Shown: in pieces, positions 1-64,000 of the stretch
Layout: each line of letters starts with the position of its first letter
Position numbering within the stretch: position 1 is the stretch's first letter
Assembly (NCBI RefSeq): GCF_015627125.1
Contig: NZ_VTDO01000004.1
Span: forward strand, 124,001 to 188,000
Origin: Acinetobacter rathckeae
Lineage (GTDB): Bacteria; Pseudomonadota; Gammaproteobacteria; Pseudomonadales; Moraxellaceae
DNA length: 64,000 bases
Direction of reading: 5' to 3'
Notes under the pieces: generated by a model
What the model saw: only the letters and a program-made list of their open reading frames with translations
Databases searched by the model: none
What the model was told of the DNA's origin: nothing
Translations under genes and position numbers: made by a program

Positions 1-720
1 TTTAACAATGGCCAAATGTGTTTCTGCACTGCCGTGTTCTTTGTAGCGAAAAAGCTCAAAAGAACCGTATTCTGTATTGATGGTTTCTTGGCTTAAACGT
101 TCAACAGTTTGTTCACTGGTCATACGGTGATGAATCAGGTCGGCGATTGTACCAATTTTTAAGCCATGTTTCTCGGCAAATTTCTCTAAATCTGCACGAC
201 GTGCCATTGTGCCGTCTTCATTAATGATTTCACAGATGACAGATGCGGGCTCTAAACCTGCAAGACGTGACAAATCAGAGCCTGCTTCGGTATGTCCTGC
301 ACGGTGTAATACACCACCTGGCTGTGCCATGAGTGGGAAAATGTGGCCTGGTTGTACAATGTCTGTCGGTTTTGCTTGTGGTGAAACCGCTGTACGAATG
401 GTATGAGCACGTTCAGCAGGAGAAATTCCTGTGGTAATGCCTTCACGTGCCTCAATAGACAGAGTGAAGTTGGTACCGTGTTGTGCGCCGTTTTGGTCGA
501 CCATGAGCGGAAGTTTTAATTGTTGGCAACGCTCTTTACTTAAAGTGAGACAAACTAAACCGCGTGCATGGGTAATCATAAAGTTAATGTCTTCAGGGCG
601 AACATGTGTTGCTGCCATGACCAAGTCACCTTCGTTTTCTCGGTCTTCATCGTCCATTAAAATAACCATTTTTCCAGCACGGATATCTTCGATGAGTTCT
701 TCTACAGTATTGAGTGGCAT
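1..720 (-). CDS. ribBA: Riboflavin biosynthesis protein RibBA (3,4-dihydroxy-2-butanone 4-phosphate synthase, N-terminal part), truncated by the window edge
   Basis: Translating the minus strand from the ATG at 720 gives 240 codons open to base 1. The first ~200 residues are a complete DHBP synthase domain, which converts ribulose 5-phosphate to formate and the four-carbon riboflavin precursor. It shows the acidic [12 protein letters not shown] metal/substrate loop (residues ~22-33), the THARG segment and the HRAGHTEA segment near residue 139. The protein then continues into YGSFELF and ETHLAIV, which resemble the start of a GTP cyclohydrolase II domain, so this is a RibBA-type fusion and not a stand-alone RibB. 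Whether the second domain is functional cannot be seen. A weak purine-rich stretch precedes the ATG; a GTG five codons upstream is an alternative start. No FMN riboswitch is evident upstream. Confidence 0.93.
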
Positions 721-1127
721 TTCTTTTACCTGCACCCATTGCATTGTTTGGCCAATGCCTTGGGCTTGTTGTTAATCCGTCGTGGTTTTTGTACTTACAA
801 GTTATGGGTAAGTCGCATGGGTCTATGAAGCTACAATAAAGTAAATTGTAAGCGATGAAAAGAGATAAGCCGTATTTTGATGGTATCTGGAATAAATCAT
901 CCTGTGCTTTATTTATTGTCCAGCTTCAATCATATCTGCTTACTTCACTCAAAGCATGCGTACATTGGTGTAAAAACGATGTATTTATTTATAGCTTTGT
1001 ATAGAAATAGAAAGATGGTTTGAAGTAAGTTGTCGCTTAGAAGGGGACGTTTCTTTTTAGTATGAAATAGCTTTTATACAATGCCCCAATATGTAGAAAT
1101 TGGGGCATTGGTCTGATTGAAAGTAGA
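721..1127. other. Intergenic region: ribBA leader and 3' end of the YtjB-like gene
   Basis: These 407 bases separate two genes read on the minus strand. The left part would hold the ribBA promoter and leader; the right end holds the hairpin at 1080-1109. I see no conserved reading frame, tRNA or recognisable riboswitch core here. Confidence 0.5.
1080..1109 (-). terminator. Putative terminator of the YtjB-like gene
   Basis: AATGCCCCAAT (1080-1090) pairs perfectly with ATTGGGGCATT (1099-1109) around an 8-base loop, starting 18 bases after the stop of the minus-strand gene. The U-tract after the stem is poor (GTATAAAAG), so termination strength is uncertain. Confidence 0.55.
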
Positions 1128-2357
1128 CTATCCCTTTAAAATTTGTGTTCGCATACGCTGTGCTAACTCTGCACACTCATGGTTCATGCCATTAATTAAA
1201 TAGGCATGTCTCGTTAAAGCATTGGTTGGGTGGGGCAGTGTGACGAGCTGATAGCACTGTGTCATGCTTTGTAAAAACTTATGGTTGACATACACTGCAC
1301 TTTCTTTACTGCTTAAAGACTGCGTTAAGCGCTTAGATGCAGCAGTCGCATCGAGTTGCATGTCCTTTACAGCACTTGAAATGGCACAACGTGTTTGCAG
1401 TACAAAGCGTTTTTCCTCTCTGTAGCGTCTGTAGAGGACATCTGAGAGCATTTGGAATACGGCAGAAATCATCATTAAACATTCTGCATCTTTGTATTTT
1501 TCTGCATCTATATAAATAGTTGCCCCCTCTGCATCAAAACTTTCGCTAATAATAAAGTCATCAACGGCAATATTATAATGTTGTGAGCACTGGGTAATGG
1601 CTTTATTTAAAAACATTTGACACAAATTAAAATAAGACTGGGCGACAGATTGACTGACGCTATCTAGTAATCCTTTAGGGTCATAAAATTGAATGTTTAA
1701 ACAAATGGTTTTTTCATTCAGGAGATGGTCTGTACTTTGCTGTACGTCTTCTTCGGGCTCTGGGCTGACGACCGCTTGTGGTGTAGCCGTTGTTTGCTCA
1801 TTATTTTCAAGAGCCTGTTTTAAAGTATCTATTTGTTGTTTTAGCTCGTTTTCATGCTGTACACGGGTTAAATATTCACTGCGTGTTGGTCGTGCAATCA
1901 GGCGGTAGGCAAGCCATAGAAAAATATACAGTAGTAAAGATAAGGTAAGGGCTAACCATTCACTACGTAAAATTTCCCCCATGCTTGGTTCAATGAGCGT
2001 GAGTTCAACTTGCCCAATTTTACGGTCGCCTTGTAAAATATCTCTTGAGAACACTTCACCTGTGCGGGTACGCTCTAGACCAGCAGTGGCTAAAACTTGT
2101 TGGCTGGCATCCAAAATACGTAAAGAGGCCACACTTGGATTAGTGGCATAGCGATTACTAATCAGTGCCAAAGACACCGTATTCGGTGGAGTCATTTCAG
2201 GCAGACTGTCGGTAATGAGCTGACTGGTCATGAGTTGGCCTTGGCTCGCACGATTTTCTTTTAATTGGTGGGTTGTTGCAATCACCAATAGCAGTGTTTG
2301 CAGTACAAAACATACAATAAGTAGGCTGGCAAAAAGCCCTTGTCTAGGTGCGTTCAA
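1128..2357 (-). CDS. AhpA/YtjB-like inner-membrane protein
   Basis: A 409-residue protein with an N-terminal membrane segment (~8-28), a ~105-residue presumed periplasmic domain, a second membrane segment (~135-152) and a cytoplasmic part that starts with a coiled-coil-like, Q/E-rich stretch (~165-200). This topology, together with its position divergent from serB, matches E. coli ytjB (smp), which also faces serB, and the related AhpA proteins of Pseudomonas. The assignment rests on topology and synteny, as I see no catalytic motif. The start is TTG at 2357: a GGAAA lies about 8 bases upstream, there is no in-frame ATG before an upstream stop, and the next Met is residue 43, beyond the first membrane segment. 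The biochemical function is unknown. Confidence 0.7.
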   Translation of the reverse strand: MNAPRQGLFASLLIVCFVLQTLLLVIATTHQLKENRASQGQLMTSQLITDSLPEMTPPNTVSLALISNRYATNPSVASLRILDASQQVLATAGLERTRTGEVFSRDILQGDRKIGQVELTLIEPSMGEILRSEWLALTLSLLLYIFLWLAYRLIARPTRSEYLTRVQHENELKQQIDTLKQALENNEQTTATPQAVVSPEPEEDVQQSTDHLLNEKTICLNIQFYDPKGLLDSVSQSVAQSYFNLCQMFLNKAITQCSQHYNIAVDDFIISESFDAEGATIYIDAEKYKDAECLMMISAVFQMLSDVLYRRYREEKRFVLQTRCAISSAVKDMQLDATAASKRLTQSLSSKESAVYVNHKFLQSMTQCYQLVTLPHPTNALTRHAYLINGMNHECAELAQRMRTQILKG

Positions 2358-2603
2358 GATATATTTCCAAATCAGAGTCGTTTATTTTATGCTCATTTTA
2401 TGACTACAATAGCGTCTGCCTATTACAGCCGTAGTACAGCGTGTTTTTATTACCAATCATAGGCATATGTTTGATTTATATACATGACCTTCTGTTTTCG
2501 TGCAACATCAGGTTGTATCTACCCATAAATCAAGCTAATTTTAACATAAGAAATCATAGCGATTGCTTGATTGAAACCAATTTGTAACGCAGAAGATAGA
2601 TAA

Positions 2604-3527
2604 ATGACAAATTCAGAGCACAACGCGCGTTATGTCGTGACGTTATTCGGCCGTGAATCACTCAGCACGCATATAGATGCTGTGACCAACATGCTGACGC
2701 AACAAGGGCTTGATCTTAGTACAATCACTTGTCGTACATTGTCTGAGGGAACGCCGTACTATGTGCAGCAACTAACCATTGCATCACCCCAAACGCACAG
2801 CATAGAGCCACTCCGTCAAGCGTGTTTGGCCTTGTCTGCACAGATTGGTATTGATGTGACTGTACAAGACTTTGAAGCCACGCAAGTGAGTCGTCAGCTG
2901 ATTTGTTTTGATATGGACTCGACTTTAATTGGCCAAGAAGTCATTGATGAGCTGGCAAAAGAGGCGGGTATTGGCGAACAAGTGGCTGAAATTACCGAAC
3001 GTGCCATGCAAGGTGAGCTAGATTTTCAGCAGAGTTTTCGTGCACGTGTAGCATTGCTTAAAGGGCTTGATGCCAGTGTACTTGAGCAAATTGCAGATCG
3101 GCTGACCATCAATGAAGGGGCGGCCCGTTTAATTAGCACCTTGAAAGCTCAAGGCTATCACACGGCTATTTTTTCAGGTGGCTTTGTATTCTTTGCCAAC
3201 TATTTAAAAGATAAGCTTGGACTACACGAAGTACATGCCAATGTTTTAGATGTTGTAGATGGTGAAGTCACGGGCAATGTGGTAGGCACGGTTGTTGATG
3301 CACAGCGTAAAGCGGTATTACTTCAGCAACTGGCAGAGCAACACGGCTTAACTTTGGCTCAAACTGTGGCTGTGGGCGATGGTGCAAATGATTTACCGAT
3401 GTTGTCATTGGCAGGGCTTGGGGTAGCATTTCATGCTAAACCTAAAGTACGAGCTGCTGCGCAACAGGCCATTTCACACGTTGGTTTAGATGCCGTGTTG
3501 TATCTTTTAGGTCATAGCGATATTTAA
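2604..3527 (+). CDS. serB: Phosphoserine phosphatase SerB
   Basis: Catalyses the last step of serine biosynthesis, hydrolysing O-phosphoserine to serine. The 307-residue protein has an N-terminal ACT-like region (~1-95) followed by a HAD phosphatase domain. HAD motif I is DMDSTLI (nucleophile Asp and acid/base Asp, about residues 109-115), motif II is FSGGF, and motif IV is GDGANDLPML. The catalytic set is complete and the length is typical of two-domain SerB proteins. The ATG at 2604 is the first in frame. It is transcribed away from the YtjB-like gene, with a shared 246-base promoter region. Confidence 0.96.
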   Translation: MTNSEHNARYVVTLFGRESLSTHIDAVTNMLTQQGLDLSTITCRTLSEGTPYYVQQLTIASPQTHSIEPLRQACLALSAQIGIDVTVQDFEATQVSRQLICFDMDSTLIGQEVIDELAKEAGIGEQVAEITERAMQGELDFQQSFRARVALLKGLDASVLEQIADRLTINEGAARLISTLKAQGYHTAIFSGGFVFFANYLKDKLGLHEVHANVLDVVDGEVTGNVVGTVVDAQRKAVLLQQLAEQHGLTLAQTVAVGDGANDLPMLSLAGLGVAFHAKPKVRAAAQQAISHVGLDAVLYLLGHSDI

Positions 3528-3928
3528 TTTTGGTGTGGTGTATGGCAGGTGAGTGGTTTAAAAAGCCATTTCATGCACCACTATCTGGCATTGCCAAAAA
3601 CCGATTAAGCACAACATTTTTTCTCATAAAAAATAATACGACTGTTTTTTTGCATGGTATGTTTTTGTAATGACAGCCTAAGCTATGTTGCACCACGCTT
3701 TTGTACCAAAGAGCAAAAAAAAAACTGTAATGACAAAATACTATTGCGACAAGCTGTGTCGTTTCATAAAAAAAAGGCACTGTTTTTTTCATTTTTTTTT
3801 TGCATAATGGCTCAAGTGCTGAACGCAGATCTTATTTAAAAGCTTGAGAGATTGTGTAAACAGCAACAAATTGCTTGATTACTCGATTGTAGCTAGATCA
3901 CTCGTATAGAGTGTTTTGTGGAGGTTAT
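3528..3928. other. AT-rich intergenic region between serB and a small membrane-protein gene
   Basis: About 400 bases rich in A and T runs (for example nine A at about 3716-3724 and long T runs near 3785-3800). Short frames exist on both strands but have low-complexity, Lys/Phe/Cys-rich translations, so I do not call genes. A weak nested hairpin (TGGCA...TGCCA enclosing AGTGGT...ACCACT) lies just after serB around 3544-3600 and may end its transcript. A promoter for the next gene probably lies in the last 100 bases. Confidence 0.45.
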
Positions 3929-4246
3929 ATGCTAACAGCAAATTTTGCCATGATGCTTGGTGTAGGGTTAATTATGACCGCCTTAGTCGTGGTGTTTTTC
4001 TCACCATATCGTCAGTGGCTTGGTTTTATGTTTGCGGGTATGGTGTTTTGGGGTAGTGTCGAAATTTTACGTTTAGTGGTACAACAGGTTACAGAATGGC
4101 CAACATTGTATGCCTACCTCACCGCCATGAGTGTGATGATGTTAGGGCTGATCTATATTTTATTACGCTTAGATGCAACAGAGCAGCGTGATATCTCAAG
4201 CAGATCACTGATTGAACACACACCAATATATGATGATGAACGCTAA
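3929..4246 (+). CDS. Small inner-membrane protein, function unknown
   Basis: A 105-residue protein with three predicted membrane segments (~4-24, ~30-52, ~62-82) and a short charged cytoplasmic tail ending YDDER. The ATG at 3929 is preferred because a GGAGG lies 5 bases upstream; an in-frame GTG at 3911 would place the ribosome binding site inside the gene. It is monocistronic, with a long AT-rich leader in front and a clear terminator behind. I do not recognise a family with an assigned function. Confidence 0.75.
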   Translation: MLTANFAMMLGVGLIMTALVVVFFSPYRQWLGFMFAGMVFWGSVEILRLVVQQVTEWPTLYAYLTAMSVMMLGLIYILLRLDATEQRDISSRSLIEHTPIYDDER

Positions 4247-4269
4247 ACTGAATACATAAACACACTGTT

Positions 4270-4301
4270 AAAAAAAGGCGTACTATATGTATGCCTTTTT
4301 T
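4270..4301 (+). terminator. Rho-independent terminator
   Basis: AAAAAAAGGC at 4270-4279 pairs with GCCTTTTTT near 4293-4301, about 25 bases after the stop of the small membrane-protein gene. The T-run makes it a typical intrinsic terminator. Confidence 0.8.
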
Positions 4302-4410
4302 AATGCATATTAAAAAAAGTTACAAACTTAGCCATCTTAAATCTAGGGCTATGTATGAGCTGTGGTAATATGTATGGTTAGTTTATAATTAAGCATACAT
4401 AGGCCTTTTC

Positions 4411-4890
4411 ATGAATCTTTCTTCAATTCCTGTGGTAAAACTACCGTTAGTCGATGTGAGTACAGATCCTTTAGATCTTGCGGTTACAGGCATTGTGTTA
4501 CGCATGAAACAACTGGCTAAAACCAGTCCTAAATTTATAGAACTGACCCACGACCGTAAGGTGCGTATTCAAATGAGTACACAAAAAGGCTTTGCACGAC
4601 AAATTATTATAGACCAAGGCAAAGTCGAAACCGTATCGGGTCAAAAAGTAGAAGCAGATTTTAATCTGATTTTTCAAGACAGTGACCACGGGGTGAAAAC
4701 ACTGCTCAAAGGTGACCCAAGTGCATTTATGGCAGGATTAAAAGATAACAGCATTGCCGTTGATGGTGATCTAAAACTATTGGTGTTGTTTAGTAAAATC
4801 ATGCAGCTATTACCACCAACAATGCCAAAATCTGTAGAACAAAAAGTGAATCAAGCACGCGTATTTATTCGCCGTAAATTTGGTCGTTAA
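4411..4890 (+). CDS. SCP2 sterol-carrier-fold protein
   Basis: A 159-residue soluble protein with the SCP2-like pattern: a beta-rich core (RKVRIQMS, ARQIIIDQGKVE, ADFNLIFQ) followed by the KTLLKGDPSAFMAGL and DGDLKLLVLFSKIMQLL helices. The C-terminus is basic (FIRRKFGR). SCP2-fold proteins bind lipids in a hydrophobic tunnel, and bacterial relatives include the ubiquinone accessory factor UbiT, but I cannot assign it to that subgroup. It is convergent with dtd, with only 7 bases between the stops. No strong ribosome binding site precedes the ATG at 4411. Confidence 0.8.
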   Translation: MNLSSIPVVKLPLVDVSTDPLDLAVTGIVLRMKQLAKTSPKFIELTHDRKVRIQMSTQKGFARQIIIDQGKVETVSGQKVEADFNLIFQDSDHGVKTLLKGDPSAFMAGLKDNSIAVDGDLKLLVLFSKIMQLLPPTMPKSVEQKVNQARVFIRRKFGR

Positions 4891-4897
4891 ACGTTGT

Positions 4898-5341
4898 TTA
4901 AATGGTGCATTCTAAGTTGAAGGTGACAGGGCCATCGTTGACTAAATGCACCTTCATATCTGCCCCAAAAATACCTGTTTCTACGCCTGCATAGGTTGCA
5001 TGAGTGTAATCAATCAATGCATCGTAGAGTTGTTTTGCTTCACTCGGTGGCATTGCAGGGCCAAAGTCAGGGCGTAGGCCTTTTTGTGTATTGGCCATGA
5101 GTGTAAATTGAGAAACCAATAGCACTTTGCCCTGTGCTTGGTTCACATTCCAGCCCATTTTGCCATCTGCATCTTCAAATATTCGGTATTTAAAGACTTT
5201 ATCAATCAGCTTTTTTGCTGTGTCTAAAGTGTCTGTTTGTGCAATGCCAATAAAAACCAATAAGCCGTGTTGAATTTCGGCAACAGTTTGTTCATCGACC
5301 ACCACTTTGGCCTCTTGAACACGTTGGATTAATGCTCGCAT
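4898..5341 (-). CDS. dtd: D-aminoacyl-tRNA deacylase Dtd
   Basis: Removes D-amino acids (and glycine misacylated on tRNA-Ala) from tRNA. The 147-residue length is exact for the family. It has the N-terminal MRALIQRV strand, the active-site SQFTL segment (~77-81) and the C-terminal GP-containing motif NDGPVTF, where the usual form is NSGPVT. The cross-subunit Gly-cisPro element sits in that last motif, so the enzyme should be active as a homodimer. The ATG at 5341 begins the conserved N-terminus. It is convergent with the SCP2 gene. Confidence 0.96.
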   Translation of the reverse strand: MRALIQRVQEAKVVVDEQTVAEIQHGLLVFIGIAQTDTLDTAKKLIDKVFKYRIFEDADGKMGWNVNQAQGKVLLVSQFTLMANTQKGLRPDFGPAMPPSEAKQLYDALIDYTHATYAGVETGIFGADMKVHLVNDGPVTFNLECTI

Positions 5342-5476
5342 TGTTTGATCTCATGTGATTTTTTACACAAAATTAAATCAGTTTTAAAAAGACTTTTCTA
5401 CACTTTTAGTTCATTGTATCGGCTGAACTCATAAAAAATATGCTTTAATGCATCAGGCTAAAATATTTCGACTGAT

Positions 5477-6682
5477 ATGAAACCAATAATACGCTCATTG
5501 CTCGATACAGATTTATATAAATTTACTATGCTACAAGTGGTGCTACATAAGTTCCCACAAACCCATAGCGTGTACCAATTTCGTTGCCGTAATTTGCAAG
5601 ATACGGTGTATCCGTTGCCTGAAATTTTAGCGGATTTAAACCATCAACTTGATTTGCTTTGTACTTTACGTTTTAGCCAAGATGAGTTGCAGTATTTACG
5701 TGGCTTACGTTTTATTAAAAGTGATTTTGTTGACTATTTAGAGTTATTTCAGCTCAAACGCCGTTTTATTGTTGCAAGCATAGATGCCGAGGGGCGTTTA
5801 GATATTCATATTGAAGGCCCAATGGTACAGGCCATGATGTTTGAAATATTTGTACTTGCGATTGTCAATGAGTTGTACTTTACGCGCTTGCATTCAGATG
5901 TGGTACTTGCAGAGGGTGAAAAACGCTTACAACAAAAAATTGCCACGTTAAAATCGCTACAGCAACAACAAGATGCATTAGAAGAACCCTTTTTAATTTC
6001 TGATTTTGGCACCAGACGCCGTTATAGCTTGGCATGGCATCGTCATGTGGTTGAGCAGTTTACACAGCAGGTACCACAGATGTTTAGAGGTACAAGTAAT
6101 GTGTTATTGGCCAAAGAGTTAGGTATTACCCCAATTGGTACGATGGCTCATGAGTTTTTACAGGCTTTTCAGGCACTTGATGTACGTTTGCGTGACTTCC
6201 AAAAAGCAGCTCTTGAAGCATGGGTACAAGAATACCGTGGTGATTTAGGCATTGCGCTGACCGATGTGGTCGGTATGGATGCATTTTTAGATGACTTCGA
6301 CCTGTACTTTGCTAAGTTGTTTGATGGTTTACGCCATGACAGTGGTGACCCGTATGTCTGGGGTGATAAAGCTTATGCTCATTACCAAAAACTAAAAATT
6401 GACAGTAAAACCAAAATGTTGACCTTTAGTGATGGGCTGAATTTAGATATGGCATGGAACTTGTATCAATATTTTAAAGATCGCTTTAAAGTGAGCTTTG
6501 GTATTGGCACCAATTTAACCAATGATTTAGGTGTCACACCACTCAATGTGGTGCTGAAATTGGTTGAGTGTAATGGCCAGTCTGTGGCAAAAATCTCTGA
6601 TAGTCCAGGGAAAACCATGACTGATAACAATACCTTTTTAGCTTATTTACAGCAGGTTTTTGATAAGCCACGCCAACATTAA
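5477..6682 (+). CDS. pncB: Nicotinate phosphoribosyltransferase PncB
   Basis: Joins nicotinate to PRPP with ATP hydrolysis to give nicotinate mononucleotide in the NAD salvage pathway. The 401-residue length is typical. Recognisable are the N-terminal [11 protein letters not shown] segment, the [11 protein letters not shown] segment, the MAHEF and GLRHDSGDP substrate-site segments and the C-terminal [10 protein letters not shown] phosphate-binding segment. The start at 5477 fits the conserved N-terminus. The sulfurtransferase gene follows 72 bases downstream on the same strand. Confidence 0.95.
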
Positions 6683-6754
6683 CCGTGATGCTATGACCCA
6701 TATTGCAAGTTGTGATATGGGGTATAGACGCACATTTGCAAAAATTGATTTCCC

Positions 6755-7603
6755 ATGACGTGTTGTGACCTTTCCCTCGATTTATTGATAGATGCAGAAC
6801 AGCTTTTACCGCATTTAGATCATTCAAAATTACGCATTGTTGACCTGACACGTGCATCTGTATATCGGCAATTGCATCTTCCGAATGCGGTGCATGTCAT
6901 GCCCAAACAGTTGGTGGCACAGCATGACTTTGCAACAGGTAAGCTACCTGATCAAGCCAAATTACAAGCCCTTATTGAGTATTTAAACCTCTCACCAGAG
7001 CATCATGTGGTGGCATATGATGATGAAGGTGGTGCATGGGCAAGCCGTTTATTGTGGAACTTACACTGTGCAGGTTTTCAGCGGACGAGCTTACTCAATG
7101 GTGGAATTCATGCATGGTTGGCTAAAAAGTACCCTGTAACGACGGTTGTTCCAGAAATTGACCCCGTGAGTCATTTTTATCAAGTCTGCTTAGATGGTTG
7201 TCAAAGCCATCAGATTGATTATGAAATACTCAAGCAAGCTGTTGAAAAAAAACAAATTCAAGTATGGGACTGCCGCTCCTTTGATGAATATACAGGTCAG
7301 CAACGTGCAGCACGTAAAGGCGGACATATTCCAAATGCACTACATTACGCATTTGATGATGCTTTAGATCGTGAAAATCATTTAAAATTACAGCCTTTAG
7401 CCAAGATTCGGCAAAATTTACAAGATATTGGTTTTGATTTAGATCAGCCTGTGGTTGTCTATTGCCAGTCTCATCACCGATCAGGTCTTGCTTATGTGAT
7501 TGCACGTGTATTGCAATGGCAGGTGAGAGCGTATGATGGTGCATGGAGCGAATGGGGCAACATGACCAATAGTCCGATTGTTATGGGAGAGAAGCCACTT
7601 TGA
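6755..7603 (+). CDS. Tandem-rhodanese sulfurtransferase (SseA/thiosulfate sulfurtransferase type)
   Basis: A 282-residue protein with two rhodanese domains. The N-terminal one (~10-130) is structural and contains [11 protein letters not shown] and LNGGIHAWL; the C-terminal one (~150-280) carries the active-site loop CQSHHRSG, whose Cys accepts the sulfane sulfur. The CxxxxR loop is complete. The loop does not separate thiosulfate from 3-mercaptopyruvate specificity with confidence. Its stop overlaps the TTG start of psd by 4 bases, so the two are probably translated together. Confidence 0.88.
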
Positions 7604-8451
7604 GCCTCGAATCATTAAAGAAAGATGTGTTTTTAAAAGCACAGCGTTTAGTACCACAGCACAAACTCAGCCGTGTGGTTGGAAAAGTTGCAGCCAGTGA
7701 AAACCCAATTGTAAAAAATTTGGCGATTCATGCATTTAAAGCTAAATATGGCATTGATCTGTCGATTGCTGAAGAAAGTAATGCTAGTAAATACAGCTCA
7801 TTTAATGCATTTTTTACGCGTGCGTTACAAAGCAATATTCGCCCTATTGATGACAACCCCAAGCATATTGTTTGTCCTGCCGACGGTGCGATTTCGCAAA
7901 TTGGCGATATTGTAGATGGCGATGTTTTTCAAGCCAAAGGACAAAAATTCACAGTAGAACAGTTGGTGGCTGACCCTGTGTTGGCAGCCCCATTTAAGCA
8001 AGGTTGCTTTACGACCATTTATTTGTCACCGAAAGACTATCACCGTGTACACATGCCATTTGATGGTGTACTCACAGAAACCTTGTATGTACCAGGTGAG
8101 TTGTTTTCTGTAAATCAGGTAACGGCTGAAAATGTACCAGGTTTATTTGCCCGTAATGAACGCATGGTGTGCTTGTTTGATACCGAGATTGGCCGTATGG
8201 CTGTGGTATTGGTGGGTGCAATGATTGTGGCAGGCATTGAAACTGTAGCAACGGGTAAAGTGAAGCCCTCAGGTCGTTTAGAGTTGCAAAAGCATGACAT
8301 TACTTTGAAAAAAGGTGATGAGCTAGGGCGTTTCTATTTGGGTTCAACAGCCATTGTTTTATTTGAAAATGACAAAATGGCATGGGATAACGAATTTAAA
8401 GCCGAATCATCTGTGGTGATGGGTGAAAAGCTAGGTGCATTATTGCCTTAA
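7600..8451 (+). CDS. psd: Phosphatidylserine decarboxylase proenzyme
   Basis: Converts phosphatidylserine to phosphatidylethanolamine at the inner membrane. The 283-residue proenzyme has the FFTR motif, the PADGA segment, [11 protein letters not shown] and the C-terminal LGST motif, where self-cleavage before Ser generates the pyruvoyl cofactor. The start is a TTG that overlaps the stop of the sulfurtransferase (TTGA), which implies translational coupling and perhaps deliberately modest expression. An intrinsic terminator follows about 20 bases after the stop. Confidence 0.96.
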
Positions 8452-8471
8452 ATAGCTAACATGATCTGATG

Positions 8472-8502
8472 AAAAAAGGCGTGCAGAAATCACGCCTTTT
8501 TT
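8472..8502 (+). terminator. Rho-independent terminator of the sulfurtransferase-psd operon
   Basis: AAAAAAGGCGTG (8472-8483) pairs with CACGCCTTTTTT (8491-8502) around a 7-base loop. A perfect 12-bp stem with a built-in T-run. Confidence 0.9.
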
Positions 8503-8605
8503 ATGGTTAAAATATGGTATATCTTTGATAAGTATAGTTTTTATTTTAAATTTAAACAGTGTGATATGATTGTTTTTCAGGGTGTATGCTCTATTTATGT
8601 ATATT

Positions 8606-8645
8606 TATCGTAATTATACGATCTAAATATCGAATAATTACGATA
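8606..8645. promoter_or_regulatory. Two-site palindromic operator upstream of the ArsR-family gene
   Basis: Two ArsR-size imperfect palindromes, ATCGTAATTATACGAT (8607-8622) and ATCGAATAATTACGAT (8629-8644), lie 22 bp apart, about two helical turns. Together they form a near-symmetric 40-bp element whose outer 12 bp on each side are perfectly inverted (8606-8617 and 8634-8645). It ends 30 bases before the regulator's ATG, as expected for autorepression. That ArsR binds it is inference. Confidence 0.75.
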
Positions 8646-8674
8646 TATTGGTTTAACTCAAGGCAAGCTTCAAT

Positions 8675-8998
8675 ATGACTACAAAAACTGTGATGGATAT
8701 CGATTTAATTAGTAAGGCTTTAGCTAATCCCTTACGCCGACAAATTCTATTGTGGCTAAAGCACCCCGAACAGTATTTTTTAGAGGCGAGTCCAGCGGTT
8801 GATTACAGCCGAGAGGGGATTTGTGCCGGTCATATTGAAAAGCGTGGCAATGTTGCACAATCGACCATGTCTAACCACTTGGCTGTGTTACAAAACTCAG
8901 GTTTAGTGAACGTACGAAAATATGGCCAATGGTCATATTTTTCTAGAAATGAAGCCTTGATTGAGCAATATGTCCGTTATTTGCAAGACACACTTTAA
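8675..8998 (+). CDS. ArsR-family winged-helix transcriptional regulator
   Basis: A 107-residue protein with the ArsR fold: an N-terminal ALANPLRRQILLWL helix pair and a recognition-helix region VAQSTMSNHLAVLQNSGLV (~67-85), followed by a wing (VRKYGQWSYFSRN). The only Cys is in GICAGHIEKRG just before the HTH. The CxC metal site of ArsR/SmtB is absent, so the signal is probably not arsenic; a redox or electrophile signal is possible given the downstream reductase. A two-site palindrome sits upstream. The OYE gene begins 34 bases later on the same strand, suggesting an operon repressed by this protein. Confidence 0.85.
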   Translation: MTTKTVMDIDLISKALANPLRRQILLWLKHPEQYFLEASPAVDYSREGICAGHIEKRGNVAQSTMSNHLAVLQNSGLVNVRKYGQWSYFSRNEALIEQYVRYLQDTL

Positions 8999-9032
8999 GT
9001 GTAGTTAAACCCTAAATAAAGCAAAAGAGAAC

Positions 9033-10106
9033 ATGATGACAACACTCAATTCACCACTAAAAATGGGCGATCTTGAACTGAAAAACCGCTTGGTTTTAGC
9101 ACCACTGACTCGCTCTCGAAGCACAGATGAACGTATTCCCACTGAACTCATGGTGGAATATTATCGTCAACGTGCCAATGCGGGTTTAATTCTAACTGAA
9201 GCCACGGTCATTTCTGAAGATGCCGTTGGCTATAAAAATACCCCGGGGCTGTGGAATAAAGAGCAAGCCACCGCATGGAAGAAAATTACTCAGGCAGTAC
9301 ATGAGCAAGGGGCAAAAATTGTCACGCAATTATGGCATGTAGGCCGAATTTCTGACCCTGAGCTATTGGCAGGAAAAACACCTGTTGCACCCAGTGCTAT
9401 ACAGCCTGAGGGTCATGTGAGTTTGTTACGTCCAATGCGTCCATACGTTACACCAAGAGCATTAGCTATTGATGAAATTAAAACCATTATTGCGCAATAT
9501 AAAGAAGCGGCAATACATGCCAAAGAAGCTGGTTTTGATGGCGTAGAGCTACATGCAGCCAATGGCTATTTGGTTGACCAGTTTTTACAAAGTGGGACGA
9601 ATCAACGTACAGATATGTATGGGGGTACATTAGAAAACCGAGCAAGATTATTGCTTGAAATTGTAGATGTACTGATTGAAGTTTGGGGTGCAGGGCGTGT
9701 CGGTGTACACATTGCCCCTCGTGGTGATTCGCATGATATGCATGATGATAACCCTGCCCAAACGTTTGGTTATGTGATGCAACAGCTCAGCCAACGCCAC
9801 ATTGCCTTTGTATTTTCGAGAGAGTATGAGGCTGAAGACAGTATTGGTTCTGAATTACGTCAACAATTTAATGGTGCTTGGATTGCCAATGAAAAGCTAA
9901 CGGCAGCGTCGGCAAAAGCATTATTGGCAGAAAATAAAGCCGATGCGGTGGCATTTGGTCAGTTGTTTATTGCTAATCCAGATTTGTTGGAGCGTTTAGA
10001 GCATGACTTACCTTTAAACCCAGTCGATTACAATACGCTGTATCCATCAGATGGTACTGATCTAAATAAAGGGTATACCGACTACCCAGCCATTAGTCAT
10101 CATTAA
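9033..10106 (+). CDS. Old Yellow Enzyme family alkene reductase (NemA-like)
   Basis: An FMN- and NAD(P)H-dependent reductase of electrophilic alkenes such as N-ethylmaleimide or 2-cyclohexenone. The 357-residue TIM barrel shows the N-terminal LAPLTRSRS, QLWHVGR, the active-site HAANGYLVDQFL pair of His and Asn that hold the substrate, the RTDMYGG motif and the phosphate-binding VAFGQLFIANPDL near the end. It lies 34 bases after the ArsR-type gene, which probably controls it. A perfect 11-bp hairpin (10118-10145) follows. The ATG at 9033 is followed immediately by a second ATG; either could be used. Confidence 0.93.
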   Translation: MMTTLNSPLKMGDLELKNRLVLAPLTRSRSTDERIPTELMVEYYRQRANAGLILTEATVISEDAVGYKNTPGLWNKEQATAWKKITQAVHEQGAKIVTQLWHVGRISDPELLAGKTPVAPSAIQPEGHVSLLRPMRPYVTPRALAIDEIKTIIAQYKEAAIHAKEAGFDGVELHAANGYLVDQFLQSGTNQRTDMYGGTLENRARLLLEIVDVLIEVWGAGRVGVHIAPRGDSHDMHDDNPAQTFGYVMQQLSQRHIAFVFSREYEAEDSIGSELRQQFNGAWIANEKLTAASAKALLAENKADAVAFGQLFIANPDLLERLEHDLPLNPVDYNTLYPSDGTDLNKGYTDYPAISHH

Positions 10107-10117
10107 AAATTGATATG

Positions 10118-10145
10118 TGCAAACGTCTTGTTATAGACGTTTGCA
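10118..10145 (+). terminator. Hairpin after the OYE reductase gene
   Basis: TGCAAACGTCT (10118-10128) and AGACGTTTGCA (10135-10145) form a perfect 11-bp stem with a 6-base loop, 12 bases after the stop. There is no T-run, so it may be a weak terminator or an mRNA 3'-end stabiliser. Confidence 0.55.
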
Positions 10146-10263
10146 GTCTAAGCACTAAGAAAATTGTTATAAAAATATAAAGCTTTTTTAATTATATTAA
10201 AACTTATTGAGCATTCGCATCTAAGAATATGAGATCTATCATATTTGAAAGGAATAAGATTCT

Positions 10264-11118
10264 ATGAAAAATATAGGTGCTATTTTAGTGGTACTAGGGG
10301 CAATATCTTATGCCACTGTAGGGGTTATTCTGGCATTAGCTAAACAGAATGGGTTTTCTATACAACAAATAATTGTGCCAATGTATTTTTTTGCTTTTCT
10401 TACTTTATTTATCTTATTTGTTTTTAGTGAAAAAAATAACTTATTGTCAAAGTTCGAAAGCTTATCATTTCTATTAGCTGGATTTTTAACTGTTTCAACA
10501 ACGTACTGCTTTTACCAAGCTCTAACCTATGTCGGTGTACCGCTTGCTACATTGTTTTTAATGCAGTCATCATGGATGACCCCTCTTCTGTCACATTTTC
10601 TTAGAAAAAATATTCCTTGTAAAAATAGCTTAATCACTATGTTGGTTGTGACGATTGGTATTTTTATCTCTTGTTATACGCCAGATTTAAGTTTCTCATT
10701 TTATGGCTTAATTTGGGGCGTAGGTGCAGCGTTTAGCTATAGTCTCATGTTAACATTTTCAGCAAACGTTGCTAAGAACAAAAACATTTTTGAAAAATCA
10801 GCAATGACCAGTTTGGGTGCATTATTGGTATCTGTTGTGTTATTTTCAGATCATGCCACTATCAATATCATGAGTCCTAATGCATTTTGGGCATTAATTT
10901 ATGCCTGTTTTTCTACCGTGCTTCCTTTAATTTTTTTAACGATTGGTACGCAAAAGACACCTAGTCACTGGGTTGGGCTTTTAATTGTGTCAGAGATTCC
11001 AGCAGCTTATATATTGTCTTATTTGTTTTTGTCTGAAAAAATATATTTTAATCAGATATTTGGGTGTATTTTTATTATGTTTGCTATAATATATCCTAAG
11101 AAAAAGCCTCTTCTATAA
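10264..11118 (+). CDS. EamA/DMT-superfamily transporter
   Basis: A 284-residue integral membrane protein with about ten hydrophobic segments in two repeated halves, as in EamA (drug/metabolite) transporters. Typical features are the N-terminal GAISYATVGVI helix, YQALTYVGVPLATLFLMQSSWMTP at the end of the first half and IPAAYILSYLFLSEKI near the C-terminus. The substrate cannot be predicted. A good ribosome binding site (AAAGGA) precedes the ATG. The gene is clearly more AT-rich than waaA and the OYE gene on either side, which hints at separate acquisition. Confidence 0.85.
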   Translation: MKNIGAILVVLGAISYATVGVILALAKQNGFSIQQIIVPMYFFAFLTLFILFVFSEKNNLLSKFESLSFLLAGFLTVSTTYCFYQALTYVGVPLATLFLMQSSWMTPLLSHFLRKNIPCKNSLITMLVVTIGIFISCYTPDLSFSFYGLIWGVGAAFSYSLMLTFSANVAKNKNIFEKSAMTSLGALLVSVVLFSDHATINIMSPNAFWALIYACFSTVLPLIFLTIGTQKTPSHWVGLLIVSEIPAAYILSYLFLSEKIYFNQIFGCIFIMFAIIYPKKKPLL

Positions 11119-11161
11119 AAACAGCCCTTTATTTGGCAAGATTGTTTTATAATATGGGTAA

Positions 11162-12472
11162 ATGACCATTGTTATAGGACTTCTCTTGCGCCCTCCGTTT
11201 TGGTATCAGCTTGCTTTAAAAGTCATTCAGCCGTTATATCGCTCTCGTATACGCAAACGTGCAACAGATGAAAATGCACTACAACAAGAGTTGTTGCAAC
11301 GCTTTGGCCCATTTTCTTCGCCTAAACATACACATAGCTTATGGTTTCATGCGGTATCTGTGGGTGAAACCAATGCCGCACAACCGCTTATAGAGCACTA
11401 CTTGGCACAAGGGCAATCTGTACTGGTGACCAATACCACTAAAACAGGTCAAGCCAGAGCCAAAGCATTGTTTGAAAAAAAATATCCTGATCTATTTCAA
11501 GCGGTTTTTTTACCTGCCGACCTTCGTGAAAATATCTTACAGTTTTTAGCGTGTTATCAACCAAAATTGGTTTTGCTGATGGAAACGGAGTTGTGGCCAA
11601 ACTTATTATCTTGTTTGCATGAGCAGGGCATTGCAACGTTATTACTCAATGCCAGATTATCGGCAAAATCTGCTCAAGGTTATGCGCGTTTTAAGCGTTT
11701 GACTGTACCGATGCTCCAACAATTAAATTGGATCGCGGCTCAAGATCAAGCCACGCTAAAGCGTTTCGAAAGCTTAGGAAAAGACGCACAGTGTATGCAA
11801 GTTTTGGGTAATATTAAGTTTGATATACATGCACCTGAATGGGTCGCCGAAAAAGCACGCACCTTGTATACAGCATGGCAATTACAACAGCGTAAAGTGT
11901 TGGTGCTTGCTAGTACACATGCACCAGAAGAACAGCAACTTGTGCAGGCACTATGTGAACATTTTAAGCAAGACCAAAGCCTATTGTGTATTGTTGTACC
12001 TAGACATCCCGAGCGGTTTGATGCTGTTTTTTCAGAGATTACACAGCTGGGCCTTTCGGTTAAACGTCGTAGTTTACAGCAGGTTGTCGATGCCGATACG
12101 CAAGTCTATTTAGCAGACAGCATGGGTGAATTGTGGTTGTGGTATGCTTTGGCACAGGTGGCTTATGTAGGTGGTTCACTCAATGAACCTGGGGGCGGGC
12201 ATAATATTTTAGAGCCAATTGCTTTGGGTGTTGCTACGGTACTTGGAAAAAACTATTTTAATTTTCAGACCATTGTCGATGAGTTTGTTGAAAAAAAAGC
12301 GGTAGAGGTGGTCGATACACCGACTCAAGCAGCTGAGCGTTTTATAGATTTGTTGCAACAGCAAGCACAGGGTATAGAAATGATGGCACAGGCGGATGCG
12401 GTATTTAAGCAAAATCAGGGCTCATTACAACGTCATATTGCACTGATTGATCGATTCTTGGCACAGTCATGA
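11162..12472 (+). CDS. waaA: 3-deoxy-D-manno-octulosonic acid (Kdo) transferase
   Basis: Transfers Kdo from CMP-Kdo to lipid A at the inner membrane, an essential step in lipopolysaccharide core assembly. The 436-residue GT-B glycosyltransferase has a hydrophobic N-terminal anchor, the WFHAVSVGE segment with the catalytic Glu, METELWPN, RLSAKSAQGY, ASTHAPEE, VPRHPER and the C-terminal GGSL...GGGHNILEP nucleotide-sugar site. Its stop overlaps the start of rsmE (ATGA). Confidence 0.95.
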   Translation: MTIVIGLLLRPPFWYQLALKVIQPLYRSRIRKRATDENALQQELLQRFGPFSSPKHTHSLWFHAVSVGETNAAQPLIEHYLAQGQSVLVTNTTKTGQARAKALFEKKYPDLFQAVFLPADLRENILQFLACYQPKLVLLMETELWPNLLSCLHEQGIATLLLNARLSAKSAQGYARFKRLTVPMLQQLNWIAAQDQATLKRFESLGKDAQCMQVLGNIKFDIHAPEWVAEKARTLYTAWQLQQRKVLVLASTHAPEEQQLVQALCEHFKQDQSLLCIVVPRHPERFDAVFSEITQLGLSVKRRSLQQVVDADTQVYLADSMGELWLWYALAQVAYVGGSLNEPGGGHNILEPIALGVATVLGKNYFNFQTIVDEFVEKKAVEVVDTPTQAAERFIDLLQQQAQGIEMMAQADAVFKQNQGSLQRHIALIDRFLAQS

Positions 12473-13173
12473 ATATTGTCCTTTTACCTCAAGATACACC
12501 CATCGCTTCAACAATATCCATTACAGAACCTCGCCAAGTTCAGCATATTCAAACCCATTTAAAGCTGGGTGTTGGCGATACGCTTAAAGTAGGTATTCGA
12601 AATGAGCTGCGTTATTTAACGCAAATTACTGCTGTGTCTGCACAAACGATAGATGTACAGATTTTAAAACCTGAAACCATACCACGTAAACGTACAATCA
12701 CATTGGTGTTGGCATTGCCGAGACCCAAGGTATTACGCCGTATCATTATGGATGCGGTGACGCTTGGGGTAGAAAAAATAATTTTAATACACAGCTATCG
12801 TGTAGATAAAAGTTATTGGCAAAGCCCACTGCTTGCTCAAATAGATGATTATATTACCCTTGGTTTAGAACAGGCGGGGGACACTGTTGCTCCTCAGGTC
12901 GAACTGCATAAGCGCTTTAAACCCTTTGTGGAAGATGTTTTGTCTGGCATGGTTTGTCCTGAACAGCCTGTATATGTCGCACACCCTTATGCAACCACTA
13001 CACATGAACACATGGCTGAACCTTGTTGTTTGGTGATTGGGCCTGAAGGTGGATTTATTGATTATGAAGTTGAGTTGTTTAAAAAAAACGGCTGCCAAAC
13101 TGTGAGTTTAGGCAACCGAATTTTGCGTACTGAAACAGCAATCCCTTATGTTTTAGGTTCGCTTTCTATTTGA
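12469..13173 (+). CDS. rsmE: 16S rRNA (uracil-1498-N3)-methyltransferase RsmE
   Basis: Methylates U1498 of 16S rRNA with S-adenosylmethionine. The 234-residue SPOUT-class protein has an N-terminal PUA-like domain (~1-70) and a knotted C-terminal domain with LALPRPKVLRRIIMDAVTLGV, IGPEGGF and the C-terminal SLGNRILRTETA motif that forms the knot and cofactor site. It is translationally coupled to waaA. Its last 28 bases overlap the 3' end of the convergent mscS gene. Confidence 0.95.
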   Translation: MNIVLLPQDTPIASTISITEPRQVQHIQTHLKLGVGDTLKVGIRNELRYLTQITAVSAQTIDVQILKPETIPRKRTITLVLALPRPKVLRRIIMDAVTLGVEKIILIHSYRVDKSYWQSPLLAQIDDYITLGLEQAGDTVAPQVELHKRFKPFVEDVLSGMVCPEQPVYVAHPYATTTHEHMAEPCCLVIGPEGGFIDYEVELFKKNGCQTVSLGNRILRTETAIPYVLGSLSI

Positions 13174-14099
13174 ACCGGTGGTGCTTGTGTAATTTGCTCT
13201 TGAATAGGATATGGAATACTAATCCCTTCTTTAGCAAATGCTGTCACAATTTCTTCGTGTACCATGCTTGCGGCGTTGAGTAGTGTCACGTTACTGGTAT
13301 CAATCCACCAACGAATATTTAGGTTAATGGCAAAATCACCCAGTGCAGTCACGTTTACTAAACTTGCAGGTTGGTTCAAAATATCTTTGTGGTTTTTCAA
13401 AATATCGAGTACAACCGCTTTGGCTTTTTGTACGTCATCATCATAGCCAATGCCCACATTAATTTCACAACGGCGTTGTGTATAGGCAGTTACTACAGTA
13501 ATTGAGCTGGTATAAACAGTTGCATTGGGAATCACGATACGACGTCCGTCATAAGAGCGTAGTGTGGTTGCTCGAATTTGAATGTCCTCAACCGTTCCTT
13601 CAAGTCCATTACAAATAATGGCATCGCCAATACGAAATGGTTCGCCTAATAAAATTAAAATACCAGACAGTAAGTTCTGGAAAATATCTTTAAATGCAAA
13701 ACCAATTGCAACCGAACCAATCCCTAAAGCACTCATTAATTGACCGGGTGAAAAACCTGGAATGGCAATCACTAAGGCAATTAAGAAACCAAAAAATATA
13801 ATAAACGTACTACCTACACGGTTCAGTACCAATACAAGGTTTTGCTTGGCATATGATCGGTTAGATAAAGCTCGAACCACAAATAATTTAAAAAATTTGG
13901 ATAAGAACCAAAAAATAATGAATACAATTATGGCAATACAGAGATAGGGTACACGCTCCCAAAAGCTGGCCACAATTTTATCTATGGTTTGGTAGGCATC
14001 ATGGTACTTGCTATTTTCATTAAATATGGCGTGTGTTTGTGTACTGACATTGTTGGCTAAATTTGCCATTGAATTTGTTTTTTCTTCTGCCACAGTCAA
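13146..14099 (-). CDS. Small-conductance mechanosensitive channel, MscS family
   Basis: Opens under membrane tension to release solutes after hypo-osmotic shock. The 317-residue protein has three N-terminal membrane helices, the pore-lining TM3 region (SALGIGSVAIGFAFKDIFQNLLSG) and the beta domain signature LGEPFRIGDAI...GTVEDIQIRATTLRSYDGRRIVIPNA. The family signatures are intact. Its coding end overlaps rsmE by 28 bases tail to tail. A strong hairpin upstream (14205-14235) separates it from the permease gene, so it has its own promoter. Confidence 0.93.
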   Translation of the reverse strand: MTVAEEKTNSMANLANNVSTQTHAIFNENSKYHDAYQTIDKIVASFWERVPYLCIAIIVFIIFWFLSKFFKLFVVRALSNRSYAKQNLVLVLNRVGSTFIIFFGFLIALVIAIPGFSPGQLMSALGIGSVAIGFAFKDIFQNLLSGILILLGEPFRIGDAIICNGLEGTVEDIQIRATTLRSYDGRRIVIPNATVYTSSITVVTAYTQRRCEINVGIGYDDDVQKAKAVVLDILKNHKDILNQPASLVNVTALGDFAINLNIRWWIDTSNVTLLNAASMVHEEIVTAFAKEGISIPYPIQEQITQAPPVQIESEPKT

Positions 14100-14204
14100 A
14101 TTCCCAAAAAATGAAAGTAATATTGTGCCTTAAATTCTAAATAAACTTAAACGCTTAATTACATAAACGCTATGAAAATGATCATGATATGTGAAATGTA
14201 AATA

Positions 14205-14235
14205 TTCAAAAGGGCGACTGTTTCGCCCTTTTGAA
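14205..14235 (-). terminator. Terminator after the GabP-like permease gene
   Basis: TTCAAAAGGGCGA (14205-14217) and TCGCCCTTTTGAA (14223-14235) make a perfect 13-bp stem with a 5-base loop, 29 bases after the permease stop. On the minus strand it ends in TTTTGAATATTT, a moderate U-tract. Confidence 0.8.
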
Positions 14236-14263
14236 GATATCTATTTATTCAACTTAAACAGTT

Positions 14264-15664
14264 TTATTGGACTTCAGTATCTGCTTTTGTGGTGCTTTGC
14301 GTGCCCCAATTAAGCTTTTGTGCCAACATGCCAATACAAACAATAACCAACGCTAAAATGGTGGTGTAGGTGACTTCTTTAAAGTAAGTGCCTTCGATCA
14401 GCATGGTGACCAAAGAGCCAATAATGAAAATAATCACTAAATAGGTCAGCCATGGAAATAACCACATTTTGAACGTTAACTCTTGGCCTTGAGCTTGCAT
14501 TTTTTTACGCATGCGTAACTGTGAAAAAGCAATCGCTAAGTAGACATAAAGTGCTACTGTACCTGTGGTGAGCATTAGAAAGTCATATACGTCCATGCTT
14601 TGCGTTGCTGTTAAATATACCGCCACAACAGAAAATAGGCTTGAGAAAATTACTGCAAATTTAGGACTGCTGTGCTCATTGACCTTTGCAAATGCTTTTG
14701 GCGCATCGCCACGTTTTGACAATGAAAATAGCATACGTGAGCAGGTGTATAGTGCTGAGTTAAAACAGCTACATACAGAAGTAAGTACCACAAAATTTAC
14801 AATATGGCGTGCTTCGGGGACTCCTAGTGCGGAGAGTACCACGCTGTAAGTACCCCATGTTGGGTCTTTAAGAAGAGGGTTGTTATACGGAATAAGGCAG
14901 ACGGTAATAAGCATAGAACCGACATAAAACAAAATAATACGCCAAACAATTGAATTAGATGCACGGCGAATTTCAAATGATGGGTTTTTAGATTCAGCGG
15001 CTGCAACAGTAATAATCTCGGCCCCCATATAGGCAAACATGACCCCAAGTAAAGCAGTGACTACCGAAGAAAAACCATTTGGCATCAGTCCTTGGTCTGT
15101 TAAATGGCCAATGCCTTGTGCTGTTGGCTCGGTTGCCCAAGGCCAAAAATGCATCACAGCAAGGCTACCAATGATAAGAAATACTACAATTGCAACGACT
15201 TTAATTAAAGCAAACCAAAACTCAAACTCGCCATATTTTTTAACATTTTGTAAGTTCACAGCAACCAGTGCCACAATGACTAACAGCATATAGCCCCAAA
15301 TTGGAAGAAACGGGAACCAACTGTGCAAGATTTTTCCTGCCACATAGGCTTCCCAGCCCATGAGTAAAGTCCAAAATGACCAATATAACCAACCTATAGT
15401 AAAGCCTGCCCATCGCCCAATGGCACGGTCTGCATAGGTTGAAAATGAGCCACTGTCTGGGTGAAGTACAGCCATTTCCCCAAGCATACGCATAATTAAA
15501 AAGACCAATAAACCGCCCAATGCGTATGCAAAAACAGCTGCAGGTCCTGTGGCATAAATCACACTACCTGACCCAATAAATAAAGAACCACCAATCACAC
15601 CAGCAATAGAAATCATTGCTAAATGGCGGGACTTTAACCCGCTTTGTAAATCTTGTTTAGCCAT
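14264..15664 (-). CDS. APC-family amino acid permease (GabP/AnsP type)
   Basis: A 466-residue permease with twelve membrane segments that imports an amino acid by proton symport. It closely resembles GABA permease: GLKSRHLAMISIAGVIGGSLFIGSG at the N-terminus, MRMLGEMAVLHPDSGSFSTYADRAIGRWAG, NLQNVKKYGEFEFWFALIKV and the SALYTCSRMLFSLSKRGDAP segment. Substrate specificity within the GabP/AnsP/CycA group cannot be settled from sequence. It is monocistronic with a strong terminator. Upstream is a 343-base AT-rich region shared with the divergent CrbR-like gene. Confidence 0.88.
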   Translation of the reverse strand: MAKQDLQSGLKSRHLAMISIAGVIGGSLFIGSGSVIYATGPAAVFAYALGGLLVFLIMRMLGEMAVLHPDSGSFSTYADRAIGRWAGFTIGWLYWSFWTLLMGWEAYVAGKILHSWFPFLPIWGYMLLVIVALVAVNLQNVKKYGEFEFWFALIKVVAIVVFLIIGSLAVMHFWPWATEPTAQGIGHLTDQGLMPNGFSSVVTALLGVMFAYMGAEIITVAAAESKNPSFEIRRASNSIVWRIILFYVGSMLITVCLIPYNNPLLKDPTWGTYSVVLSALGVPEARHIVNFVVLTSVCSCFNSALYTCSRMLFSLSKRGDAPKAFAKVNEHSSPKFAVIFSSLFSVVAVYLTATQSMDVYDFLMLTTGTVALYVYLAIAFSQLRMRKKMQAQGQELTFKMWLFPWLTYLVIIFIIGSLVTMLIEGTYFKEVTYTTILALVIVCIGMLAQKLNWGTQSTTKADTEVQ

Positions 15665-16007
15665 TCATTTGGCCTCCATACCTGATTATTTATTATGAAT
15701 TACTGTATGAATATGACCGATTTGTGACCGATAAAAAGAGCCAATTTGCTAGTTTCTGACAAGACCATTTTAAAAGATGTATATCGTCGTTTAATTTAGC
15801 GCTGTAATGTATAAGTAAAATTTGGGATTAAAATGCGTGTTTTTTTAAGTTTTATTGAACTAAGTCATTGTTTTAGCCCTTTAAACTAAAAAAAATTAAA
15901 AAAATAAATACAGCATAAGAAAAAAATGTAATATTCAATACATTAAGTAAACTTTTGATCAGAAAATGACATGACTGATCGTTTTGAATAGGTATGGCCA
16001 AGCGCTT
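15665..16007. other. Divergent promoter region between the permease and the CrbR-like regulator
   Basis: A very AT-rich stretch holding the upstream regions of two divergent genes. I find no convincing operator, RNA gene or conserved frame. A TTG at 15984, in frame with the regulator, was rejected as start because the ATG at 16008 begins the conserved receiver-domain sequence. Confidence 0.45.
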
Positions 16008-16658
16008 ATGAATATATTAATCGTTGATGATCACCCATTATTTCGCCATGCGCTCATTCAGGCAGTGCGACAGGGCTTTCCATTGGCGGACATTAAAGAA
16101 ACGGCTACAGTGAAAGAGTTTTATGCCCACTTAGAAAGTGGTACAGAACCAGATTTAGTTTTACTTGATCTGAATTTACCGGGTGCTTCAGGCTTTTCTG
16201 CATTGGTTCATGTTCGTGCCCAGTATCCGAGTATTCCAATTGTTGTGGTATCTGCACATGAAGAAGTCAGTATTATTCAACGTGCGATGGAACATGGTGC
16301 AATGGGCTATATTCCAAAATCTGCCAATCCACATTTAATTAGTGAAGCAATACAAGCTGTTTCGGATGGTGATTTGTGGTTGCCACCAAACTTGCCACAT
16401 CATAATCATGTCGAAGTCTGTACTGCTGATGAAACAGCACTGGCAGCCCGTATTCAATCACTGACACCACAGCAATTTAGAGTGTTGATGATGGTGGCAG
16501 AAGGCTTGTTAAATAAACAGATTGCTTATGACTTAGATGTGTCAGAAGCAACCATTAAAGCCCATGTGACAGCGATTTTTAGAAAACTGAATGTTCAAAA
16601 CCGCACGCAAGCAGTGTTAGCGATTAGTGTATTGAACATTCAAGAGAAAAAAATGTAG
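16008..16658 (+). CDS. LuxR-family response regulator (CrbR/ErdR-like)
   Basis: A 216-residue response regulator. The receiver domain (~1-120) has the acidic pair in VDDH, the phospho-acceptor Asp in LVLLDLNLPG (~54), the Ser of VVSAHEE and the Lys of IPKSANP. The LuxR-type DNA-binding domain (~150-210) contains LTPQQFRVLMMVAEGLLNKQIAYDL and SEATIKAHVTAIFRKL. It converges on an SSS-type hybrid kinase 7 bases away, the gene pairing and architecture known for CrbS/CrbR and MxtR/ErdR, which activate acetyl-CoA synthetase (acs) when acetate is used. The exact pathway is inferred from that architecture. Confidence 0.82.
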   Translation: MNILIVDDHPLFRHALIQAVRQGFPLADIKETATVKEFYAHLESGTEPDLVLLDLNLPGASGFSALVHVRAQYPSIPIVVVSAHEEVSIIQRAMEHGAMGYIPKSANPHLISEAIQAVSDGDLWLPPNLPHHNHVEVCTADETALAARIQSLTPQQFRVLMMVAEGLLNKQIAYDLDVSEATIKAHVTAIFRKLNVQNRTQAVLAISVLNIQEKKM

Positions 16659-16665
16659 AGCCGTT

Positions 16666-19600
16666 TTAGTCAAGTTTTAAGCCAGATAACCAAGCACGCA
16701 TAGATGCGGGCTTGAGTGGTTTTTTCAGCAAAGTGATTTGCTGCTGTTTCAGTTTTTGTGGCAAGTCAGGGTCTGAGTCGGCGGTAATGAGTGCAACGGG
16801 GACATCGGCTTGGCGATTTTTTTCAATAAAATCTAAGCCACGTTTATTTTGGTTTAAGTGTTGGTCAATCAACCACACTTGAATGTCATGTTGTTGAATC
16901 AGTTGTTCTGCTTCTTCAGGCTCTCTGGCTTTATACACCGTGTGCCCCCATTTTGTCAGTAGGGTGAGCATGCCTTCTAAAATGGCTTCGTCGTTATCTA
17001 AACATAAAATACGATAACAAGCGTTAGGTGCCACACTGCGTGCCATGGGTTGCGTATTGGCTTTAGGCGGTTCTATCAGTGGCACTTCAACCATAAAACA
17101 TGAACCACGTGCTAGTGTAGAGTACACATAAACTGGGTAGTCAAGCATACGCGTCATACGTTGTACAATTGCAAGCCCTAAGCCTAAGCCCTGTTCACCC
17201 CATGGTGAGGTGTGACCACAGCGTTCAAACTCTTGAAACAGTTTCATACGTTGTGCTTCGGCAATACCGGGGCCTGTGTCCCATACCCCAATTCGAATAT
17301 GATTGGCTTTAGAGGCGGAACGTAACACCCCAACAATGACTTTACCACTTGCGGTATAACGTAATGCATTACTCACAAAATTTTGAATAATACGGCGAAT
17401 CCATTGCTGGTCTGTATCAATCCAAAACTGTGCATCACGTACTTTAAACTGAATATTTCGCTGTGCTGCAATGGACTTAAACTGCATTTCTAAGTCACTG
17501 AGTAAGTCATGTAATGGATAGGCTTGGCGTTGTGGTTGAATACTTGCCCCTTCTAAGCGGGCAATATCTAGCAGTGCCGACAACATACTTTCAGCACCAT
17601 GCAATGCTCGGTCAAGTTGTTGTAAGGTATGCTGATCTTCTGTGGTGTGAATACTTTGTTCAAGTGCGGTACTAAATAAACGTGCCGCATGCATCGGTTG
17701 TAATAAGTCGTGACTGGCTGCTGCAATAAATCGGCTTTTCGATAAATTGGCTGTATCGGCTTGTTGTCGTGCAAGTTTTTGCTCTGCTAAAGCATTGGCT
17801 AACTGTTGGGTGCGTTCTTGTACACGAGCCTCAAGTACAGCTTCATTTTCACGAAAGGCCGTAATGTCGGCAAAGGTGGCGACAAAACCACCACCTTCAA
17901 TGGCATTGCCTCGAATCTGAATGACTCGGCCATCTTTTCTGACCCGTTCAAATTCATGGGCACTGCCAACTTGCATCCAATGAATACGTTTTCTGACATG
18001 TTCTTCGACCGAACCCGGCCCACAATCACCACGAATGGCATTGTAACGAATCAGGTCGGCAATTGGGCAACCGACATAAATCAGCTCTTTTGGATAATCA
18101 AAGAGTTTAATATATTGGTTGTTCCATGCCACAAGGCACATATTTTCATCGACCACGCTGACCCCTTGTGTCATGTGGTTAATCATGGTCATAAGCAAGT
18201 TTTGGTGAAAGCGTTGCCACTGTGATGCTTGGTCTAAAATATTCGCCACTTGTGCCACGCCAAGTCCATTATGTGCAAGGGCTGTTTTTAACAGTGTACG
18301 TGCCGATGCTGCACCAATACTACTGGCAAGGTATTGTTCGGTAAAATTCCACCACATGCCGTTGGCCACTTGGTTGGTATTTAACACCAGTGCATTGTGT
18401 TTACAAAATTGTTGGAAAGCCCGTTTGGTATTATCTTCCCCGGTAATTCGACTGGCGAGGGTAAGTAAGTCACCAATTTTGAGTCGTGCACCATCTTGGT
18501 GGGTATAGAAAGAGTCGCTCGGTTGTGTAGAAGCCTGTAGTTTTTGGTCATAATAAAAAAAACTTTCTGCTTGAATTTGTTCAGCAACACTTGGGCGGTA
18601 GTGCCGAGAAACCCAAATATAAAACACAATATTTAAGCCCAAAGACCACATCACGCCGTGGGTGAGGGGAGATAAATATTCAAAGCCAAGCAATGCTTCA
18701 GGGCGTAGTAAATAAATACCAAAAAGGCCATCATTGAGTAATGCCGAGTGGTCACTAGGGGTATTTAAAAAAACATATTTAATGAGTGTAGGTATAAATA
18801 AAGTGTAGGTCCAGAGTAAAAAGCCAATGCCTAACCCTGCATACACGCCTTGTTTACTACCGCCACGCCAATACAAACCACCAATGAGTGCAGGTGCAAA
18901 TTGTGCCACAGCACTAAAGGCCAATAGGCCTAAAACAGACAGCTGGGTTACGTTGTCAAAAACATGATAAAAAGAAAAACCCAGCAACATCACAAAAATA
19001 ATGCACAGACGGCGAGCAATTTTAAGTACGGCAGGTAGTTTTTTATGGTGCCGTGAAATAATACCAAACCGCCACAGGGCAGGCATAATAAGGTCATTGC
19101 TTAACATGGTAGAAATAGCCACAGAAGAGACCAAAAGCATACCTGTAGATGCAGAAAATCCACCTAAAAATGCCAGTAAAGACAGCCATTCATTTTGGTA
19201 GCTGAGTGGCAAAGTCAAGACTGCTAAGTCGCCAATACCAATGTGCTCATATTGGTGGTGTAAGGCCCAACTTGCGATGGGGAAAATGGCAATTGCAGTG
19301 ACGATGAGGTATGCCGAAAACCATTTTCTTGCCCCTTTAATATGCGTTTCATCACGTAGTTCGACCACTCCCACATGAAACTGGCGAGGTAAACAAAACA
19401 TGGCAAGCGCGGCTAGAATGGTTTGTACCCAAAAAGTGCTTGGTAGGCCTGTATTTTGAATATGTGTATATTGTTGTTTTAAATCAAGGCTAATTTGAAG
19501 CAGGCTTTGAGGGTCTTGCAGAATAAAAAATAGAGCAACACACAGTAATGCCACCAATTTCACAAAAGATTCAACCGCAACGGCAAGCATGAGTCCACCA

Positions 19601-20148
19601 TGCTGTTCAGTATTGGAAATTTGCCGTGTGCCAAATAACATCGACAGCATCACTAAAATCGCCGTCAAAAAAAGCACAATATTGGTGGTGTTTTGAATGG
19701 TATGGGTTTCAGGCAAAATGGTGGCGGTACTCATGGCAATGGCACGCAGTTGTAATGCCAAATAAGGCACTGTACCAATGACAGAAAGTATTGTAATAAG
19801 CGATGCTAAAGTGGCACTTTTGCCGTAACGTGCTGAAATAAAGTCAGAAATAGAAGCAATGGCATGATATTGTCGAATATGGCCTAAACGTCGCCAAATA
19901 TCGTAACCAAAGGCAATAAAGAGTAAAGGCCCTAAATAGATTGCAAAATAGTTAATACCTTCTACGACAGCATCACCTGTTGCACCATAGAATGTCCAAG
20001 AGGAACAATACACACCTAAAGTCAGACTAAATAATAAGACACGACCTTTTGAGTTTAAATGTGATGCATATTTTTCACCAAAAAATGCACATAGAAATAA
20101 AAAAACAATATAGAGAATGAGGATTGCAATAATGAGCCAGCTATTCAT
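16666..20148 (-). CDS. Hybrid sensor histidine kinase with a sodium:solute symporter domain (CrbS/MxtR-like)
   Basis: About 1160 residues: an N-terminal SSS/PutP-like transporter domain of about 13 membrane segments (~1-520), a PAS domain (~640-750, GVSVVDENMCLVAWN), a coiled coil, a HisKA domain with SHDLLQPMHAARL, a HATPase with NFVSNALRYT, DTGPGIAE and GLGLGLAIV, and a C-terminal receiver with its Asp in VWLIDQHL (~1100). All kinase and receiver residues are present. The closest architectures are CrbS and MxtR, which sense acetate or related metabolites. The ATG at 20148 is preferred to the GTG two codons earlier. It faces its probable partner regulator end to end. Confidence 0.88.
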   Translation of the reverse strand: MNSWLIIAILILYIVFLFLCAFFGEKYASHLNSKGRVLLFSLTLGVYCSSWTFYGATGDAVVEGINYFAIYLGPLLFIAFGYDIWRRLGHIRQYHAIASISDFISARYGKSATLASLITILSVIGTVPYLALQLRAIAMSTATILPETHTIQNTTNIVLFLTAILVMLSMLFGTRQISNTEQHGGLMLAVAVESFVKLVALLCVALFFILQDPQSLLQISLDLKQQYTHIQNTGLPSTFWVQTILAALAMFCLPRQFHVGVVELRDETHIKGARKWFSAYLIVTAIAIFPIASWALHHQYEHIGIGDLAVLTLPLSYQNEWLSLLAFLGGFSASTGMLLVSSVAISTMLSNDLIMPALWRFGIISRHHKKLPAVLKIARRLCIIFVMLLGFSFYHVFDNVTQLSVLGLLAFSAVAQFAPALIGGLYWRGGSKQGVYAGLGIGFLLWTYTLFIPTLIKYVFLNTPSDHSALLNDGLFGIYLLRPEALLGFEYLSPLTHGVMWSLGLNIVFYIWVSRHYRPSVAEQIQAESFFYYDQKLQASTQPSDSFYTHQDGARLKIGDLLTLASRITGEDNTKRAFQQFCKHNALVLNTNQVANGMWWNFTEQYLASSIGAASARTLLKTALAHNGLGVAQVANILDQASQWQRFHQNLLMTMINHMTQGVSVVDENMCLVAWNNQYIKLFDYPKELIYVGCPIADLIRYNAIRGDCGPGSVEEHVRKRIHWMQVGSAHEFERVRKDGRVIQIRGNAIEGGGFVATFADITAFRENEAVLEARVQERTQQLANALAEQKLARQQADTANLSKSRFIAAASHDLLQPMHAARLFSTALEQSIHTTEDQHTLQQLDRALHGAESMLSALLDIARLEGASIQPQRQAYPLHDLLSDLEMQFKSIAAQRNIQFKVRDAQFWIDTDQQWIRRIIQNFVSNALRYTASGKVIVGVLRSASKANHIRIGVWDTGPGIAEAQRMKLFQEFERCGHTSPWGEQGLGLGLAIVQRMTRMLDYPVYVYSTLARGSCFMVEVPLIEPPKANTQPMARSVAPNACYRILCLDNDEAILEGMLTLLTKWGHTVYKAREPEEAEQLIQQHDIQVWLIDQHLNQNKRGLDFIEKNRQADVPVALITADSDPDLPQKLKQQQITLLKKPLKPASMRAWLSGLKLD

Positions 20149-20234
20149 GTGCACGATGTGTAGAAGGGAGTCAATCTATGATAACTGAAATATACTGTTT
20201 TACTGATTTTTATATCAGTTTGAGGTGGTAAAAC

Positions 20235-20271
20235 CACGCGAAAAAAAATCTAACTTTTATTTTTTCGCGTG
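20235..20271 (-). terminator. Terminator after the omptin gene
   Basis: CACGCGAAAAAA (20235-20246) pairs with TTTTTTCGCGTG (20260-20271), a perfect 12-bp stem starting 9 bases after the omptin stop. It closes the surface-lipoprotein locus before the hybrid-kinase gene. Confidence 0.8.
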
Positions 20272-20279
20272 AAGAGGGC

Positions 20280-21356
20280 TTAAAAAATGTATTGTGCACC
20301 AAGGCCTAAATTATAGTAGCGAGAGGATATACCACCTTTACCTTCGTAATCTGAATGCTTAATGGTGACGGTTCCACCTGCAAGTTTGTAATCACTCCAT
20401 GTGATTTCGGTAAAGAGCTTAATACGAGGTGAAATGTAGTAACCAGCATTGAGTGTCACTGCATAGAATTCGGAATCTTCAGCTTTTTCATAAATGGTCA
20501 GGTCACGCATATAGTGTTCATCTTGAGATTTAGATTTCACCCATGGACTCATTTTTGCAGTGGCGTTAATTTCATAGTTGTTATATCTGTAATTTGCTGT
20601 TAAACCTAAATAGTACAAACTAAATTTTTGTTTATAACCAACGCCCATCGCTTTGTCTGGAAAATGGCCTTGATACATCAGTGCAGTATCTTGCATGTAG
20701 TTTCCATATTGGTCAGATAAACCATACTGGTAACTTCCACCACGAGCAGTCCAACTAAATTGGCTGTGTTCATAGCCAAAAAGTAGGCCAACATTATAAC
20801 TTGGTTTTTGTAGCAACCAATAGGTGAAATTGAGATCTATTTTATTTGCTGAGTTGAGCGAAGTATCTGGGTGGTTTGACCAATCTGTGAGTAGTGAACG
20901 GTTATTCATATCACGCCAGTCATAATCATTCATGGTCAGCGTTTTTTTGCCGACTGTTGTCCAACCGTTCATGTTAAAACTTAAATTGGGTGAAATGTTC
21001 CATGTGAAGTCGGTTTTGATAATAGGTACATTTTTAATCTCCCAAGTTAAAAGGCTGATTTGATCTGAGTAACTGTTGGTAAATAAATACTCTTTGCCTT
21101 GACCACCTGTGAGCATAGATGGGGTGATGCTTAACGTGACAGTAGGTTTTTGCGTAATAATTTCAATCTCTTCATAAGAGGCTGTCTTGGGCTGTCGCTC
21201 AATGGTGACTTCAGCCTCTTTTGCAATTTCAATTTCTTGTAAGTCTTCATTTTGTTCAGCTGACATAGATGGAGTGATTTGTTCTGCAACAGCAGAACTA
21301 ATATTACACAGCCCCAAAATCATAAAATAATTTAATGCTTTGATTTTAAAATACAT
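20280..21356 (-). CDS. Omptin-family outer-membrane protease
   Basis: A 358-residue protein with a signal peptide (cleavage near AVAEQ, ~24/25) and a ten-strand barrel matching OmpT/Pla along its length: GWTTVGKKTLTMNDYDW, HPDTSLNSAN, SWTARGGSY, VGYKQKF, DEHY, NAGYYISP. The catalytic Asp pair (D144, D146) and the Asp-His pair (D279, H281) are present, so proteolysis is expected at the cell surface. Unlike OmpT there are about 50 extra acidic residues between the signal peptide and the barrel. At the LPS-binding positions, OmpT Glu136, Arg138 and Arg175 align with His197, Gln199 and Lys244. It lies downstream of a lipoprotein and a Slam gene on the same strand, 157 bases after the Slam. Confidence 0.88.
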   Translation of the reverse strand: MYFKIKALNYFMILGLCNISSAVAEQITPSMSAEQNEDLQEIEIAKEAEVTIERQPKTASYEEIEIITQKPTVTLSITPSMLTGGQGKEYLFTNSYSDQISLLTWEIKNVPIIKTDFTWNISPNLSFNMNGWTTVGKKTLTMNDYDWRDMNNRSLLTDWSNHPDTSLNSANKIDLNFTYWLLQKPSYNVGLLFGYEHSQFSWTARGGSYQYGLSDQYGNYMQDTALMYQGHFPDKAMGVGYKQKFSLYYLGLTANYRYNNYEINATAKMSPWVKSKSQDEHYMRDLTIYEKAEDSEFYAVTLNAGYYISPRIKLFTEITWSDYKLAGGTVTIKHSDYEGKGGISSRYYNLGLGAQYIF

Positions 21357-21513
21357 TGTATTTTTTACTCAAATTATAAATGAATAAATTTTAACAAAAA
21401 ATAAACAGTTTGGATATATTTTATAACACGATCGTGCTGAGCATCTTTAGGTAATAATGCAAGAGCAACCCCAAAAAAACACTATATTTTTGATTGGGGG
21501 AAACTTTTGATGG

Positions 21514-22917
21514 TTAAAATGAACGTTCTACAGTCATAAACCATGAGCTATTGTGGCGATCATAGAGTGGTAAGTTGCTTTGTGTTTTTTGATATTTATA
21601 GTTGAGTTTAGGTATAAAGCCTTTCCATTGCCATTGTTGACGCCAAGTGGTGGTTGTCAAAGCATATTCATGGTCTTTTCGAATGGTATTATACCAAGTA
21701 TTGTTGGCAAGAAATTGTCGTTGTGAGTAATTTAGATTTGTTCTCAAACTGGTGAGTTGTCCTGAATATAAAAAACCGAGACGAAGCCCTTGACGTACCG
21801 ATGACTCACTACGATCTGCTAAGTGATCTTGTATGAAGCTCACGCCACTGTATAGTAAAAAGTTGGGTTTTGGCTGGTACATGATAACCACAGCTTGACT
21901 GTTGCTGTACCCATCATAGTATTTAGCGGTACTCGATTGATGGTAATTTTTTTCAATATATGAAGTATTTGCTGAAACCTTCCAACGTGTGGACAACTGT
22001 TGGCTATATTCTAAGTTTGTACCATAGTTCTGACTATAGCGATTATTTCCTAGAATATTCTGTTGAAGAAATGGCGTGAAAGCCCAAGAATGGTTTAAGT
22101 TTTTATATGAATAGCCTGTGCTGGCACGGACAGTTTGTTCACTATAGTCTTTGTTATCCCAGTAGTAAATGCCATCTAGAGATACGCCCATATTGACATA
22201 ATGATGTCCCACTATATTTTTTTCACGAGATATTCCCATACTATAGTTCATCCCTTGTGCTTTTTTAGGTAGTGACTCAGTACTACGGATAAAATTTTTA
22301 CCATTGATGGTTATTTCTTTTAAGCTTGAGGCTTGATTTACATTATTTGTTTTTTCATAGCTTGCATTTACGTCAAGTTGCCATTGTTGTGACTTTTTCA
22401 TTTTTACGAGAATTTGCTCAACAAGTATTTGCATGGGTGGTGCAAGAAATGTTTTGACAGATTCAAATATAGGGGTTGCTTCAGCATAGCGTTGATCTTC
22501 AAACAGCATCATGGCTAAATCAAAACGTGGATAGTGTAGGTCTGGATTGTTTTCAGCAATATGTTGATAAAGCCGAATTGCATCATTTAATTTTCCCTGG
22601 TGTCGATACAATGCACCTAAGCCATAGTCATACAGTATTTGATCATAGACTTTACTGTGTTGATATTCTTGTAATAAGTGCTCTAAAGTTTCCCAATCTT
22701 TTTGAATAATGGCTTGGTTAATACTTCTTTCTAAGCTCAAATTTTGTATGTTCGCAATTTTAACTGTATTGTCTTGTGCAGGTATAAAAGAGACTTTTGG
22801 ATAAATAGATGTTTTTTGTTCAAAAAATATGCTTTGATCGGGTGGGAGTTCCTGAGCAAATGTAGAGGACGAAAAAAATGCCCCAAGTATTGTGTAGTAT
22901 TTAATATTCACTGACAT
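21514..22917 (-). CDS. Slam-type surface lipoprotein assembly modifier (TPR plus DUF560 barrel)
   Basis: A 467-residue outer-membrane protein that delivers specific lipoproteins to the cell surface. It has a signal peptide (~1-21), an N-terminal tetratricopeptide region (~45-165, with YDYGLGALYRHQGKLNDAIRLYQ and YPRFDLAMMLFEDQRYAEA) and a C-terminal 14-strand-type barrel (~175-467) ending in Phe. This two-domain layout is diagnostic of Slam. The gene directly upstream encodes a lipoprotein with a TbpB-like C-terminal barrel, the typical Slam client. No clear Shine-Dalgarno precedes the ATG at 22917, and a strong hairpin separates it from the client gene, so it is probably made at lower levels than the client. 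Confidence 0.87.
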   Translation of the reverse strand: MSVNIKYYTILGAFFSSSTFAQELPPDQSIFFEQKTSIYPKVSFIPAQDNTVKIANIQNLSLERSINQAIIQKDWETLEHLLQEYQHSKVYDQILYDYGLGALYRHQGKLNDAIRLYQHIAENNPDLHYPRFDLAMMLFEDQRYAEATPIFESVKTFLAPPMQILVEQILVKMKKSQQWQLDVNASYEKTNNVNQASSLKEITINGKNFIRSTESLPKKAQGMNYSMGISREKNIVGHHYVNMGVSLDGIYYWDNKDYSEQTVRASTGYSYKNLNHSWAFTPFLQQNILGNNRYSQNYGTNLEYSQQLSTRWKVSANTSYIEKNYHQSSTAKYYDGYSNSQAVVIMYQPKPNFLLYSGVSFIQDHLADRSESSVRQGLRLGFLYSGQLTSLRTNLNYSQRQFLANNTWYNTIRKDHEYALTTTTWRQQWQWKGFIPKLNYKYQKTQSNLPLYDRHNSSWFMTVERSF

Positions 22918-22932
22918 GCAACCAATAAAGTG

Positions 22933-22969
22933 AAAAAACCGTCTGGAGGAAAAATTCAGACGGTTTTTT
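22933..22969 (-). terminator. Strong hairpin between the lipoprotein and Slam genes
   Basis: AAAAAACCGTCTG (22933-22945) and CAGACGGTTTTTT (22957-22969) form a perfect 13-bp stem with an 11-base loop and T-runs on both sides, within the 83-base gap. It looks like an intrinsic terminator or attenuator, allowing only some read-through into the Slam gene. Confidence 0.82.
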
Positions 22970-23000
22970 GAAAATTTAACAGAAGGGTATAATCATAGCG

Positions 23001-24470
23001 TTATTTGACATCGCCACGTGTACCACCAAAACCAATAGAGTCATTGTTGGTGAATACAATTTTACCTGCAACTTCTTCAGCATGTTTACCATAGAAACCG
23101 AGCGAATAATTCCCTGTGAGATCTGCTTGTTTTACAGTTGAACTAATATCTGTGCCAGAAATGGCACCTTTTTCAAGGGTAATGGCATTTCCTAAGCCTG
23201 TAATTGAACCTGAACCTGTACGCTCTGTAAAGTTTACGTTATAGCTTAGAGTTCCTTCATTGACGTTACTGGTCCAAGCTCCGCCTATGTTCTCTGGAAT
23301 ATCTTGAAAGGCTTTCCCGTTATAAGTAGCAGTACCTAATGTTGGTAAGGCATTAGAGTCGGTTTTTATGCCCAAAATAGAAATCTCTCCAGTTCTACCA
23401 ATACTAACTTTTCTATTCATATCATAATTCATATCGCCTGTATAATTACCTAAAACAACCGAATAGTTTTGTTGGTAAGCTGCTGACTCGAATGCTATAG
23501 CATCTATTAGATCGCTAACTGTATCTAAATTTGAATTAGCTTTTTTTGCATTTTCTTTGTCTTCGGCAGTGGCATCTTTTGCTTTTGCTTTTTCATCTGC
23601 TTGAGTAGCAATTTTTTCCGCAATTAGATATTTATCTGCCAAATCTTTATAGGCTATAGATTTTTCATATAATTTTTTATAAGCATCTGCTTTGTCACGG
23701 GCAAATTTATATGTATCTGGCGATGCATCTTTATCAGTCTTACTGATTTCATCTAGTGCATTTATATAATTAGTTTGTGAAAAAACAACTTCATAATTTA
23801 TCTCTGCTAGTCCCATTTTTTCAGCAGCAGCATCAGCAATAGCATCAGCTGCAGTAGTATCAGCACTAGCAGCACGTGCTGCTTGACCATTATTTTCTGC
23901 AATTTCCCATGCTTTGCGTGTCGCAATTTTTTCAGCTAAAGCTTGTTCAACGGTTATTTTATTTTCAGTCCCTATTTTATCTGCAACCGCTTTTTTCTCA
24001 GCAATGGCTTTATCTTCGGCGGCTTTTTTCTCAGCGATGGCTTTGTCTTCAGCAACTTTTTTCTCGGCGATGGCTTTATCTTCAGCAGCTTTTTTCTCGG
24101 CGATGGCCTTATCTTCAGCAGCTTTTTTCTCGGCGATGGCCTTATCTTCAGCAGCTTTTTTCTCGGCGATGGCCTTATCTTCAGCAGCTTTTTTCTCGGC
24201 GATGGCCTTATCTTCAGCGGCTTTTTTCTCAGCGATGGCCTTATCTTCGGTAGCTTTTTTCTCAGCGATGGCTTTATCTTCGGTGGCTTTTTTCTCAGCA
24301 GCGACTTTGTCAGCAGTAGCTTTATCTTCGGCGGCTTTTTTGTCAGCATCGCTTTGTTGCGGTGAAGTTGTTACATTTTGAGTGGTATGATTACCACCAC
24401 TACTACATGCTGTGACTGTCAGGGAAATAATGATTGCTGAGACTATTTTCGGTGTATTTATTAGGGGCAT
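23001..24470 (-). CDS. Predicted Slam-dependent surface lipoprotein with EDKAIAEKKAA repeat stalk and TbpB-like barrel
   Basis: A 489-residue lipoprotein with a signal peptide ending VTAC (lipidated Cys22, then SSGG). Residues ~40-180 are an Ala/Lys/Glu-rich, coiled-coil-like stalk with nine near-identical 11-residue repeats. Residues ~180-330 remain helical and charged. The last ~150 residues resemble the TbpB C-terminal handle barrel: LPTLGTATYNGKAF, GTLSYNVNFTERTGSGSITG, FYGKHAEEVAGKIVF and the final GFGGTRGD. That barrel is the part recognised by Slam proteins, and a Slam gene follows. The ligand is unknown; there is no second TbpB lobe, so a transferrin-type function is unlikely. Confidence 0.83.
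   Translation of the reverse strand: MPLINTPKIVSAIIISLTVTACSSGGNHTTQNVTTSPQQSDADKKAAEDKATADKVAAEKKATEDKAIAEKKATEDKAIAEKKAAEDKAIAEKKAAEDKAIAEKKAAEDKAIAEKKAAEDKAIAEKKAAEDKAIAEKKVAEDKAIAEKKAAEDKAIAEKKAVADKIGTENKITVEQALAEKIATRKAWEIAENNGQAARAASADTTAADAIADAAAEKMGLAEINYEVVFSQTNYINALDEISKTDKDASPDTYKFARDKADAYKKLYEKSIAYKDLADKYLIAEKIATQADEKAKAKDATAEDKENAKKANSNLDTVSDLIDAIAFESAAYQQNYSVVLGNYTGDMNYDMNRKVSIGRTGEISILGIKTDSNALPTLGTATYNGKAFQDIPENIGGAWTSNVNEGTLSYNVNFTERTGSGSITGLGNAITLEKGAISGTDISSTVKQADLTGNYSLGFYGKHAEEVAGKIVFTNNDSIGFGGTRGDVK
23989..24285 (-). repeat. Nine tandem 33-bp repeats in the lipoprotein stalk
   Basis: Nine copies of a 33-bp unit coding for EDKAIAEKKAA with only a few third-position and Ala/Thr/Val changes; degenerate units flank the array on both sides. 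Because 33 is a multiple of three, gain or loss of copies would change stalk length without breaking the frame. Confidence 0.92.
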
Positions 24471-24973
24471 CTTGTAATACCTTGGTTGATTTTAGGAGTT
24501 TTGCTTAAAGTGAAGCAAGAGAGTAATCTGATTTAAATGTATGAAAATTTATCAATAACCTTCTAGATAAACGCCAGACAATTTATTAGATTGTTTATAT
24601 AATGTTAAATTATAAACTATTTTTGTTTGAATTTGTTTATCAATTATCATTTTTTAATATTATATTAAGCTGCTTTATATGTGTGTTCAGGATGATATTG
24701 GGGGAGGTTGAGCCTTCTTTATAAGTTGTTTTTATGAATATGAGGCATAAGGTACAGTGACTTACTATAAGTATAATTTCCTTATGCCAGTATTTAACTT
24801 TATTCTTTCACCATATAAAAATAATGAATTTTACAGTTACCAGCGAAGATCATCATTTTGACAAGCAGTTTATTGATCTTCATAACGGTTAAAGTCCTGT
24901 TTCTAATCAAACAATACAAAGCTTATTTTTTCCATTAGATGAGCTGAACACACCTTAGTTTTTGGAGGTGGAT
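24471..24973. other. AT-rich intergenic region upstream of the lipoprotein gene
   Basis: About 500 bases that hold the lipoprotein promoter on the minus strand. There is a perfect 9-bp inverted repeat GGCATAAGG/CCTTATGCC (24744-24752 and 24780-24788). A possible decayed 44-codon frame lies at 24824-24958, starting MNFTVTSED and interrupted by an in-frame TAA at 24890. A stretch reading AATGATAATTGATAAA on the minus strand near 24637-24652 is only a weak match to a Fur box. No confident gene is seen. Confidence 0.45.
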
Positions 24974-25324
24974 TTATAACCCCTGGAAAATACGATCACA
25001 GCTTTGGCGATCTGATTTTGCTTCTTGTTGCTGTTGTGGTGATAGACTTAAATAATAATGAATCATTTCATGAGCAAAGTTGTCATAAATTTTAGGTTTA
25101 TTGAGTGCGTAGTCGGGTACGCCACCTTGTGCAACCTTATTAAAAAAGGAAATCAACGCTTTATCATCGGCTTGTATTTCTCGGTGTTCAATCACATAAC
25201 ACATGGCAATACGGTGGTAGGCTTTTTCTTCTTCTGATGGGTAAGTGTTGGTCACATAGATTAAACCCGCGATCAGTAAAAACACAGCGATAACCGCTGT
25301 GCTAAGGTATTGTTTTTTAGACAT
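24974..25324 (-). CDS. Small membrane-anchored protein of unknown function, third gene of the phoBR operon
   Basis: A 116-residue protein with one N-terminal membrane segment (~8-26) and a presumed periplasmic domain with two Cys (~42 and ~109) that could form a disulfide. I recognise no family. It starts 20 bases after the phoR stop on the same strand, so it is probably co-transcribed with phoBR; any role in phosphate sensing is only a guess from position. The ATG at 25324 starts the membrane segment. Confidence 0.72.
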   Translation of the reverse strand: MSKKQYLSTAVIAVFLLIAGLIYVTNTYPSEEEKAYHRIAMCYVIEHREIQADDKALISFFNKVAQGGVPDYALNKPKIYDNFAHEMIHYYLSLSPQQQQEAKSDRQSCDRIFQGL

Positions 25325-25344
25325 AGTATTTGCCTGTAAATAGA

Positions 25345-26709
25345 CTAATTTTCATTTTGGCAAAGACGATCTTTAGGGAAAATCGCTTTAAAACAAGAAC
25401 CTTGATTCACCTGAGACTCAATTTCAAGATATGCTCCATGTTGCATGAGCACATGCTTCACAATTGCAAGCCCAAGCCCCGTACCACCAGTTTGGCGACT
25501 ACGTGCACTGTCGACTCGATAAAATCTTTCTGTGAGGCGCGGTAAATGTTTGAGGTCAATACCAATACCATTGTCTTGTACAGTAAAGTAGCCATTTTCT
25601 TGGTCGTCATGCCAACCAATGGTAATTGTACCACTACCTTTAGGCGTATACTTTATGGCATTGGTAATTAAGTTGCCAAAAGCACTGGCCAACTCCATGT
25701 CTGAACCAATCAGGTCGCTGTGGCTGTCTATGTCTAAATTAAGCATATGGCCATATTCTGTATTGTAAGCTTGTGCATCATCAAACAGCTGAGTCATGAG
25801 TGCAGGTATGTCTACAATCTGATTTTTTGCCATTTTACGGTCATTTTCAAGCCGTGAGAGTAGTAGTAAGTCATTGACCAAAGCATTCATACGTCGTGTT
25901 TGCGACTGCATTTGGTCAAAAGCACGTTGCCATTTCGGATTGAAGTTGTCTTGGTCGGTAAAGGTTTCTAAATAGCCACTAAGTACCGTGAGTGGCGTGC
26001 GTAATTCGTGTGAAATATTATCCACAAAGTCTTTACGCATTTGTTCTAAATTGTGTACACGAGTAATGTCATAGGCCACTAAAAGGTGACTTTCTGTACC
26101 AAAGCGGGTGAGTTTAATTTGTACGTGGTGGTCTTCAAACACAGACGATTTAATTTTAATGCCATCTGGGTGTTGTTCCATATTGTTAAAATATTCGACA
26201 AAAGCAGGTTGGCGTAAAATACCTAATAAATTATTATGTTTATCTTGTTGTTTAATGCCAAGTAGACGCTCTGCTGCAGGGTTCCACCATTCAATTTGGT
26301 GTAGTTCATCGGTAATAACGACAGCTTCAGTCAGTGCAAACAGTGACGATTGGGCACGGTCTATGAGTGTGACCATGTCTGCTTGTACAACCCGTTCTTG
26401 GCGTTGTGCCCGATAAATATTAAATGCCAATGCACCACACAAACCAGGTACATTGGGTGGCATGTCGTATGGTCGATGAGAAATCCAGTCATTGACCAAA
26501 TACAAGGCATGTAGTCTAAAAGCAATACAAAGAACCACTGCTAAGCTGAGGCAAAACAGTAAGTAGCCTGTACCAAAACCAATCAAACCTGCAATGATTA
26601 AAAAAAAGCTCAGTAGTCTTATATCTTGTTTTGCATATTTCCAAAGACTACTGTAACGATAATTTTTATACTCTCGGCTGATTTCTGGCGTTGGGTAGTG
26701 TTCATACAT
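25345..26709 (-). CDS. phoR: Phosphate regulon sensor histidine kinase PhoR
   Basis: Phosphorylates PhoB under phosphate limitation. The 454-residue protein has two N-terminal membrane segments (~33-70), a PAS domain (~115-220, VVITDELHQIEWWNPAAERLLG), a HisKA domain with the phospho-accepting His in NISHELRTPLTVLSGY and an HATPase domain with LGNLITNAIKYTP (N box), DNGIGI and TGGTGLGLAIVKHV. All catalytic boxes are intact. It lies 11 bases after phoB. Confidence 0.95.
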   Translation of the reverse strand: MYEHYPTPEISREYKNYRYSSLWKYAKQDIRLLSFFLIIAGLIGFGTGYLLFCLSLAVVLCIAFRLHALYLVNDWISHRPYDMPPNVPGLCGALAFNIYRAQRQERVVQADMVTLIDRAQSSLFALTEAVVITDELHQIEWWNPAAERLLGIKQQDKHNNLLGILRQPAFVEYFNNMEQHPDGIKIKSSVFEDHHVQIKLTRFGTESHLLVAYDITRVHNLEQMRKDFVDNISHELRTPLTVLSGYLETFTDQDNFNPKWQRAFDQMQSQTRRMNALVNDLLLLSRLENDRKMAKNQIVDIPALMTQLFDDAQAYNTEYGHMLNLDIDSHSDLIGSDMELASAFGNLITNAIKYTPKGSGTITIGWHDDQENGYFTVQDNGIGIDLKHLPRLTERFYRVDSARSRQTGGTGLGLAIVKHVLMQHGAYLEIESQVNQGSCFKAIFPKDRLCQNEN

Positions 26710-26720
26710 AATTTTGAATC

Positions 26721-27428
26721 TTAGCTGAGTGCATCTGTGCGAGTGGAAAAGCGATACCCTGTACCACGTACAGTTTGCACAAATTTATCTACACCAAATG
26801 GTTCTAAGATTTTACGCAAACGGCGAATATGTACGTCAATGGTACGGTCTTCAATATATACGCTTCCACCCCACACATGGTCAAGCAGTTGTGCTCGTGT
26901 ATAAGCACGTTCTGAATGGGTCATAAAAAAAGCCAGTAAACGATATTCAGTCGGCCCCATGTCAATAATATTGTCATTGAAGCTCACACGTTGGCTCACT
27001 GGGTCTAAAATTAGACCATTGGCATCAATAACTTTATCGCCACTGAGTGCATTTGAGCGTCTAAGTACTGCTTTAATACGTGAAATAAGCTCTCGTGTAG
27101 AAAACGGCTTGGTCATGTAGTCATCTGCACCTGCATCTAAGCCTTGTACTTTGTGGTCTTCTTCACCACGAGCAGTGAGCATAATGACAGGAATTTCAGA
27201 CAGTGTTTCATCGCGTTTTAAGCGGTAACATAATTCAACACCACTTAAGCCACCAGGTAGCATCCAATCGAGTAAAATCAGTGATGGTCTGCGATCAACA
27301 ATCATTTGGTGTGCTTGTTTGGCATCTTCTGCTTGTAGACATTGAAAACCAGCCATGTCGAGTGAGGTATGAATCATCTCACGAATGGGTAGTTCATCAT
27401 CGACAATTAAAATGTAATCCTCTTTCAT
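26721..27428 (-). CDS. phoB: Phosphate regulon response regulator PhoB
   Basis: Activates Pho-box promoters when phosphorylated by PhoR. The 235-residue OmpR-type regulator has a receiver with the acidic pair in VDDE, phospho-acceptor Asp in [11 protein letters not shown] and Lys in DYMTKPF, and a winged-helix domain with [15 protein letters not shown] and [17 protein letters not shown]. It is first in a phoB-phoR-small-protein operon. A single clear half-site CTGTCAT lies upstream (minus strand, 27486-27492), but a full Pho box there is not convincing. A likely target, the ugp-like operon, is in this window. Confidence 0.95.
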
Positions 27429-27685
27429 GGCTGCAATATCCTATATGAATTTTTTATGAACTGTGGGCTATTACAAAGATTTATTATGACAGTATTATTG
27501 CAATAAATCCGTCATTTAAATTTTACGCTGTTTTTTTGTGACAAGATGAAGTCGTTTTGGTGAAATTCAGGTGAAATTTGAGTAGCTGTTTTTAAAAAGA
27601 TTGAACTATATCTATGATATTTATATTTTTTATTTTATAAAACAGTGGTGGGTGTTGTTTTTTAGTGTTTTAAAAGGAAAAAGTG

Positions 27686-28156
27686 ATGGCTGAGCATTTA
27701 AATGTAGTGGAAGGCGATAAAATTGAGCAATATGAAAATATCTTGCCACAAATTCGTGGTTTGATTGATGGTGAGTCTGACTTAATTGCCAATTTAGCCA
27801 ATGTGGCTGCCGCATTAAAGTCACAGTTTGATTGGCTTTGGGTTGGTTTTTATTTGGTAAAGTCTGAAGAGTTAGTGCTTGGGCCATTTCAAGGGCCAAT
27901 TGCATGTACGCGTATTGCCTACGGTCGTGGAGTCTGTGGCACAGCATGGCAAAAGCAAGAAGTATTAATTGTTGATGATGTAGAACAATTTAAAGGCCAT
28001 ATTGCATGTAGCTCAGAGGCACGTTCAGAAATTGTGTTGCCTATTTTTTCAGGCCAAGACTGTATTGGTGTGTTAGATATCGACAGTGCACATTTAGCCA
28101 CGTTTGATGCCATAGATGAAAAATATTTGCGTCAAGTCGTGGCATTATTGGCATAG
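27686..28156 (+). CDS. msrC: Free methionine-(R)-sulfoxide reductase (GAF domain)
   Basis: Reduces free L-methionine-(R)-sulfoxide using a GAF-fold active site and thioredoxin recycling. The 156-residue length is typical. The three conserved Cys are present in PIACTRIAYGRGVCGTAW (two) and HIACSSEARSEIV (one), as is the GVLDIDS strand. The ATG at 27686 is preferred to the GTG one codon earlier because an AAGGA lies 7 bases upstream. It is convergent with the MATE gene, sharing a terminator. Confidence 0.92.
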   Translation: MAEHLNVVEGDKIEQYENILPQIRGLIDGESDLIANLANVAAALKSQFDWLWVGFYLVKSEELVLGPFQGPIACTRIAYGRGVCGTAWQKQEVLIVDDVEQFKGHIACSSEARSEIVLPIFSGQDCIGVLDIDSAHLATFDAIDEKYLRQVVALLA

Positions 28157-28172
28157 CATTTGTGTGGAGTTG

Positions 28173-28206
28173 ACCGATTTTACACTAAGCGTTGAATCGG
28201 TTTTTT
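28173..28206 (+). terminator. Rho-independent terminator of the fRMsr gene
   Basis: ACCGATT (28173-28179) pairs with AATCGGT (28195-28201) and is followed by a T-run to 28206. The element lies partly within the last codons of the convergent MATE gene. Confidence 0.75.
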
Positions 28207-29556
28207 CTTCCACACAAGACGGTAGTAGCCATATTGTAATAGACTCAAACAGATAAAAGACAAGGCATAAGCCACCCAAATGCCTTGTAAGCCTAAAAAG
28301 TGGCTAAAGACATAAGCACAAGGCAATTCTATGGCCAAAATTGTGCCAATATTAATCAGCATGGGCACATTAACTGTACCCGATGCCCGCATAATAGAAG
28401 AAAAAATAGTACTCATACCAAAAAATAAAACTGACCACAGCACGGTGTAAAGTAAGGTTTTAGCCAGTGTAATCACATGAGGATCAGTCAAAAATAATTG
28501 AAGCAGATGATCTGCACACAAATAAGCAATCACCACCAAACTGCCTGTAATTGCTAAGCTGGTCAGTATTGCTGTTTTGGTCACTTGCTCTAGCTGCTCA
28601 CTTTTTCCTGCACCAATGGCTTGAGATGCAAAAATAGAAGCTGCAATCGCTACAGATAAGGTTGGAAATTGAATATAGTTCATGACTTGATTAATTGCCC
28701 CGTAGGCCGCAGTGGCATCTGCACCAAAGGAGTTAATTAAACGTACAATGACTAGCCCAGACAATGATGTAGTAATCATTTGAATGCCTGTAGGAATACC
28801 TAGTTTTAAGACTTTAGGGCACAGTGTTTTGTGAAAACGAATGTCTTTGAGTAAGGCAAAATTGGGTTGAAGGGCATGGTTTTTGTAATTGAGATAGATG
28901 GTTAGAAATAATAAAACAGCAATATTACTTAAAATAGAAGCCACCGCAGGTGCAGTTGTGCCTAATTGCGGTAAGCCAAAATAGCCTTTAATCAGTGTTG
29001 GTGTGACCACAATGCCAATTAAACAGGTCATGATTAAAGCAAAAAGAGGGGTTAGGCTGTCACCCACACCCCGTAATAAAGAGGTGTAAATGATATAAAT
29101 AAAAATCAGTGGACTTGCAAATAACATGGTACGTACATAAGGCACAGACAAATGCTGTACATCATTCGCTACGCCTAGAAATTGTAAGATATGTGGCGTA
29201 AAAGTACCGCCCAATACGGCAATCACTGTGCCTAAAATGAGGGTCATAAACAGTGTTGTACCCACCACTTGCCTGACTTTATCTAAGTCTTTTGCGCCCC
29301 ATGCTTGCCCAACAAGCACACTTGCACCCGATGACAAACCAATAATAAATGCCATCATGCTAAATAAAATTGGAAAAAATACAGCAATGGCCGCCACTGC
29401 ATGTACACCTAGCATTTGCCCCACAAAAATGGTGTTAATGGTTCCTGAAAGGTTTTGCAAAATATTGGTTGCAATCAAGGGCAATACAAACAAAATAAAT
29501 GTTTGAAACAGTGGTTTGTTATTTGCCATGAGTGGCTTGCTCATTTTTGTACCCAT
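28180..29556 (-). CDS. MATE-family efflux transporter
   Basis: A 458-residue exporter with twelve membrane segments in two six-helix halves, expected to expel cationic compounds by sodium or proton antiport. It has the MATE pattern: FVLPLIATNILQNLSGTINTIFVGQMLG, the charged VGQAWGAKDLDKVRQVVG loop and the corresponding second-half SIFASQAIGAGKSEQLEQV loop. The substrate is not predictable. It follows the methionine aminotransferase gene by 16 bases on the same strand, so the two may form an operon. ATG codons at 29556 and four codons later are both possible starts. Confidence 0.9.
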   Translation of the reverse strand: MGTKMSKPLMANNKPLFQTFILFVLPLIATNILQNLSGTINTIFVGQMLGVHAVAAIAVFFPILFSMMAFIIGLSSGASVLVGQAWGAKDLDKVRQVVGTTLFMTLILGTVIAVLGGTFTPHILQFLGVANDVQHLSVPYVRTMLFASPLIFIYIIYTSLLRGVGDSLTPLFALIMTCLIGIVVTPTLIKGYFGLPQLGTTAPAVASILSNIAVLLFLTIYLNYKNHALQPNFALLKDIRFHKTLCPKVLKLGIPTGIQMITTSLSGLVIVRLINSFGADATAAYGAINQVMNYIQFPTLSVAIAASIFASQAIGAGKSEQLEQVTKTAILTSLAITGSLVVIAYLCADHLLQLFLTDPHVITLAKTLLYTVLWSVLFFGMSTIFSSIMRASGTVNVPMLINIGTILAIELPCAYVFSHFLGLQGIWVAYALSFICLSLLQYGYYRLVWKKKPIQRLV

Positions 29557-29572
29557 TGCAAAGCGTTGATGG

Positions 29573-30730
29573 TTAGCATGTGGCTAAAATCTCTGTGGCA
29601 TGTTGTAGTGTTGAGTTTTGTTTTGCAAAACAAAAGCGTAATAAGCGTAGTTGTTGTGGTGGTTTTTTATAAAATGCCGACAATGGAATCGCGACAATTT
29701 TATGTTGTTCTGCCAAATATTGGCACATTTCTACATCATTTAAATGCGGTTGAATTTGGCTGTAATCGAGTGTTTGAAAATAAGTACCCTGACTTGTGGT
29801 ATAGGTGAAACGAGACTCTTTAAGGCCTTGTAAAAACAGATCTCGTTTGGCTTGGTAAAAGCTTGCCAACTGAGCTAAATGCTCTGGGTGCTGTTGCATA
29901 AACTGGCTGAGAGCCACTTGTACAGGAGCGACACCACAGAAACTGGCAAATTGGTAGACCTGTCTAAATGCTTGCATTATTTTGGGTGAGGCGGTGCAAT
30001 AGCCTGTTTTCCAACCTGTGACATGAAAACTTTTACCAAATGAACCAACCACCATACTGCGGTCACGAAGCTTAGGAAAATCAAGAGCACTATAATGCTG
30101 TTTTTGGTCAAAGACTAAGTGTTCGTATACTTCATCTGATAAGACCATAATATTATGTTTTTCAATGATTTCTATGAGATTAAACCAGTCTTGTTTTGAC
30201 CAAATTGCCCCTGTGGGGTTATGTGGTGTATTGACAATAATCATGCGAGTTTTCGGGCTAATCGCATCTTTCACCTTTTGCCAGTCCACACTAAAGTGCG
30301 GGGCTTGTAAGTGAACATGAATGGCTTTTGCACCCACTAAGGCAATAGAGGGCGCATAGCTGTCATAGCTTGGGTCAAAAACAATGACTTCATCACCCGC
30401 TTGAATAAAGGCTTGTATGGCACAGTGTAGGGCAATGGTTGCCCCTGAAGTAATGGTGACTTCTTGGTTTGGGTCTAGATTTAACTGAGGGTTACGCTGT
30501 TTAAAAATTTGGCATACTTGCTCACGCAGGGCAGGTAAGCCGTCACCTAGAGGGTACTGATTGTACCCTTGAGCAGTTGCATCTTGCAGTGCTTGAATGA
30601 GTGAAGGAGGTGGCGCAAAGTTAGGAAAACCTTGTGACAAATTTAGTGCATTTAACTGCTGGGCAAGTGCAGACATGGTAGAAAAAATAGTTGTGCCTGT
30701 TTGTGGTACTTTGTTATTGATATGAAACAT
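29573..30730 (-). CDS. ybdL: Methionine aminotransferase, YbdL-type (PLP-dependent)
   Basis: A fold-type I aminotransferase of 385 residues. It matches E. coli YbdL over its whole length: GTTIFSTMSALAQQLNALNLSQGFPNF, VTSGATIALHCAIQAF, FDPSYDSYAPSIALVGAKA, NTPHNPTGA, SDEVYEHLVF, the PLP lysine in VGSFGKSFHVTGWK and the C-terminal LRLCFAK-like segment. YbdL prefers methionine, histidine and phenylalanine with 2-keto acids as acceptors. Together with the nearby free-Met-sulfoxide reductase it may serve methionine metabolism, though they are on opposite strands. Confidence 0.87.
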   Translation of the reverse strand: MFHINNKVPQTGTTIFSTMSALAQQLNALNLSQGFPNFAPPPSLIQALQDATAQGYNQYPLGDGLPALREQVCQIFKQRNPQLNLDPNQEVTITSGATIALHCAIQAFIQAGDEVIVFDPSYDSYAPSIALVGAKAIHVHLQAPHFSVDWQKVKDAISPKTRMIIVNTPHNPTGAIWSKQDWFNLIEIIEKHNIMVLSDEVYEHLVFDQKQHYSALDFPKLRDRSMVVGSFGKSFHVTGWKTGYCTASPKIMQAFRQVYQFASFCGVAPVQVALSQFMQQHPEHLAQLASFYQAKRDLFLQGLKESRFTYTTSQGTYFQTLDYSQIQPHLNDVEMCQYLAEQHKIVAIPLSAFYKKPPQQLRLLRFCFAKQNSTLQHATEILATC

Positions 30731-30831
30731 GCATGATCCTTATGTGGTGTTTTAACCTTATTTATCTGTGCTATTTTTACTGAAGATAAGGTGTAGCAGC
30801 AATACACTTCAGTCTGTGGTCAATCTATACC

Positions 30832-32142
30832 TTAAAATGCGTAGTCGACCAATGCCCGAACTGTCCCTAGAGCTAAGCCAATACATGAACCAACAATTAC
30901 GCCGTTGACGCGAATCATGTGTAAGTCGCCGCCGACTTCATTTTCAATTTTTGCAATCATGTCGGTAGAGTCCCACTCATGAATACGTTCGCTAATAAAG
31001 CGAATGACTTTGTCGCTGTAGCGGTCACTAAAATGTACCGCCAAAGTGCTTAAACGCTGGTTGAGTAAAGCGCCAACTTCTTGGTGTTGTAGTAGATTTT
31101 CTCCAAGTGTTTCAATGGCGGCTTGTACATTTTTAGCAATGCCTGAGTCTGTTTTTGCCAAGTCGCTTTTAATGGCATTAAATAAAATCACCACAGCACT
31201 GCTCATAAAGTTAACCAATTGAGGGCTATTTAATAGGGCATTTTTACTGTGGTTTAGACGCTCACTGGTTGTGCTGTGGTCTTGTTGTAATTCGAGCATG
31301 AGGCTCTTGCCATACTGTTCGACATACTGTCGCCATGGATGCTCACGGTCTTGTAGCACTTGTTCAAGCTTTTCCATAAAGCTGTCTACCGTGCGTTGTT
31401 GCATGTCTATACCCAAAAAACTCGCCCCTTTAGAGAGTTTTAAAATCCCCAGTTCTTTAAATAGGGTGGTGGTGATTTCTCTGACTTGTGTTGGGTGTTG
31501 TAAAACCCATTCGTGGGCACTGTCTAAACCTTGCTGTAGTAGCTCTTCGTGAAAGTCATTGTCTAAAATAGAGTGCAACATTTCACTGGCTAACTGGTTG
31601 ACCTTGGTGTTTTCAAGCCATTGAAGGCTGTTGCTTTGAATAAACTGTGCAATTTTTTCTTGTTCTATAAAATCAAAAATTTTAGGTAAAATTTGTTGCA
31701 TCACTTGCGTGATTTGTCCGCTATTTTTAGGGTTTTGTAGCCATTGCCCTAAGCTGTGGCTTAAATTGGTGTGTTGTAAACTTTTTTCCACCACCTGTGG
31801 CGATAAAAAGTTTTCTTGCACAAAATGCCCCATAGACTCAGCAATTCGCGCTTTATTGCGGGGAATAATTTCAGTGTGGTCACGTAAAAAACGTGGAATG
31901 GGAATCTGACCAAATGGGTTGCGAAACAGTACAGTAATGGCATACCAATCTGCTAAACCACCTACAACACCTGCTTCGGTAGACAGCATAAGTATGTGGA
32001 GTATATTGCTGTACTGTGGGAAAAACTTGGCACTAAGCATGAGTGCAACCCACGCAACCACCGCCATCATCAGTGCAATTGTGGCAAGGCGTTTACTGCG
32101 CTGTAAACTGTTGATTAAGCTTGGTTGCGTGTCTGAGGTCAT
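30832..32142 (-). CDS. DUF445 (YjiN-family) inner-membrane protein
   Basis: A 436-residue protein with two N-terminal membrane helices, the conserved EAGVVGGLADWYAITVLFRNPFGQIPIPRFLRDHTEIIPRNKARIAESMG region split across ~55-105, a long helical middle and a C-terminal membrane segment with GSCIGLALG. These are the hallmarks of DUF445. Its function is not established. It is 23 bases downstream of a lipoprotein gene on the same strand. Confidence 0.88.
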   Translation of the reverse strand: MTSDTQPSLINSLQRSKRLATIALMMAVVAWVALMLSAKFFPQYSNILHILMLSTEAGVVGGLADWYAITVLFRNPFGQIPIPRFLRDHTEIIPRNKARIAESMGHFVQENFLSPQVVEKSLQHTNLSHSLGQWLQNPKNSGQITQVMQQILPKIFDFIEQEKIAQFIQSNSLQWLENTKVNQLASEMLHSILDNDFHEELLQQGLDSAHEWVLQHPTQVREITTTLFKELGILKLSKGASFLGIDMQQRTVDSFMEKLEQVLQDREHPWRQYVEQYGKSLMLELQQDHSTTSERLNHSKNALLNSPQLVNFMSSAVVILFNAIKSDLAKTDSGIAKNVQAAIETLGENLLQHQEVGALLNQRLSTLAVHFSDRYSDKVIRFISERIHEWDSTDMIAKIENEVGGDLHMIRVNGVIVGSCIGLALGTVRALVDYAF

Positions 32143-32165
32143 ATCCGCGTCCTAATGGCGAGTGA

Positions 32166-32729
32166 TTATGATGTTTTTTTTACGTCAGGTTTTAATATAT
32201 CACCATTTTCTGCCACGCCATATTTTGCCCCCAGTGATTTTAAAATCAAGGTTGCATTAAAGGCATCACTTGGTGCGTTTTGCATGTTTTTAAAGCAAGT
32301 AATGCTATAGGCCACTTCATTGGGTTCAATGTTAACGACTTGACCTACGTTATCCCATGGGTCATTCCAGAAAAAGGCAGGGCGAGGGCCATAAAAACCA
32401 TACGGTCTAAACATTGGCGGTGGTGGTGTGTAAACAATAGCTTGTCTTGGGGGTTGGTTACGACTACTTGGGTCATTGAGTATTTTAAAGTAGGTAAAGC
32501 CATGTTGTATTGCAGTTTGAGCGGCTTTCACTAATGTAATTTCTTGGGTTGTGCCATAACTCATATTGGGTGATGTTTTTACACTCACTCTAAAGGTTTG
32601 TTCATTTAATTGATAGGTTGAAAAATTTGCAAGTTGGTTGAACGTTTGTGGCTGCAATGTACTACAGCCCGATGCTGTGACGAGCAACAAGGCACATAGA
32701 CCTGAGCCGAGAAATTTTTTTGTATTCAT
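32166..32729 (-). CDS. Outer-membrane lipoprotein, CC0125/CC1285-like
   Basis: A 187-residue lipoprotein with lipobox TASGC (lipidated Cys ~22, followed by Ser, so outer membrane). The mature part has the LVKAAQTAIQHGFTYFKIL helix seen in CC0125/CC1285-type lipoproteins, then a Pro/Tyr/Phe-rich linker (YTPPPPMFRPYGFYGPRP) and a C-terminal alpha/beta part. Its function is unknown. It probably shares a promoter with the DUF445 gene just downstream. Confidence 0.75.
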   Translation of the reverse strand: MNTKKFLGSGLCALLLVTASGCSTLQPQTFNQLANFSTYQLNEQTFRVSVKTSPNMSYGTTQEITLVKAAQTAIQHGFTYFKILNDPSSRNQPPRQAIVYTPPPPMFRPYGFYGPRPAFFWNDPWDNVGQVVNIEPNEVAYSITCFKNMQNAPSDAFNATLILKSLGAKYGVAENGDILKPDVKKTS

Positions 32730-33127
32730 GCGGGTACTCCAAAATGTGTATATTGAGAGATCAGAGATGAATGCCCTGAGTGTTGCATTGGCGTGATCTT
32801 TGTTTATGCCTACAGATATGATTGGTGTCCTAGATTAAATAGAGTTTAATTTTTACCATAATGCATTGTTCTAGGGAGATCATTTATTTTTCAGTTTCAA
32901 CATAACTGAGCCATTTTATTAAAAAATGAATTTTATGCTGAAATTGTGTATCTTTAAGCAGAACATATTTTTTATACCGTTGGGTGTGTGTTAAATATGG
33001 CGGTTTTTCTATAATTTTCTTGATATTTGAGTGTTTTACCACAAAATGAAACAGTCAGTAACTATGCTATAAACTAACATAGGTAGGTACACGTGTTGTA
33101 ACCGCATAAAATGAGTGAGTGAAGTCT
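32730..33127. other. Divergent promoter region between the lipoprotein gene and gshA
   Basis: About 400 AT-rich bases. They hold the upstream regions of two divergent transcripts. TATGCTATAAAC near 33064-33075 could be the -10 region of a gshA promoter. I see no RNA gene or operator. Confidence 0.4.
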
Positions 33128-34708
33128 ATGAGTCAGCCCTATGCCAATACAGGCTTTGTTGTACCAACATGGTTAAATGCATCGTTATTAGAAGGTACAT
33201 TACGCGGTATTGAGCGTGAAAGTCTACGTATGCAAAGTGATGGTTACTTGTCTAAGCAACCACACCCTGATGCATTAGGTGCAGCACTGACTCATCCCCA
33301 CATTACCACGGACTATTCAGAAGCTTTACTTGAGTTTATTACCCCACCACACCCAAGTATTCAAAAAGCATTGAACGATTTGGCAGATATTCACGCCGTT
33401 GCACATGAGCATTTACCTGAAGGTGAGCGTTTATGGCCTATGTCTATGCCGTGTATGTTAGATAAAGAAGAACAGAACATTCCTTTGGCCCAATACGGCA
33501 CATCTAATCTTGGACGCTTTAAAACATTATATAGACACGGCTTAGCAGTGCGTTATGGTCGCCGTATGCAAACCATTGCCGGGGTACATTATAACTTGTC
33601 TTTTTCAGATGCTTTGTTTGATGTATTACAACAGCACGAGCAAGATCCAAGTTTAAAAAGTTTGAGTGCACAAGATTACCGAAGCCAGCGTTATTTTGGC
33701 TTGATTCGTAACTTTATTCGTTATACCCCTATGGTCATTTTTTTGTTGGGTGCAAGTCCAACTGTATGTGGCAGTTTTGTATTAGATCGTGAGCACGACC
33801 TACAACGCCTTGTGGCAGGAGCACTGCATCTACCTTATGCTACCGCTTTACGTATGGGGAAATACGGCTACCAAAACTCGGCACAGAAACAGCTAGGTAT
33901 TCGTTATGATGACTTAAATGGCTATTTATCTGGCTTGGAAAAAGCGGTTAAGCAACCGTATGCGCCATTTACAGCATTAGGTTTAGACAATGAACATGGC
34001 GAGCCTATACAGATTAATGACCATACACTACAAATTGAAAATGAGTATTACAGTCTCGTTCGACCAAAACAAACTCCAGAAGGCAATGAAACGCCGTCGC
34101 AAGCCCTGAAAACACGTGGTGTTGGCTATGTGGAGTTACGTTCGGTTGATGTAGACCCATATTGTGCGATTGGTATTACTGAGCACAGTGCAGCATTTTT
34201 AGAGGTATTGGCACTGTATTGTTTACTAAGCCCAAGCCCAAATATCTCTGAGCAAGAACAAGTTCGTATTGAGTTGAACCAAGCTAATATGGTGGCCAAT
34301 GGCCGTGCAGCAGATGCGACTTTTGAAACAGAACAAGGGGCTGTGACTGTTGTAGACTGGTTAAATCAGCACCTAGAGCACATGCAAGGTTTAGCACAAT
34401 TGTTTGACCAAAGTGTAGCGTCAACGTTATATACAGATGCTTTGGCTTTAATGAAAAGCCGTGTACAAGACCCAGAGCAAACGTTATCTGCACATGTGAT
34501 TAAAGATATGCTAGAGCAAGGGGGTACATGGCGTTTAGGGGCACACTTAGCACAGCAACATGCACAGGTGTATGATAAGCATGAGCTTAGCCTTGAAAAA
34601 CAGCATTATTTTGATGACTTGGTACATATGTCGAAACATCAACAGCATGCTTTAGAACAAGCAAATCTGATAAGTTTTGATGAGTACTTACGTCGGTTCC
34701 GCTCATAA
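33128..34708 (+). CDS. gshA: Glutamate-cysteine ligase
   Basis: Catalyses the first and rate-limiting step of glutathione synthesis, ATP-dependent gamma-glutamylcysteine formation. The 526-residue length fits the proteobacterial GshA family. Visible are RGIERESLRMQSDGYLS near the N-terminus, ITTDYSEALLEFITPPH, IAGVHYNLSFSD and GVGYVELRSVDVDPY. The ATG at 33128 is chosen; a GTG three codons upstream is possible and the ribosome binding site is not decisive. dsbB follows after 19 bases, probably an operon combining thiol and disulfide functions. Confidence 0.95.
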   Translation: MSQPYANTGFVVPTWLNASLLEGTLRGIERESLRMQSDGYLSKQPHPDALGAALTHPHITTDYSEALLEFITPPHPSIQKALNDLADIHAVAHEHLPEGERLWPMSMPCMLDKEEQNIPLAQYGTSNLGRFKTLYRHGLAVRYGRRMQTIAGVHYNLSFSDALFDVLQQHEQDPSLKSLSAQDYRSQRYFGLIRNFIRYTPMVIFLLGASPTVCGSFVLDREHDLQRLVAGALHLPYATALRMGKYGYQNSAQKQLGIRYDDLNGYLSGLEKAVKQPYAPFTALGLDNEHGEPIQINDHTLQIENEYYSLVRPKQTPEGNETPSQALKTRGVGYVELRSVDVDPYCAIGITEHSAAFLEVLALYCLLSPSPNISEQEQVRIELNQANMVANGRAADATFETEQGAVTVVDWLNQHLEHMQGLAQLFDQSVASTLYTDALALMKSRVQDPEQTLSAHVIKDMLEQGGTWRLGAHLAQQHAQVYDKHELSLEKQHYFDDLVHMSKHQQHALEQANLISFDEYLRRFRS

Positions 34709-34727
34709 CTGAGCTAGAGAGTATAAA

Positions 34728-35219
34728 ATGAAACTCAGCTATCGTTTAATCAATGCCTTTTTGGTGTTGGCTTCAGTCGCAGGCATGGCATTTGCCTTGT
34801 ACTTAGAGCATTTTAAGGGCCTACAGCCGTGCCCACTGTGTGTATTTCAGCGTGTTGGCCTGATTTTTATGGGACTCTTTGCCTTTATTGCTTTATTACA
34901 CAATCCAAAATCACGGATATTTAGAGGCATTTATGCCTTGCTTGCCACGCTGAGCATATTGTGGTCGGCTGCTGTGGCGGCACGGCATGTCTGGATTCAA
35001 CATCTGCCTGCGAGTGAAGTACCCAGTTGTGGCCCTGGACTCAATTATTTGGTTGATGTATTGCCTATGAAAGAAGTACTTGCCCAAGTACTCACAGGCT
35101 CAGGTGAATGTGCAAAAATTGATTGGACGTTTTTAGGTCAGTCTCTGCCTGTATGGTCAGTACTATTTTTCGCGGTACTTTTGATCATGAGCTTTACGCA
35201 ATTTTTCCGCAAGGCTTAA
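34728..35219 (+). CDS. dsbB: Disulfide bond formation protein DsbB
   Basis: Re-oxidises DsbA in the periplasm and passes electrons to quinone. The 163-residue inner-membrane protein has four membrane segments. The first periplasmic loop carries CPLC (~33-36), and the second carries the other Cys pair in PSCGPG and TGSGECAKI, so both redox pairs are present. It follows gshA by 19 bases. Confidence 0.95.
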   Translation: MKLSYRLINAFLVLASVAGMAFALYLEHFKGLQPCPLCVFQRVGLIFMGLFAFIALLHNPKSRIFRGIYALLATLSILWSAAVAARHVWIQHLPASEVPSCGPGLNYLVDVLPMKEVLAQVLTGSGECAKIDWTFLGQSLPVWSVLFFAVLLIMSFTQFFRKA

Positions 35220-35337
35220 ATGCGTGTATTGCCTACGCTAAAGAGCATACAGACCAGTTACATAACGGCTACAACACTTTATTGTGGCTACATAAAGCAG
35301 ATTTAAGCTAGTATTTTTCTTCAAGTGAGTGCGATTG

Positions 35338-35496
35338 ATGAAAACGCTCAAAATAATGCTTGCCAGTGTGCTGGTACTTTCTGTATTAAGTACCTCAGGT
35401 TGTATGTTGCTCGACCCATGGTGGTGGGGTGGTGGTGGCCCTCATGGTGGTCACGGCGGTGATGGTGGCGGGCCACATGATGGTGGTCCACGCTAA
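35338..35496 (+). CDS. Small Gly/His-rich lipoprotein
   Basis: A 52-residue frame with a lipoprotein signal peptide (MKTLKIMLASVLVLS..., lipobox TSGC, lipidated Cys ~22). The ~30-residue mature part has LLDPWWW followed by a run of Gly with His, Asp and Pro (PHGGHGGDGGGPHDGGP). The sequence is too ordered (Lys-rich n-region, hydrophobic core, Cys) to be chance, and an intrinsic terminator follows 5 bases after the stop. Four His could bind metal, but that is speculation. It lies between dsbB and yqiA. Confidence 0.7.
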   Translation: MKTLKIMLASVLVLSVLSTSGCMLLDPWWWGGGGPHGGHGGDGGGPHDGGPR

Positions 35497-35501
35497 AAGA
35501 T

Positions 35502-35533
35502 AAAGCCTTACCTTTTTCGGTAGGGCTTTTTTA
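35502..35533 (+). terminator. Rho-independent terminator after the small lipoprotein gene
   Basis: AAAGCCTTACC (35502-35512) pairs with GGTAGGGCTTT (35519-35529) with one G-U pair, then a T-run. Confidence 0.85.
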
Positions 35534-35544
35534 TAGGGGGAGTG

Positions 35545-36162
35545 ATGGCACAGCCTATACATTTAATCTACTTTCATGGCTTCCAAAGCCAAGCCAACTC
35601 TGTGAAAGGGCAGTTATTACGCCAATATTGTGCACAGTACTTTCCGCATATTGATGTCTATTTGCCCGACTTAAACCGATCGCCACAGCAGGTGATTGAA
35701 CATATACGGCATTATATGGCACAGTACCCAACGCATCAGTTTTTTTGTGTGGGGAGTAGTTTAGGTGGCTTTTACGCCAACTACATTGCGTGTTTATATG
35801 GCTTAAAATCTGTGCTGATTAACCCAGTGGTTGACCCTGCTTTAGTCTTTGCACAGCGTATAGGGATTGATCATTTGCCATATAAAGTGACTAAAACATG
35901 GTCATTACAGCAACACGACTTAGATGAATTAGCACAGATGCTAGACAGCATTGCGCTAAAACGCAGTGAAAAACTACTATTATTGCAACAAGGCGATGAA
36001 GTCTTGGATTATCAACACGCACAGCGTTATTATATGCAAAACCCATCACAGTGTATGATGGTGACAATGCATCATGGCAATCATGTGATGGATAATTTTG
36101 CAGACAAAATTCCAATGTTAATGATGTTCTTACTACGGTGTTTTACAGCAAGGAAAATATAA
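35545..36162 (+). CDS. yqiA: YqiA-family alpha/beta-hydrolase esterase
   Basis: A 205-residue esterase of the YqiA (UPF0227) family. It has IYFHGFQSQANSVKG near the N-terminus, the nucleophile elbow GSSLGG, the acid in LLLQQGDEVLDY and the His in MHHGNHVMDN. In E. coli yqiA also lies directly before parE; here the gap is 3 bases. The ATG at 35545 is preferred to the GTG one codon earlier because of the spacing from GGGGG. The natural substrate is not known. Confidence 0.88.
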   Translation: MAQPIHLIYFHGFQSQANSVKGQLLRQYCAQYFPHIDVYLPDLNRSPQQVIEHIRHYMAQYPTHQFFCVGSSLGGFYANYIACLYGLKSVLINPVVDPALVFAQRIGIDHLPYKVTKTWSLQQHDLDELAQMLDSIALKRSEKLLLLQQGDEVLDYQHAQRYYMQNPSQCMMVTMHHGNHVMDNFADKIPMLMMFLLRCFTARKI

Positions 36163-36165
36163 AAC

Positions 36166-38046
36166 GTGTCACAATATACGGCTCAATCACTTGAAGTACT
36201 CTCTGGTTTAGACCCTGTTCGTCGCCGTCCTGGCATGTATACAGACACCACCAGACCAAACCATTTGGCACAAGAAGTTATTGATAATGCTGTAGATGAA
36301 GCACTTGCAGGTCATGCCAATAAAATTACTGTAACCGTATATAAAGATGGGTCATTGTCTGTGCAAGACAACGGGCGAGGTATGCCTGTAGACATACACC
36401 CCGAATATGGCCAAAGCGGTATTGAAATTATTTTAACCAAACTGCATGCAGGCGGAAAATTTAGCACCGATAACTATGAGTTTTCAGGGGGCTTGCACGG
36501 GGTCGGTATTTCTGTAGTGAATGCATTGTCTACACGGGTAGAGGTAGATGTGCAGCGTCAGGGCAACCTGTACAGTATGGCCTTTGAACAAGGTGTCCCT
36601 GTTGCACCGTTGGCAGTCGTAGAAGGGAAAGTTGCGAAAAAAAATACCGGTACAACGGTCCATTTTTGGCCTGAAGCCAAGTATTTTGACAGTCCCAAAT
36701 TTGCTTTAAAAGCATTAAAACATAATCTAAAAGCCAAAGCGGTACTTTCGGCAGGTTTAGAAATTCACTATATCGATCAGATTAACAACGAAACCATACA
36801 GTGGCAGTTTGAAAATGGTTTGGTCGATTATTTAATGGACGAATTACAAGACCGTGAAATATTGCCAAACCCTGCGTTTGTGGCACAAGGTCAAGCCGAA
36901 CGTGCAAGTTGTGAGTTTGCTTTAAGTTGGAATTTAGAAGGTGGTGAGCAAACCCAAGAAAGCTATGTGAACCTGATACCGACGGCACAAGGTGGTACGC
37001 ACGTCAATGGCTTGCGTTCAGGCATTACCGAAGCATTGCGAGAGTTTTGTGAGTTGCGTAATTTACTACCACGCCAAGTCAAACTCTCTGCTGAAGATGT
37101 ATGGGATGGCGTGAACTATATTTTATCGCTCAAGTTTCAAGAGCCGCAATTTTCAGGTCAGACCAAAGAGCGTTTATCTAGCCGTGAAGCTTCGAGTGTT
37201 GTGCTTAATATTGCTAAAGATGCGTTTACTCTATGGTTAAACCAACATTCAGACTTAGCATTACAGCTTGCAGAAACCGTCATTGCTAAAGCAGGGCGTA
37301 GACTCAAAGCGGCTAAAAAAGTCGAGCGTAAAAAAATTACATCAGGTCCTGCCTTACCCGGGAAATTGGCCGATTGTTCGGGGCTGACACGTGAAGAAAG
37401 TGAACTGTTTATTGTAGAGGGTGACTCGGCAGGGGGCAGTGCCAAGCAAGCGAGGGATAAAAACTTCCAAGCCATTATGCCAATACGAGGCAAAATTTTA
37501 AATACATGGGAAGTGGCATCTGATGAGGTGTTGGCTTCTCAGGAAGTACATGATATTGCCATTGCTATAGGGGTAGATCCTGGCAGTGATGATCTGTCTG
37601 AATTACGCTATGGTCGTATTTGTATCTTGGCCGATGCCGACTCAGATGGTCTGCATATTGCGACCTTATTGTGTGCATTATTTGTAAGACATTTCCCAAC
37701 ATTGGTGGAAGAGGGGCATTTATTTGTGGCGATGCCGCCGCTATACCGTATAGATGATGGTAAAGATGTTTACTATGCTTTAGATGATGCAGAACTTGAA
37801 GCGACGTTGAAAAAAGCCAAAAGTAAAACCCCGCAAATTACCCGCTTTAAAGGCTTGGGGGAAATGAACGCAGGGCAGTTGCGTGAAACCACAATGGACC
37901 CAAATACACGCCGTTTAGTACAACTTGATTTAGATGATGCACATTTAACCGCAAATCTGCTGGATAAACTTTTGGCTAAAAAACGCTCGGCAGACCGTAA
38001 GCAATGGTTAGAGCAAAAAGGCAATTTAGCAGATGTTGGGTTGTAG
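36166..38046 (+). CDS. parE: DNA topoisomerase IV subunit B
   Basis: The ATPase subunit of topoisomerase IV, which with ParC decatenates daughter chromosomes. The 626-residue length is standard. It has the GHKL ATPase (RRRPGMYTD, DNAVDEALAGHA, DNGRGMPV, GGLHGVGISVVNALS), the transducer with QTKERLSS and the TOPRIM domain with LFIVEGDSAGGSAK, PIRGKILN and ILADADSDGLHIATL. It has the quinolone-region EGDSAGG in wild-type form. The start is GTG at 36166, coupled to yqiA. Convergent with ugpE. Confidence 0.97.
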   Translation: MSQYTAQSLEVLSGLDPVRRRPGMYTDTTRPNHLAQEVIDNAVDEALAGHANKITVTVYKDGSLSVQDNGRGMPVDIHPEYGQSGIEIILTKLHAGGKFSTDNYEFSGGLHGVGISVVNALSTRVEVDVQRQGNLYSMAFEQGVPVAPLAVVEGKVAKKNTGTTVHFWPEAKYFDSPKFALKALKHNLKAKAVLSAGLEIHYIDQINNETIQWQFENGLVDYLMDELQDREILPNPAFVAQGQAERASCEFALSWNLEGGEQTQESYVNLIPTAQGGTHVNGLRSGITEALREFCELRNLLPRQVKLSAEDVWDGVNYILSLKFQEPQFSGQTKERLSSREASSVVLNIAKDAFTLWLNQHSDLALQLAETVIAKAGRRLKAAKKVERKKITSGPALPGKLADCSGLTREESELFIVEGDSAGGSAKQARDKNFQAIMPIRGKILNTWEVASDEVLASQEVHDIAIAIGVDPGSDDLSELRYGRICILADADSDGLHIATLLCALFVRHFPTLVEEGHLFVAMPPLYRIDDGKDVYYALDDAELEATLKKAKSKTPQITRFKGLGEMNAGQLRETTMDPNTRRLVQLDLDDAHLTANLLDKLLAKKRSADRKQWLEQKGNLADVGL

Positions 38047-38048
38047 TT

Positions 38049-38086
38049 CTTTATTGCAAGATACGATAGAAAACCTTGCAATAAAG
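38049..38086. terminator. Hairpin between convergent parE and ugpE
   Basis: CTTTATTGCAAG (38049-38060) and CTTGCAATAAAG (38075-38086) form a perfect 12-bp stem with a 14-base loop right after the parE stop. Without a clear T-run on either side, it is a probable but not classical terminator. Confidence 0.6.
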
Positions 38087-38117
38087 TGAGCATAGTGCAG
38101 TTTTTATGTGAGAGGCC

Positions 38118-38942
38118 TTAGCGAATGCCTGCTCGCATAAAAGACTGAACGAATTGTTTTTGGAAAAAGACAAATAATACCAAAAGAGGCAACGAGGTCA
38201 TTAATGTGGCAGCACTCACAAGTGCCCATTGAACACCTTGATCAGGTGCTGAGAATAGCTGTAGTCCAACCGTTAATGGTCTTACATTGACAGAGTCTGT
38301 AATCACTAGAGGCCATAAAAAATCATTCCAATGCGTACTAATCGAAACTAAAATAAATGCAATATATACAGGGGTTGCGATGGGTACATAAATACGCCAT
38401 AAAATAGTCCACTGGCTTGCACCTTCAATCATTGCGGCTTCTTCTAAAACGACAGGGATTCCTTTAAATGTTTGCCGTAGTAGGAATATAGCAAAGGCAG
38501 AACAAAAGTAGGGAAGTGCGATGCCAAGTAAAGTATCACGTAATCCCAATGATCCAATGGTTTGGTAGTTTTGTAGAATGAGTACGTCAGGACTAATCAT
38601 TAACTGTAATAAAATTAATGAAAATAATAAACCTTTTATCTTTAAAGGAAACCTGACCAATGAATATGCGGCCAAAGTGGCTAAGACAACCTGTACGCAA
38701 ACAATTAAAATGACCAATAATGATGTGTTTAAAAAGTATCTTGCAAAAGGAGCCGTATGCCATGCCTGAACAAAATTATCTATAGTGACTTGTGAAAATA
38801 GAATAAATTGTCCTTGTAGCTCTGCAGGGTGAAAGGCTGTCCATACGGCCAGTAAGAGTGGCAATAACCAAAGTAAAGCACCTGTCCAAATCAATGCCCA
38901 AAGCAAAATAGGAATAACCTTGTTTTTAAAAAAGTTTGGCAT
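38118..38942 (-). CDS. CUT1-type ABC transporter permease, UgpE-like
   Basis: A 274-residue inner-membrane permease with six membrane segments and the binding-protein-dependent-transport loop EEAAMIEGASQWTILWRIYVP that docks onto the ATPase. The ATG at 38942 shares its A with the stop of the upstream permease (TAATG), favouring it over an in-frame ATG at 38954. It is the last gene of the four-gene importer operon. Confidence 0.85.
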   Translation of the reverse strand: MPNFFKNKVIPILLWALIWTGALLWLLPLLLAVWTAFHPAELQGQFILFSQVTIDNFVQAWHTAPFARYFLNTSLLVILIVCVQVVLATLAAYSLVRFPLKIKGLLFSLILLQLMISPDVLILQNYQTIGSLGLRDTLLGIALPYFCSAFAIFLLRQTFKGIPVVLEEAAMIEGASQWTILWRIYVPIATPVYIAFILVSISTHWNDFLWPLVITDSVNVRPLTVGLQLFSAPDQGVQWALVSAATLMTSLPLLVLFVFFQKQFVQSFMRAGIR

Positions 38943-39847
38943 TATTGATACCATGTTTTTCTATCTAAAAAATAAAACTTTAGCCAAGCCAAAGTCGCCA
39001 ATACAATCAATAAAACAATGGTCATTGCAGATGCAGAAGACGTATCCCAATAACTAAAAGCAGTTTGATAAATATAAAATAGAATAAGAGATGTACTGTT
39101 ATCTGGGCCACCATTGGTCATGGCAATCACGACATCAGCTAAGCGAAAAGCATTCAGTGTGGCATTGATTAAAATAAAAATAGTGGTTGGCATGAGTAAA
39201 GGCCATTGGACTTTCCAAAAAAAGTGCCATGTAGATGCTCCCTCAATTCGTGCGGCTTCATATAGTTTGGTATCTTGTTGTTGTAATCCAGCAAGATAGA
39301 AAATCATAAAGAAGCCTGCTTCACGCCATATGGTCACTGTCATTAAGCTATACAGTGACACATTTGGATCACCTAACCAATTGATAGAAGAAAATCCTAA
39401 ACTATTTAACCAGTGGTTAAGTACTCCAGTTTGAGGGCTGTAGAAAAATAACCATAGATTTGCAATCGCAATCATTGGCAACAAAGAGGGTAAAAAAAAG
39501 GCACTTCGCAGTAACCCTCGTCCCTTACAAGGGCGGTTAACTGCCAGTGCCATAAGTAAAGCTAAGCCACAAGATAATGGAATGGTAATCAATGCATAAA
39601 ATAGTGTATTTTTCATCGACTGAATGAATACAGGATCTTGCATAAGACTTTGGTAATTTTCTAGCCCTACAAATTTAGCAGGGCTACTCCCGTGGCCAGC
39701 AAATAAACTTTGCCAAAATGTTGCAATGACTGGATAGTATGTAAAAGCAATTAAAAAAAACAATGCAGGTAAGATGAATAAGTATCCATACATCTGTTTG
39801 GTTAACATGGTTTTCCGAATAGTAATCGTTTTACTTGTTCCAGACAT
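38942..39847 (-). CDS. CUT1-type ABC transporter permease, UgpA-like
   Basis: A 301-residue permease with six membrane segments and the coupling loop YEAARIEGASTWHFFWKVQWPLL. It pairs with the downstream permease to form the channel. The N-terminus (LFILPALFFLIAFTYYPVIATFWQSLF) is typical of MalF/UgpA-type subunits. It starts 12 bases after the substrate-binding protein gene. Confidence 0.87.
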   Translation of the reverse strand: MSGTSKTITIRKTMLTKQMYGYLFILPALFFLIAFTYYPVIATFWQSLFAGHGSSPAKFVGLENYQSLMQDPVFIQSMKNTLFYALITIPLSCGLALLMALAVNRPCKGRGLLRSAFFLPSLLPMIAIANLWLFFYSPQTGVLNHWLNSLGFSSINWLGDPNVSLYSLMTVTIWREAGFFMIFYLAGLQQQDTKLYEAARIEGASTWHFFWKVQWPLLMPTTIFILINATLNAFRLADVVIAMTNGGPDNSTSLILFYIYQTAFSYWDTSSASAMTIVLLIVLATLAWLKFYFLDRKTWYQ

Positions 39848-39859
39848 TATTAAAACCTC

Positions 39860-41128
39860 TTATTGATAAGGTTTTAATAGGCGATCTGCTTGTGACTGAG
39901 CATCTTTTAATGCACTGTCTGCAGAAGATCTACCTGTGATCGTGGCCTCAATGGCACGAGTAAGTAACTCTTTAACTTGTAAACTACGATACGTCGCTAA
40001 TTCAGGCTGTGAGTATTTTAATTGCTCACGTGCAACCAATGCTTGAGGATATTGTTTTACATATTCTTGCATAGACTTGGTTTGCCATGCAGCAGGTGAT
40101 GTTGCAATATAGCCTGTTGTAATACTCCAACGTGCAGCTTGTTCAGGTTCTGATAACCAACGAACGAATTTTAAAGCCGCTTTTTGTTGATCTGGTGTCA
40201 TCCCACTGAATAAATATAGGCTACCACCACCCGTTGGGCTACCACGCTGGGTTTTTTCAGGAATCATACTGATACCAAATGGAAATTTTGCTTTTTCTCG
40301 GATTTCACCTAAGTTCCCTGTAGACATAAATCCCATGGCTGTTTTGCCATCGATAAAATCTTGTGGTGTTGTATTGTCTGCAATAACACCTTTAGGTGAG
40401 ATATTATATTTCACGGATAAATCATGTAAAAAGGTTAGCGCCTCTACAGATTTTGGTGTGTAGTATGTGACAGCCGTTCCTTTCCCATTATCTAAATGCC
40501 CACCATTTGAAGCGACAAATGCTTGGTATGGCCAATAAGAACCCGGTGAATTTGAAGGGACTTCAACACCCCATTGGGTGACGGTATTACCTTGGCGAAT
40601 GGTCAGTTTTTTGCCAAATTCGACCAACTCTTGCCAGTTTTGTGGTGGGTGTTCAGGGTCTAGACCTGCTTTTTTAAATGCCTCTTTATTCCAATACATG
40701 ACATTAGTTGAACGCTGAAATGGTACACTCCAGACTTTACCATCGATATGACGGATAAAAGCTGGATAAAATTGACTTAACCATTTTTGCCCATCTGCGT
40801 CGCCTTTCACTAAATCAGATACAGGAATAATTGCACCTGAATCTTTTAAAGAGTAAACCTCAACATCTCTCATGACCGCAATTTGTGGCGCATTATGTCC
40901 ACGGTATGCTGTTGAGGCCTTTGTAAATGTCGTAACATAATCACCAGTATAGATAGGATCAATTTTGATATCAGGGTTTTGCTTCATGAAGTCTTTGACA
41001 AATCCTTCAATCGTACTTTGTACTTTCCCACCAACAACAATTGGATAATACATTTGTAAGGTAACAGGTGCAGCATGGCTTGCTGAACCAATTGCTAATA
41101 ATAATAGTGCCCCAAGACGCTTCATCAT
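39860..41128 (-). CDS. Extracellular solute-binding protein, UgpB-like
   Basis: A 422-residue periplasmic protein with a signal peptide (~1-20, cleavage near ASHAAP). It resembles E. coli UgpB (glycerol-3-phosphate and glycerophosphodiester binding): YNKEAFKKAGLDP-like segment YWNKEAFKKAGLDPEHPPQNW, GKTAMGFMSTGNLGEIREKAKF and GGGSLYLFSG. The ATG at 41128 overlaps the ugpC stop by 4 bases and has AGGAGAAAG in front; the open frame extends 39 codons further upstream inside ugpC, which is not part of the protein. Substrate is inferred from family and the Pho boxes. Confidence 0.85.
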   Translation of the reverse strand: MMKRLGALLLLAIGSASHAAPVTLQMYYPIVVGGKVQSTIEGFVKDFMKQNPDIKIDPIYTGDYVTTFTKASTAYRGHNAPQIAVMRDVEVYSLKDSGAIIPVSDLVKGDADGQKWLSQFYPAFIRHIDGKVWSVPFQRSTNVMYWNKEAFKKAGLDPEHPPQNWQELVEFGKKLTIRQGNTVTQWGVEVPSNSPGSYWPYQAFVASNGGHLDNGKGTAVTYYTPKSVEALTFLHDLSVKYNISPKGVIADNTTPQDFIDGKTAMGFMSTGNLGEIREKAKFPFGISMIPEKTQRGSPTGGGSLYLFSGMTPDQQKAALKFVRWLSEPEQAARWSITTGYIATSPAAWQTKSMQEYVKQYPQALVAREQLKYSQPELATYRSLQVKELLTRAIEATITGRSSADSALKDAQSQADRLLKPYQ

Positions 41129-42243
41129 GAAACTTTCTCCTGAAATAATAGTGATATATTTTGATGTGTAGCTTGTTGTAATGATTTGCTGTGATAGCGA
41201 TTTAATGTTTGACCTGTAAAAATATACTGAGCATCGTGCTTCCAATCTAAACCTATGGTTTGGCCTACTACATATTGGTGTAGACCATTCAGTTTAATTG
41301 TGACTTGGTTTTTGGGTTGGGCATCAATGTTGCAAAGTAAAAGTGTATCTGAACCTAAATACTCATAACTAATGACTGTTGCAGTCATTTTTCCTTGAGC
41401 TATAGGTACAACTTGAATTGCTTCTGCACGTAGCCCCATAGAAATATCTGTTGCATCAATATGTGGGATAAAGGCACTATGACTTAGGCCATAACCATGA
41501 TTTACAGCATTTAATGGAATGATATTCATGGCAGGTGCACCAATAAACTGTGCAACAAATCCATTACATGGATTGTTATATAGCTCTGCTGGATGGCCAA
41601 TTTGCTCAATATGTCCGTTATTCATGAGTACAATACGATCCGCCATAGTCATGGCTTCTGTTTGGTCGTGAGTGACGTAAATAAGCGTTAAGTTAAGTTT
41701 TTGCTGGAGTTGTCGAATTTCTCTACGCATGGTTTGACGTAGCTTTGCATCTAAATTGGATAGAGGTTCATCCATTAAACATAAGGGTCTTTTTGAAATG
41801 ACTGCTCTACCTAAAGCGACACGTTGTTGTTGCCCACCAGAAAGTTGAGCGGGTAAGTGGTCTAAGAACGCATCGAGCTCAAGTAGTTTTGCAGTTTCAT
41901 GTAAGCGATGTTCAAAGGTAGAGTGATCTTCTTTTCTTGCTTTTAATCCAAATAAAAGGTTTTCACGAATGGTTAAATGTGGAAAAAGTGCATAAGACTG
42001 GAAAACCATAGATAAATTGCGATCAGCAGGACCTAAATGACTGACCTCTTTTTCTTTTAATAATATTTCACCTTCATCGGCAGATTCTAAACCGGCAATT
42101 GTTCTAAGTAAGGTTGTTTTCCCACAACCTGATGGGCCAAGTAATGCAATAAATTCACCTTGATGAATATCAAAACTAATATTATCTAGTGCAGTTTTAG
42201 TGCCCCAGCTTTTTTTAATTTTATGTAGCGTAAGGTGGTTCAT
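41125..42243 (-). CDS. CUT1-type ABC transporter ATPase, UgpC-like
   Basis: A 372-residue ATPase that powers the importer. It has the Walker A GPSGCGKTT, Q-loop VFQSYALFPHLT, signature LSGGQQQR, Walker B LCLMDEPLSNLD and H-loop VTHDQTEA, plus a C-terminal MalK/UgpC-type regulatory (TOBE) domain (~240-360). It is the first gene of the operon; E. coli keeps the order B-A-E-C-Q, and ugpQ is absent here. Tandem Pho boxes lie 45-84 bases before its ATG. Confidence 0.9.
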   Translation of the reverse strand: MNHLTLHKIKKSWGTKTALDNISFDIHQGEFIALLGPSGCGKTTLLRTIAGLESADEGEILLKEKEVSHLGPADRNLSMVFQSYALFPHLTIRENLLFGLKARKEDHSTFEHRLHETAKLLELDAFLDHLPAQLSGGQQQRVALGRAVISKRPLCLMDEPLSNLDAKLRQTMRREIRQLQQKLNLTLIYVTHDQTEAMTMADRIVLMNNGHIEQIGHPAELYNNPCNGFVAQFIGAPAMNIIPLNAVNHGYGLSHSAFIPHIDATDISMGLRAEAIQVVPIAQGKMTATVISYEYLGSDTLLLCNIDAQPKNQVTIKLNGLHQYVVGQTIGLDWKHDAQYIFTGQTLNRYHSKSLQQATHQNISLLFQEKVS

Positions 42244-42287
42244 AATTGGTCTTTTTTATTTGAGAGCTGTAAGAATGAACAAAAAAA

Positions 42288-42327
42288 AAGACAGATTTAT
42301 GACAAAAAAAAGACCTATTGATGACAT
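42288..42327 (-). promoter_or_regulatory. Two tandem Pho boxes (PhoB binding sites)
   Basis: Read on the minus strand, four 7-base repeats occur every 11 bases: ATGTCAT, AGGTCTT, TTGTCAT, CTGTCTT, separated by the 4-base AT-rich spacers CAAT, TTTT and AAAT. The inner pair TTGTCAT-AAAT-CTGTCTT is close to the enterobacterial consensus CTGTCAT-AWAW-CTGTMAY. The position, 45-84 bases before ugpC, suits PhoB activation. Confidence 0.8.
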
Positions 42328-42580
42328 CAAGTATCCGTTAAAACACGGATAAACATCAGGTGGTTTAATATTTTATGTTTATGGATTTAAACTTTTGGAG
42401 AAATTTTTCTGTGTAGTGAATAGGGACGTATTGAATGAGGCGTTATTGTATAGATCTACTCGATACAACCATTACCGTCTTTAAACTGAGCTGATTTGAA
42501 TTGTATATGCTAAAAAATGGACAGTTTTTTGTTAAAATGAGATAAATATAACCAAGATAGTCGTCGTATTTATTTTATTA

Positions 42581-42615
42581 TTGCATGTCACTTAACAAAA
42601 AAATTGTGACATGCA
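42581..42615. repeat. Inverted repeat just downstream of allA
   Basis: TTGCATGTCAC (42581-42591) and GTGACATGCAA (42605-42615) are perfectly inverted with a 13-base spacer, 5 bases after the allA stop. It lacks a T-run after the second arm on the minus strand, so it may be a terminator-like hairpin or a protein-binding site. Confidence 0.6.
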
Positions 42616-42620
42616 ATATA

Positions 42621-43118
42621 TTATTCACCAATCTGTATTGCCAAATCAAACTCAAACACATCGCAATTATGTCCTGTACCAATACGGTCAATCACTGCAA
42701 AATCACTTGGGCTTTCTAAGGTCAGTAGTGGGTGATGCCATGTATTGACGCTATAATTCACCCCTTGAGTACCATCAGACAAAAAAGCACGAATTTGTGA
42801 GAGATCAGGGCAGTCATCATTGAGTGCAGGGGCAACCACAATTAAAAAAGCTTGCCCAGACATTGGCACAAAAGCCTGAGAACCTTGTGGGTGTTTTTCT
42901 AGCATTTTAATGTTAAATGGTACTTTCGATGTTTTAATATTTCGAAAAATACTAATCCCAATCTCTGCTTGCCCATACTTTTGTGTGGTCACAATGGCGT
43001 TATAGCGTTCAGTATGGGCATCATTAATATGAAAAAAATCATGTCCTTTACAGCTAATCACCTCACCAAATGGGGCAAAGCCCGCAATGGTGAGTGGTTC
43101 AATACGAACAACTTGCAT
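42621..43118 (-). CDS. allA: Ureidoglycolate lyase
   Basis: Splits ureidoglycolate into glyoxylate and urea, the last step of the urate pathway encoded here. The 165-residue cupin-type protein has FAPFGEVIS near the N-terminus, HTERYNAI, KMLEKHPQGSQAFVPMSG and GVNYSVNTWHHPLL, the typical AllA blocks. The ATG at 43118 is chosen because AAGGAG lies 5 bases upstream; a GTG two codons earlier is less well placed. It follows alc by 12 bases. Confidence 0.93.
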   Translation of the reverse strand: MQVVRIEPLTIAGFAPFGEVISCKGHDFFHINDAHTERYNAIVTTQKYGQAEIGISIFRNIKTSKVPFNIKMLEKHPQGSQAFVPMSGQAFLIVVAPALNDDCPDLSQIRAFLSDGTQGVNYSVNTWHHPLLTLESPSDFAVIDRIGTGHNCDVFEFDLAIQIGE

Positions 43119-43130
43119 ACACACTCCTTG

Positions 43131-44138
43131 TTAGGCTTTGGCTTTACCCCATAGACGAATACGGCTAATGCCTCCATCTGGAATCATATTTACACGAATA
43201 TGAGATATTTTTTGTGTCGCTAAAATTTCAGTAATAAACTCGTGAATGTGATCCATCTGCATGTCTTGTGCTTCGAGTAAAAATGGCCAAAACATACTTT
43301 GAGGAATCAGTTGTGGGTCAGTGGCATCTTCAATATACGTGGCTTGAATAGACACTTGTGCAGGGTAGTTGCCTTTAAAATGTGCGGTATCAATATCAAT
43401 TTTTTCAATTTCACCTGCTTGCCCAAGTGCCAAAACACACCAGTCAAAACCAGGAGCACGGCGACGTTTGGTTTCCCAACCATCACCCATGTTTACACCA
43501 CGGCCAGGGTTAATGAGGTTACGTGGATGGCCATAGTGTGCATCGCTATAGGCAATGACACGCCCGCCGTTTTCAAGGGCAAGTAGGTCGATGGTTTCGT
43601 TGCTGTGCTGTGTCGGTTGTACTTGGCCATACACACGTAAACGGGCAATACCGCCATCTGGAAAAATGTTTAAGCGAATGTGCGTAAAGACTTCAGCCTG
43701 AGCGGTGGTATAAAAAATATGGTGTTGGCTTGGGCCTAAAATGCTGTTGCCTAAAATGGGTTGCCAAACAGCAGTAGATAGATCTCCTGTTGGTGCATAG
43801 CAGGCTTCAAGTGAAGCTGAGGCCGCGTAGTTACCTGTAAAAAAAGTGGTGTCGATATCTACTGCTTGAATAGAGCCTGCCACGCCCAGTTTAACAATAC
43901 ACCAGTCATAACCTGCATGGCGTTTGCGACGCGTTTCCCAACCGTCCATCCATTTGCCGTTGTCATCAAATTTATCTTCTATAAATATTGGGGCGTCAAA
44001 TGCCAGCATACGCTTTGCTTCGGCAAAGAACTGGTCAGAACAGTCGATAATTTCTGCACCAATACGCAAATCCGCTAAATTTGTAAGAGTATTTAGGTCG
44101 TTTGGTTGTTCAAATGCGGGTGCAAGCAGTGTAGCCAT
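43131..44138 (-). CDS. alc: Allantoicase
   Basis: Hydrolyses allantoate to ureidoglycolate and urea. The 335-residue protein is built of two homologous domains: each contains GWETxRxR followed by a DWCxxxLG block and IDIDTxxFxGNYxA (first near ~65-110, second near ~230-275). The ATG at 44138 precedes LAPAFEQPNDLTNL-like sequence typical of the family. It forms an operon with allA and is transcribed away from hpxO. Confidence 0.94.
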   Translation of the reverse strand: MATLLAPAFEQPNDLNTLTNLADLRIGAEIIDCSDQFFAEAKRMLAFDAPIFIEDKFDDNGKWMDGWETRRKRHAGYDWCIVKLGVAGSIQAVDIDTTFFTGNYAASASLEACYAPTGDLSTAVWQPILGNSILGPSQHHIFYTTAQAEVFTHIRLNIFPDGGIARLRVYGQVQPTQHSNETIDLLALENGGRVIAYSDAHYGHPRNLINPGRGVNMGDGWETKRRRAPGFDWCVLALGQAGEIEKIDIDTAHFKGNYPAQVSIQATYIEDATDPQLIPQSMFWPFLLEAQDMQMDHIHEFITEILATQKISHIRVNMIPDGGISRIRLWGKAKA

Positions 44139-44202
44139 GCGATAAGTTCCTTCATTATTTATAGGGTTTTTTCAGTAAAAGCAAATCTCACGCCAAATTA
44201 AG

Positions 44203-44216
44203 ATTTTGCACAAAAT
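44203..44216. promoter_or_regulatory. Palindrome in the alc/hpxO divergent promoter region
   Basis: ATTTTGCACAAAAT is perfectly palindromic (ATTTTG-CA-CAAAAT) and lies near the middle of the 163 bases between divergent alc and hpxO. A related TTGCAC occurs 15 bases downstream. It is a good candidate operator for co-regulation of both transcripts; the regulator is not known. Confidence 0.5.
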
Positions 44217-44301
44217 AGGTATAAATTGCACCGAATATTCAAAAAATGGCACATTTTTGGCTAGGTAAAAACAGATAATTCTAAAATAAGTAGGAATCAA
44301 A

Positions 44302-45459
44302 ATGAAAGTAGTCATTATTGGTGCAGGTATGGCCGGCTTAACTGTAGGTATCGCACTAAAAAAGTTCGGTCATGAGGTTGCAATCTATGAACAAGCCGAG
44401 AAAATTTTACCTGTAGGGGCTGCTATTTCATTGTGGTCAAATGGCGTGAAATGTCTGAACTACTTAGGCCTGACTGAGCAAGTGAAACGCTTAGGTGGGC
44501 AAATGAATGATCTTGCTTATATTGATGGTCACTCAGGTGACACCATGACAGCGTTTAGTCTAGCGCCGTTGGTCAAAGAAGTGGGGCAAAAGCCATATCC
44601 TGTATCTCGTGCTGAATTGCAAAACATGCTTATGGATGAATTTGGCCATGAAAACATTCATCTTGGTAAACGGATGACCCAGCTTACACAGCAAGGTGAC
44701 AGTGTACAGGTTGAGTTTGCCGATGGTACGCAAGTAGAAACCACTTTACTGATTGGTGCAGATGGTACGCATTCCATCACCCGTGCCTATGTATTAGGTG
44801 AGCAAGTGGAACGCCGTTATGCAGGCTATGTGAACTGGAATGGTTTGGTCAAAGCTTCGAATGATGTTGCACCACTTGAACAATGGACAACATTTGTGGG
44901 TGAGGGGAAACGTGTGTCTGTGATGCCTGTGGCCGATAATCGTTTTTACTTCTTCTTTGATGTGCCATTGCCTGTTGGTCTAGAGAATAACCGTGCAACG
45001 TATAAATCTGATCTAAAAGGTTATTTTGATGGTTGGTGCCCACAAGTACAGCAACTGATTGACCAAATTGATGAGCAAACCACAAACCGTGTTGAAATTC
45101 ACGACATTGAACCATTCTTACAGTTTTATAAAGGCTCGGTGGTGATTTTAGGTGATGCTGCTCACAGCACGACGCCTGATATTGGTCAAGGGGGGTGCCA
45201 AGCCATGGAAGATGCCGTGTATTTGGCACGCTCGTTACAAATAAATACCCTTGGTTTAGAAGATGCACTACAGCGTTACCAAGATAAACGTAATGAGCGT
45301 ACCAAAGAAATGGTTTTACGTGCCCGTAAGCGTTGTGACGTGACGCATATGAAAGATGAGGCTGTGACCCAAGCATGGTATGAGTCATTAAAAACAGAAA
45401 AAGGGCCACATATTATGCAAGGCATCATTGGTAATATTGTTGGCAATGTTTTAGATTAA
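44302..45459 (+). CDS. hpxO: FAD-dependent urate hydroxylase HpxO
   Basis: Hydroxylates urate to 5-hydroxyisourate with NADH and oxygen, replacing uricase. The 385-residue class A flavoprotein monooxygenase has the FAD motif [14 protein letters not shown] at the N-terminus, the GADGTHS motif (~153) and [22 protein letters not shown] (~285-306) near the flavin. Its genes for the next steps (uraH, uraD) are about 8 kb downstream. The gene is preceded by GTAGGAAT, a fair ribosome binding site. Confidence 0.92.
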
Positions 45460-45769
45460 TCGGATTTTTTTTTAGTAAATATTTGATTTTAAAATTAAAA
45501 GTTTGTTTTTCTTGTCGTGTACTAAGCCCATATTTGAGTGAACATAAGGGCTTAGTACATGACAATAAGATGATTTGGCGATTTCAACCCTAGCATAGAT
45601 TTTAAAAAAGATTTCTAGTGTTGTAATAAAAGAAACTTTTTGACGTTTTTTACACAACTTGGAATAAGACTTGCTTTAGTTTTATAGAAACAATGCAGTA
45701 AATCAATTTAAACCTTTATTCAAGATTCGCTAAATTTTAAATATCATATTGAATTGGAGTATGAAAATT
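45460..45769. other. Intergenic region between hpxO and the BMP transporter operon, with a strong inverted repeat
   Basis: TTGTCGTGTACTAAGCCC (45512-45529) and GGGCTTAGTACATGACAA (45548-45565) form an 18-bp stem with one G-U pair and an 18-base loop. No T-run follows on either strand, so it is not a typical intrinsic terminator. The rest is AT-rich leader of the transporter operon without a recognisable gene. Confidence 0.6.
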
Positions 45770-46885
45770 ATGCAAGATACGGCTCAAACCCATCTTCCTA
45801 AGCGTAGTTTTAGTCTTAAAAAAATCACTCTTCAGCTATTGGCGAGTTTAACAATTTGTGGGGGCGTGTTTGCTCAAGCACATGCAGAAGATAAAGCAGC
45901 ATTTGTTTATATTGGCCCAACAAGTGATCATGGTTGGACTTATGCACATGACCAAGGCCGTATTAAGGCTGAAAAAGCGTTAGGTGGCAAATTTAAAACG
46001 TCTTATATTGAAAATGTGTCAGAAACAGCAGATGCCGAACGTGTGATTCGTAATTTGGCACAGCAAGGCAATAAAATTATTTTTGCAACCTCATTTGGTT
46101 ATATGAACCAAGTTGAAAAAGTGGCAAAACAATTTCCTAACACTATCTTTATGCATGCAACAGGCTATAAAGAAGCGAAAAACCTAGGTGTTTATGACTT
46201 ACGTACCTATGAAGGTGCGTACTTATTGGGTGTGATTGCAGGTCAGAAAACTCAAAGCAATGTACTAGGTGTGGTGGGTTCTTTCCCAATTCCAGAAGTT
46301 GTACGTAACATTAATGCTTATACCCTTGGTGCACAAAGTGTAAATCCTAAAATCACTACCAAAGTGGTATGGGTGAATTCTTGGTTTAACCCAGGCAAAG
46401 AACGTGATGCGGCATTGGCACTGATTTCACAAAAAGCCGATGTGTTAATGCAAAACACAGATTCTCCTGCTGTGGTACAAGCGGCAGCACAAAAGGGTGT
46501 TTATGCATTTGGTTGGGACTCAGACATGACCAAGTTTGGGCCCGAAGCACACTTGGCAGCATCTGTATTGCATTGGGAAAAAGTGTATACCCCTGCTTTA
46601 GAGCAAGTGGCTAATAAAACATGGAAGCCAGGCGAAATCTGGTACGGCGTGAAGCAAGGTGCTGTGGGTGTTGAAAACTTTGGCCCTGCAGTCACTGCTC
46701 CAATGAAAGCCAAAGCTTTAGAGGTACAAGCTGAAATGTTAAAAGGTACCGTACATCCATTTGCTGGCCCAATTTATAAGCAAGATGGCTCATTGGTTAC
46801 AGCAAAAGGCACGACTTTGTCTGATGCAACTTTGAGCAAAATGAACTATTACGTGAAAGGTGTAGAGGGTTCTTTACCGAAGTAA
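45770..46885 (+). CDS. BMP-family ABC transporter substrate-binding protein (nucleoside/purine type)
   Basis: A 371-residue periplasmic protein of the BmpA/Med family, which bind purine nucleosides. It has a signal peptide with a long basic n-region and cleavage near AHAED, then FVYIGPTSDHGWTYAHDQGR, FATSFGYM, RTYEGAYLLGVIAG and DVLMQNTDSPAVVQAA. Lipidated relatives have a lipobox Cys; this one does not. ATG 45770 is 10 bases from GGAG; ATG 45761 overlaps it too closely but cannot be excluded. It serves the ATPase and permeases downstream, and its location among urate genes suggests purine uptake. Confidence 0.87.
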   Translation: MQDTAQTHLPKRSFSLKKITLQLLASLTICGGVFAQAHAEDKAAFVYIGPTSDHGWTYAHDQGRIKAEKALGGKFKTSYIENVSETADAERVIRNLAQQGNKIIFATSFGYMNQVEKVAKQFPNTIFMHATGYKEAKNLGVYDLRTYEGAYLLGVIAGQKTQSNVLGVVGSFPIPEVVRNINAYTLGAQSVNPKITTKVVWVNSWFNPGKERDAALALISQKADVLMQNTDSPAVVQAAAQKGVYAFGWDSDMTKFGPEAHLAASVLHWEKVYTPALEQVANKTWKPGEIWYGVKQGAVGVENFGPAVTAPMKAKALEVQAEMLKGTVHPFAGPIYKQDGSLVTAKGTTLSDATLSKMNYYVKGVEGSLPK

Positions 46886-47197
46886 TGGATCAGTCGTACT
46901 GATGTTATAAGGTGGTGGGTAGGTCAAACATGATGTATCCACCATTGCTTAGTTTAGACGTTGATACCAGCATAAAGTGCTGATCGATTGAATACGCTTC
47001 CTAAACGATTTAGATTTTACCTAAACCTCAGTGTGATGAGGTGACACGTTTAACAGCATCTATAGTTACACGGTTCTATTCTACTTTTTAGCTCCTTCTT
47101 ACTTCTGCAACAGCATGTTCATCATCGGTTATTACTGTCTCGTTTTGGCGTTTTAAAAAGTCCAATCAAGACTTAAATTACATACAGAGTTTAGGTT
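46886..47197. other. Gap inside the BMP transporter cluster
   Basis: This 312-base gap between the binding protein and the ATPase contains a modest stem, TGGTGGGTA with TATCCACCA (near 46912-46953), which could set the ratio of binding protein to transporter. No gene is seen. Confidence 0.4.
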
Positions 47198-48802
47198 ATG
47201 CATATACAAGCTCCCACTGACGACACTCGCCATGATTTCGAGTTAAAAGAATCATCGCCTCATAATCTTCGGCTTGAGTTGTTGAATATTAGCAAAAGCT
47301 ATAATCAGCTCAAGGCGAATGATCGTATTCACTTAAAAGTACATGCTGGACAAATTCATGCAATTTTAGGCGAGAATGGTGCGGGCAAAAGTACCTTAAT
47401 GAAAATTATTTATGGTGCGACCAAAGCAGATCAGGGTCAAATTTTGTGGAATGGTAAAGAAGTGTCGATTGACAGCCCTGCAATGGCCAGAAAGCTTGGC
47501 ATTGGTATGGTGTATCAACATTTTTCACTGTTTGAAACACTGACGGTTGCAGAAAATATTTTACTTGGTCTTGACCAAAAAATTGAGGCAAAAGCCTTAC
47601 ATGACAAAATTATTCAAGTATCCGAGCAGTATGGTTTAAAAGTTGACCCACAACGAGAGGTCTATTCACTTTCTGTCGGTGAGCGCCAACGTGTTGAAAT
47701 TATTCGCTGTTTATTACAAAACCCCTCTTTAATTATTTTAGATGAACCAACGTCTGTACTCACACCGCAAGCCGTGAAACAACTGTTTAAGACTTTCAAG
47801 TTGTTGGCATCGCAAGGGGTTTCTATTCTTTATATTAGCCACAAGTTACATGAGATTAAAGCACTGTGTGACGAAGCCACAATTTTACGTAATGGGCAAG
47901 TGACAGGGCATGTTTTGCCAAGTGAAAACAGTACCAGTGATTTAGCACGTTTAATGATTGGGCGTGAATTACCTGTGTATGAGCATCAAGACTTTGAAGG
48001 TACAAAACAGAAGTGCTTTGAGCTATCTCAGGTTAGCCAGCAGTCAGATGACCCATTTGGTACGCATTTAGAACAGATTAATTTAAGCATATATAGTGGT
48101 GAAATTACAGGTATTGCGGGTATTTCGGGCAATGGTCAAGCTGAACTCTTGGCATTGCTTTCGGGTGAAAATGCCACCAAGCAAGGCCAAATTATTTTTG
48201 ATGGGCAAGACATTTCTAAAATGACCGCAGGGCAACGCCGTGACCTAGGCCTTGGCTTTGTGCCTGAAGAACGTTTAGGGCGTGGTGCTGTACCCAATAT
48301 GACGTTATCGCAAAACAGTTTGCTGACAGCATTTCGCCGTGGTCTGACTAAATTTGGTTTAATTCAGTTTGAAAAAACCAAAGCCTTTACGGCTCAATGT
48401 ATTGAAAAGTTTGGTGTGAAAGCCAGTGGTGTTGATGCAGAGGCACGCTCACTATCGGGTGGTAATCTACAAAAATTTATTGTGGGACGAGAAATATTAC
48501 AACAGCCAAAAGTATTAATTATTTCTCAGCCAACATGGGGAGTAGATGTAGGTGCATCTATGTTTATTCGCCAAACACTAATCGATCTGTCTCGCCAAGG
48601 GGTTGCCATATTGGTAATTTCTGAGGAGTTAGAAGAGTTGTTTGAAATTAGTGACAAAATTTGTGTTTTATCATCAGGCAAGTTGTCTGAGCCGATGTTG
48701 ACCCAAGACACCAATGCCGAACAAATTGGTTTACTCATGTCAGGTATTGCCTCTGAAAAAATGGCAATAAAGTCGTCTAACAATGAAACCGCTCATGTCT
48801 AG
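47198..48802 (+). CDS. ABC transporter ATPase with two nucleotide-binding domains (NupA/RbsA type)
   Basis: A 534-residue protein with two ATPase domains. The first (~30-270) has ENGAGKST, SVGERQRVEI and LDEPTSVLTP. The second (~275-520) has a weak Walker A (ISGNGQAELL, lacking the Lys-Ser/Thr), LSGGNLQKF and IISQPTWGVDVGA, so one site is probably degenerate, as in other RbsA-type proteins. It powers the BMP-type importer with the two permeases that follow, 35 bases away. Confidence 0.9.
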   Translation: MHIQAPTDDTRHDFELKESSPHNLRLELLNISKSYNQLKANDRIHLKVHAGQIHAILGENGAGKSTLMKIIYGATKADQGQILWNGKEVSIDSPAMARKLGIGMVYQHFSLFETLTVAENILLGLDQKIEAKALHDKIIQVSEQYGLKVDPQREVYSLSVGERQRVEIIRCLLQNPSLIILDEPTSVLTPQAVKQLFKTFKLLASQGVSILYISHKLHEIKALCDEATILRNGQVTGHVLPSENSTSDLARLMIGRELPVYEHQDFEGTKQKCFELSQVSQQSDDPFGTHLEQINLSIYSGEITGIAGISGNGQAELLALLSGENATKQGQIIFDGQDISKMTAGQRRDLGLGFVPEERLGRGAVPNMTLSQNSLLTAFRRGLTKFGLIQFEKTKAFTAQCIEKFGVKASGVDAEARSLSGGNLQKFIVGREILQQPKVLIISQPTWGVDVGASMFIRQTLIDLSRQGVAILVISEELEELFEISDKICVLSSGKLSEPMLTQDTNAEQIGLLMSGIASEKMAIKSSNNETAHV

Positions 48803-48837
48803 CACGCATAGTGAAATGATGAAAATAGGGTGAAAAG

Positions 48838-49926
48838 ATGCATTTATTAGAGCCAAGAGAACATCCCTCTCAAGTGATGAAGTGGCTTTCTCCTGTCATT
48901 GCACTGATTGCAATGTTAATTGTGGGTAGTTTTTTATTTATGGCGTTAGGCGTCAAGCCAACAGAAGCCTTATACATTTTTTTTATTGAACCACTCACAA
49001 CAAGTTATAGCCTGAGTGAGCTTTTGGTGAAAGCCAGTCCACTGATTTTAATTGCGTTAGGGCTTGCTGTGGGCTTTCGTGCCAAGCTTTTTAATATTGG
49101 TGCTGAAGGTCAGTTGACCATGGGGGCAATCTTTGGCGGTGGTGTTGCTATTTTGTGTCACGATCAGACAGGTTGGTGGATTTTACCTTTAATGATTGTG
49201 ATGGGTGCGTTAGGTGGTGCACTGTGGGGGCTTATTCCTGCACTGTTAAAAACCCATTTTAATGCTGAAGAAACACTCACCACGCTGATGATGAATTATG
49301 TGGCGATGTTTATTTTGCTGTACTTGGTGGGTGGGCCATGGCGTGACCCGAATGGTATGAACTTTCCGCAGTCCATTATGTTTGGTGATAGTACAACTTT
49401 ACCAATGGTGATTGAGGGTACGCGGATTAATGCATCTATTTTTATTACCATTGTGGCCGTGGTGTTGTTTTGGTTATTTGTACGTAAAAGTATGACTGCC
49501 TTTAAACTTGAAGTGAGTGGTCAAGCACCAATGGCAGCCAAATATGCAGGGTTTTCCTCTAAGAAAGCCATTTGGTTTAGCTTGGGGATTTCAGGGTTAA
49601 TGGCAGGGATTGCTGGTTTGTGTGAGGTGGCAGGGCCGATTGGTCAGTTAAACCCTAATATTTCACCAGGTTATGGTTATGCAGCCATTATTGTGGCGTA
49701 TTTAGGACGTTTAAACCCAATTGGTATTGTACTTTCGGGGTGCTTAATGGCACTGATTTATCTTGGTGGTGAAATGGCACAAATGCAACTTCAGTTGCCT
49801 GTGGCGATTACGGGTATCTTTCAAGGTTTATTGCTCTTTTTCCTTTTAGCCTCAGATGCATTTATTGAAAACCGTTACCGCTTTGCAAAAAGAAAAGTAA
49901 AAACCCCACCTGTAAGTACCACCTAA
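48838..49926 (+). CDS. BMP-type ABC transporter permease 1 (BmpF/NupB-like)
   Basis: A 362-residue permease with about ten membrane segments and the family block GLAVGFRAKLFNIGAEGQLTMGAIFGG (~83-108) and EETLTTLMMNYVA. It pairs with the next permease. It lies 35 bases after the ATPase gene and 42 before the second permease. Confidence 0.88.
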   Translation: MHLLEPREHPSQVMKWLSPVIALIAMLIVGSFLFMALGVKPTEALYIFFIEPLTTSYSLSELLVKASPLILIALGLAVGFRAKLFNIGAEGQLTMGAIFGGGVAILCHDQTGWWILPLMIVMGALGGALWGLIPALLKTHFNAEETLTTLMMNYVAMFILLYLVGGPWRDPNGMNFPQSIMFGDSTTLPMVIEGTRINASIFITIVAVVLFWLFVRKSMTAFKLEVSGQAPMAAKYAGFSSKKAIWFSLGISGLMAGIAGLCEVAGPIGQLNPNISPGYGYAAIIVAYLGRLNPIGIVLSGCLMALIYLGGEMAQMQLQLPVAITGIFQGLLLFFLLASDAFIENRYRFAKRKVKTPPVSTT

Positions 49927-49968
49927 AAAGGTCATTAATGCCCATGAAAATGAAGGCAGGAGAACAGC

Positions 49969-50889
49969 ATGAGTATTGAAGTTACAGCGATTTTAGCGGG
50001 TACAATTGCCGCAGCAACCCCGCTCATCTTTGCAGGTTTAGGCGAGCTAGTTGCAGAAAAAACAGGGGTCATTAACCTTGGTGTAGAAGGCATGATGTTG
50101 GTTGGTGCAATTGCAGGCTTTGCTTTTGCAACCCATTACCAAGCCAGTGTCTTTAGCTCACTGTTGGTTGGTGGTGGGGCGGGTATGATCATGGCGCTTA
50201 TTTTTGCCTTTTTTACCCTGTCTATGAGTACTAACCAATCTGCATGTGGTTTGGCATTAACCATTTTTGGTATGGGTATTTCTGCTTTTATTGGGCAAAA
50301 CTACGTGAGTATGGCTTTACCTGGTCTTGGTAGTTTAAATGTTCCAGTGTTATCAGATATCCCATTTCTTGGCCCGATCTTATTTCAGCAAAACTACGTG
50401 GTTTATTTGTCTATCTTGGCATTTTTCGTGGTTTGGTGGGTTTTAGCGAAAACACGTTTAGGCTTACTGCTTAAAGCAGTGGGTGAGTCGCCTGAAAGCG
50501 CACATGCCATGGGCTACAATGTGTTGGCCATTCGCTATGGTGCTGTTTTATTTGGTGGTTTAATGGCAGGTATGGGCGGTGCATTTTTATCTACCGTGTA
50601 TACGCCAATGTGGATTGAAAACATGGTGGCAGGTCGTGGTTGGATTGCCATTGCTTTAGTGGTATTTGCAACGTGGAAACCGACACGTTTAATGTTGGGT
50701 GCATACTTGTTTGGTGGCGTGACCATTTTACAGTTTCATGCACAAGCATTGGGTTTAAAAATTCCAAATGAGTTTTTGTCTGCACTGCCTTATGTGGCAA
50801 CCATTGTGGTATTGGTGATTATTTCACGTGACAAAAAGCTTTTAAAAATGAACTTGCCTGCATCTTTAGGGAAAACTTTTAATCCTTAA
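49969..50889 (+). CDS. BMP-type ABC transporter permease 2 (BmpG/NupC-like)
   Basis: A 306-residue permease with the conserved TPLIFAGLGELVAEKTGVINLGVEGMMLVGA at the N-terminus (split across two helices) and the GESPESAHAMGYNVLAIRYGAV loop. It closes the transporter operon, and a strong terminator follows. A good GGAGAA ribosome binding site precedes the ATG. Confidence 0.89.
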   Translation: MSIEVTAILAGTIAAATPLIFAGLGELVAEKTGVINLGVEGMMLVGAIAGFAFATHYQASVFSSLLVGGGAGMIMALIFAFFTLSMSTNQSACGLALTIFGMGISAFIGQNYVSMALPGLGSLNVPVLSDIPFLGPILFQQNYVVYLSILAFFVVWWVLAKTRLGLLLKAVGESPESAHAMGYNVLAIRYGAVLFGGLMAGMGGAFLSTVYTPMWIENMVAGRGWIAIALVVFATWKPTRLMLGAYLFGGVTILQFHAQALGLKIPNEFLSALPYVATIVVLVIISRDKKLLKMNLPASLGKTFNP

Positions 50890-50919
50890 ATTGATGATTT
50901 TGCTCTGATGTATTTTGAG

Positions 50920-50948
50920 ATTGCACCATATTCATGGTGCAATTTTTT
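50920..50948 (+). terminator. Rho-independent terminator of the BMP transporter operon
   Basis: ATTGCACCAT (50920-50929) pairs with ATGGTGCAAT (50934-50943) around a 4-base loop, then a run of T. A perfect 10-bp intrinsic terminator. Confidence 0.9.
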
Positions 50949-51003
50949 ATTCAAAATAATATAGCCCCTAACCAATTTTCATAATAAAAAATATGAAAAT
51001 ATT

Positions 51004-51564
51004 CTATACCTGTTTATACGTCGATAAATATGCTTCGGTTGAATGTATATCAGCAAATTTAGTTAATGCTGCTAAATAAGAATGTTGTACATCATCTACA
51101 GCAATCTTTTTGTGGTTAAACTCTAACTCTCTAGTGGTAGTTGCATCATGAATTAAAATATTATCAAACCCTAAATCCTTTGCAGCTCTTGTTGTCGTAT
51201 CAATGCACATATGGGTCATCATCCCTGTAATGACTAATCGTTTGACTGAGAGTTCTGTTAGGGTTGTTAATAGATTCGTATGTAAGAAACTATTTGGGAA
51301 CTCTTTTATAATAATTGTAGAGTTATTTTTAAGTAACAGTCCTTTATGTAATTGAGATCCTAAGCTATTTTTAAGAAAAAAAGTGGCATTTGGGGCATTG
51401 TTAATATGTTGAATGTAAATAATAGGAAGGTTCTGGTTCAAAAAATAATGTTCTAAGGCATTAATATTTTTTAATACAGCAATTGGCTCATGTAAAGGGT
51501 ATTTTCCATTTACAAAGTAATCATTCTGTACATCAATAATGAGTAAAGCTTCTTTCATTTTCAT
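51004..51564 (-). CDS. Isochorismatase-like cysteine hydrolase
   Basis: A 186-residue hydrolase of the isochorismatase/nicotinamidase fold with the full triad: Asp in LLIIDVQNDYF, Lys in IIIKEFPNSF and Cys in TGMMTHMCIDTTTRAA. The substrate is unknown; family members hydrolyse ureas, carbamoyl groups or isochorismate-like compounds, so a role with ureide nitrogen is possible given the flanking urate genes, but unproven. ATG 51558 (spaced better from AGAG) is an alternative start. The gene is strikingly AT-rich compared with its neighbours and is divergent from an Lrp/AsnC gene. Confidence 0.85.
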   Translation of the reverse strand: MKMKEALLIIDVQNDYFVNGKYPLHEPIAVLKNINALEHYFLNQNLPIIYIQHINNAPNATFFLKNSLGSQLHKGLLLKNNSTIIIKEFPNSFLHTNLLTTLTELSVKRLVITGMMTHMCIDTTTRAAKDLGFDNILIHDATTTRELEFNHKKIAVDDVQHSYLAALTKFADIHSTEAYLSTYKQV

Positions 51565-51678
51565 ACTCTTATATAACTAAAAATGTTGCCTTAACTATAA
51601 ATATCCTATATAAAATATCGAATGACCTGCTGAAAAAAATAAGATGAAATGCCTTTCACTGTGAAAGAAAAAAATAAA

Positions 51679-52071
51679 ATGGATGATATAGACCTACAAA
51701 TTTTAAAATTACTAAGATTAGATTCTAGAATGTCTAATAAGCAAATTGGTCAGCGAATACACCGAACAGGGCAAGCTGTTGGATTAAGAATTGAAAAATT
51801 GGTGTCTATCGGAGTTTTGAAAAAATATACTATAGAAATTGCGACAGATAATAAATCTTACATCAGAATTTTTTTAAAAGTTGCTCCATCTCAAAAAATA
51901 GAAGACATAATTGCTTCATATCCTAATATTCTTGAATTTAATAAAGTTGCAGGGCAAGCTTGCTATATGGTTGTTGCTGATTTTTCTAAGGATCAGATGC
52001 GTAATTTCCTAAACCATATCTCTGATTTTGCAAGTTATAGTGTTGAAAATGTTGTTAAAAATATCAAATGA
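51679..52071 (+). CDS. Lrp/AsnC-family transcriptional regulator
   Basis: A 130-residue regulator with the AsnC-type start MDDIDLQILKLLRLDSRMS, a helix-turn-helix (NKQIGQRIHRTGQAVGLRIEKL) and a C-terminal RAM-like effector domain (~60-130). The ATG at 51679 begins the conserved domain; the open frame continues 10 codons upstream. It is divergent from the isochorismatase-like gene, with about 114 bases between, so it probably controls that gene. Like its partner it is unusually AT-rich. Confidence 0.83.
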   Translation: MDDIDLQILKLLRLDSRMSNKQIGQRIHRTGQAVGLRIEKLVSIGVLKKYTIEIATDNKSYIRIFLKVAPSQKIEDIIASYPNILEFNKVAGQACYMVVADFSKDQMRNFLNHISDFASYSVENVVKNIK

Positions 52072-52174
52072 TTATGAATCATAGGTAAAACGATCATTTG
52101 TTGAATACGAGCCAATAGTTTTTTAAATTGAATAAGGTCGACGTTTAATCTTCTATTGAAAAAAGCTAAACCAC

Positions 52175-52197
52175 TTTGGGGTCAAGTTGACCCCAAA
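52175..52197 (-). terminator. Hairpin after the Tsx-like porin gene
   Basis: TTTGGGGTCA (52175-52184) and TGACCCCAAA (52188-52197) form a perfect 10-bp stem with a 3-base loop, 11 bases after the porin stop. The U-tract appears only about ten bases later, so it is a probable terminator. Confidence 0.65.
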
Positions 52198-52208
52198 ATG
52201 AGCATAGA

Positions 52209-53081
52209 TTAGAAGTGGTAATCTACACGAACCATTGGTGTACTTGCTGTCGCACCTTTGTTGCCTGTAGTTGGGTTACCAAATTTGTTGTGCCAGTATT
52301 GGTACTCAAAACCTGCACGGAATGTTTGGTCATTTTTACCCCAAAGCGAGGTTAAATCATACATCACACGTGCATCAATGTTGGTTTCTGGGGCAGTTTT
52401 GCCGCCGAACTCATTTTTGCCTTTAGAGTCAATCCATAGTGCAAAACCTTCAAATGCTAAAGGTGTTTTACCAATTGGCATGCCCCAACTCAATTGGAAT
52501 GCGGCATGTGGGTCATAGCTGTAACGGCTACTAATGGCAGCAGGTTTATTGCTTTCAAAGAGCACTAAAGTACTTAAACTTAAAAAGCCTGGTACGTCAA
52601 AGTTAATGGTTGGACCAACCACCCACATTTGTTTTTTAGATGCATAGCCATCATTTTTAGTATTCCAATCTAAACCTGCAGTAAGTGCATAGCCACGAAT
52701 ACCCTGAGACGAAAGATCAGTTTTAAATACTTTACCAATGTCTACGTTGTTACGGTAAACCAAGTATGCTTCTTGAGTGCCTTTACCGCCTGTTTGAGCT
52801 GTATTGGGTTCTGATGAAGACTGCAGAAAGTCTACATTTAAGAAGTTTGTACCGTAAGCATAACCACTTGCGTGTGTGAAAGAGTAGATTTGCTTAGTAA
52901 TGTCAATTTTTGAACCGTTGCTGTTGTTTTTAAACGGTTCAGCGAAGTCTGTACCATAACGCCAACCAATTGAGTTGTCGCTCCAAGTGAGTGCAGATGC
53001 AGAGGTCGATAACAATACAGATGATAACAGTGCGGTGGCAACTGCAGATTTTCTATAGTTAGAGAAGTGTTTGAAAAGCAT
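52209..53081 (-). CDS. Tsx-family nucleoside-specific outer-membrane channel
   Basis: A 290-residue outer-membrane protein with a signal peptide (cleavage near ASALTW, ~30) and a beta-barrel ending VRVDYHF. The N-terminal WSDNSIGWRYG, FTHASGYAYGTNFLNVDFLQS and C-terminal QYWHNKFGN segments fit the Tsx/OmpK channel family, which admits nucleosides. It lies between the BMP nucleoside importer and the urate genes, supporting a role in purine uptake. A GGGGGCG lies 5 bases before the ATG. Confidence 0.8.
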   Translation of the reverse strand: MLFKHFSNYRKSAVATALLSSVLLSTSASALTWSDNSIGWRYGTDFAEPFKNNSNGSKIDITKQIYSFTHASGYAYGTNFLNVDFLQSSSEPNTAQTGGKGTQEAYLVYRNNVDIGKVFKTDLSSQGIRGYALTAGLDWNTKNDGYASKKQMWVVGPTINFDVPGFLSLSTLVLFESNKPAAISSRYSYDPHAAFQLSWGMPIGKTPLAFEGFALWIDSKGKNEFGGKTAPETNIDARVMYDLTSLWGKNDQTFRAGFEYQYWHNKFGNPTTGNKGATASTPMVRVDYHF

Positions 53082-53157
53082 ATAACGCCCCCAAATAGTC
53101 TGGTATTGACCAAGTTAAGTAATATCTCAAGATCTTTCACATCTAAGATAGAAAATG

Positions 53158-53182
53158 AGATAAGCCATGTATTGGCTTATCT
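53158..53182. promoter_or_regulatory. Inverted repeat upstream of the Tsx-like gene
   Basis: AGATAAGCCA (53158-53167) and TGGCTTATCT (53173-53182) are perfectly inverted around TGTAT, 77-101 bases before the porin start. It could be an operator or a 5'-leader hairpin of tsx; the distinction cannot be made here. Confidence 0.5.
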
Positions 53183-53286
53183 AGCAAAAAATGCACCACA
53201 CTTTATAAAATTTAGTAAAAAAAATAAACAAAAAATCACAATTTATATAAAAACATTAGTTATTAGTCACTTATATTACTGCTGTG

Positions 53287-53616
53287 TTAACTGCCTCTAT
53301 AGGTTGAGTAGGCATAAGGGCTAATTAATAATGGTACATGATAGTGCTCGGTTACATTGGCAATATAAAACTGTAGGCACACTTTTGGAAAGAAAGTGTC
53401 CTGTTTAAGTGCTTTAAAGTAAGGCAAAATGTCATACTCTAGTTGATATGCACCTTCTGTGAACACATGCTCACCAACATTAAAATCTTTGAGTCGACCA
53501 TCAGTATCAGTAATGCCTTGCCCAATGAGGCTGTGTGTGTTGGCATCAAATAGTTTGACCTGTACGCCACTGGCAGGTTTTCCTCGGTTAGTGTCTAAAA
53601 TATGGGTACTAATCAT
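53287..53616 (-). CDS. uraH: 5-hydroxyisourate hydrolase
   Basis: Hydrolyses 5-hydroxyisourate to OHCU, the second step of urate breakdown. The 109-residue transthyretin-like protein has STHILDTNRGKPA at the N-terminus (catalytic His), the GRLKDF segment and the C-terminal YSTYRGS signature. It overlaps uraD by 4 bases (ATGA) on the same strand. Confidence 0.96.
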   Translation of the reverse strand: MISTHILDTNRGKPASGVQVKLFDANTHSLIGQGITDTDGRLKDFNVGEHVFTEGAYQLEYDILPYFKALKQDTFFPKVCLQFYIANVTEHYHVPLLISPYAYSTYRGS

Positions 53617-54116
53617 GTGTTAATTCCTTGATCTAAACGGCGTAATGCAATGAGTGCCAGTTGCTGTTTGACAATCTCTTGTTCGATTTGAGTGTCGTGT
53701 GTTAAACGTATATTGAGTTGCTCAAGTACTTGCTCACTCGACAAGCCCGCGGCTTTAATTAAAAAAATAAAACCGAACTTTTCTTCATACGCAATGTTAC
53801 CTGCCAATAATGCGGCTTGTGTACGTTGGTCTTGTGAAATATTGGCTTGTTCTGCATTAGAGTGTTGCTGCTCTTGGGCAGATAAATGCGTTGTTGATGG
53901 CTTTTCCCCAATACGTGGGTGTTTACTCAGTGCAGATTCAATTTCTGCCCATTGCCATGTTTTTGCTTGCTGTTCGGCACAGCTGAGCAAAGCCTGTTTG
54001 CTTGAAAATGGGCGCTGCTGTTGTATGTGAGCAACCCATGATTCAATATTGACACAGCTTTGTAAAAAGGCTGTGACCTGAGCAGATTGCTCTTGGTTAA
54101 AGTCGGCAAGGTGCAT
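53613..54116 (-). CDS. uraD: OHCU decarboxylase
   Basis: Decarboxylates OHCU to S-allantoin, the third step. The 167-residue helical protein has KHPRIGEKP (catalytic His region), EQANISQ, LLAGNIAYEEKFGFIFLIKAAGLS and the C-terminal LALIALRRLDQ. It lies between puuE and uraH in one operon; the 3' end overlaps uraH. Confidence 0.95.
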   Translation of the reverse strand: MHLADFNQEQSAQVTAFLQSCVNIESWVAHIQQQRPFSSKQALLSCAEQQAKTWQWAEIESALSKHPRIGEKPSTTHLSAQEQQHSNAEQANISQDQRTQAALLAGNIAYEEKFGFIFLIKAAGLSSEQVLEQLNIRLTHDTQIEQEIVKQQLALIALRRLDQGINT

Positions 54117-54152
54117 ACTATTCTCTCGTTGGTTGAAACACTTAGATCGGAA

Positions 54153-55121
54153 TTATTTGCTTTGGCTGTAGTGGCTATACCAATGCTCGGCAATGTCATT
54201 ACGGCGACAAATCCAAACCTGTTCGTGTTGTTGTATATAATCTAAAAAGCGTTGTAAGGCACGGAAACGACCCGGACGGCCTAAAATACGGCAATGCATA
54301 CCAATCGACATCATTTTTGGTGCGGTTTTACCTTCAGCATACAGCACATCAAAAGCATCTTTTAAATACTGGTAAAACTGTTCACCACTGTTAAAACCAC
54401 CCGGTGAACAAAATTTCATGTCGTTACTTTCTAGCGTGTATGGAATCACCAAATGTGGGCGAGTTTGCTCATTTTCGGTTGGGAGTGACGTCCAAAAAGG
54501 CAGGTCATCGCCGTAGTAATCACAGTCATATTTAATTTGTGGAAACTCTGCCAATAACTTGCGGGTATTTGGGCTATCACGACCTGTATACCAACCGATA
54601 GGCGCTTGACCAAACAACGCTTCAATGACGCTAATGGCTTGGTCCATATATTGACGCTCTTGCTCAATACTCATGTCTTGATAGTGAATCCAACGCTGAC
54701 CGTGTGACACAATGTCGTAATTGCTGTTTTTGATGGCATCGACAATGTACGGGTTACGTGCCAAAGCCATACCGACACCAAAAATGGTCATGGGTAAGCC
54801 ACGTTGTTTAAATTCATTGTGAATACGCCAAAACCCTGCACGTGAGCCGTATTCGTACATCGAGTCCATAGACATATGTTTGTCTGGAAAACTGGCTGCA
54901 CCAATAATGTCAGATAAAAATTGCTCAGAACCTGCATCACCATGCTCCACATGGTTCTCACTGCCTTCTTCGTAGTTAAGCACAAACTGTACTGCCACAC
55001 GGGCGTTATTTGGCCAAGAAATCTGTGGATTTTCACCATGATAGCCAATCAGGTCACGGCTATAGGCTTCAGATTGAATTTGGTCAACCAATGCTTGACC
55101 ACGCAGATAGGAAGTTGTCAA
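54153..55121 (-). CDS. puuE: Allantoinase PuuE (polysaccharide-deacetylase type)
   Basis: Opens allantoin to allantoate, the fourth step. The 322-residue protein belongs to the metal-free PuuE type: it has RDLIGYHGENPQISWPNNARVAVQFVLNYEEGSE across ~23-55, YEYGSRAGFWRI, VSHGQRWIHYQDM, GWYTGRDSPNTRKLL and the C-terminal MMSIGMHCRILGRPGR. The start is TTG at 55121, with AAGGATAA about 8 bases upstream and no in-frame ATG before the conserved sequence. It leads the puuE-uraD-uraH operon. Confidence 0.94.
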   Translation of the reverse strand: MTTSYLRGQALVDQIQSEAYSRDLIGYHGENPQISWPNNARVAVQFVLNYEEGSENHVEHGDAGSEQFLSDIIGAASFPDKHMSMDSMYEYGSRAGFWRIHNEFKQRGLPMTIFGVGMALARNPYIVDAIKNSNYDIVSHGQRWIHYQDMSIEQERQYMDQAISVIEALFGQAPIGWYTGRDSPNTRKLLAEFPQIKYDCDYYGDDLPFWTSLPTENEQTRPHLVIPYTLESNDMKFCSPGGFNSGEQFYQYLKDAFDVLYAEGKTAPKMMSIGMHCRILGRPGRFRALQRFLDYIQQHEQVWICRRNDIAEHWYSHYSQSK

Positions 55122-55334
55122 TTTGTTATCCTTTTGATAAGTTTTTAAAAATCTACTTGCATATTTTTAAAGTTAGATCATATTAAAAGTATAAGGACAC
55201 TTTAAATGCAAGAGAACTTTAGTGTGATAGCGCATTATTGTTATACCGATTTTGGTGAATCTTGTGAATAAAGACAGGTGCAATAAATGGATGTATTTTT
55301 TCTGCACCAGATCAGCGAAAAGCGAGGATAATGT

Positions 55335-55688
55335 ATGAATATTGAAATCCGCACAGATAAAAACATTAAAAACAGTGAGCGTTTAATCAGTTATGTACAA
55401 ACTGAAATTAGCGATAAATTTCAGCGTCATGGTGAGAAGATCACCCATTTTTCTGTGCATTTAAGTGATGAAAATGCGGCAAAAGGCGGAGAGAACGACC
55501 TGCGTTGTATGATTGAAGCTCGTCCTGCAGGCTTGAAACCTGTTGCTGTTTCGCATAAAGCCTCAACCATTGATACGGCCATTCATGGTGCGGTTGAACG
55601 CTTAAAACACAGTTTAGAACATTTGTTTGAAAAACAAAAAAATCCACGAGATCAAAAACCATTAGATGTTGCACCAGAGGCCATCTAA
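55335..55688 (+). CDS. HPF/RaiA-family ribosome-associated protein
   Basis: A 117-residue protein with the beta-alpha-beta-beta-beta-alpha fold of ribosome hibernation factors: the N-terminal MNIEIRTDKNIKNSE, the middle VHLSDENAAKGGENDLRCMIEARPAGLKPVAVSHKA split into strands, and the final AIHGAVERLKHSLEHL helix. The family binds the 30S decoding site in stationary phase; this member is atypical in its N-terminus, so ribosome binding is inferred. AGGA lies 7 bases before the ATG. A perfect 16-bp terminator follows. Confidence 0.8.
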   Translation: MNIEIRTDKNIKNSERLISYVQTEISDKFQRHGEKITHFSVHLSDENAAKGGENDLRCMIEARPAGLKPVAVSHKASTIDTAIHGAVERLKHSLEHLFEKQKNPRDQKPLDVAPEAI

Positions 55689-55702
55689 TTTAATAGATAA
55701 GC

Positions 55703-55740
55703 ACGACAAAAAAGCACCGAAAAAGGTGCTTTTTTGTCGT
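55703..55740 (+). terminator. Rho-independent terminator of the HPF-like gene
   Basis: ACGACAAAAAAGCACC (55703-55718) pairs perfectly with GGTGCTTTTTTGTCGT (55725-55740), loop of 6. The strongest terminator in the window. Confidence 0.92.
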
Positions 55741-55791
55741 CTAGGGCAGGCTTTCTTGTTACACTAAAAAAAACATGATACGGGCGTAAAG

Positions 55792-56337
55792 ATGCTATCT
55801 GCACAACAGCAACAATTTATTGAAGCCATTGAGGCTTTAGATGTAAAGGCCGTAGAGCAAGTTTTAGCACAAGGCTTAGATGTGAATTTTATTGACCCTG
55901 AAAAAGGTTTACCGATTTCAATGGTCTGTGACGGTTTATTTGCTTGGTGGGAAGCGGTATCTACAGCGTATACAGAAGGAACGCCGTGGTCAGAACAACA
56001 AAAACAGCAAAAATTACAGGTTCATTTAGACCTTTTAGATGCCTTAATTGCCGCAGGTGCAAATGTACATTTATGGGATGCTGAAGAGTTTTATGGCCCA
56101 TTGTGGGATTGTGCGAGCGCAGCTTGTGTGCCTGCAGTACAGCGACTACTCGATTTAAAAGTTAATCCAAATACCAAAGATGATGAAGACCTAACCATTT
56201 TATCATCTATTAGCCAACTGTTTTTTGACTGTGATTATGACGAAATTGATTGGTCAGAAGCATTGCCAGAAGAGCAACAAACCTTGCAACTTTTACGTGA
56301 GCATGGTGCAAAAATGTCTAAAGAATTGAGTGTTTAA
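55792..56337 (+). CDS. Ankyrin-repeat protein
   Basis: A 181-residue cytoplasmic protein with three or four degenerate ankyrin repeats: VEQVLAQGLDVNFID (~24-38), LDALIAAGANVHLWD (~82-96), VQRLLDLKVNPNTKDDEDLTIL (~117-138) and LQLLREHGAKM (~165-175). It has no catalytic motif; the partner is unknown. The next gene starts 14 bases downstream, so the two may be co-transcribed. Confidence 0.8.
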   Translation: MLSAQQQQFIEAIEALDVKAVEQVLAQGLDVNFIDPEKGLPISMVCDGLFAWWEAVSTAYTEGTPWSEQQKQQKLQVHLDLLDALIAAGANVHLWDAEEFYGPLWDCASAACVPAVQRLLDLKVNPNTKDDEDLTILSSISQLFFDCDYDEIDWSEALPEEQQTLQLLREHGAKMSKELSV

Positions 56338-56351
56338 AAGAGGGGTTAAGC

Positions 56352-57119
56352 ATGAAAACAGTATTTAAAATGACCGTTATTTGTTCAGCATTCATGAGCA
56401 TACATGCCTTCGCTGAAGATTTTTCGTTTGACCGTCCGGGTACTGGCTTTGGTACAAGCATTGCACCGATTGGCCATGTGGCATGGGAGCAAAGTCTGCC
56501 AACAGCGAGCTATAGCAAACCAAATATTAACAATGATTTACAAAACACGGTGTCGTTACAAGGTGACATGCTATTTCGTACAGGCTTAACAAAAAATACC
56601 GAGTTACAGCTTGGTTTTGGTGGCCCAGGATGGATTAAAACCACATTGCAGGGACAAAAAGTCACTGTACATGGTTTGGGTGATGTGACCGTGGGTGTGA
56701 AACATGCGGTGGATTTAAACGATAACCGTATGACAATGGCATTGCTTGGTCAGGTGGTGGTTGCCACAGGAAATGACCAATTTACAGCAGAAGATAACAT
56801 TTATGCCTTATCTTCAAGTGTACAGTATGCACAAAATGATATTTTGACCACAGGTATTACCATGCGTTACGAAATGCAAAATCGTGACCTTGCAGTAACG
56901 GCTGTACCAACATTAAGCTATCAGCTTTCTAAAAAATGGTCGGGTTATTCTGAGTTTGTCTACCGCAAGCAAGAAAGCCAAGCCAGCCAAACGTCTTTGG
57001 CAACGGGTGTGATGTATGCAGTTAGCCCACGTATGCAACTAGATGCCAGTGTAGGTGCGGGCTTAAGCGGTGATGTACCTGATTATACAGGTGGTTTGGG
57101 CGTATCATTTTTATTTTAA
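56352..57119 (+). CDS. Outer-membrane protein, possible MetA phenol-degradation/transporter family
   Basis: A 255-residue protein with a signal peptide (cleavage after AFA, ~22) and a beta-barrel of alternating strands ending in Phe. DFSFDRPGTGFGTSIAPIGHVAWEQSLP and FRTGLTKNTELQLGFGG, GLGDVTVGVKHAV and GVMYAVSPRMQLDASVGAGLSGD resemble the Phenol_MetA_deg outer-membrane family, whose members may help hydrophobic substrates across. The family is not functionally tight; treat the function as unknown. It lies close after the ankyrin gene. Confidence 0.72.
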   Translation: MKTVFKMTVICSAFMSIHAFAEDFSFDRPGTGFGTSIAPIGHVAWEQSLPTASYSKPNINNDLQNTVSLQGDMLFRTGLTKNTELQLGFGGPGWIKTTLQGQKVTVHGLGDVTVGVKHAVDLNDNRMTMALLGQVVVATGNDQFTAEDNIYALSSSVQYAQNDILTTGITMRYEMQNRDLAVTAVPTLSYQLSKKWSGYSEFVYRKQESQASQTSLATGVMYAVSPRMQLDASVGAGLSGDVPDYTGGLGVSFLF

Positions 57120-57148
57120 GCCTTCGCTGTTAAATATTTGAGTAATTT

Positions 57149-58957
57149 ATGGTTTTTCTGTGTCGTTGTTGGTGTAAAACACTGTGGTTGATGATTATTT
57201 TAGCAATGGCATGGGCAACTGCCATACTACACGCAGAAGAACCTTTATTACCTGCCAATCAAGCCTTTGCATTGAGCAGTGAGTCTGTAGACCGTAATAC
57301 CATTGCATTGGCATGGCAGATGGCACCGAACTATTATTTGTATCAACATAAAGTGACGGTACAGGCCAATCAGCAAGATATGGCATTACAGTTTCCAAAA
57401 GCAACACGGCAACACGATGAAACGTTTGGTACAACGTGGGTTTATTTTAATCAACTCCATTTAAACATAAAAGCCAAGCCAAATACCGTGTACGATGTGT
57501 CTTGGCAAGGCTGTGCCAAAGACCGCTTGTGTTATCCACCACAACATACCCAGTTTAAAACCGATGCAGATGGTTTAATGGTGGCAGAAAATAAAATTGC
57601 CTCACAGCGTAGTGTTTTTGATCAAGCACTCAGCCGTCAAAATGATGAAACCACGCCACAAGCAATTCAACCGACATCAGTTGTAGATACAAATCATACT
57701 GCCACATTACAAGATACAGCATCGGATCAGCACTGGGCTTCTCGTTTAGAAAATCATTCGCTATGTTATGGCTTAGGACTATTTTTAGGGCTTGGGCTTT
57801 TGTTGGCTTTTACACCGTGTTCATTGCCGATGTTGCCCATTGTCAGTTCTTTGCTCATTCGAGAGCATAAAGGTGCAAAGGCATGGCTCATTGCAGGGGT
57901 GTTTGTCCTAAGTATGGCTACGGTCTATGCTTTACTTGGTGTATTGGCGTCTTATATTGGTTTAGGCTTTCAGCGTTGGTTACAGCAACCTGTCACCTTA
58001 ATGGCATTTAGTGGCTTATTTGTATTGTTTGCACTGAATTTATTTGGTGTATTTGAACTACAACTGCCTCGCTTTTTAACAGCACGCTTAGATAAGTTAC
58101 AATCCTCACAACAAGGTGGGTCGTATATTGGTGCAGCAGTGATGGGTACGGTCTCTGCACTCTTGGTCGGGCCGTGTATGACTGCACCACTTGCAGGTGC
58201 ATTACTGTTTATTGCTCAAACCCAAAGCCAATGGCATGGAGCATTGTTGTTATTTGTACTTGGTCTGGGTATGGGTATTCCACTGCTTTTAGTGAGTATT
58301 TTAGGCAGTAAAGTCTTGCCAAAAGCAGGGCTTTGGATGAACCAAATCAAAGTCATTTTTGCATTTATTATGCTTGGTTTAGCGGTGTACTTTTTACGTC
58401 CGTTACTATCGGTATTTTGGTTACACCTACTGATCCAACTGTTATATGTTGCTTTTGCTGTGTACGCTTTATATGCCATTTATAAGTACACATTAAAGCT
58501 CAAAGTGTGTTACGCGGTATTACTCGTTGCCGTGGCTGTGGCGTTTTGCATACAGCAGATGCAATACCAACCACAGACCCAAACCGTTGCCAGTGGCATG
58601 GTTTGGCATGTAGCGACAGATGAGCAAAGTTTTAAAGAAATATTAGGGAATGCCCCCAAAGGGCAAGCCGTGGTTATAGATGTCTATGCCGACTGGTGTG
58701 TGGCTTGCCAGCCGATTGAGCATGGTATTTTAAAACAAGCATCTATTCAAAAAGCCTTACAGCCATATTATTTAATTAAGCTTGATTTGAGTAAATATAA
58801 TGCCTCTCAGCAAAATGTTTTGACTCAATGGCAGGTGCTAGGCCCACCCACTTATCTTTTTTTAGATGCATCGCATCAAGAACGTAGAGATTTACGTTTA
58901 ACAGGTGAGTTTGAGCAAAATAAACTGCAAATACAATTGGCAGCATTGGCACAATAG
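57149..58957 (+). CDS. dsbD: Thiol:disulfide interchange protein DsbD
   Basis: Carries electrons from cytoplasmic thioredoxin to periplasmic DsbC/DsbG and cytochrome maturation proteins. The 602-residue protein has an N-terminal periplasmic immunoglobulin-like domain with the Cys pair in QGCAKDRLCYPP, eight membrane helices (~200-470) with the Cys in FTPCSLPMLP and VGPCMTAPL, and a C-terminal thioredoxin domain with CVAC in YADWCVACQP. All six redox Cys are present. Two extra Cys lie in the signal peptide. Confidence 0.95.
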   Translation: MVFLCRCWCKTLWLMIILAMAWATAILHAEEPLLPANQAFALSSESVDRNTIALAWQMAPNYYLYQHKVTVQANQQDMALQFPKATRQHDETFGTTWVYFNQLHLNIKAKPNTVYDVSWQGCAKDRLCYPPQHTQFKTDADGLMVAENKIASQRSVFDQALSRQNDETTPQAIQPTSVVDTNHTATLQDTASDQHWASRLENHSLCYGLGLFLGLGLLLAFTPCSLPMLPIVSSLLIREHKGAKAWLIAGVFVLSMATVYALLGVLASYIGLGFQRWLQQPVTLMAFSGLFVLFALNLFGVFELQLPRFLTARLDKLQSSQQGGSYIGAAVMGTVSALLVGPCMTAPLAGALLFIAQTQSQWHGALLLFVLGLGMGIPLLLVSILGSKVLPKAGLWMNQIKVIFAFIMLGLAVYFLRPLLSVFWLHLLIQLLYVAFAVYALYAIYKYTLKLKVCYAVLLVAVAVAFCIQQMQYQPQTQTVASGMVWHVATDEQSFKEILGNAPKGQAVVIDVYADWCVACQPIEHGILKQASIQKALQPYYLIKLDLSKYNASQQNVLTQWQVLGPPTYLFLDASHQERRDLRLTGEFEQNKLQIQLAALAQ

Positions 58958-59058
58958 TCTGTTGTTGTTTTATATGATTTAACTATATATTCAGTAAAGG
59001 TAATGTCACTTAAGGTGCTTATATTAAAGGCACTTTATTTTTCGATGTGCTTTTAAAC

Positions 59059-62000
59059 ATGAAATTTCAGTTAAATCGACTTGCTGTCGCCATTGGTTTT
59101 ACCTTACAAAGTGCGGTACTTTTTGCAGATACGCCTACGGTGAAATCAGGCATAGATGTATTGTCTGGCTTTAATGATTTATGGACACCTGGGGCAACAT
59201 GGGACACGGGTACACCTACTGCAAAAGGTGCTCAGGTCTTAGATCAAAATGTACGCTTGGCAGTCAATATTGCAAAAAGTAGAACTGCGGATCAAGAAGT
59301 AAAAGCTTATGAGATTGATAGCCAAAATGCCAACTATGCAGTGATTCAAGCCTTAGGCCCTTTACAAAATATCCTTAAAAAAGAAACGGGTGCATTTACA
59401 ACGGTGAATGGTATACCCAAAGAAGCGTATTCGGGTGCTGTATCAGACAAAGGCAATGGACTGGGCACGACCAATAATAACTTGGGGCAATTGGTGAGCC
59501 TTGTGAATGCAGTGCGTTATCCTGCAAGTACCACGCCTGCAAAAAATGCCTATAACTATCCAAGACCATTTCGTCAGTCGTTGGATGGTCAAGACCTAAA
59601 AGGGATTTTACAGCCTTCTTTAGCTGCTCGAGTTCCTGCAACAGGCAAGGGTGATGGCGGTTTCCCAAGTGGACATACCAATGCAGGGTATTTGGCGGCA
59701 TTGAGTGTTGCCTATGTTGTGCCACAACAGCAAGCCGACTTGGTACTGCGTGCGGGTGAAATGGGCTATAGCCGTGTGATTGCAGGCATACATTCACCAC
59801 TTGATGTCATTGGTGGTCGTATGCATGCCACCTATTATGCAATTCAAGGTTTAATCAATAATGCAGATTTAAGACGCAATGCCTACCAACAAGCCCAATC
59901 TTTTTTTGCAACGCAGTGCGGTGGCACAGTCAGTGCATGTTATGGCACATCAGACTTAAATCAGTTGTATACGCAGTATCAAGCAAACAAAGCATTGTAT
60001 GATAAATATACGTTTGCTAATGCCTTTACGGCCATTGGTGATACAACACTCACACCTGTTGTCCCTGAAAATGCAGAAGTTTTAATTGAAACACGCTATC
60101 CATATTTAACAGCGAGTCAGCGTCGCGATCTTTTACAAACCACCTCAAATGCGAGAGGCGGTGTATTAGATAACGGTTTAGGTTATGACACGCTCAATTT
60201 ATATAAAGCGGCCAATGGCTATGGTGCATTTAATCAAAAAACCACGATTAATATGAATGCAGCCGATGGTGGTTTGTCTGCATCTGACGTTTGGTTAAAT
60301 GATATTTCAGGTCAAGGGCAACTTGAAAAAACAGGTACAGGCTCCCTCACTTTGGCAGGTCGTAACACTTGGTCTGGTGGTACGCAATTACTGGGTGGTA
60401 CACTTGTGGGGAGTAATGGCAGTGCATTTGGTCAAGGCACAATTGTCAATCAGGCCAATTTGATTTTAAATCATAACACCACAGAAAGCTTGGCCAACAC
60501 CATCACAGGTACGGGTACCTTGTATAAACAAGGGACGGGCTTACTGAATTACACAGGCGATGGGAGTGGTTTTACAGGTACAACCCGTGTGCAAAATGGC
60601 CAGTTGAATGTAACCAACCGTTTGAATGGTACAACGGTTGTTGAAAGTGGCGGTACGTTACAAGGTGCAGGGAAACTACAAAATCTACAGGTGCTACAAG
60701 GCGGTACAGTAGATTTAACACAGTCTTTAAATCGATTGTCTGTGAGTGGTGACCTCACTTTAAATCAGGGCACACTCAAAGTACTAACACAAGCCAATAG
60801 TGCAACCAGCAGTGGTATAGATGTGAGTGGTCGGACTCAAATTAATGCCGCAAGCGTGTTGCAAGTGGGTTTGGGTAGTGAATATAACCTACTGTCTGAA
60901 TATGTGATTTTAAATAGTAATCAAGGGGTAACAGGCCGTTTTGCAACAGTAAAAAGTGCTTATAGTTTTCTGACACCGCAAATTGGTTATACGGCAAATA
61001 CAGTCACATTACAGCTACTTAGAAATGACCAACGCTTTAATAGCGTGGCAAAAACAGCCAACCAATATCAAGTGGCAAATAGCATTGAAAGTCTAGGTTT
61101 GGGTAACAGCTTATATAACCTTGTGGCTAAACAAAGCAGTGACCAAGCAGTACAGTCATACAATAGTTTGTCTGGTGAGGGTTATGCATCTTTAGCAGTC
61201 AATGCAACGCAAGATTTATTGGCGACTACAGATTTTGTGGCAGCACAAAAATTACAGTCTCAGCCTTATTTATGGTTAAACAGCTATGGTCGTCAGTTGA
61301 ACAACCGTGCTGTAGACGTGTCAGATTCAACCTATAAAAATTATGGTGCAGTGGTTGGCGGTGAATTACCACTTAATCATCAAAGTAGTCTTGGCCTAGT
61401 GTTGGGGCAGGCTAAAGGTACGGCTAAAGTTGCAGACAAAGGCTTTACTGCAAAAGATAATAATAGCCAGCTGGGTGTTTATGGTCGTTATGCAGATGAG
61501 CAGTCAAGTACAACGCTTGGTCTGATTGGCCGCTGGGGTGATGTCTCTGTTAAACGTCAAATCAATAGCACGGGTCTAAATAGCCAAGCCAATGCCAATC
61601 TAGATGTTTACAGTATTCAAGGTTTTGCTGAATATGCCTTTAAACCAACAGCACTCCCTATCAGCCCATACCTACGTTTGGCTCATGTGGTTACGCAAAC
61701 CAAAGCATTCCAAGAGCAAGGTGCCGATCTTGCGAACTTACACGGTGCAAAGTCAACCAATAACATGACATTTACGACATTGGGTTTAAAAGCGAACCAT
61801 GATTTTGCAGTGGCGTCTCACGTGGTGACCGCACAATTTGGGTTAGGTTGGCAACATGCACTTGGTGATACGCAAGGACAAGCCACGTTGAATTTTGACC
61901 GTGCTTCAAGCTATAAAGTGAATGGCTCGGAAGTTGCAAAAGATCTTGCTAAAGTAGATCTTGGCATAAGTACAAAACTGACAAATCAGTTCAGTCTTGG

Positions 62001-62076
62001 GTTAAATTATACAGGGCAGTTTGCGAGTGACAGCCATAGCAATGAAGGCACATTAAAGCTCGATTATCGTTTTTAA
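59059..62076 (+). CDS. Autotransporter with a PAP2/class A acid phosphatase passenger
   Basis: A ~1005-residue protein with a signal peptide (~1-24), an N-terminal phosphatase domain (~25-290), an autotransporter beta-helix linker (~390-560, with GQGQLEKTGTGSLTLAG repeats) and a C-terminal barrel (~730-1005) ending in Phe. The phosphatase has all three PAP2 motifs: KNAYNYPRP (KX6RP), PSGH (~203) and SRVIAGIHSPLD (SRX5HX3D, ~238-249). It should hydrolyse phosphomonoesters at the cell surface or after release. The ATG at 59059 begins the signal peptide; a GTG four codons upstream is rejected. No CxxC or Pho box is evident. Confidence 0.88.
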   Translation: MKFQLNRLAVAIGFTLQSAVLFADTPTVKSGIDVLSGFNDLWTPGATWDTGTPTAKGAQVLDQNVRLAVNIAKSRTADQEVKAYEIDSQNANYAVIQALGPLQNILKKETGAFTTVNGIPKEAYSGAVSDKGNGLGTTNNNLGQLVSLVNAVRYPASTTPAKNAYNYPRPFRQSLDGQDLKGILQPSLAARVPATGKGDGGFPSGHTNAGYLAALSVAYVVPQQQADLVLRAGEMGYSRVIAGIHSPLDVIGGRMHATYYAIQGLINNADLRRNAYQQAQSFFATQCGGTVSACYGTSDLNQLYTQYQANKALYDKYTFANAFTAIGDTTLTPVVPENAEVLIETRYPYLTASQRRDLLQTTSNARGGVLDNGLGYDTLNLYKAANGYGAFNQKTTINMNAADGGLSASDVWLNDISGQGQLEKTGTGSLTLAGRNTWSGGTQLLGGTLVGSNGSAFGQGTIVNQANLILNHNTTESLANTITGTGTLYKQGTGLLNYTGDGSGFTGTTRVQNGQLNVTNRLNGTTVVESGGTLQGAGKLQNLQVLQGGTVDLTQSLNRLSVSGDLTLNQGTLKVLTQANSATSSGIDVSGRTQINAASVLQVGLGSEYNLLSEYVILNSNQGVTGRFATVKSAYSFLTPQIGYTANTVTLQLLRNDQRFNSVAKTANQYQVANSIESLGLGNSLYNLVAKQSSDQAVQSYNSLSGEGYASLAVNATQDLLATTDFVAAQKLQSQPYLWLNSYGRQLNNRAVDVSDSTYKNYGAVVGGELPLNHQSSLGLVLGQAKGTAKVADKGFTAKDNNSQLGVYGRYADEQSSTTLGLIGRWGDVSVKRQINSTGLNSQANANLDVYSIQGFAEYAFKPTALPISPYLRLAHVVTQTKAFQEQGADLANLHGAKSTNNMTFTTLGLKANHDFAVASHVVTAQFGLGWQHALGDTQGQATLNFDRASSYKVNGSEVAKDLAKVDLGISTKLTNQFSLGLNYTGQFASDSHSNEGTLKLDYRF

Positions 62077-62093
62077 TTGCTGATTATTTTTTT

Positions 62094-62130
62094 AATCATG
62101 GCTTTACCGAAGTAAAGCCATGATTTTTTT
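62094..62130 (+). terminator. Rho-independent terminator of the autotransporter gene
   Basis: AATCATGGCTTTAC (62094-62107) pairs perfectly with GTAAAGCCATGATT (62112-62125) around CGAA, followed by T to 62130. The T-run meets the stop of the convergent hydrolase gene. Confidence 0.9.
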
Positions 62131-63094
62131 AACTGCTTTGATTTAAACGTTGCTGAATAAAAGAACACATATCATTTAAAGCCATTTTGCCTTCATCAAA
62201 CCATGCATTAAACATAAAAAAGTTGTGCCACATGCCTGTATAGAGTTTATAGTAGACATCGACTTCGGCACGTTCTGCCATGTCTTTGAGTCGTTTTGCA
62301 TCGTCCATGAGCAATGATTTACTGCCGACTTGTATCAGTAATGGCGGTAGACCTGTGAGGTCATCAAACAAAGGTGATACCCGTGGGTCCGATGTTTCAA
62401 AGTCGGTATCTTTAAGGTAATAGCCAATGGCTTTTTTTAAGAAATCAACAGATACCAATGCATCATGTTTTTGATTGTATCTGACTGAGTTACTGGTGAG
62501 TGTGAGGTCTACAAATGGCGACAGCAACATTAAACCACATGGCAGTGCTGTATTTTTTTGTCTGATCAAACGTAAGCATAAAGCAAGGGCTAAATTTGCA
62601 CCTGCATCGTCACCTGCCAAAATAATATCTTGTGCTTGAATACCAGACTCAAGCAGTGCTCTATAGGCATTGTAGATTGCTTCACTTTGCGCTGGAAATG
62701 TAGTTTCAGGAGCTAAAGGGTAAGCTAGGCTCATGACCGTTGTTCCAGTGGTACGTGCCATTTCACACAGCCAAGCCCGATGTGTTTTGAGTGAGCCTAA
62801 ACAAAAACCACCGCCGTGTAGATATAAAATAATATGTTTTGATGTGTTATTTAATGGTGTTATTTTTTCAACGGTGAGGTTGGCTAAACTATAAGTATCT
62901 ATGTTTAGGCCTTGTTTATTGCATGGAAAAACCTGTGCGATTTGGCCAGTAAAATGACGCATGGTCTGTGGAGAGAAATCATATTTACTTGGGTAGCGTA
63001 GCGTGCTTTTTAAACAAGATTCGACAAGCAGTTGTTTCCACATTTCATGCATAATAATGGCCTTATGGTGCATATATTCGTTATAGATAGTCAT
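62129..63094 (-). CDS. HSL-type alpha/beta hydrolase with an Asp in place of the nucleophile Ser
   Basis: A 321-residue protein of the hormone-sensitive-lipase esterase family. It has the oxyanion-hole HGGGFCLG (~92-99), the acid in SKSLLMDDA and the His in GMWHNFF. The nucleophile elbow, normally GDSAGG, reads GDDAGANLA (~162-170), so Ser is replaced by Asp, confirmed on the nucleotide level (GGT GAC GAT GCA GGT). Serine esterase activity is therefore doubtful; a changed mechanism or a non-catalytic role is possible. It is convergent with the autotransporter. Confidence 0.85.
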   Translation of the reverse strand: MTIYNEYMHHKAIIMHEMWKQLLVESCLKSTLRYPSKYDFSPQTMRHFTGQIAQVFPCNKQGLNIDTYSLANLTVEKITPLNNTSKHIILYLHGGGFCLGSLKTHRAWLCEMARTTGTTVMSLAYPLAPETTFPAQSEAIYNAYRALLESGIQAQDIILAGDDAGANLALALCLRLIRQKNTALPCGLMLLSPFVDLTLTSNSVRYNQKHDALVSVDFLKKAIGYYLKDTDFETSDPRVSPLFDDLTGLPPLLIQVGSKSLLMDDAKRLKDMAERAEVDVYYKLYTGMWHNFFMFNAWFDEGKMALNDMCSFIQQRLNQSS

Positions 63095-63142
63095 GTATGA
63101 TGTGCGTTAAGTCACATCATGAGTTACTTATAGGAATACACA

Positions 63143-63580
63143 ATGAAAAAAATATTATGTTCAATTGCCCTAGCAGGCTTGGCTACCATAACACATGCGG
63201 CAGACCCATTAAATGCAAGTGTGTGGAAAACCATAGATGATGAAACCAATCAGCCAAAAGCACAGGTGGTATTTAACCAACAGCGTGATGGAAGCTTTAC
63301 CGCAACCATTCAAAAAGTGTTAGTACCCGGTGAAGATGGTATTTGTGGTGAGTGTGAAGGGCAATACCACAATAAGCCGTTACAAGGTGCGGTGATTGTG
63401 CGTGGTTTAAAAAGTGTGGGTGATAATAAATATGAGGACGGTACAATTATTGACCCTAAAAATGGTAAAAGTTATCGTTTGAAAGGGGAGTTACTGAATC
63501 AAAATAAAACCCTGAAATTACGTGGTTATATTGGTATTTCATTGTTGGGTCGTAACCAAATTTGGCAACGTATACAGTAG
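63143..63580 (+). CDS. DUF2147 secreted protein
   Basis: A 145-residue protein with a signal peptide (cleavage after THA, ~19). The mature part has the DUF2147 pattern: WKTIDDETNQPKAQVVF near its start, the two Cys in GICGECEGQY (~73-76), GAVIVRGLK, YEDGTIIDPKNGKSYRLKGEL and LRGYIGISLLGRNQIWQR at the end. It probably folds as a small periplasmic beta-barrel; the function is unknown. It is divergent from the hydrolase. A 7-bp hairpin (63602-63619) follows the stop. Confidence 0.88.
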   Translation: MKKILCSIALAGLATITHAADPLNASVWKTIDDETNQPKAQVVFNQQRDGSFTATIQKVLVPGEDGICGECEGQYHNKPLQGAVIVRGLKSVGDNKYEDGTIIDPKNGKSYRLKGELLNQNKTLKLRGYIGISLLGRNQIWQRIQ

Positions 63581-63686
63581 TTTTTATGTAGGTAAGCGTT
63601 GTGCCTACGGGTGTAGGCATAACTAGAGTTTAAGTGGATTAATGGTTGGTGTGAATTTTAAAACGGAATCATCGAAAAATGGTGAG

Positions 63687-64000
63687 TCAATTTAATTTTA
63701 GGTCATTTTTTAATAGTGAAAAAACTGAGGAAGATATACTTAAAATAGATGTGGCTGTATGAGCGGTTAAGAGCCTATGTTTTGTTAAAAACCAAATAGA
63801 CCAAACTTCATGAAGCAGGGCATATGGTGCTAAATCTTTAAGCGTAAAATGATATGCTGATAATTGATTGTAAGATGATAGAAAAAAATCAATTTTACGT
63901 AAATATTTTTCATCATAAATGCTTTTTGTATATAAGCCCCAAACCATTATTGCAAGATCTAGGGATGGATTAGATAAGCAACTATACTCAAAGTCTATTA
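63687..64000 (-). CDS. C-terminal part of an APH/choline-kinase-like phosphotransferase, cut by the window edge
   Basis: The frame ending at 63687 stays open through 64000. Just inside the edge it reads IDFEYSCLSNPSLDLAI, the pattern of the metal-binding block (Asp plus DxA) shared by aminoglycoside phosphotransferases, choline kinase and ThiK. The rest (~85 residues) is a helical C-terminal lobe. The true start is outside the window, so the ATG at 63947 is internal. Substrate and family branch cannot be told from this piece. Confidence 0.72.
   Translation of the reverse strand, partial: IDFEYSCLSNPSLDLAIMVWGLYTKSIYDEKYLRKIDFFLSSYNQLSAYHFTLKDLAPYALLHEVWSIWFLTKHRLLTAHTATSILSISSSVFSLLKNDLKLN

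Follow-up and report, generated by a model that had tools for sequence, protein, structure and literature searches.

Where a lipoprotein gene, the gene of a Slam that would export its product and an omptin protease gene follow one another on one strand, the question arises as to whether all three belong to a single surface system, or whether a client and its translocator simply happen to lie beside a protease gene that has nothing to do with them. The locus considered here lies within a stretch of 64,000 nucleotides of Acinetobacter rathckeae DNA (referred to throughout, at its full length, as the window), and an earlier note on it had favoured the first possibility, proposing an undescribed surface system in which the omptin might process or release the client, or cut host proteins bound to it. 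The view reached here is that the locus is very probably an ordinary client–Slam (T11SS) pair of the helical-repeat type adjoining an independent omptin; judged from the sequences compared, a joint three-gene system is unsupported.

The locus and its surroundings

The three genes proved to be minus-strand open reading frames exactly as the earlier note had placed them (Table 1), and domain matches bear out the identities it had given them, namely a repeat-stalk lipoprotein (here SLP), a Slam and an omptin. The sequences further show a lipobox in SLP, a Slam of full length and all four catalytic residues in the omptin. The window is close to two named relatives, A. boissieri ANC 4422 and A. baretiae B10A, both of which are given as nectar-dwelling genomes in the available text of PMC11774029; the words omptin, protease, lipoprotein and Slam are absent from the main text of that paper. 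In both the window and A. boissieri the gene order is phoB, phoR, a gene for a 116-residue protein, SLP, Slam, omptin and a sensor kinase gene (phoB and phoR having been named by eye). The genome from which the window comes is flagged as 8.49% contaminated; the SLP–Slam–omptin locus is nonetheless syntenic with that of A. boissieri.

Table 1 Features of the SLP–Slam–omptin locus, in window coordinates.
Feature	Position	Strand	Basis or remarks
SLP, 489 aa	23001–24470	minus	ORF; signal peptide, repeat stalk, helical region, C-terminal barrel
Stalk-coding DNA repeats	23977–24357	minus	33-bp unit, about 10 copies, and related 48-bp array
C-terminal barrel of SLP (FHBP_C / TbpB_B_D)	23001–23352	minus	from about residue 374
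Terminator-like hairpin between SLP and Slam	22933–22969	minus	z −7.2 in window, −5.9 in A. boissieri
Slam / T11SS outer-membrane translocator, 467 aa	21514–22917	minus	ORF; TPR domain and SlipAM barrel
Conserved 70 bases upstream of omptin start	21357–21426	minus	conserved in A. boissieri and A. baretiae
Omptin protease, 358 aa	20280–21356	minus	ORF; PF01278
Acidic N-terminal extension of omptin, about 45 residues	21144–21284	minus
Hairpin 3′ of omptin	20234–20272	minus	z −3.9

The lipoprotein and its Slam

A reading of its sequence gives SLP the lipobox VTAC, with Cys22 as the lipidation residue. The stalk array comprises 9.8 copies of the 33-bp unit at 93% match (tandem-repeat analysis), each encoding an 11-residue repeat of the type AEKKAAEDKAI, while the C-terminal region matches FHBP_C (PF08794; 7.4e-19) and TbpB_B_D (1.9e-8), both above cut-off. 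The NCBIfam model for Slam-dependent lipoproteins, NF041636, scores 88.4 bits on SLP against a cut-off of 80. For the barrel, 13 sequences were used to model the C-terminal 179 residues (mean pLDDT 82), and the best 50 of the 729 Foldseek matches to this model comprise fHbp or fHbp chimeras, NHBA, HpuA, HphA, TbpB and the LbpB N-lobe, together with one further entry titled only “surface lipoprotein”. When the solved structures among these 50 are ranked, fHbp and the C-terminal domain of NHBA come first, followed by HpuA, HphA, TbpB and LbpB, so that the description of the barrel as TbpB-like in the earlier note holds for the fold, although the nearer comparison is with fHbp and NHBA of Neisseria meningitidis. 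Even these share only 22–29% identity with SLP in their rows among the best 50; their ligands are factor H and heparin, and a stalk like that of SLP is not described for them in the available text of PMC7857515. SLP thus has the lipobox, the predicted fHbp/NHBA-type barrel and the adjoining Slam gene by which a Slam-dependent surface lipoprotein is recognised.

The model of full-length SLP (mean pLDDT 59) was used for its helices only: it has a long helix at residues 42–169 (block pLDDT 54–87), more helices up to residue 332, and strands thereafter. At the α-helical rise of 0.15 nm per residue, helix 42–169 would be about 19 nm long if straight. These predictions, together with the tandem 33-bp repeats, place a long α-helical repeat ahead of the barrel, which is the arrangement of the Pls-like Slam cargo described by Grossman et al. 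in 2025 (PMC12282271, here and below as far as its available text goes), comprising 173 lipoproteins and 20 soluble proteins and marked by EEARKA repeats with homology to Pls of staphylococci. In the Haemophilus parahaemolyticus example, Pls/TepS, the cargo is displayed only with its Slam, and protein is found in the supernatant too. SLP has in common with this cargo the charged α-helical repeat, the C-terminal barrel and the associated Slam-family protein; it differs in that its repeat reads as AEKKAAEDKAI-like rather than as EEARKA, its host is an Acinetobacter, and an omptin lies next to the pair. With helical-repeat Slam clients in print since 2025, “undescribed” can no longer be said of this kind of client.

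The Slam itself matches PF04575 over model positions 1–288 of 288 (7.9e-61, 206.5 bits) and TPR_Slam (PF24575; 2.5e-23, 82.9 bits), both above cut-off, and so has the N-terminal TPR region and C-terminal SlipAM/DUF560 barrel of the Slam/T11SS architecture. That it serves SLP, as the earlier note had supposed, is made likely by comparison of genomes, because related SLPs adjoin the same Slam type in other Moraxellaceae; in G057 and in genus g15 (at a guess, Psychrobacter), SLP relatives directly adjoin the next nearest Slams. Across the Moraxellaceae, 64 of 348 genomes have a match to the SLP barrel family. Five g15 genomes (G240, G269, G278, G289 and G319) contain open frames of 2078 to 2666 residues, each with several barrel-domain matches, which appear from their sequences to be very large multi-barrel relatives of SLP.

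The same barrel fold bears on a different reading of the pair, namely that SLP and Slam form an iron or heme receptor which, like TbpB or HpuA, would work with a TonB receptor. The fold is indeed common to TbpB, HpuA and HphA (among the best 50 of 729 Foldseek matches), and according to the available text of Hooda et al. (2017; PMC5449769) a lipoprotein gene lies beside 185 of 353 Slam genes, with a TonB receptor gene in 120 of those 185 lipoprotein-containing clusters. However, judging by ORF size, the sensor kinase gene is the only ORF in the 8–33 kb region of the window large enough to encode a TonB receptor. The neighbourhoods of the relatives carry several large ORFs and are uninformative on this point. 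A nutrient receptor is accordingly considered improbable. A Fur-like stretch upstream of SLP, seen by eye, appears not to be conserved in A. boissieri and was set aside.

In the reading preferred here, SLP would be secreted through Sec, receive its lipid on Cys22 and then travel to the outer membrane, where the neighbouring Slam would recognise its C-terminal barrel and move it to the outside; the long Ala/Lys/Glu helix would then keep the barrel off the surface, and the barrel is probably an adhesin for a host, pollen or matrix ligand.

The omptin

The protease matches PF01278 (3e-79, 266.5 bits), and its residues D144, D146, D279 and H281 align with the catalytic D83, D85, D210 and H212 of OmpT (residue numbers and roles from the available text of PMC11410778). 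It shares with OmpT-type enzymes not only the barrel family and the catalytic Asp-Asp and Asp-His pairs but also the equivalents of S1 Glu27 (Glu89) and S1′ Asp97 (Asp158). At the position of the S1-pocket Asp208, in contrast, it has Ser277, so that the full trio Glu27, Asp208 and Asp97 associated with dibasic specificity is not present. A. boissieri likewise has Ser here; the eight remaining intact omptins of the genus all have Asp, and the interrupted omptin of G049 (a gene broken by an in-frame TAA; L047 9112–10260) has Thr. Membership of the omptin family thus seems clear on sequence grounds, whereas OmpT-like specificity is unproven. It also differs from OmpT at four of the five proposed LPS-motif positions (E136 to His197, R138 to Gln199, R175 to Lys244 and K226 to Glu293), although OmpT mutants of this motif remained active according to the available text of PMC7356225. 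A further difference is the N-terminal extension of roughly 45 residues, which is seen in the omptins of the window, A. boissieri, A. baretiae, G129, G102 and G049 and is missing from those of G093, G007, G153, G158 and G171. Some stretches of this extension resemble TonB boxes.

In a tree of the ten intact omptins (that of G049 being left out), the window and A. boissieri group together, joined next by A. baretiae and then by G129/G102, the forks concerned being well supported. We infer that G129, G102 and G049 are nectar-clade species, for the first two partly from this tree.

Gene order and co-occurrence across genomes

Searching for the same three-gene order, as the earlier note had suggested, gave a divided result: the order is present in A. 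boissieri, and is missing from several other lineages, with co-occurrence in the genus close to chance. Among the genomes examined, SLP, Slam and omptin stand in this order solely in the window and A. boissieri; strictly speaking, then, co-conservation in relatives is not wholly lacking, because A. boissieri keeps the order. Between these two species the three proteins are roughly 80% identical, and with dN/dS values of 0.20 (SLP), 0.13 (Slam) and 0.08 (omptin) all three look to be under purifying selection, so that the adjacency has lasted some time. The dS of SLP is 0.45, well under the 1.15 of Slam and 1.30 of omptin, and the ends of the SLP gene are 91–97% identical to A. boissieri L010 (window 22857–24506); this may mean that SLP alleles have passed from one species to another, or that the gene is constrained.

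A further comparison is with A. baretiae, where phoR, the 116-residue gene, omptin and the kinase gene follow one another with nothing of Slam or SLP between them, and neither Slam nor SLP has a match in the draft genome (taken to be G148). Because A. baretiae has the omptin at this very place without the SLP–Slam pair, the adjacency in the window most likely arose by accident, through gain or loss of genes in one lineage. In G020, G102, G129 and G049, phoR and a relative of the 116-residue gene are followed by a different gene, while G012 has a weak relative of the 116-residue gene in other surroundings. In G020, G102 and G129 the phoR/116-residue genes lead straight into a gene matching the one that starts the interval 8023–24974 of the window, with two short ORFs intervening in G049, and from this arrangement the block of the window from about 8.5 to 25 kb looks to have been rearranged into place. 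The omptins of G102 and G129 lie elsewhere, near genes resembling (by eye) smc, zipA and ligA, and those of G093, G007, G049, G153, G158 and G171 in still other surroundings.

Counts across the genus point the same way. Omptin occurs in 11 of 175 genomes (including the window's own) and Slam in 48, a tally made with the window Slam as query and taking in G001, a weak match with stop codons; family-wide the same query matches 97 of 348 genomes, and a Pfam profile search finds Slam in 41 of 149 genus genomes. The two occur together in four of the 175 (G000, G098, which is taken to be A. boissieri, G093 and G171), against 11 × 48 / 175 = 3.0 expected by chance, and in G093 and G171 they are far apart. 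Apart from the window's own genome and A. boissieri, the genus has nine genomes with an omptin, and in none of them does a Slam adjoin it; nor was an omptin found in the 11 genomes whose Slams come nearest once A. boissieri is set aside (one of these, G219, being 63% complete). A wider omptin–Slam linkage was considered and rejected: omptin has a match in five of 369 sampled genomes of the class (again including the window's own; that of G379 is below the family cut-off), and two of the four others have a Slam match, on a separate contig in G379 and about 40 kb away in G471. In the open-access literature searched, no report of an omptin linked to Slam or T11SS was found, nor was one among the papers listed for omptins and Acinetobacter.

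The intergenic regions

A hairpin with a T tract between SLP and Slam is common to the window and A. boissieri, the stem being the same and the loop altered; it was detected by folding, and is unlisted by the terminator scan because its loop of 11 exceeds the 8 that the scan allows. It may mean a higher output of SLP than of Slam. This terminator contains CCGTCTGAA (22955–22963, minus strand), which resembles the core of the Neisseria DNA uptake sequence; A. boissieri has TTCAGACGG at that place. No claim is made for CCGTCTGAA, which matches once in the window against 0.15 expected, because at least one match was also present in 14 of 100 shuffles.

Between Slam and omptin there is a hairpin that is weak in the window (z −1.7), so that read-through from Slam into omptin is possible; in A. 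boissieri a hairpin of different sequence reaches z −4.1. The 70 bases before the omptin start are identical at 60 of 70 positions in A. boissieri and at 57 of 70 in A. baretiae, which lacks Slam and SLP, whereas agreement is lower in the stretch before these (49 of 80 aligned positions in A. boissieri, 44 of 74 in A. baretiae). As far as can be read from sequence, the hairpins between the genes and the conserved upstream region of the omptin would argue against one transcription unit, and a three-gene operon is disfavoured both by this region and by the synteny of A. baretiae.

The undescribed three-gene surface system proposed in the earlier note is therefore not upheld: its order recurs in one other genome only, with near-chance co-occurrence in the genus, the omptin is found without the pair in A. 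baretiae and the pair elsewhere without the omptin, and the omptin keeps its own upstream region. Under the preferred reading it is a separate gene with that region as its own, whose product probably cuts peptides at the cell surface.

Might the omptin act on the lipoprotein?

The remaining case for a joint system is that the omptin cleaves the stalk at its basic pairs, thereby shedding the barrel, as NalP releases NHBA and LbpB in Neisseria (PMC5472700, available text); the Haemophilus Pls seen in the supernatant (PMC12282271, likewise) would be a second precedent. NalP with its substrates resembles the window in that barrel lipoproteins share the cell with a protease at its surface, and is a model for how a client might be shed; NalP is, however, an autotransporter rather than an omptin. 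A search of the open-access literature found nothing joining omptin, dibasic sites, cleavage and lipoprotein.

Beyond the adjacency in two genomes, a point in favour is the stalk itself, which has 14 dibasic sites in 309 residues in the window and 11 in 296 in A. boissieri. Ten relatives, none with an omptin match in its genome, have 0 to 7 such sites (0 to 2.5 per 100 residues), some of their stalks being clipped by contig ends or broken frames (e.g. G269 and G287) and the count of 7, for G280, becoming 8 under cruder stalk bounds. These numbers lie near expectation for the composition of the stalk, however: when each stalk is compared with shuffled sequences of its own composition, those of the window and A. 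boissieri show no enrichment (P 0.11 and 0.18), while those of G269, G288 and G057 are depleted.

The nature of the sites also matters. Omptins generally disfavour an acidic residue next to the basic pair, and every pair within the repeats of both proteins reads [D/E]KK, with an acidic residue directly before it. Three pairs per protein lie outside the repeats (at residues 185, 265 and 309 in the window) and have no such residue before them; repeat and non-repeat sites alike fall within predicted helices, whereas the natural substrates listed in the available text of a review (PMC3724046) are described as cut in accessible loops. Furthermore, the S1 Asp tied to basic specificity is replaced in just the omptins of the window and A. 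boissieri, omptins occur without SLP in A. baretiae and others, and the two linked genomes amount to one phylogenetic event. Taken together, these points make shedding of the barrel by the omptin distinctly unlikely.

Less likely still, to the point of being very improbable, is a role for the omptin in trimming or degrading host proteins that SLP has bound. Both proteins are predicted to be at the surface and their genes adjoin, but the ligand of SLP is hypothetical and co-conservation is seen in one lineage only.

There is one further pattern to be weighed, namely that a dibasic-rich stalk and an omptin with Ser at the S1 Asp position are combined only in the two linked genomes. It would fit co-adaptation of the omptin and the lysine-pair-rich stalk, either as a switch for barrel release or with loss of the S1 Asp sparing the client, an idea with little probability behind it. 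Because the window and A. boissieri form one lineage, the coincidence is a single observation and no correlation, and on these sequences it is at most a weak lead.

Implications

The pair of SLP and Slam, as read here, extends the range of bacteria with helical-stalk Slam clients to a nectar-type Acinetobacter, and the locus as a whole illustrates that a suggestive gene neighbourhood can be an adjacency confined to a single lineage. If the omptin did process the client, this would be a new release route for Slam-displayed proteins, and if co-adaptation of the two were true, it would parallel NalP and NHBA with an omptin as the protease.
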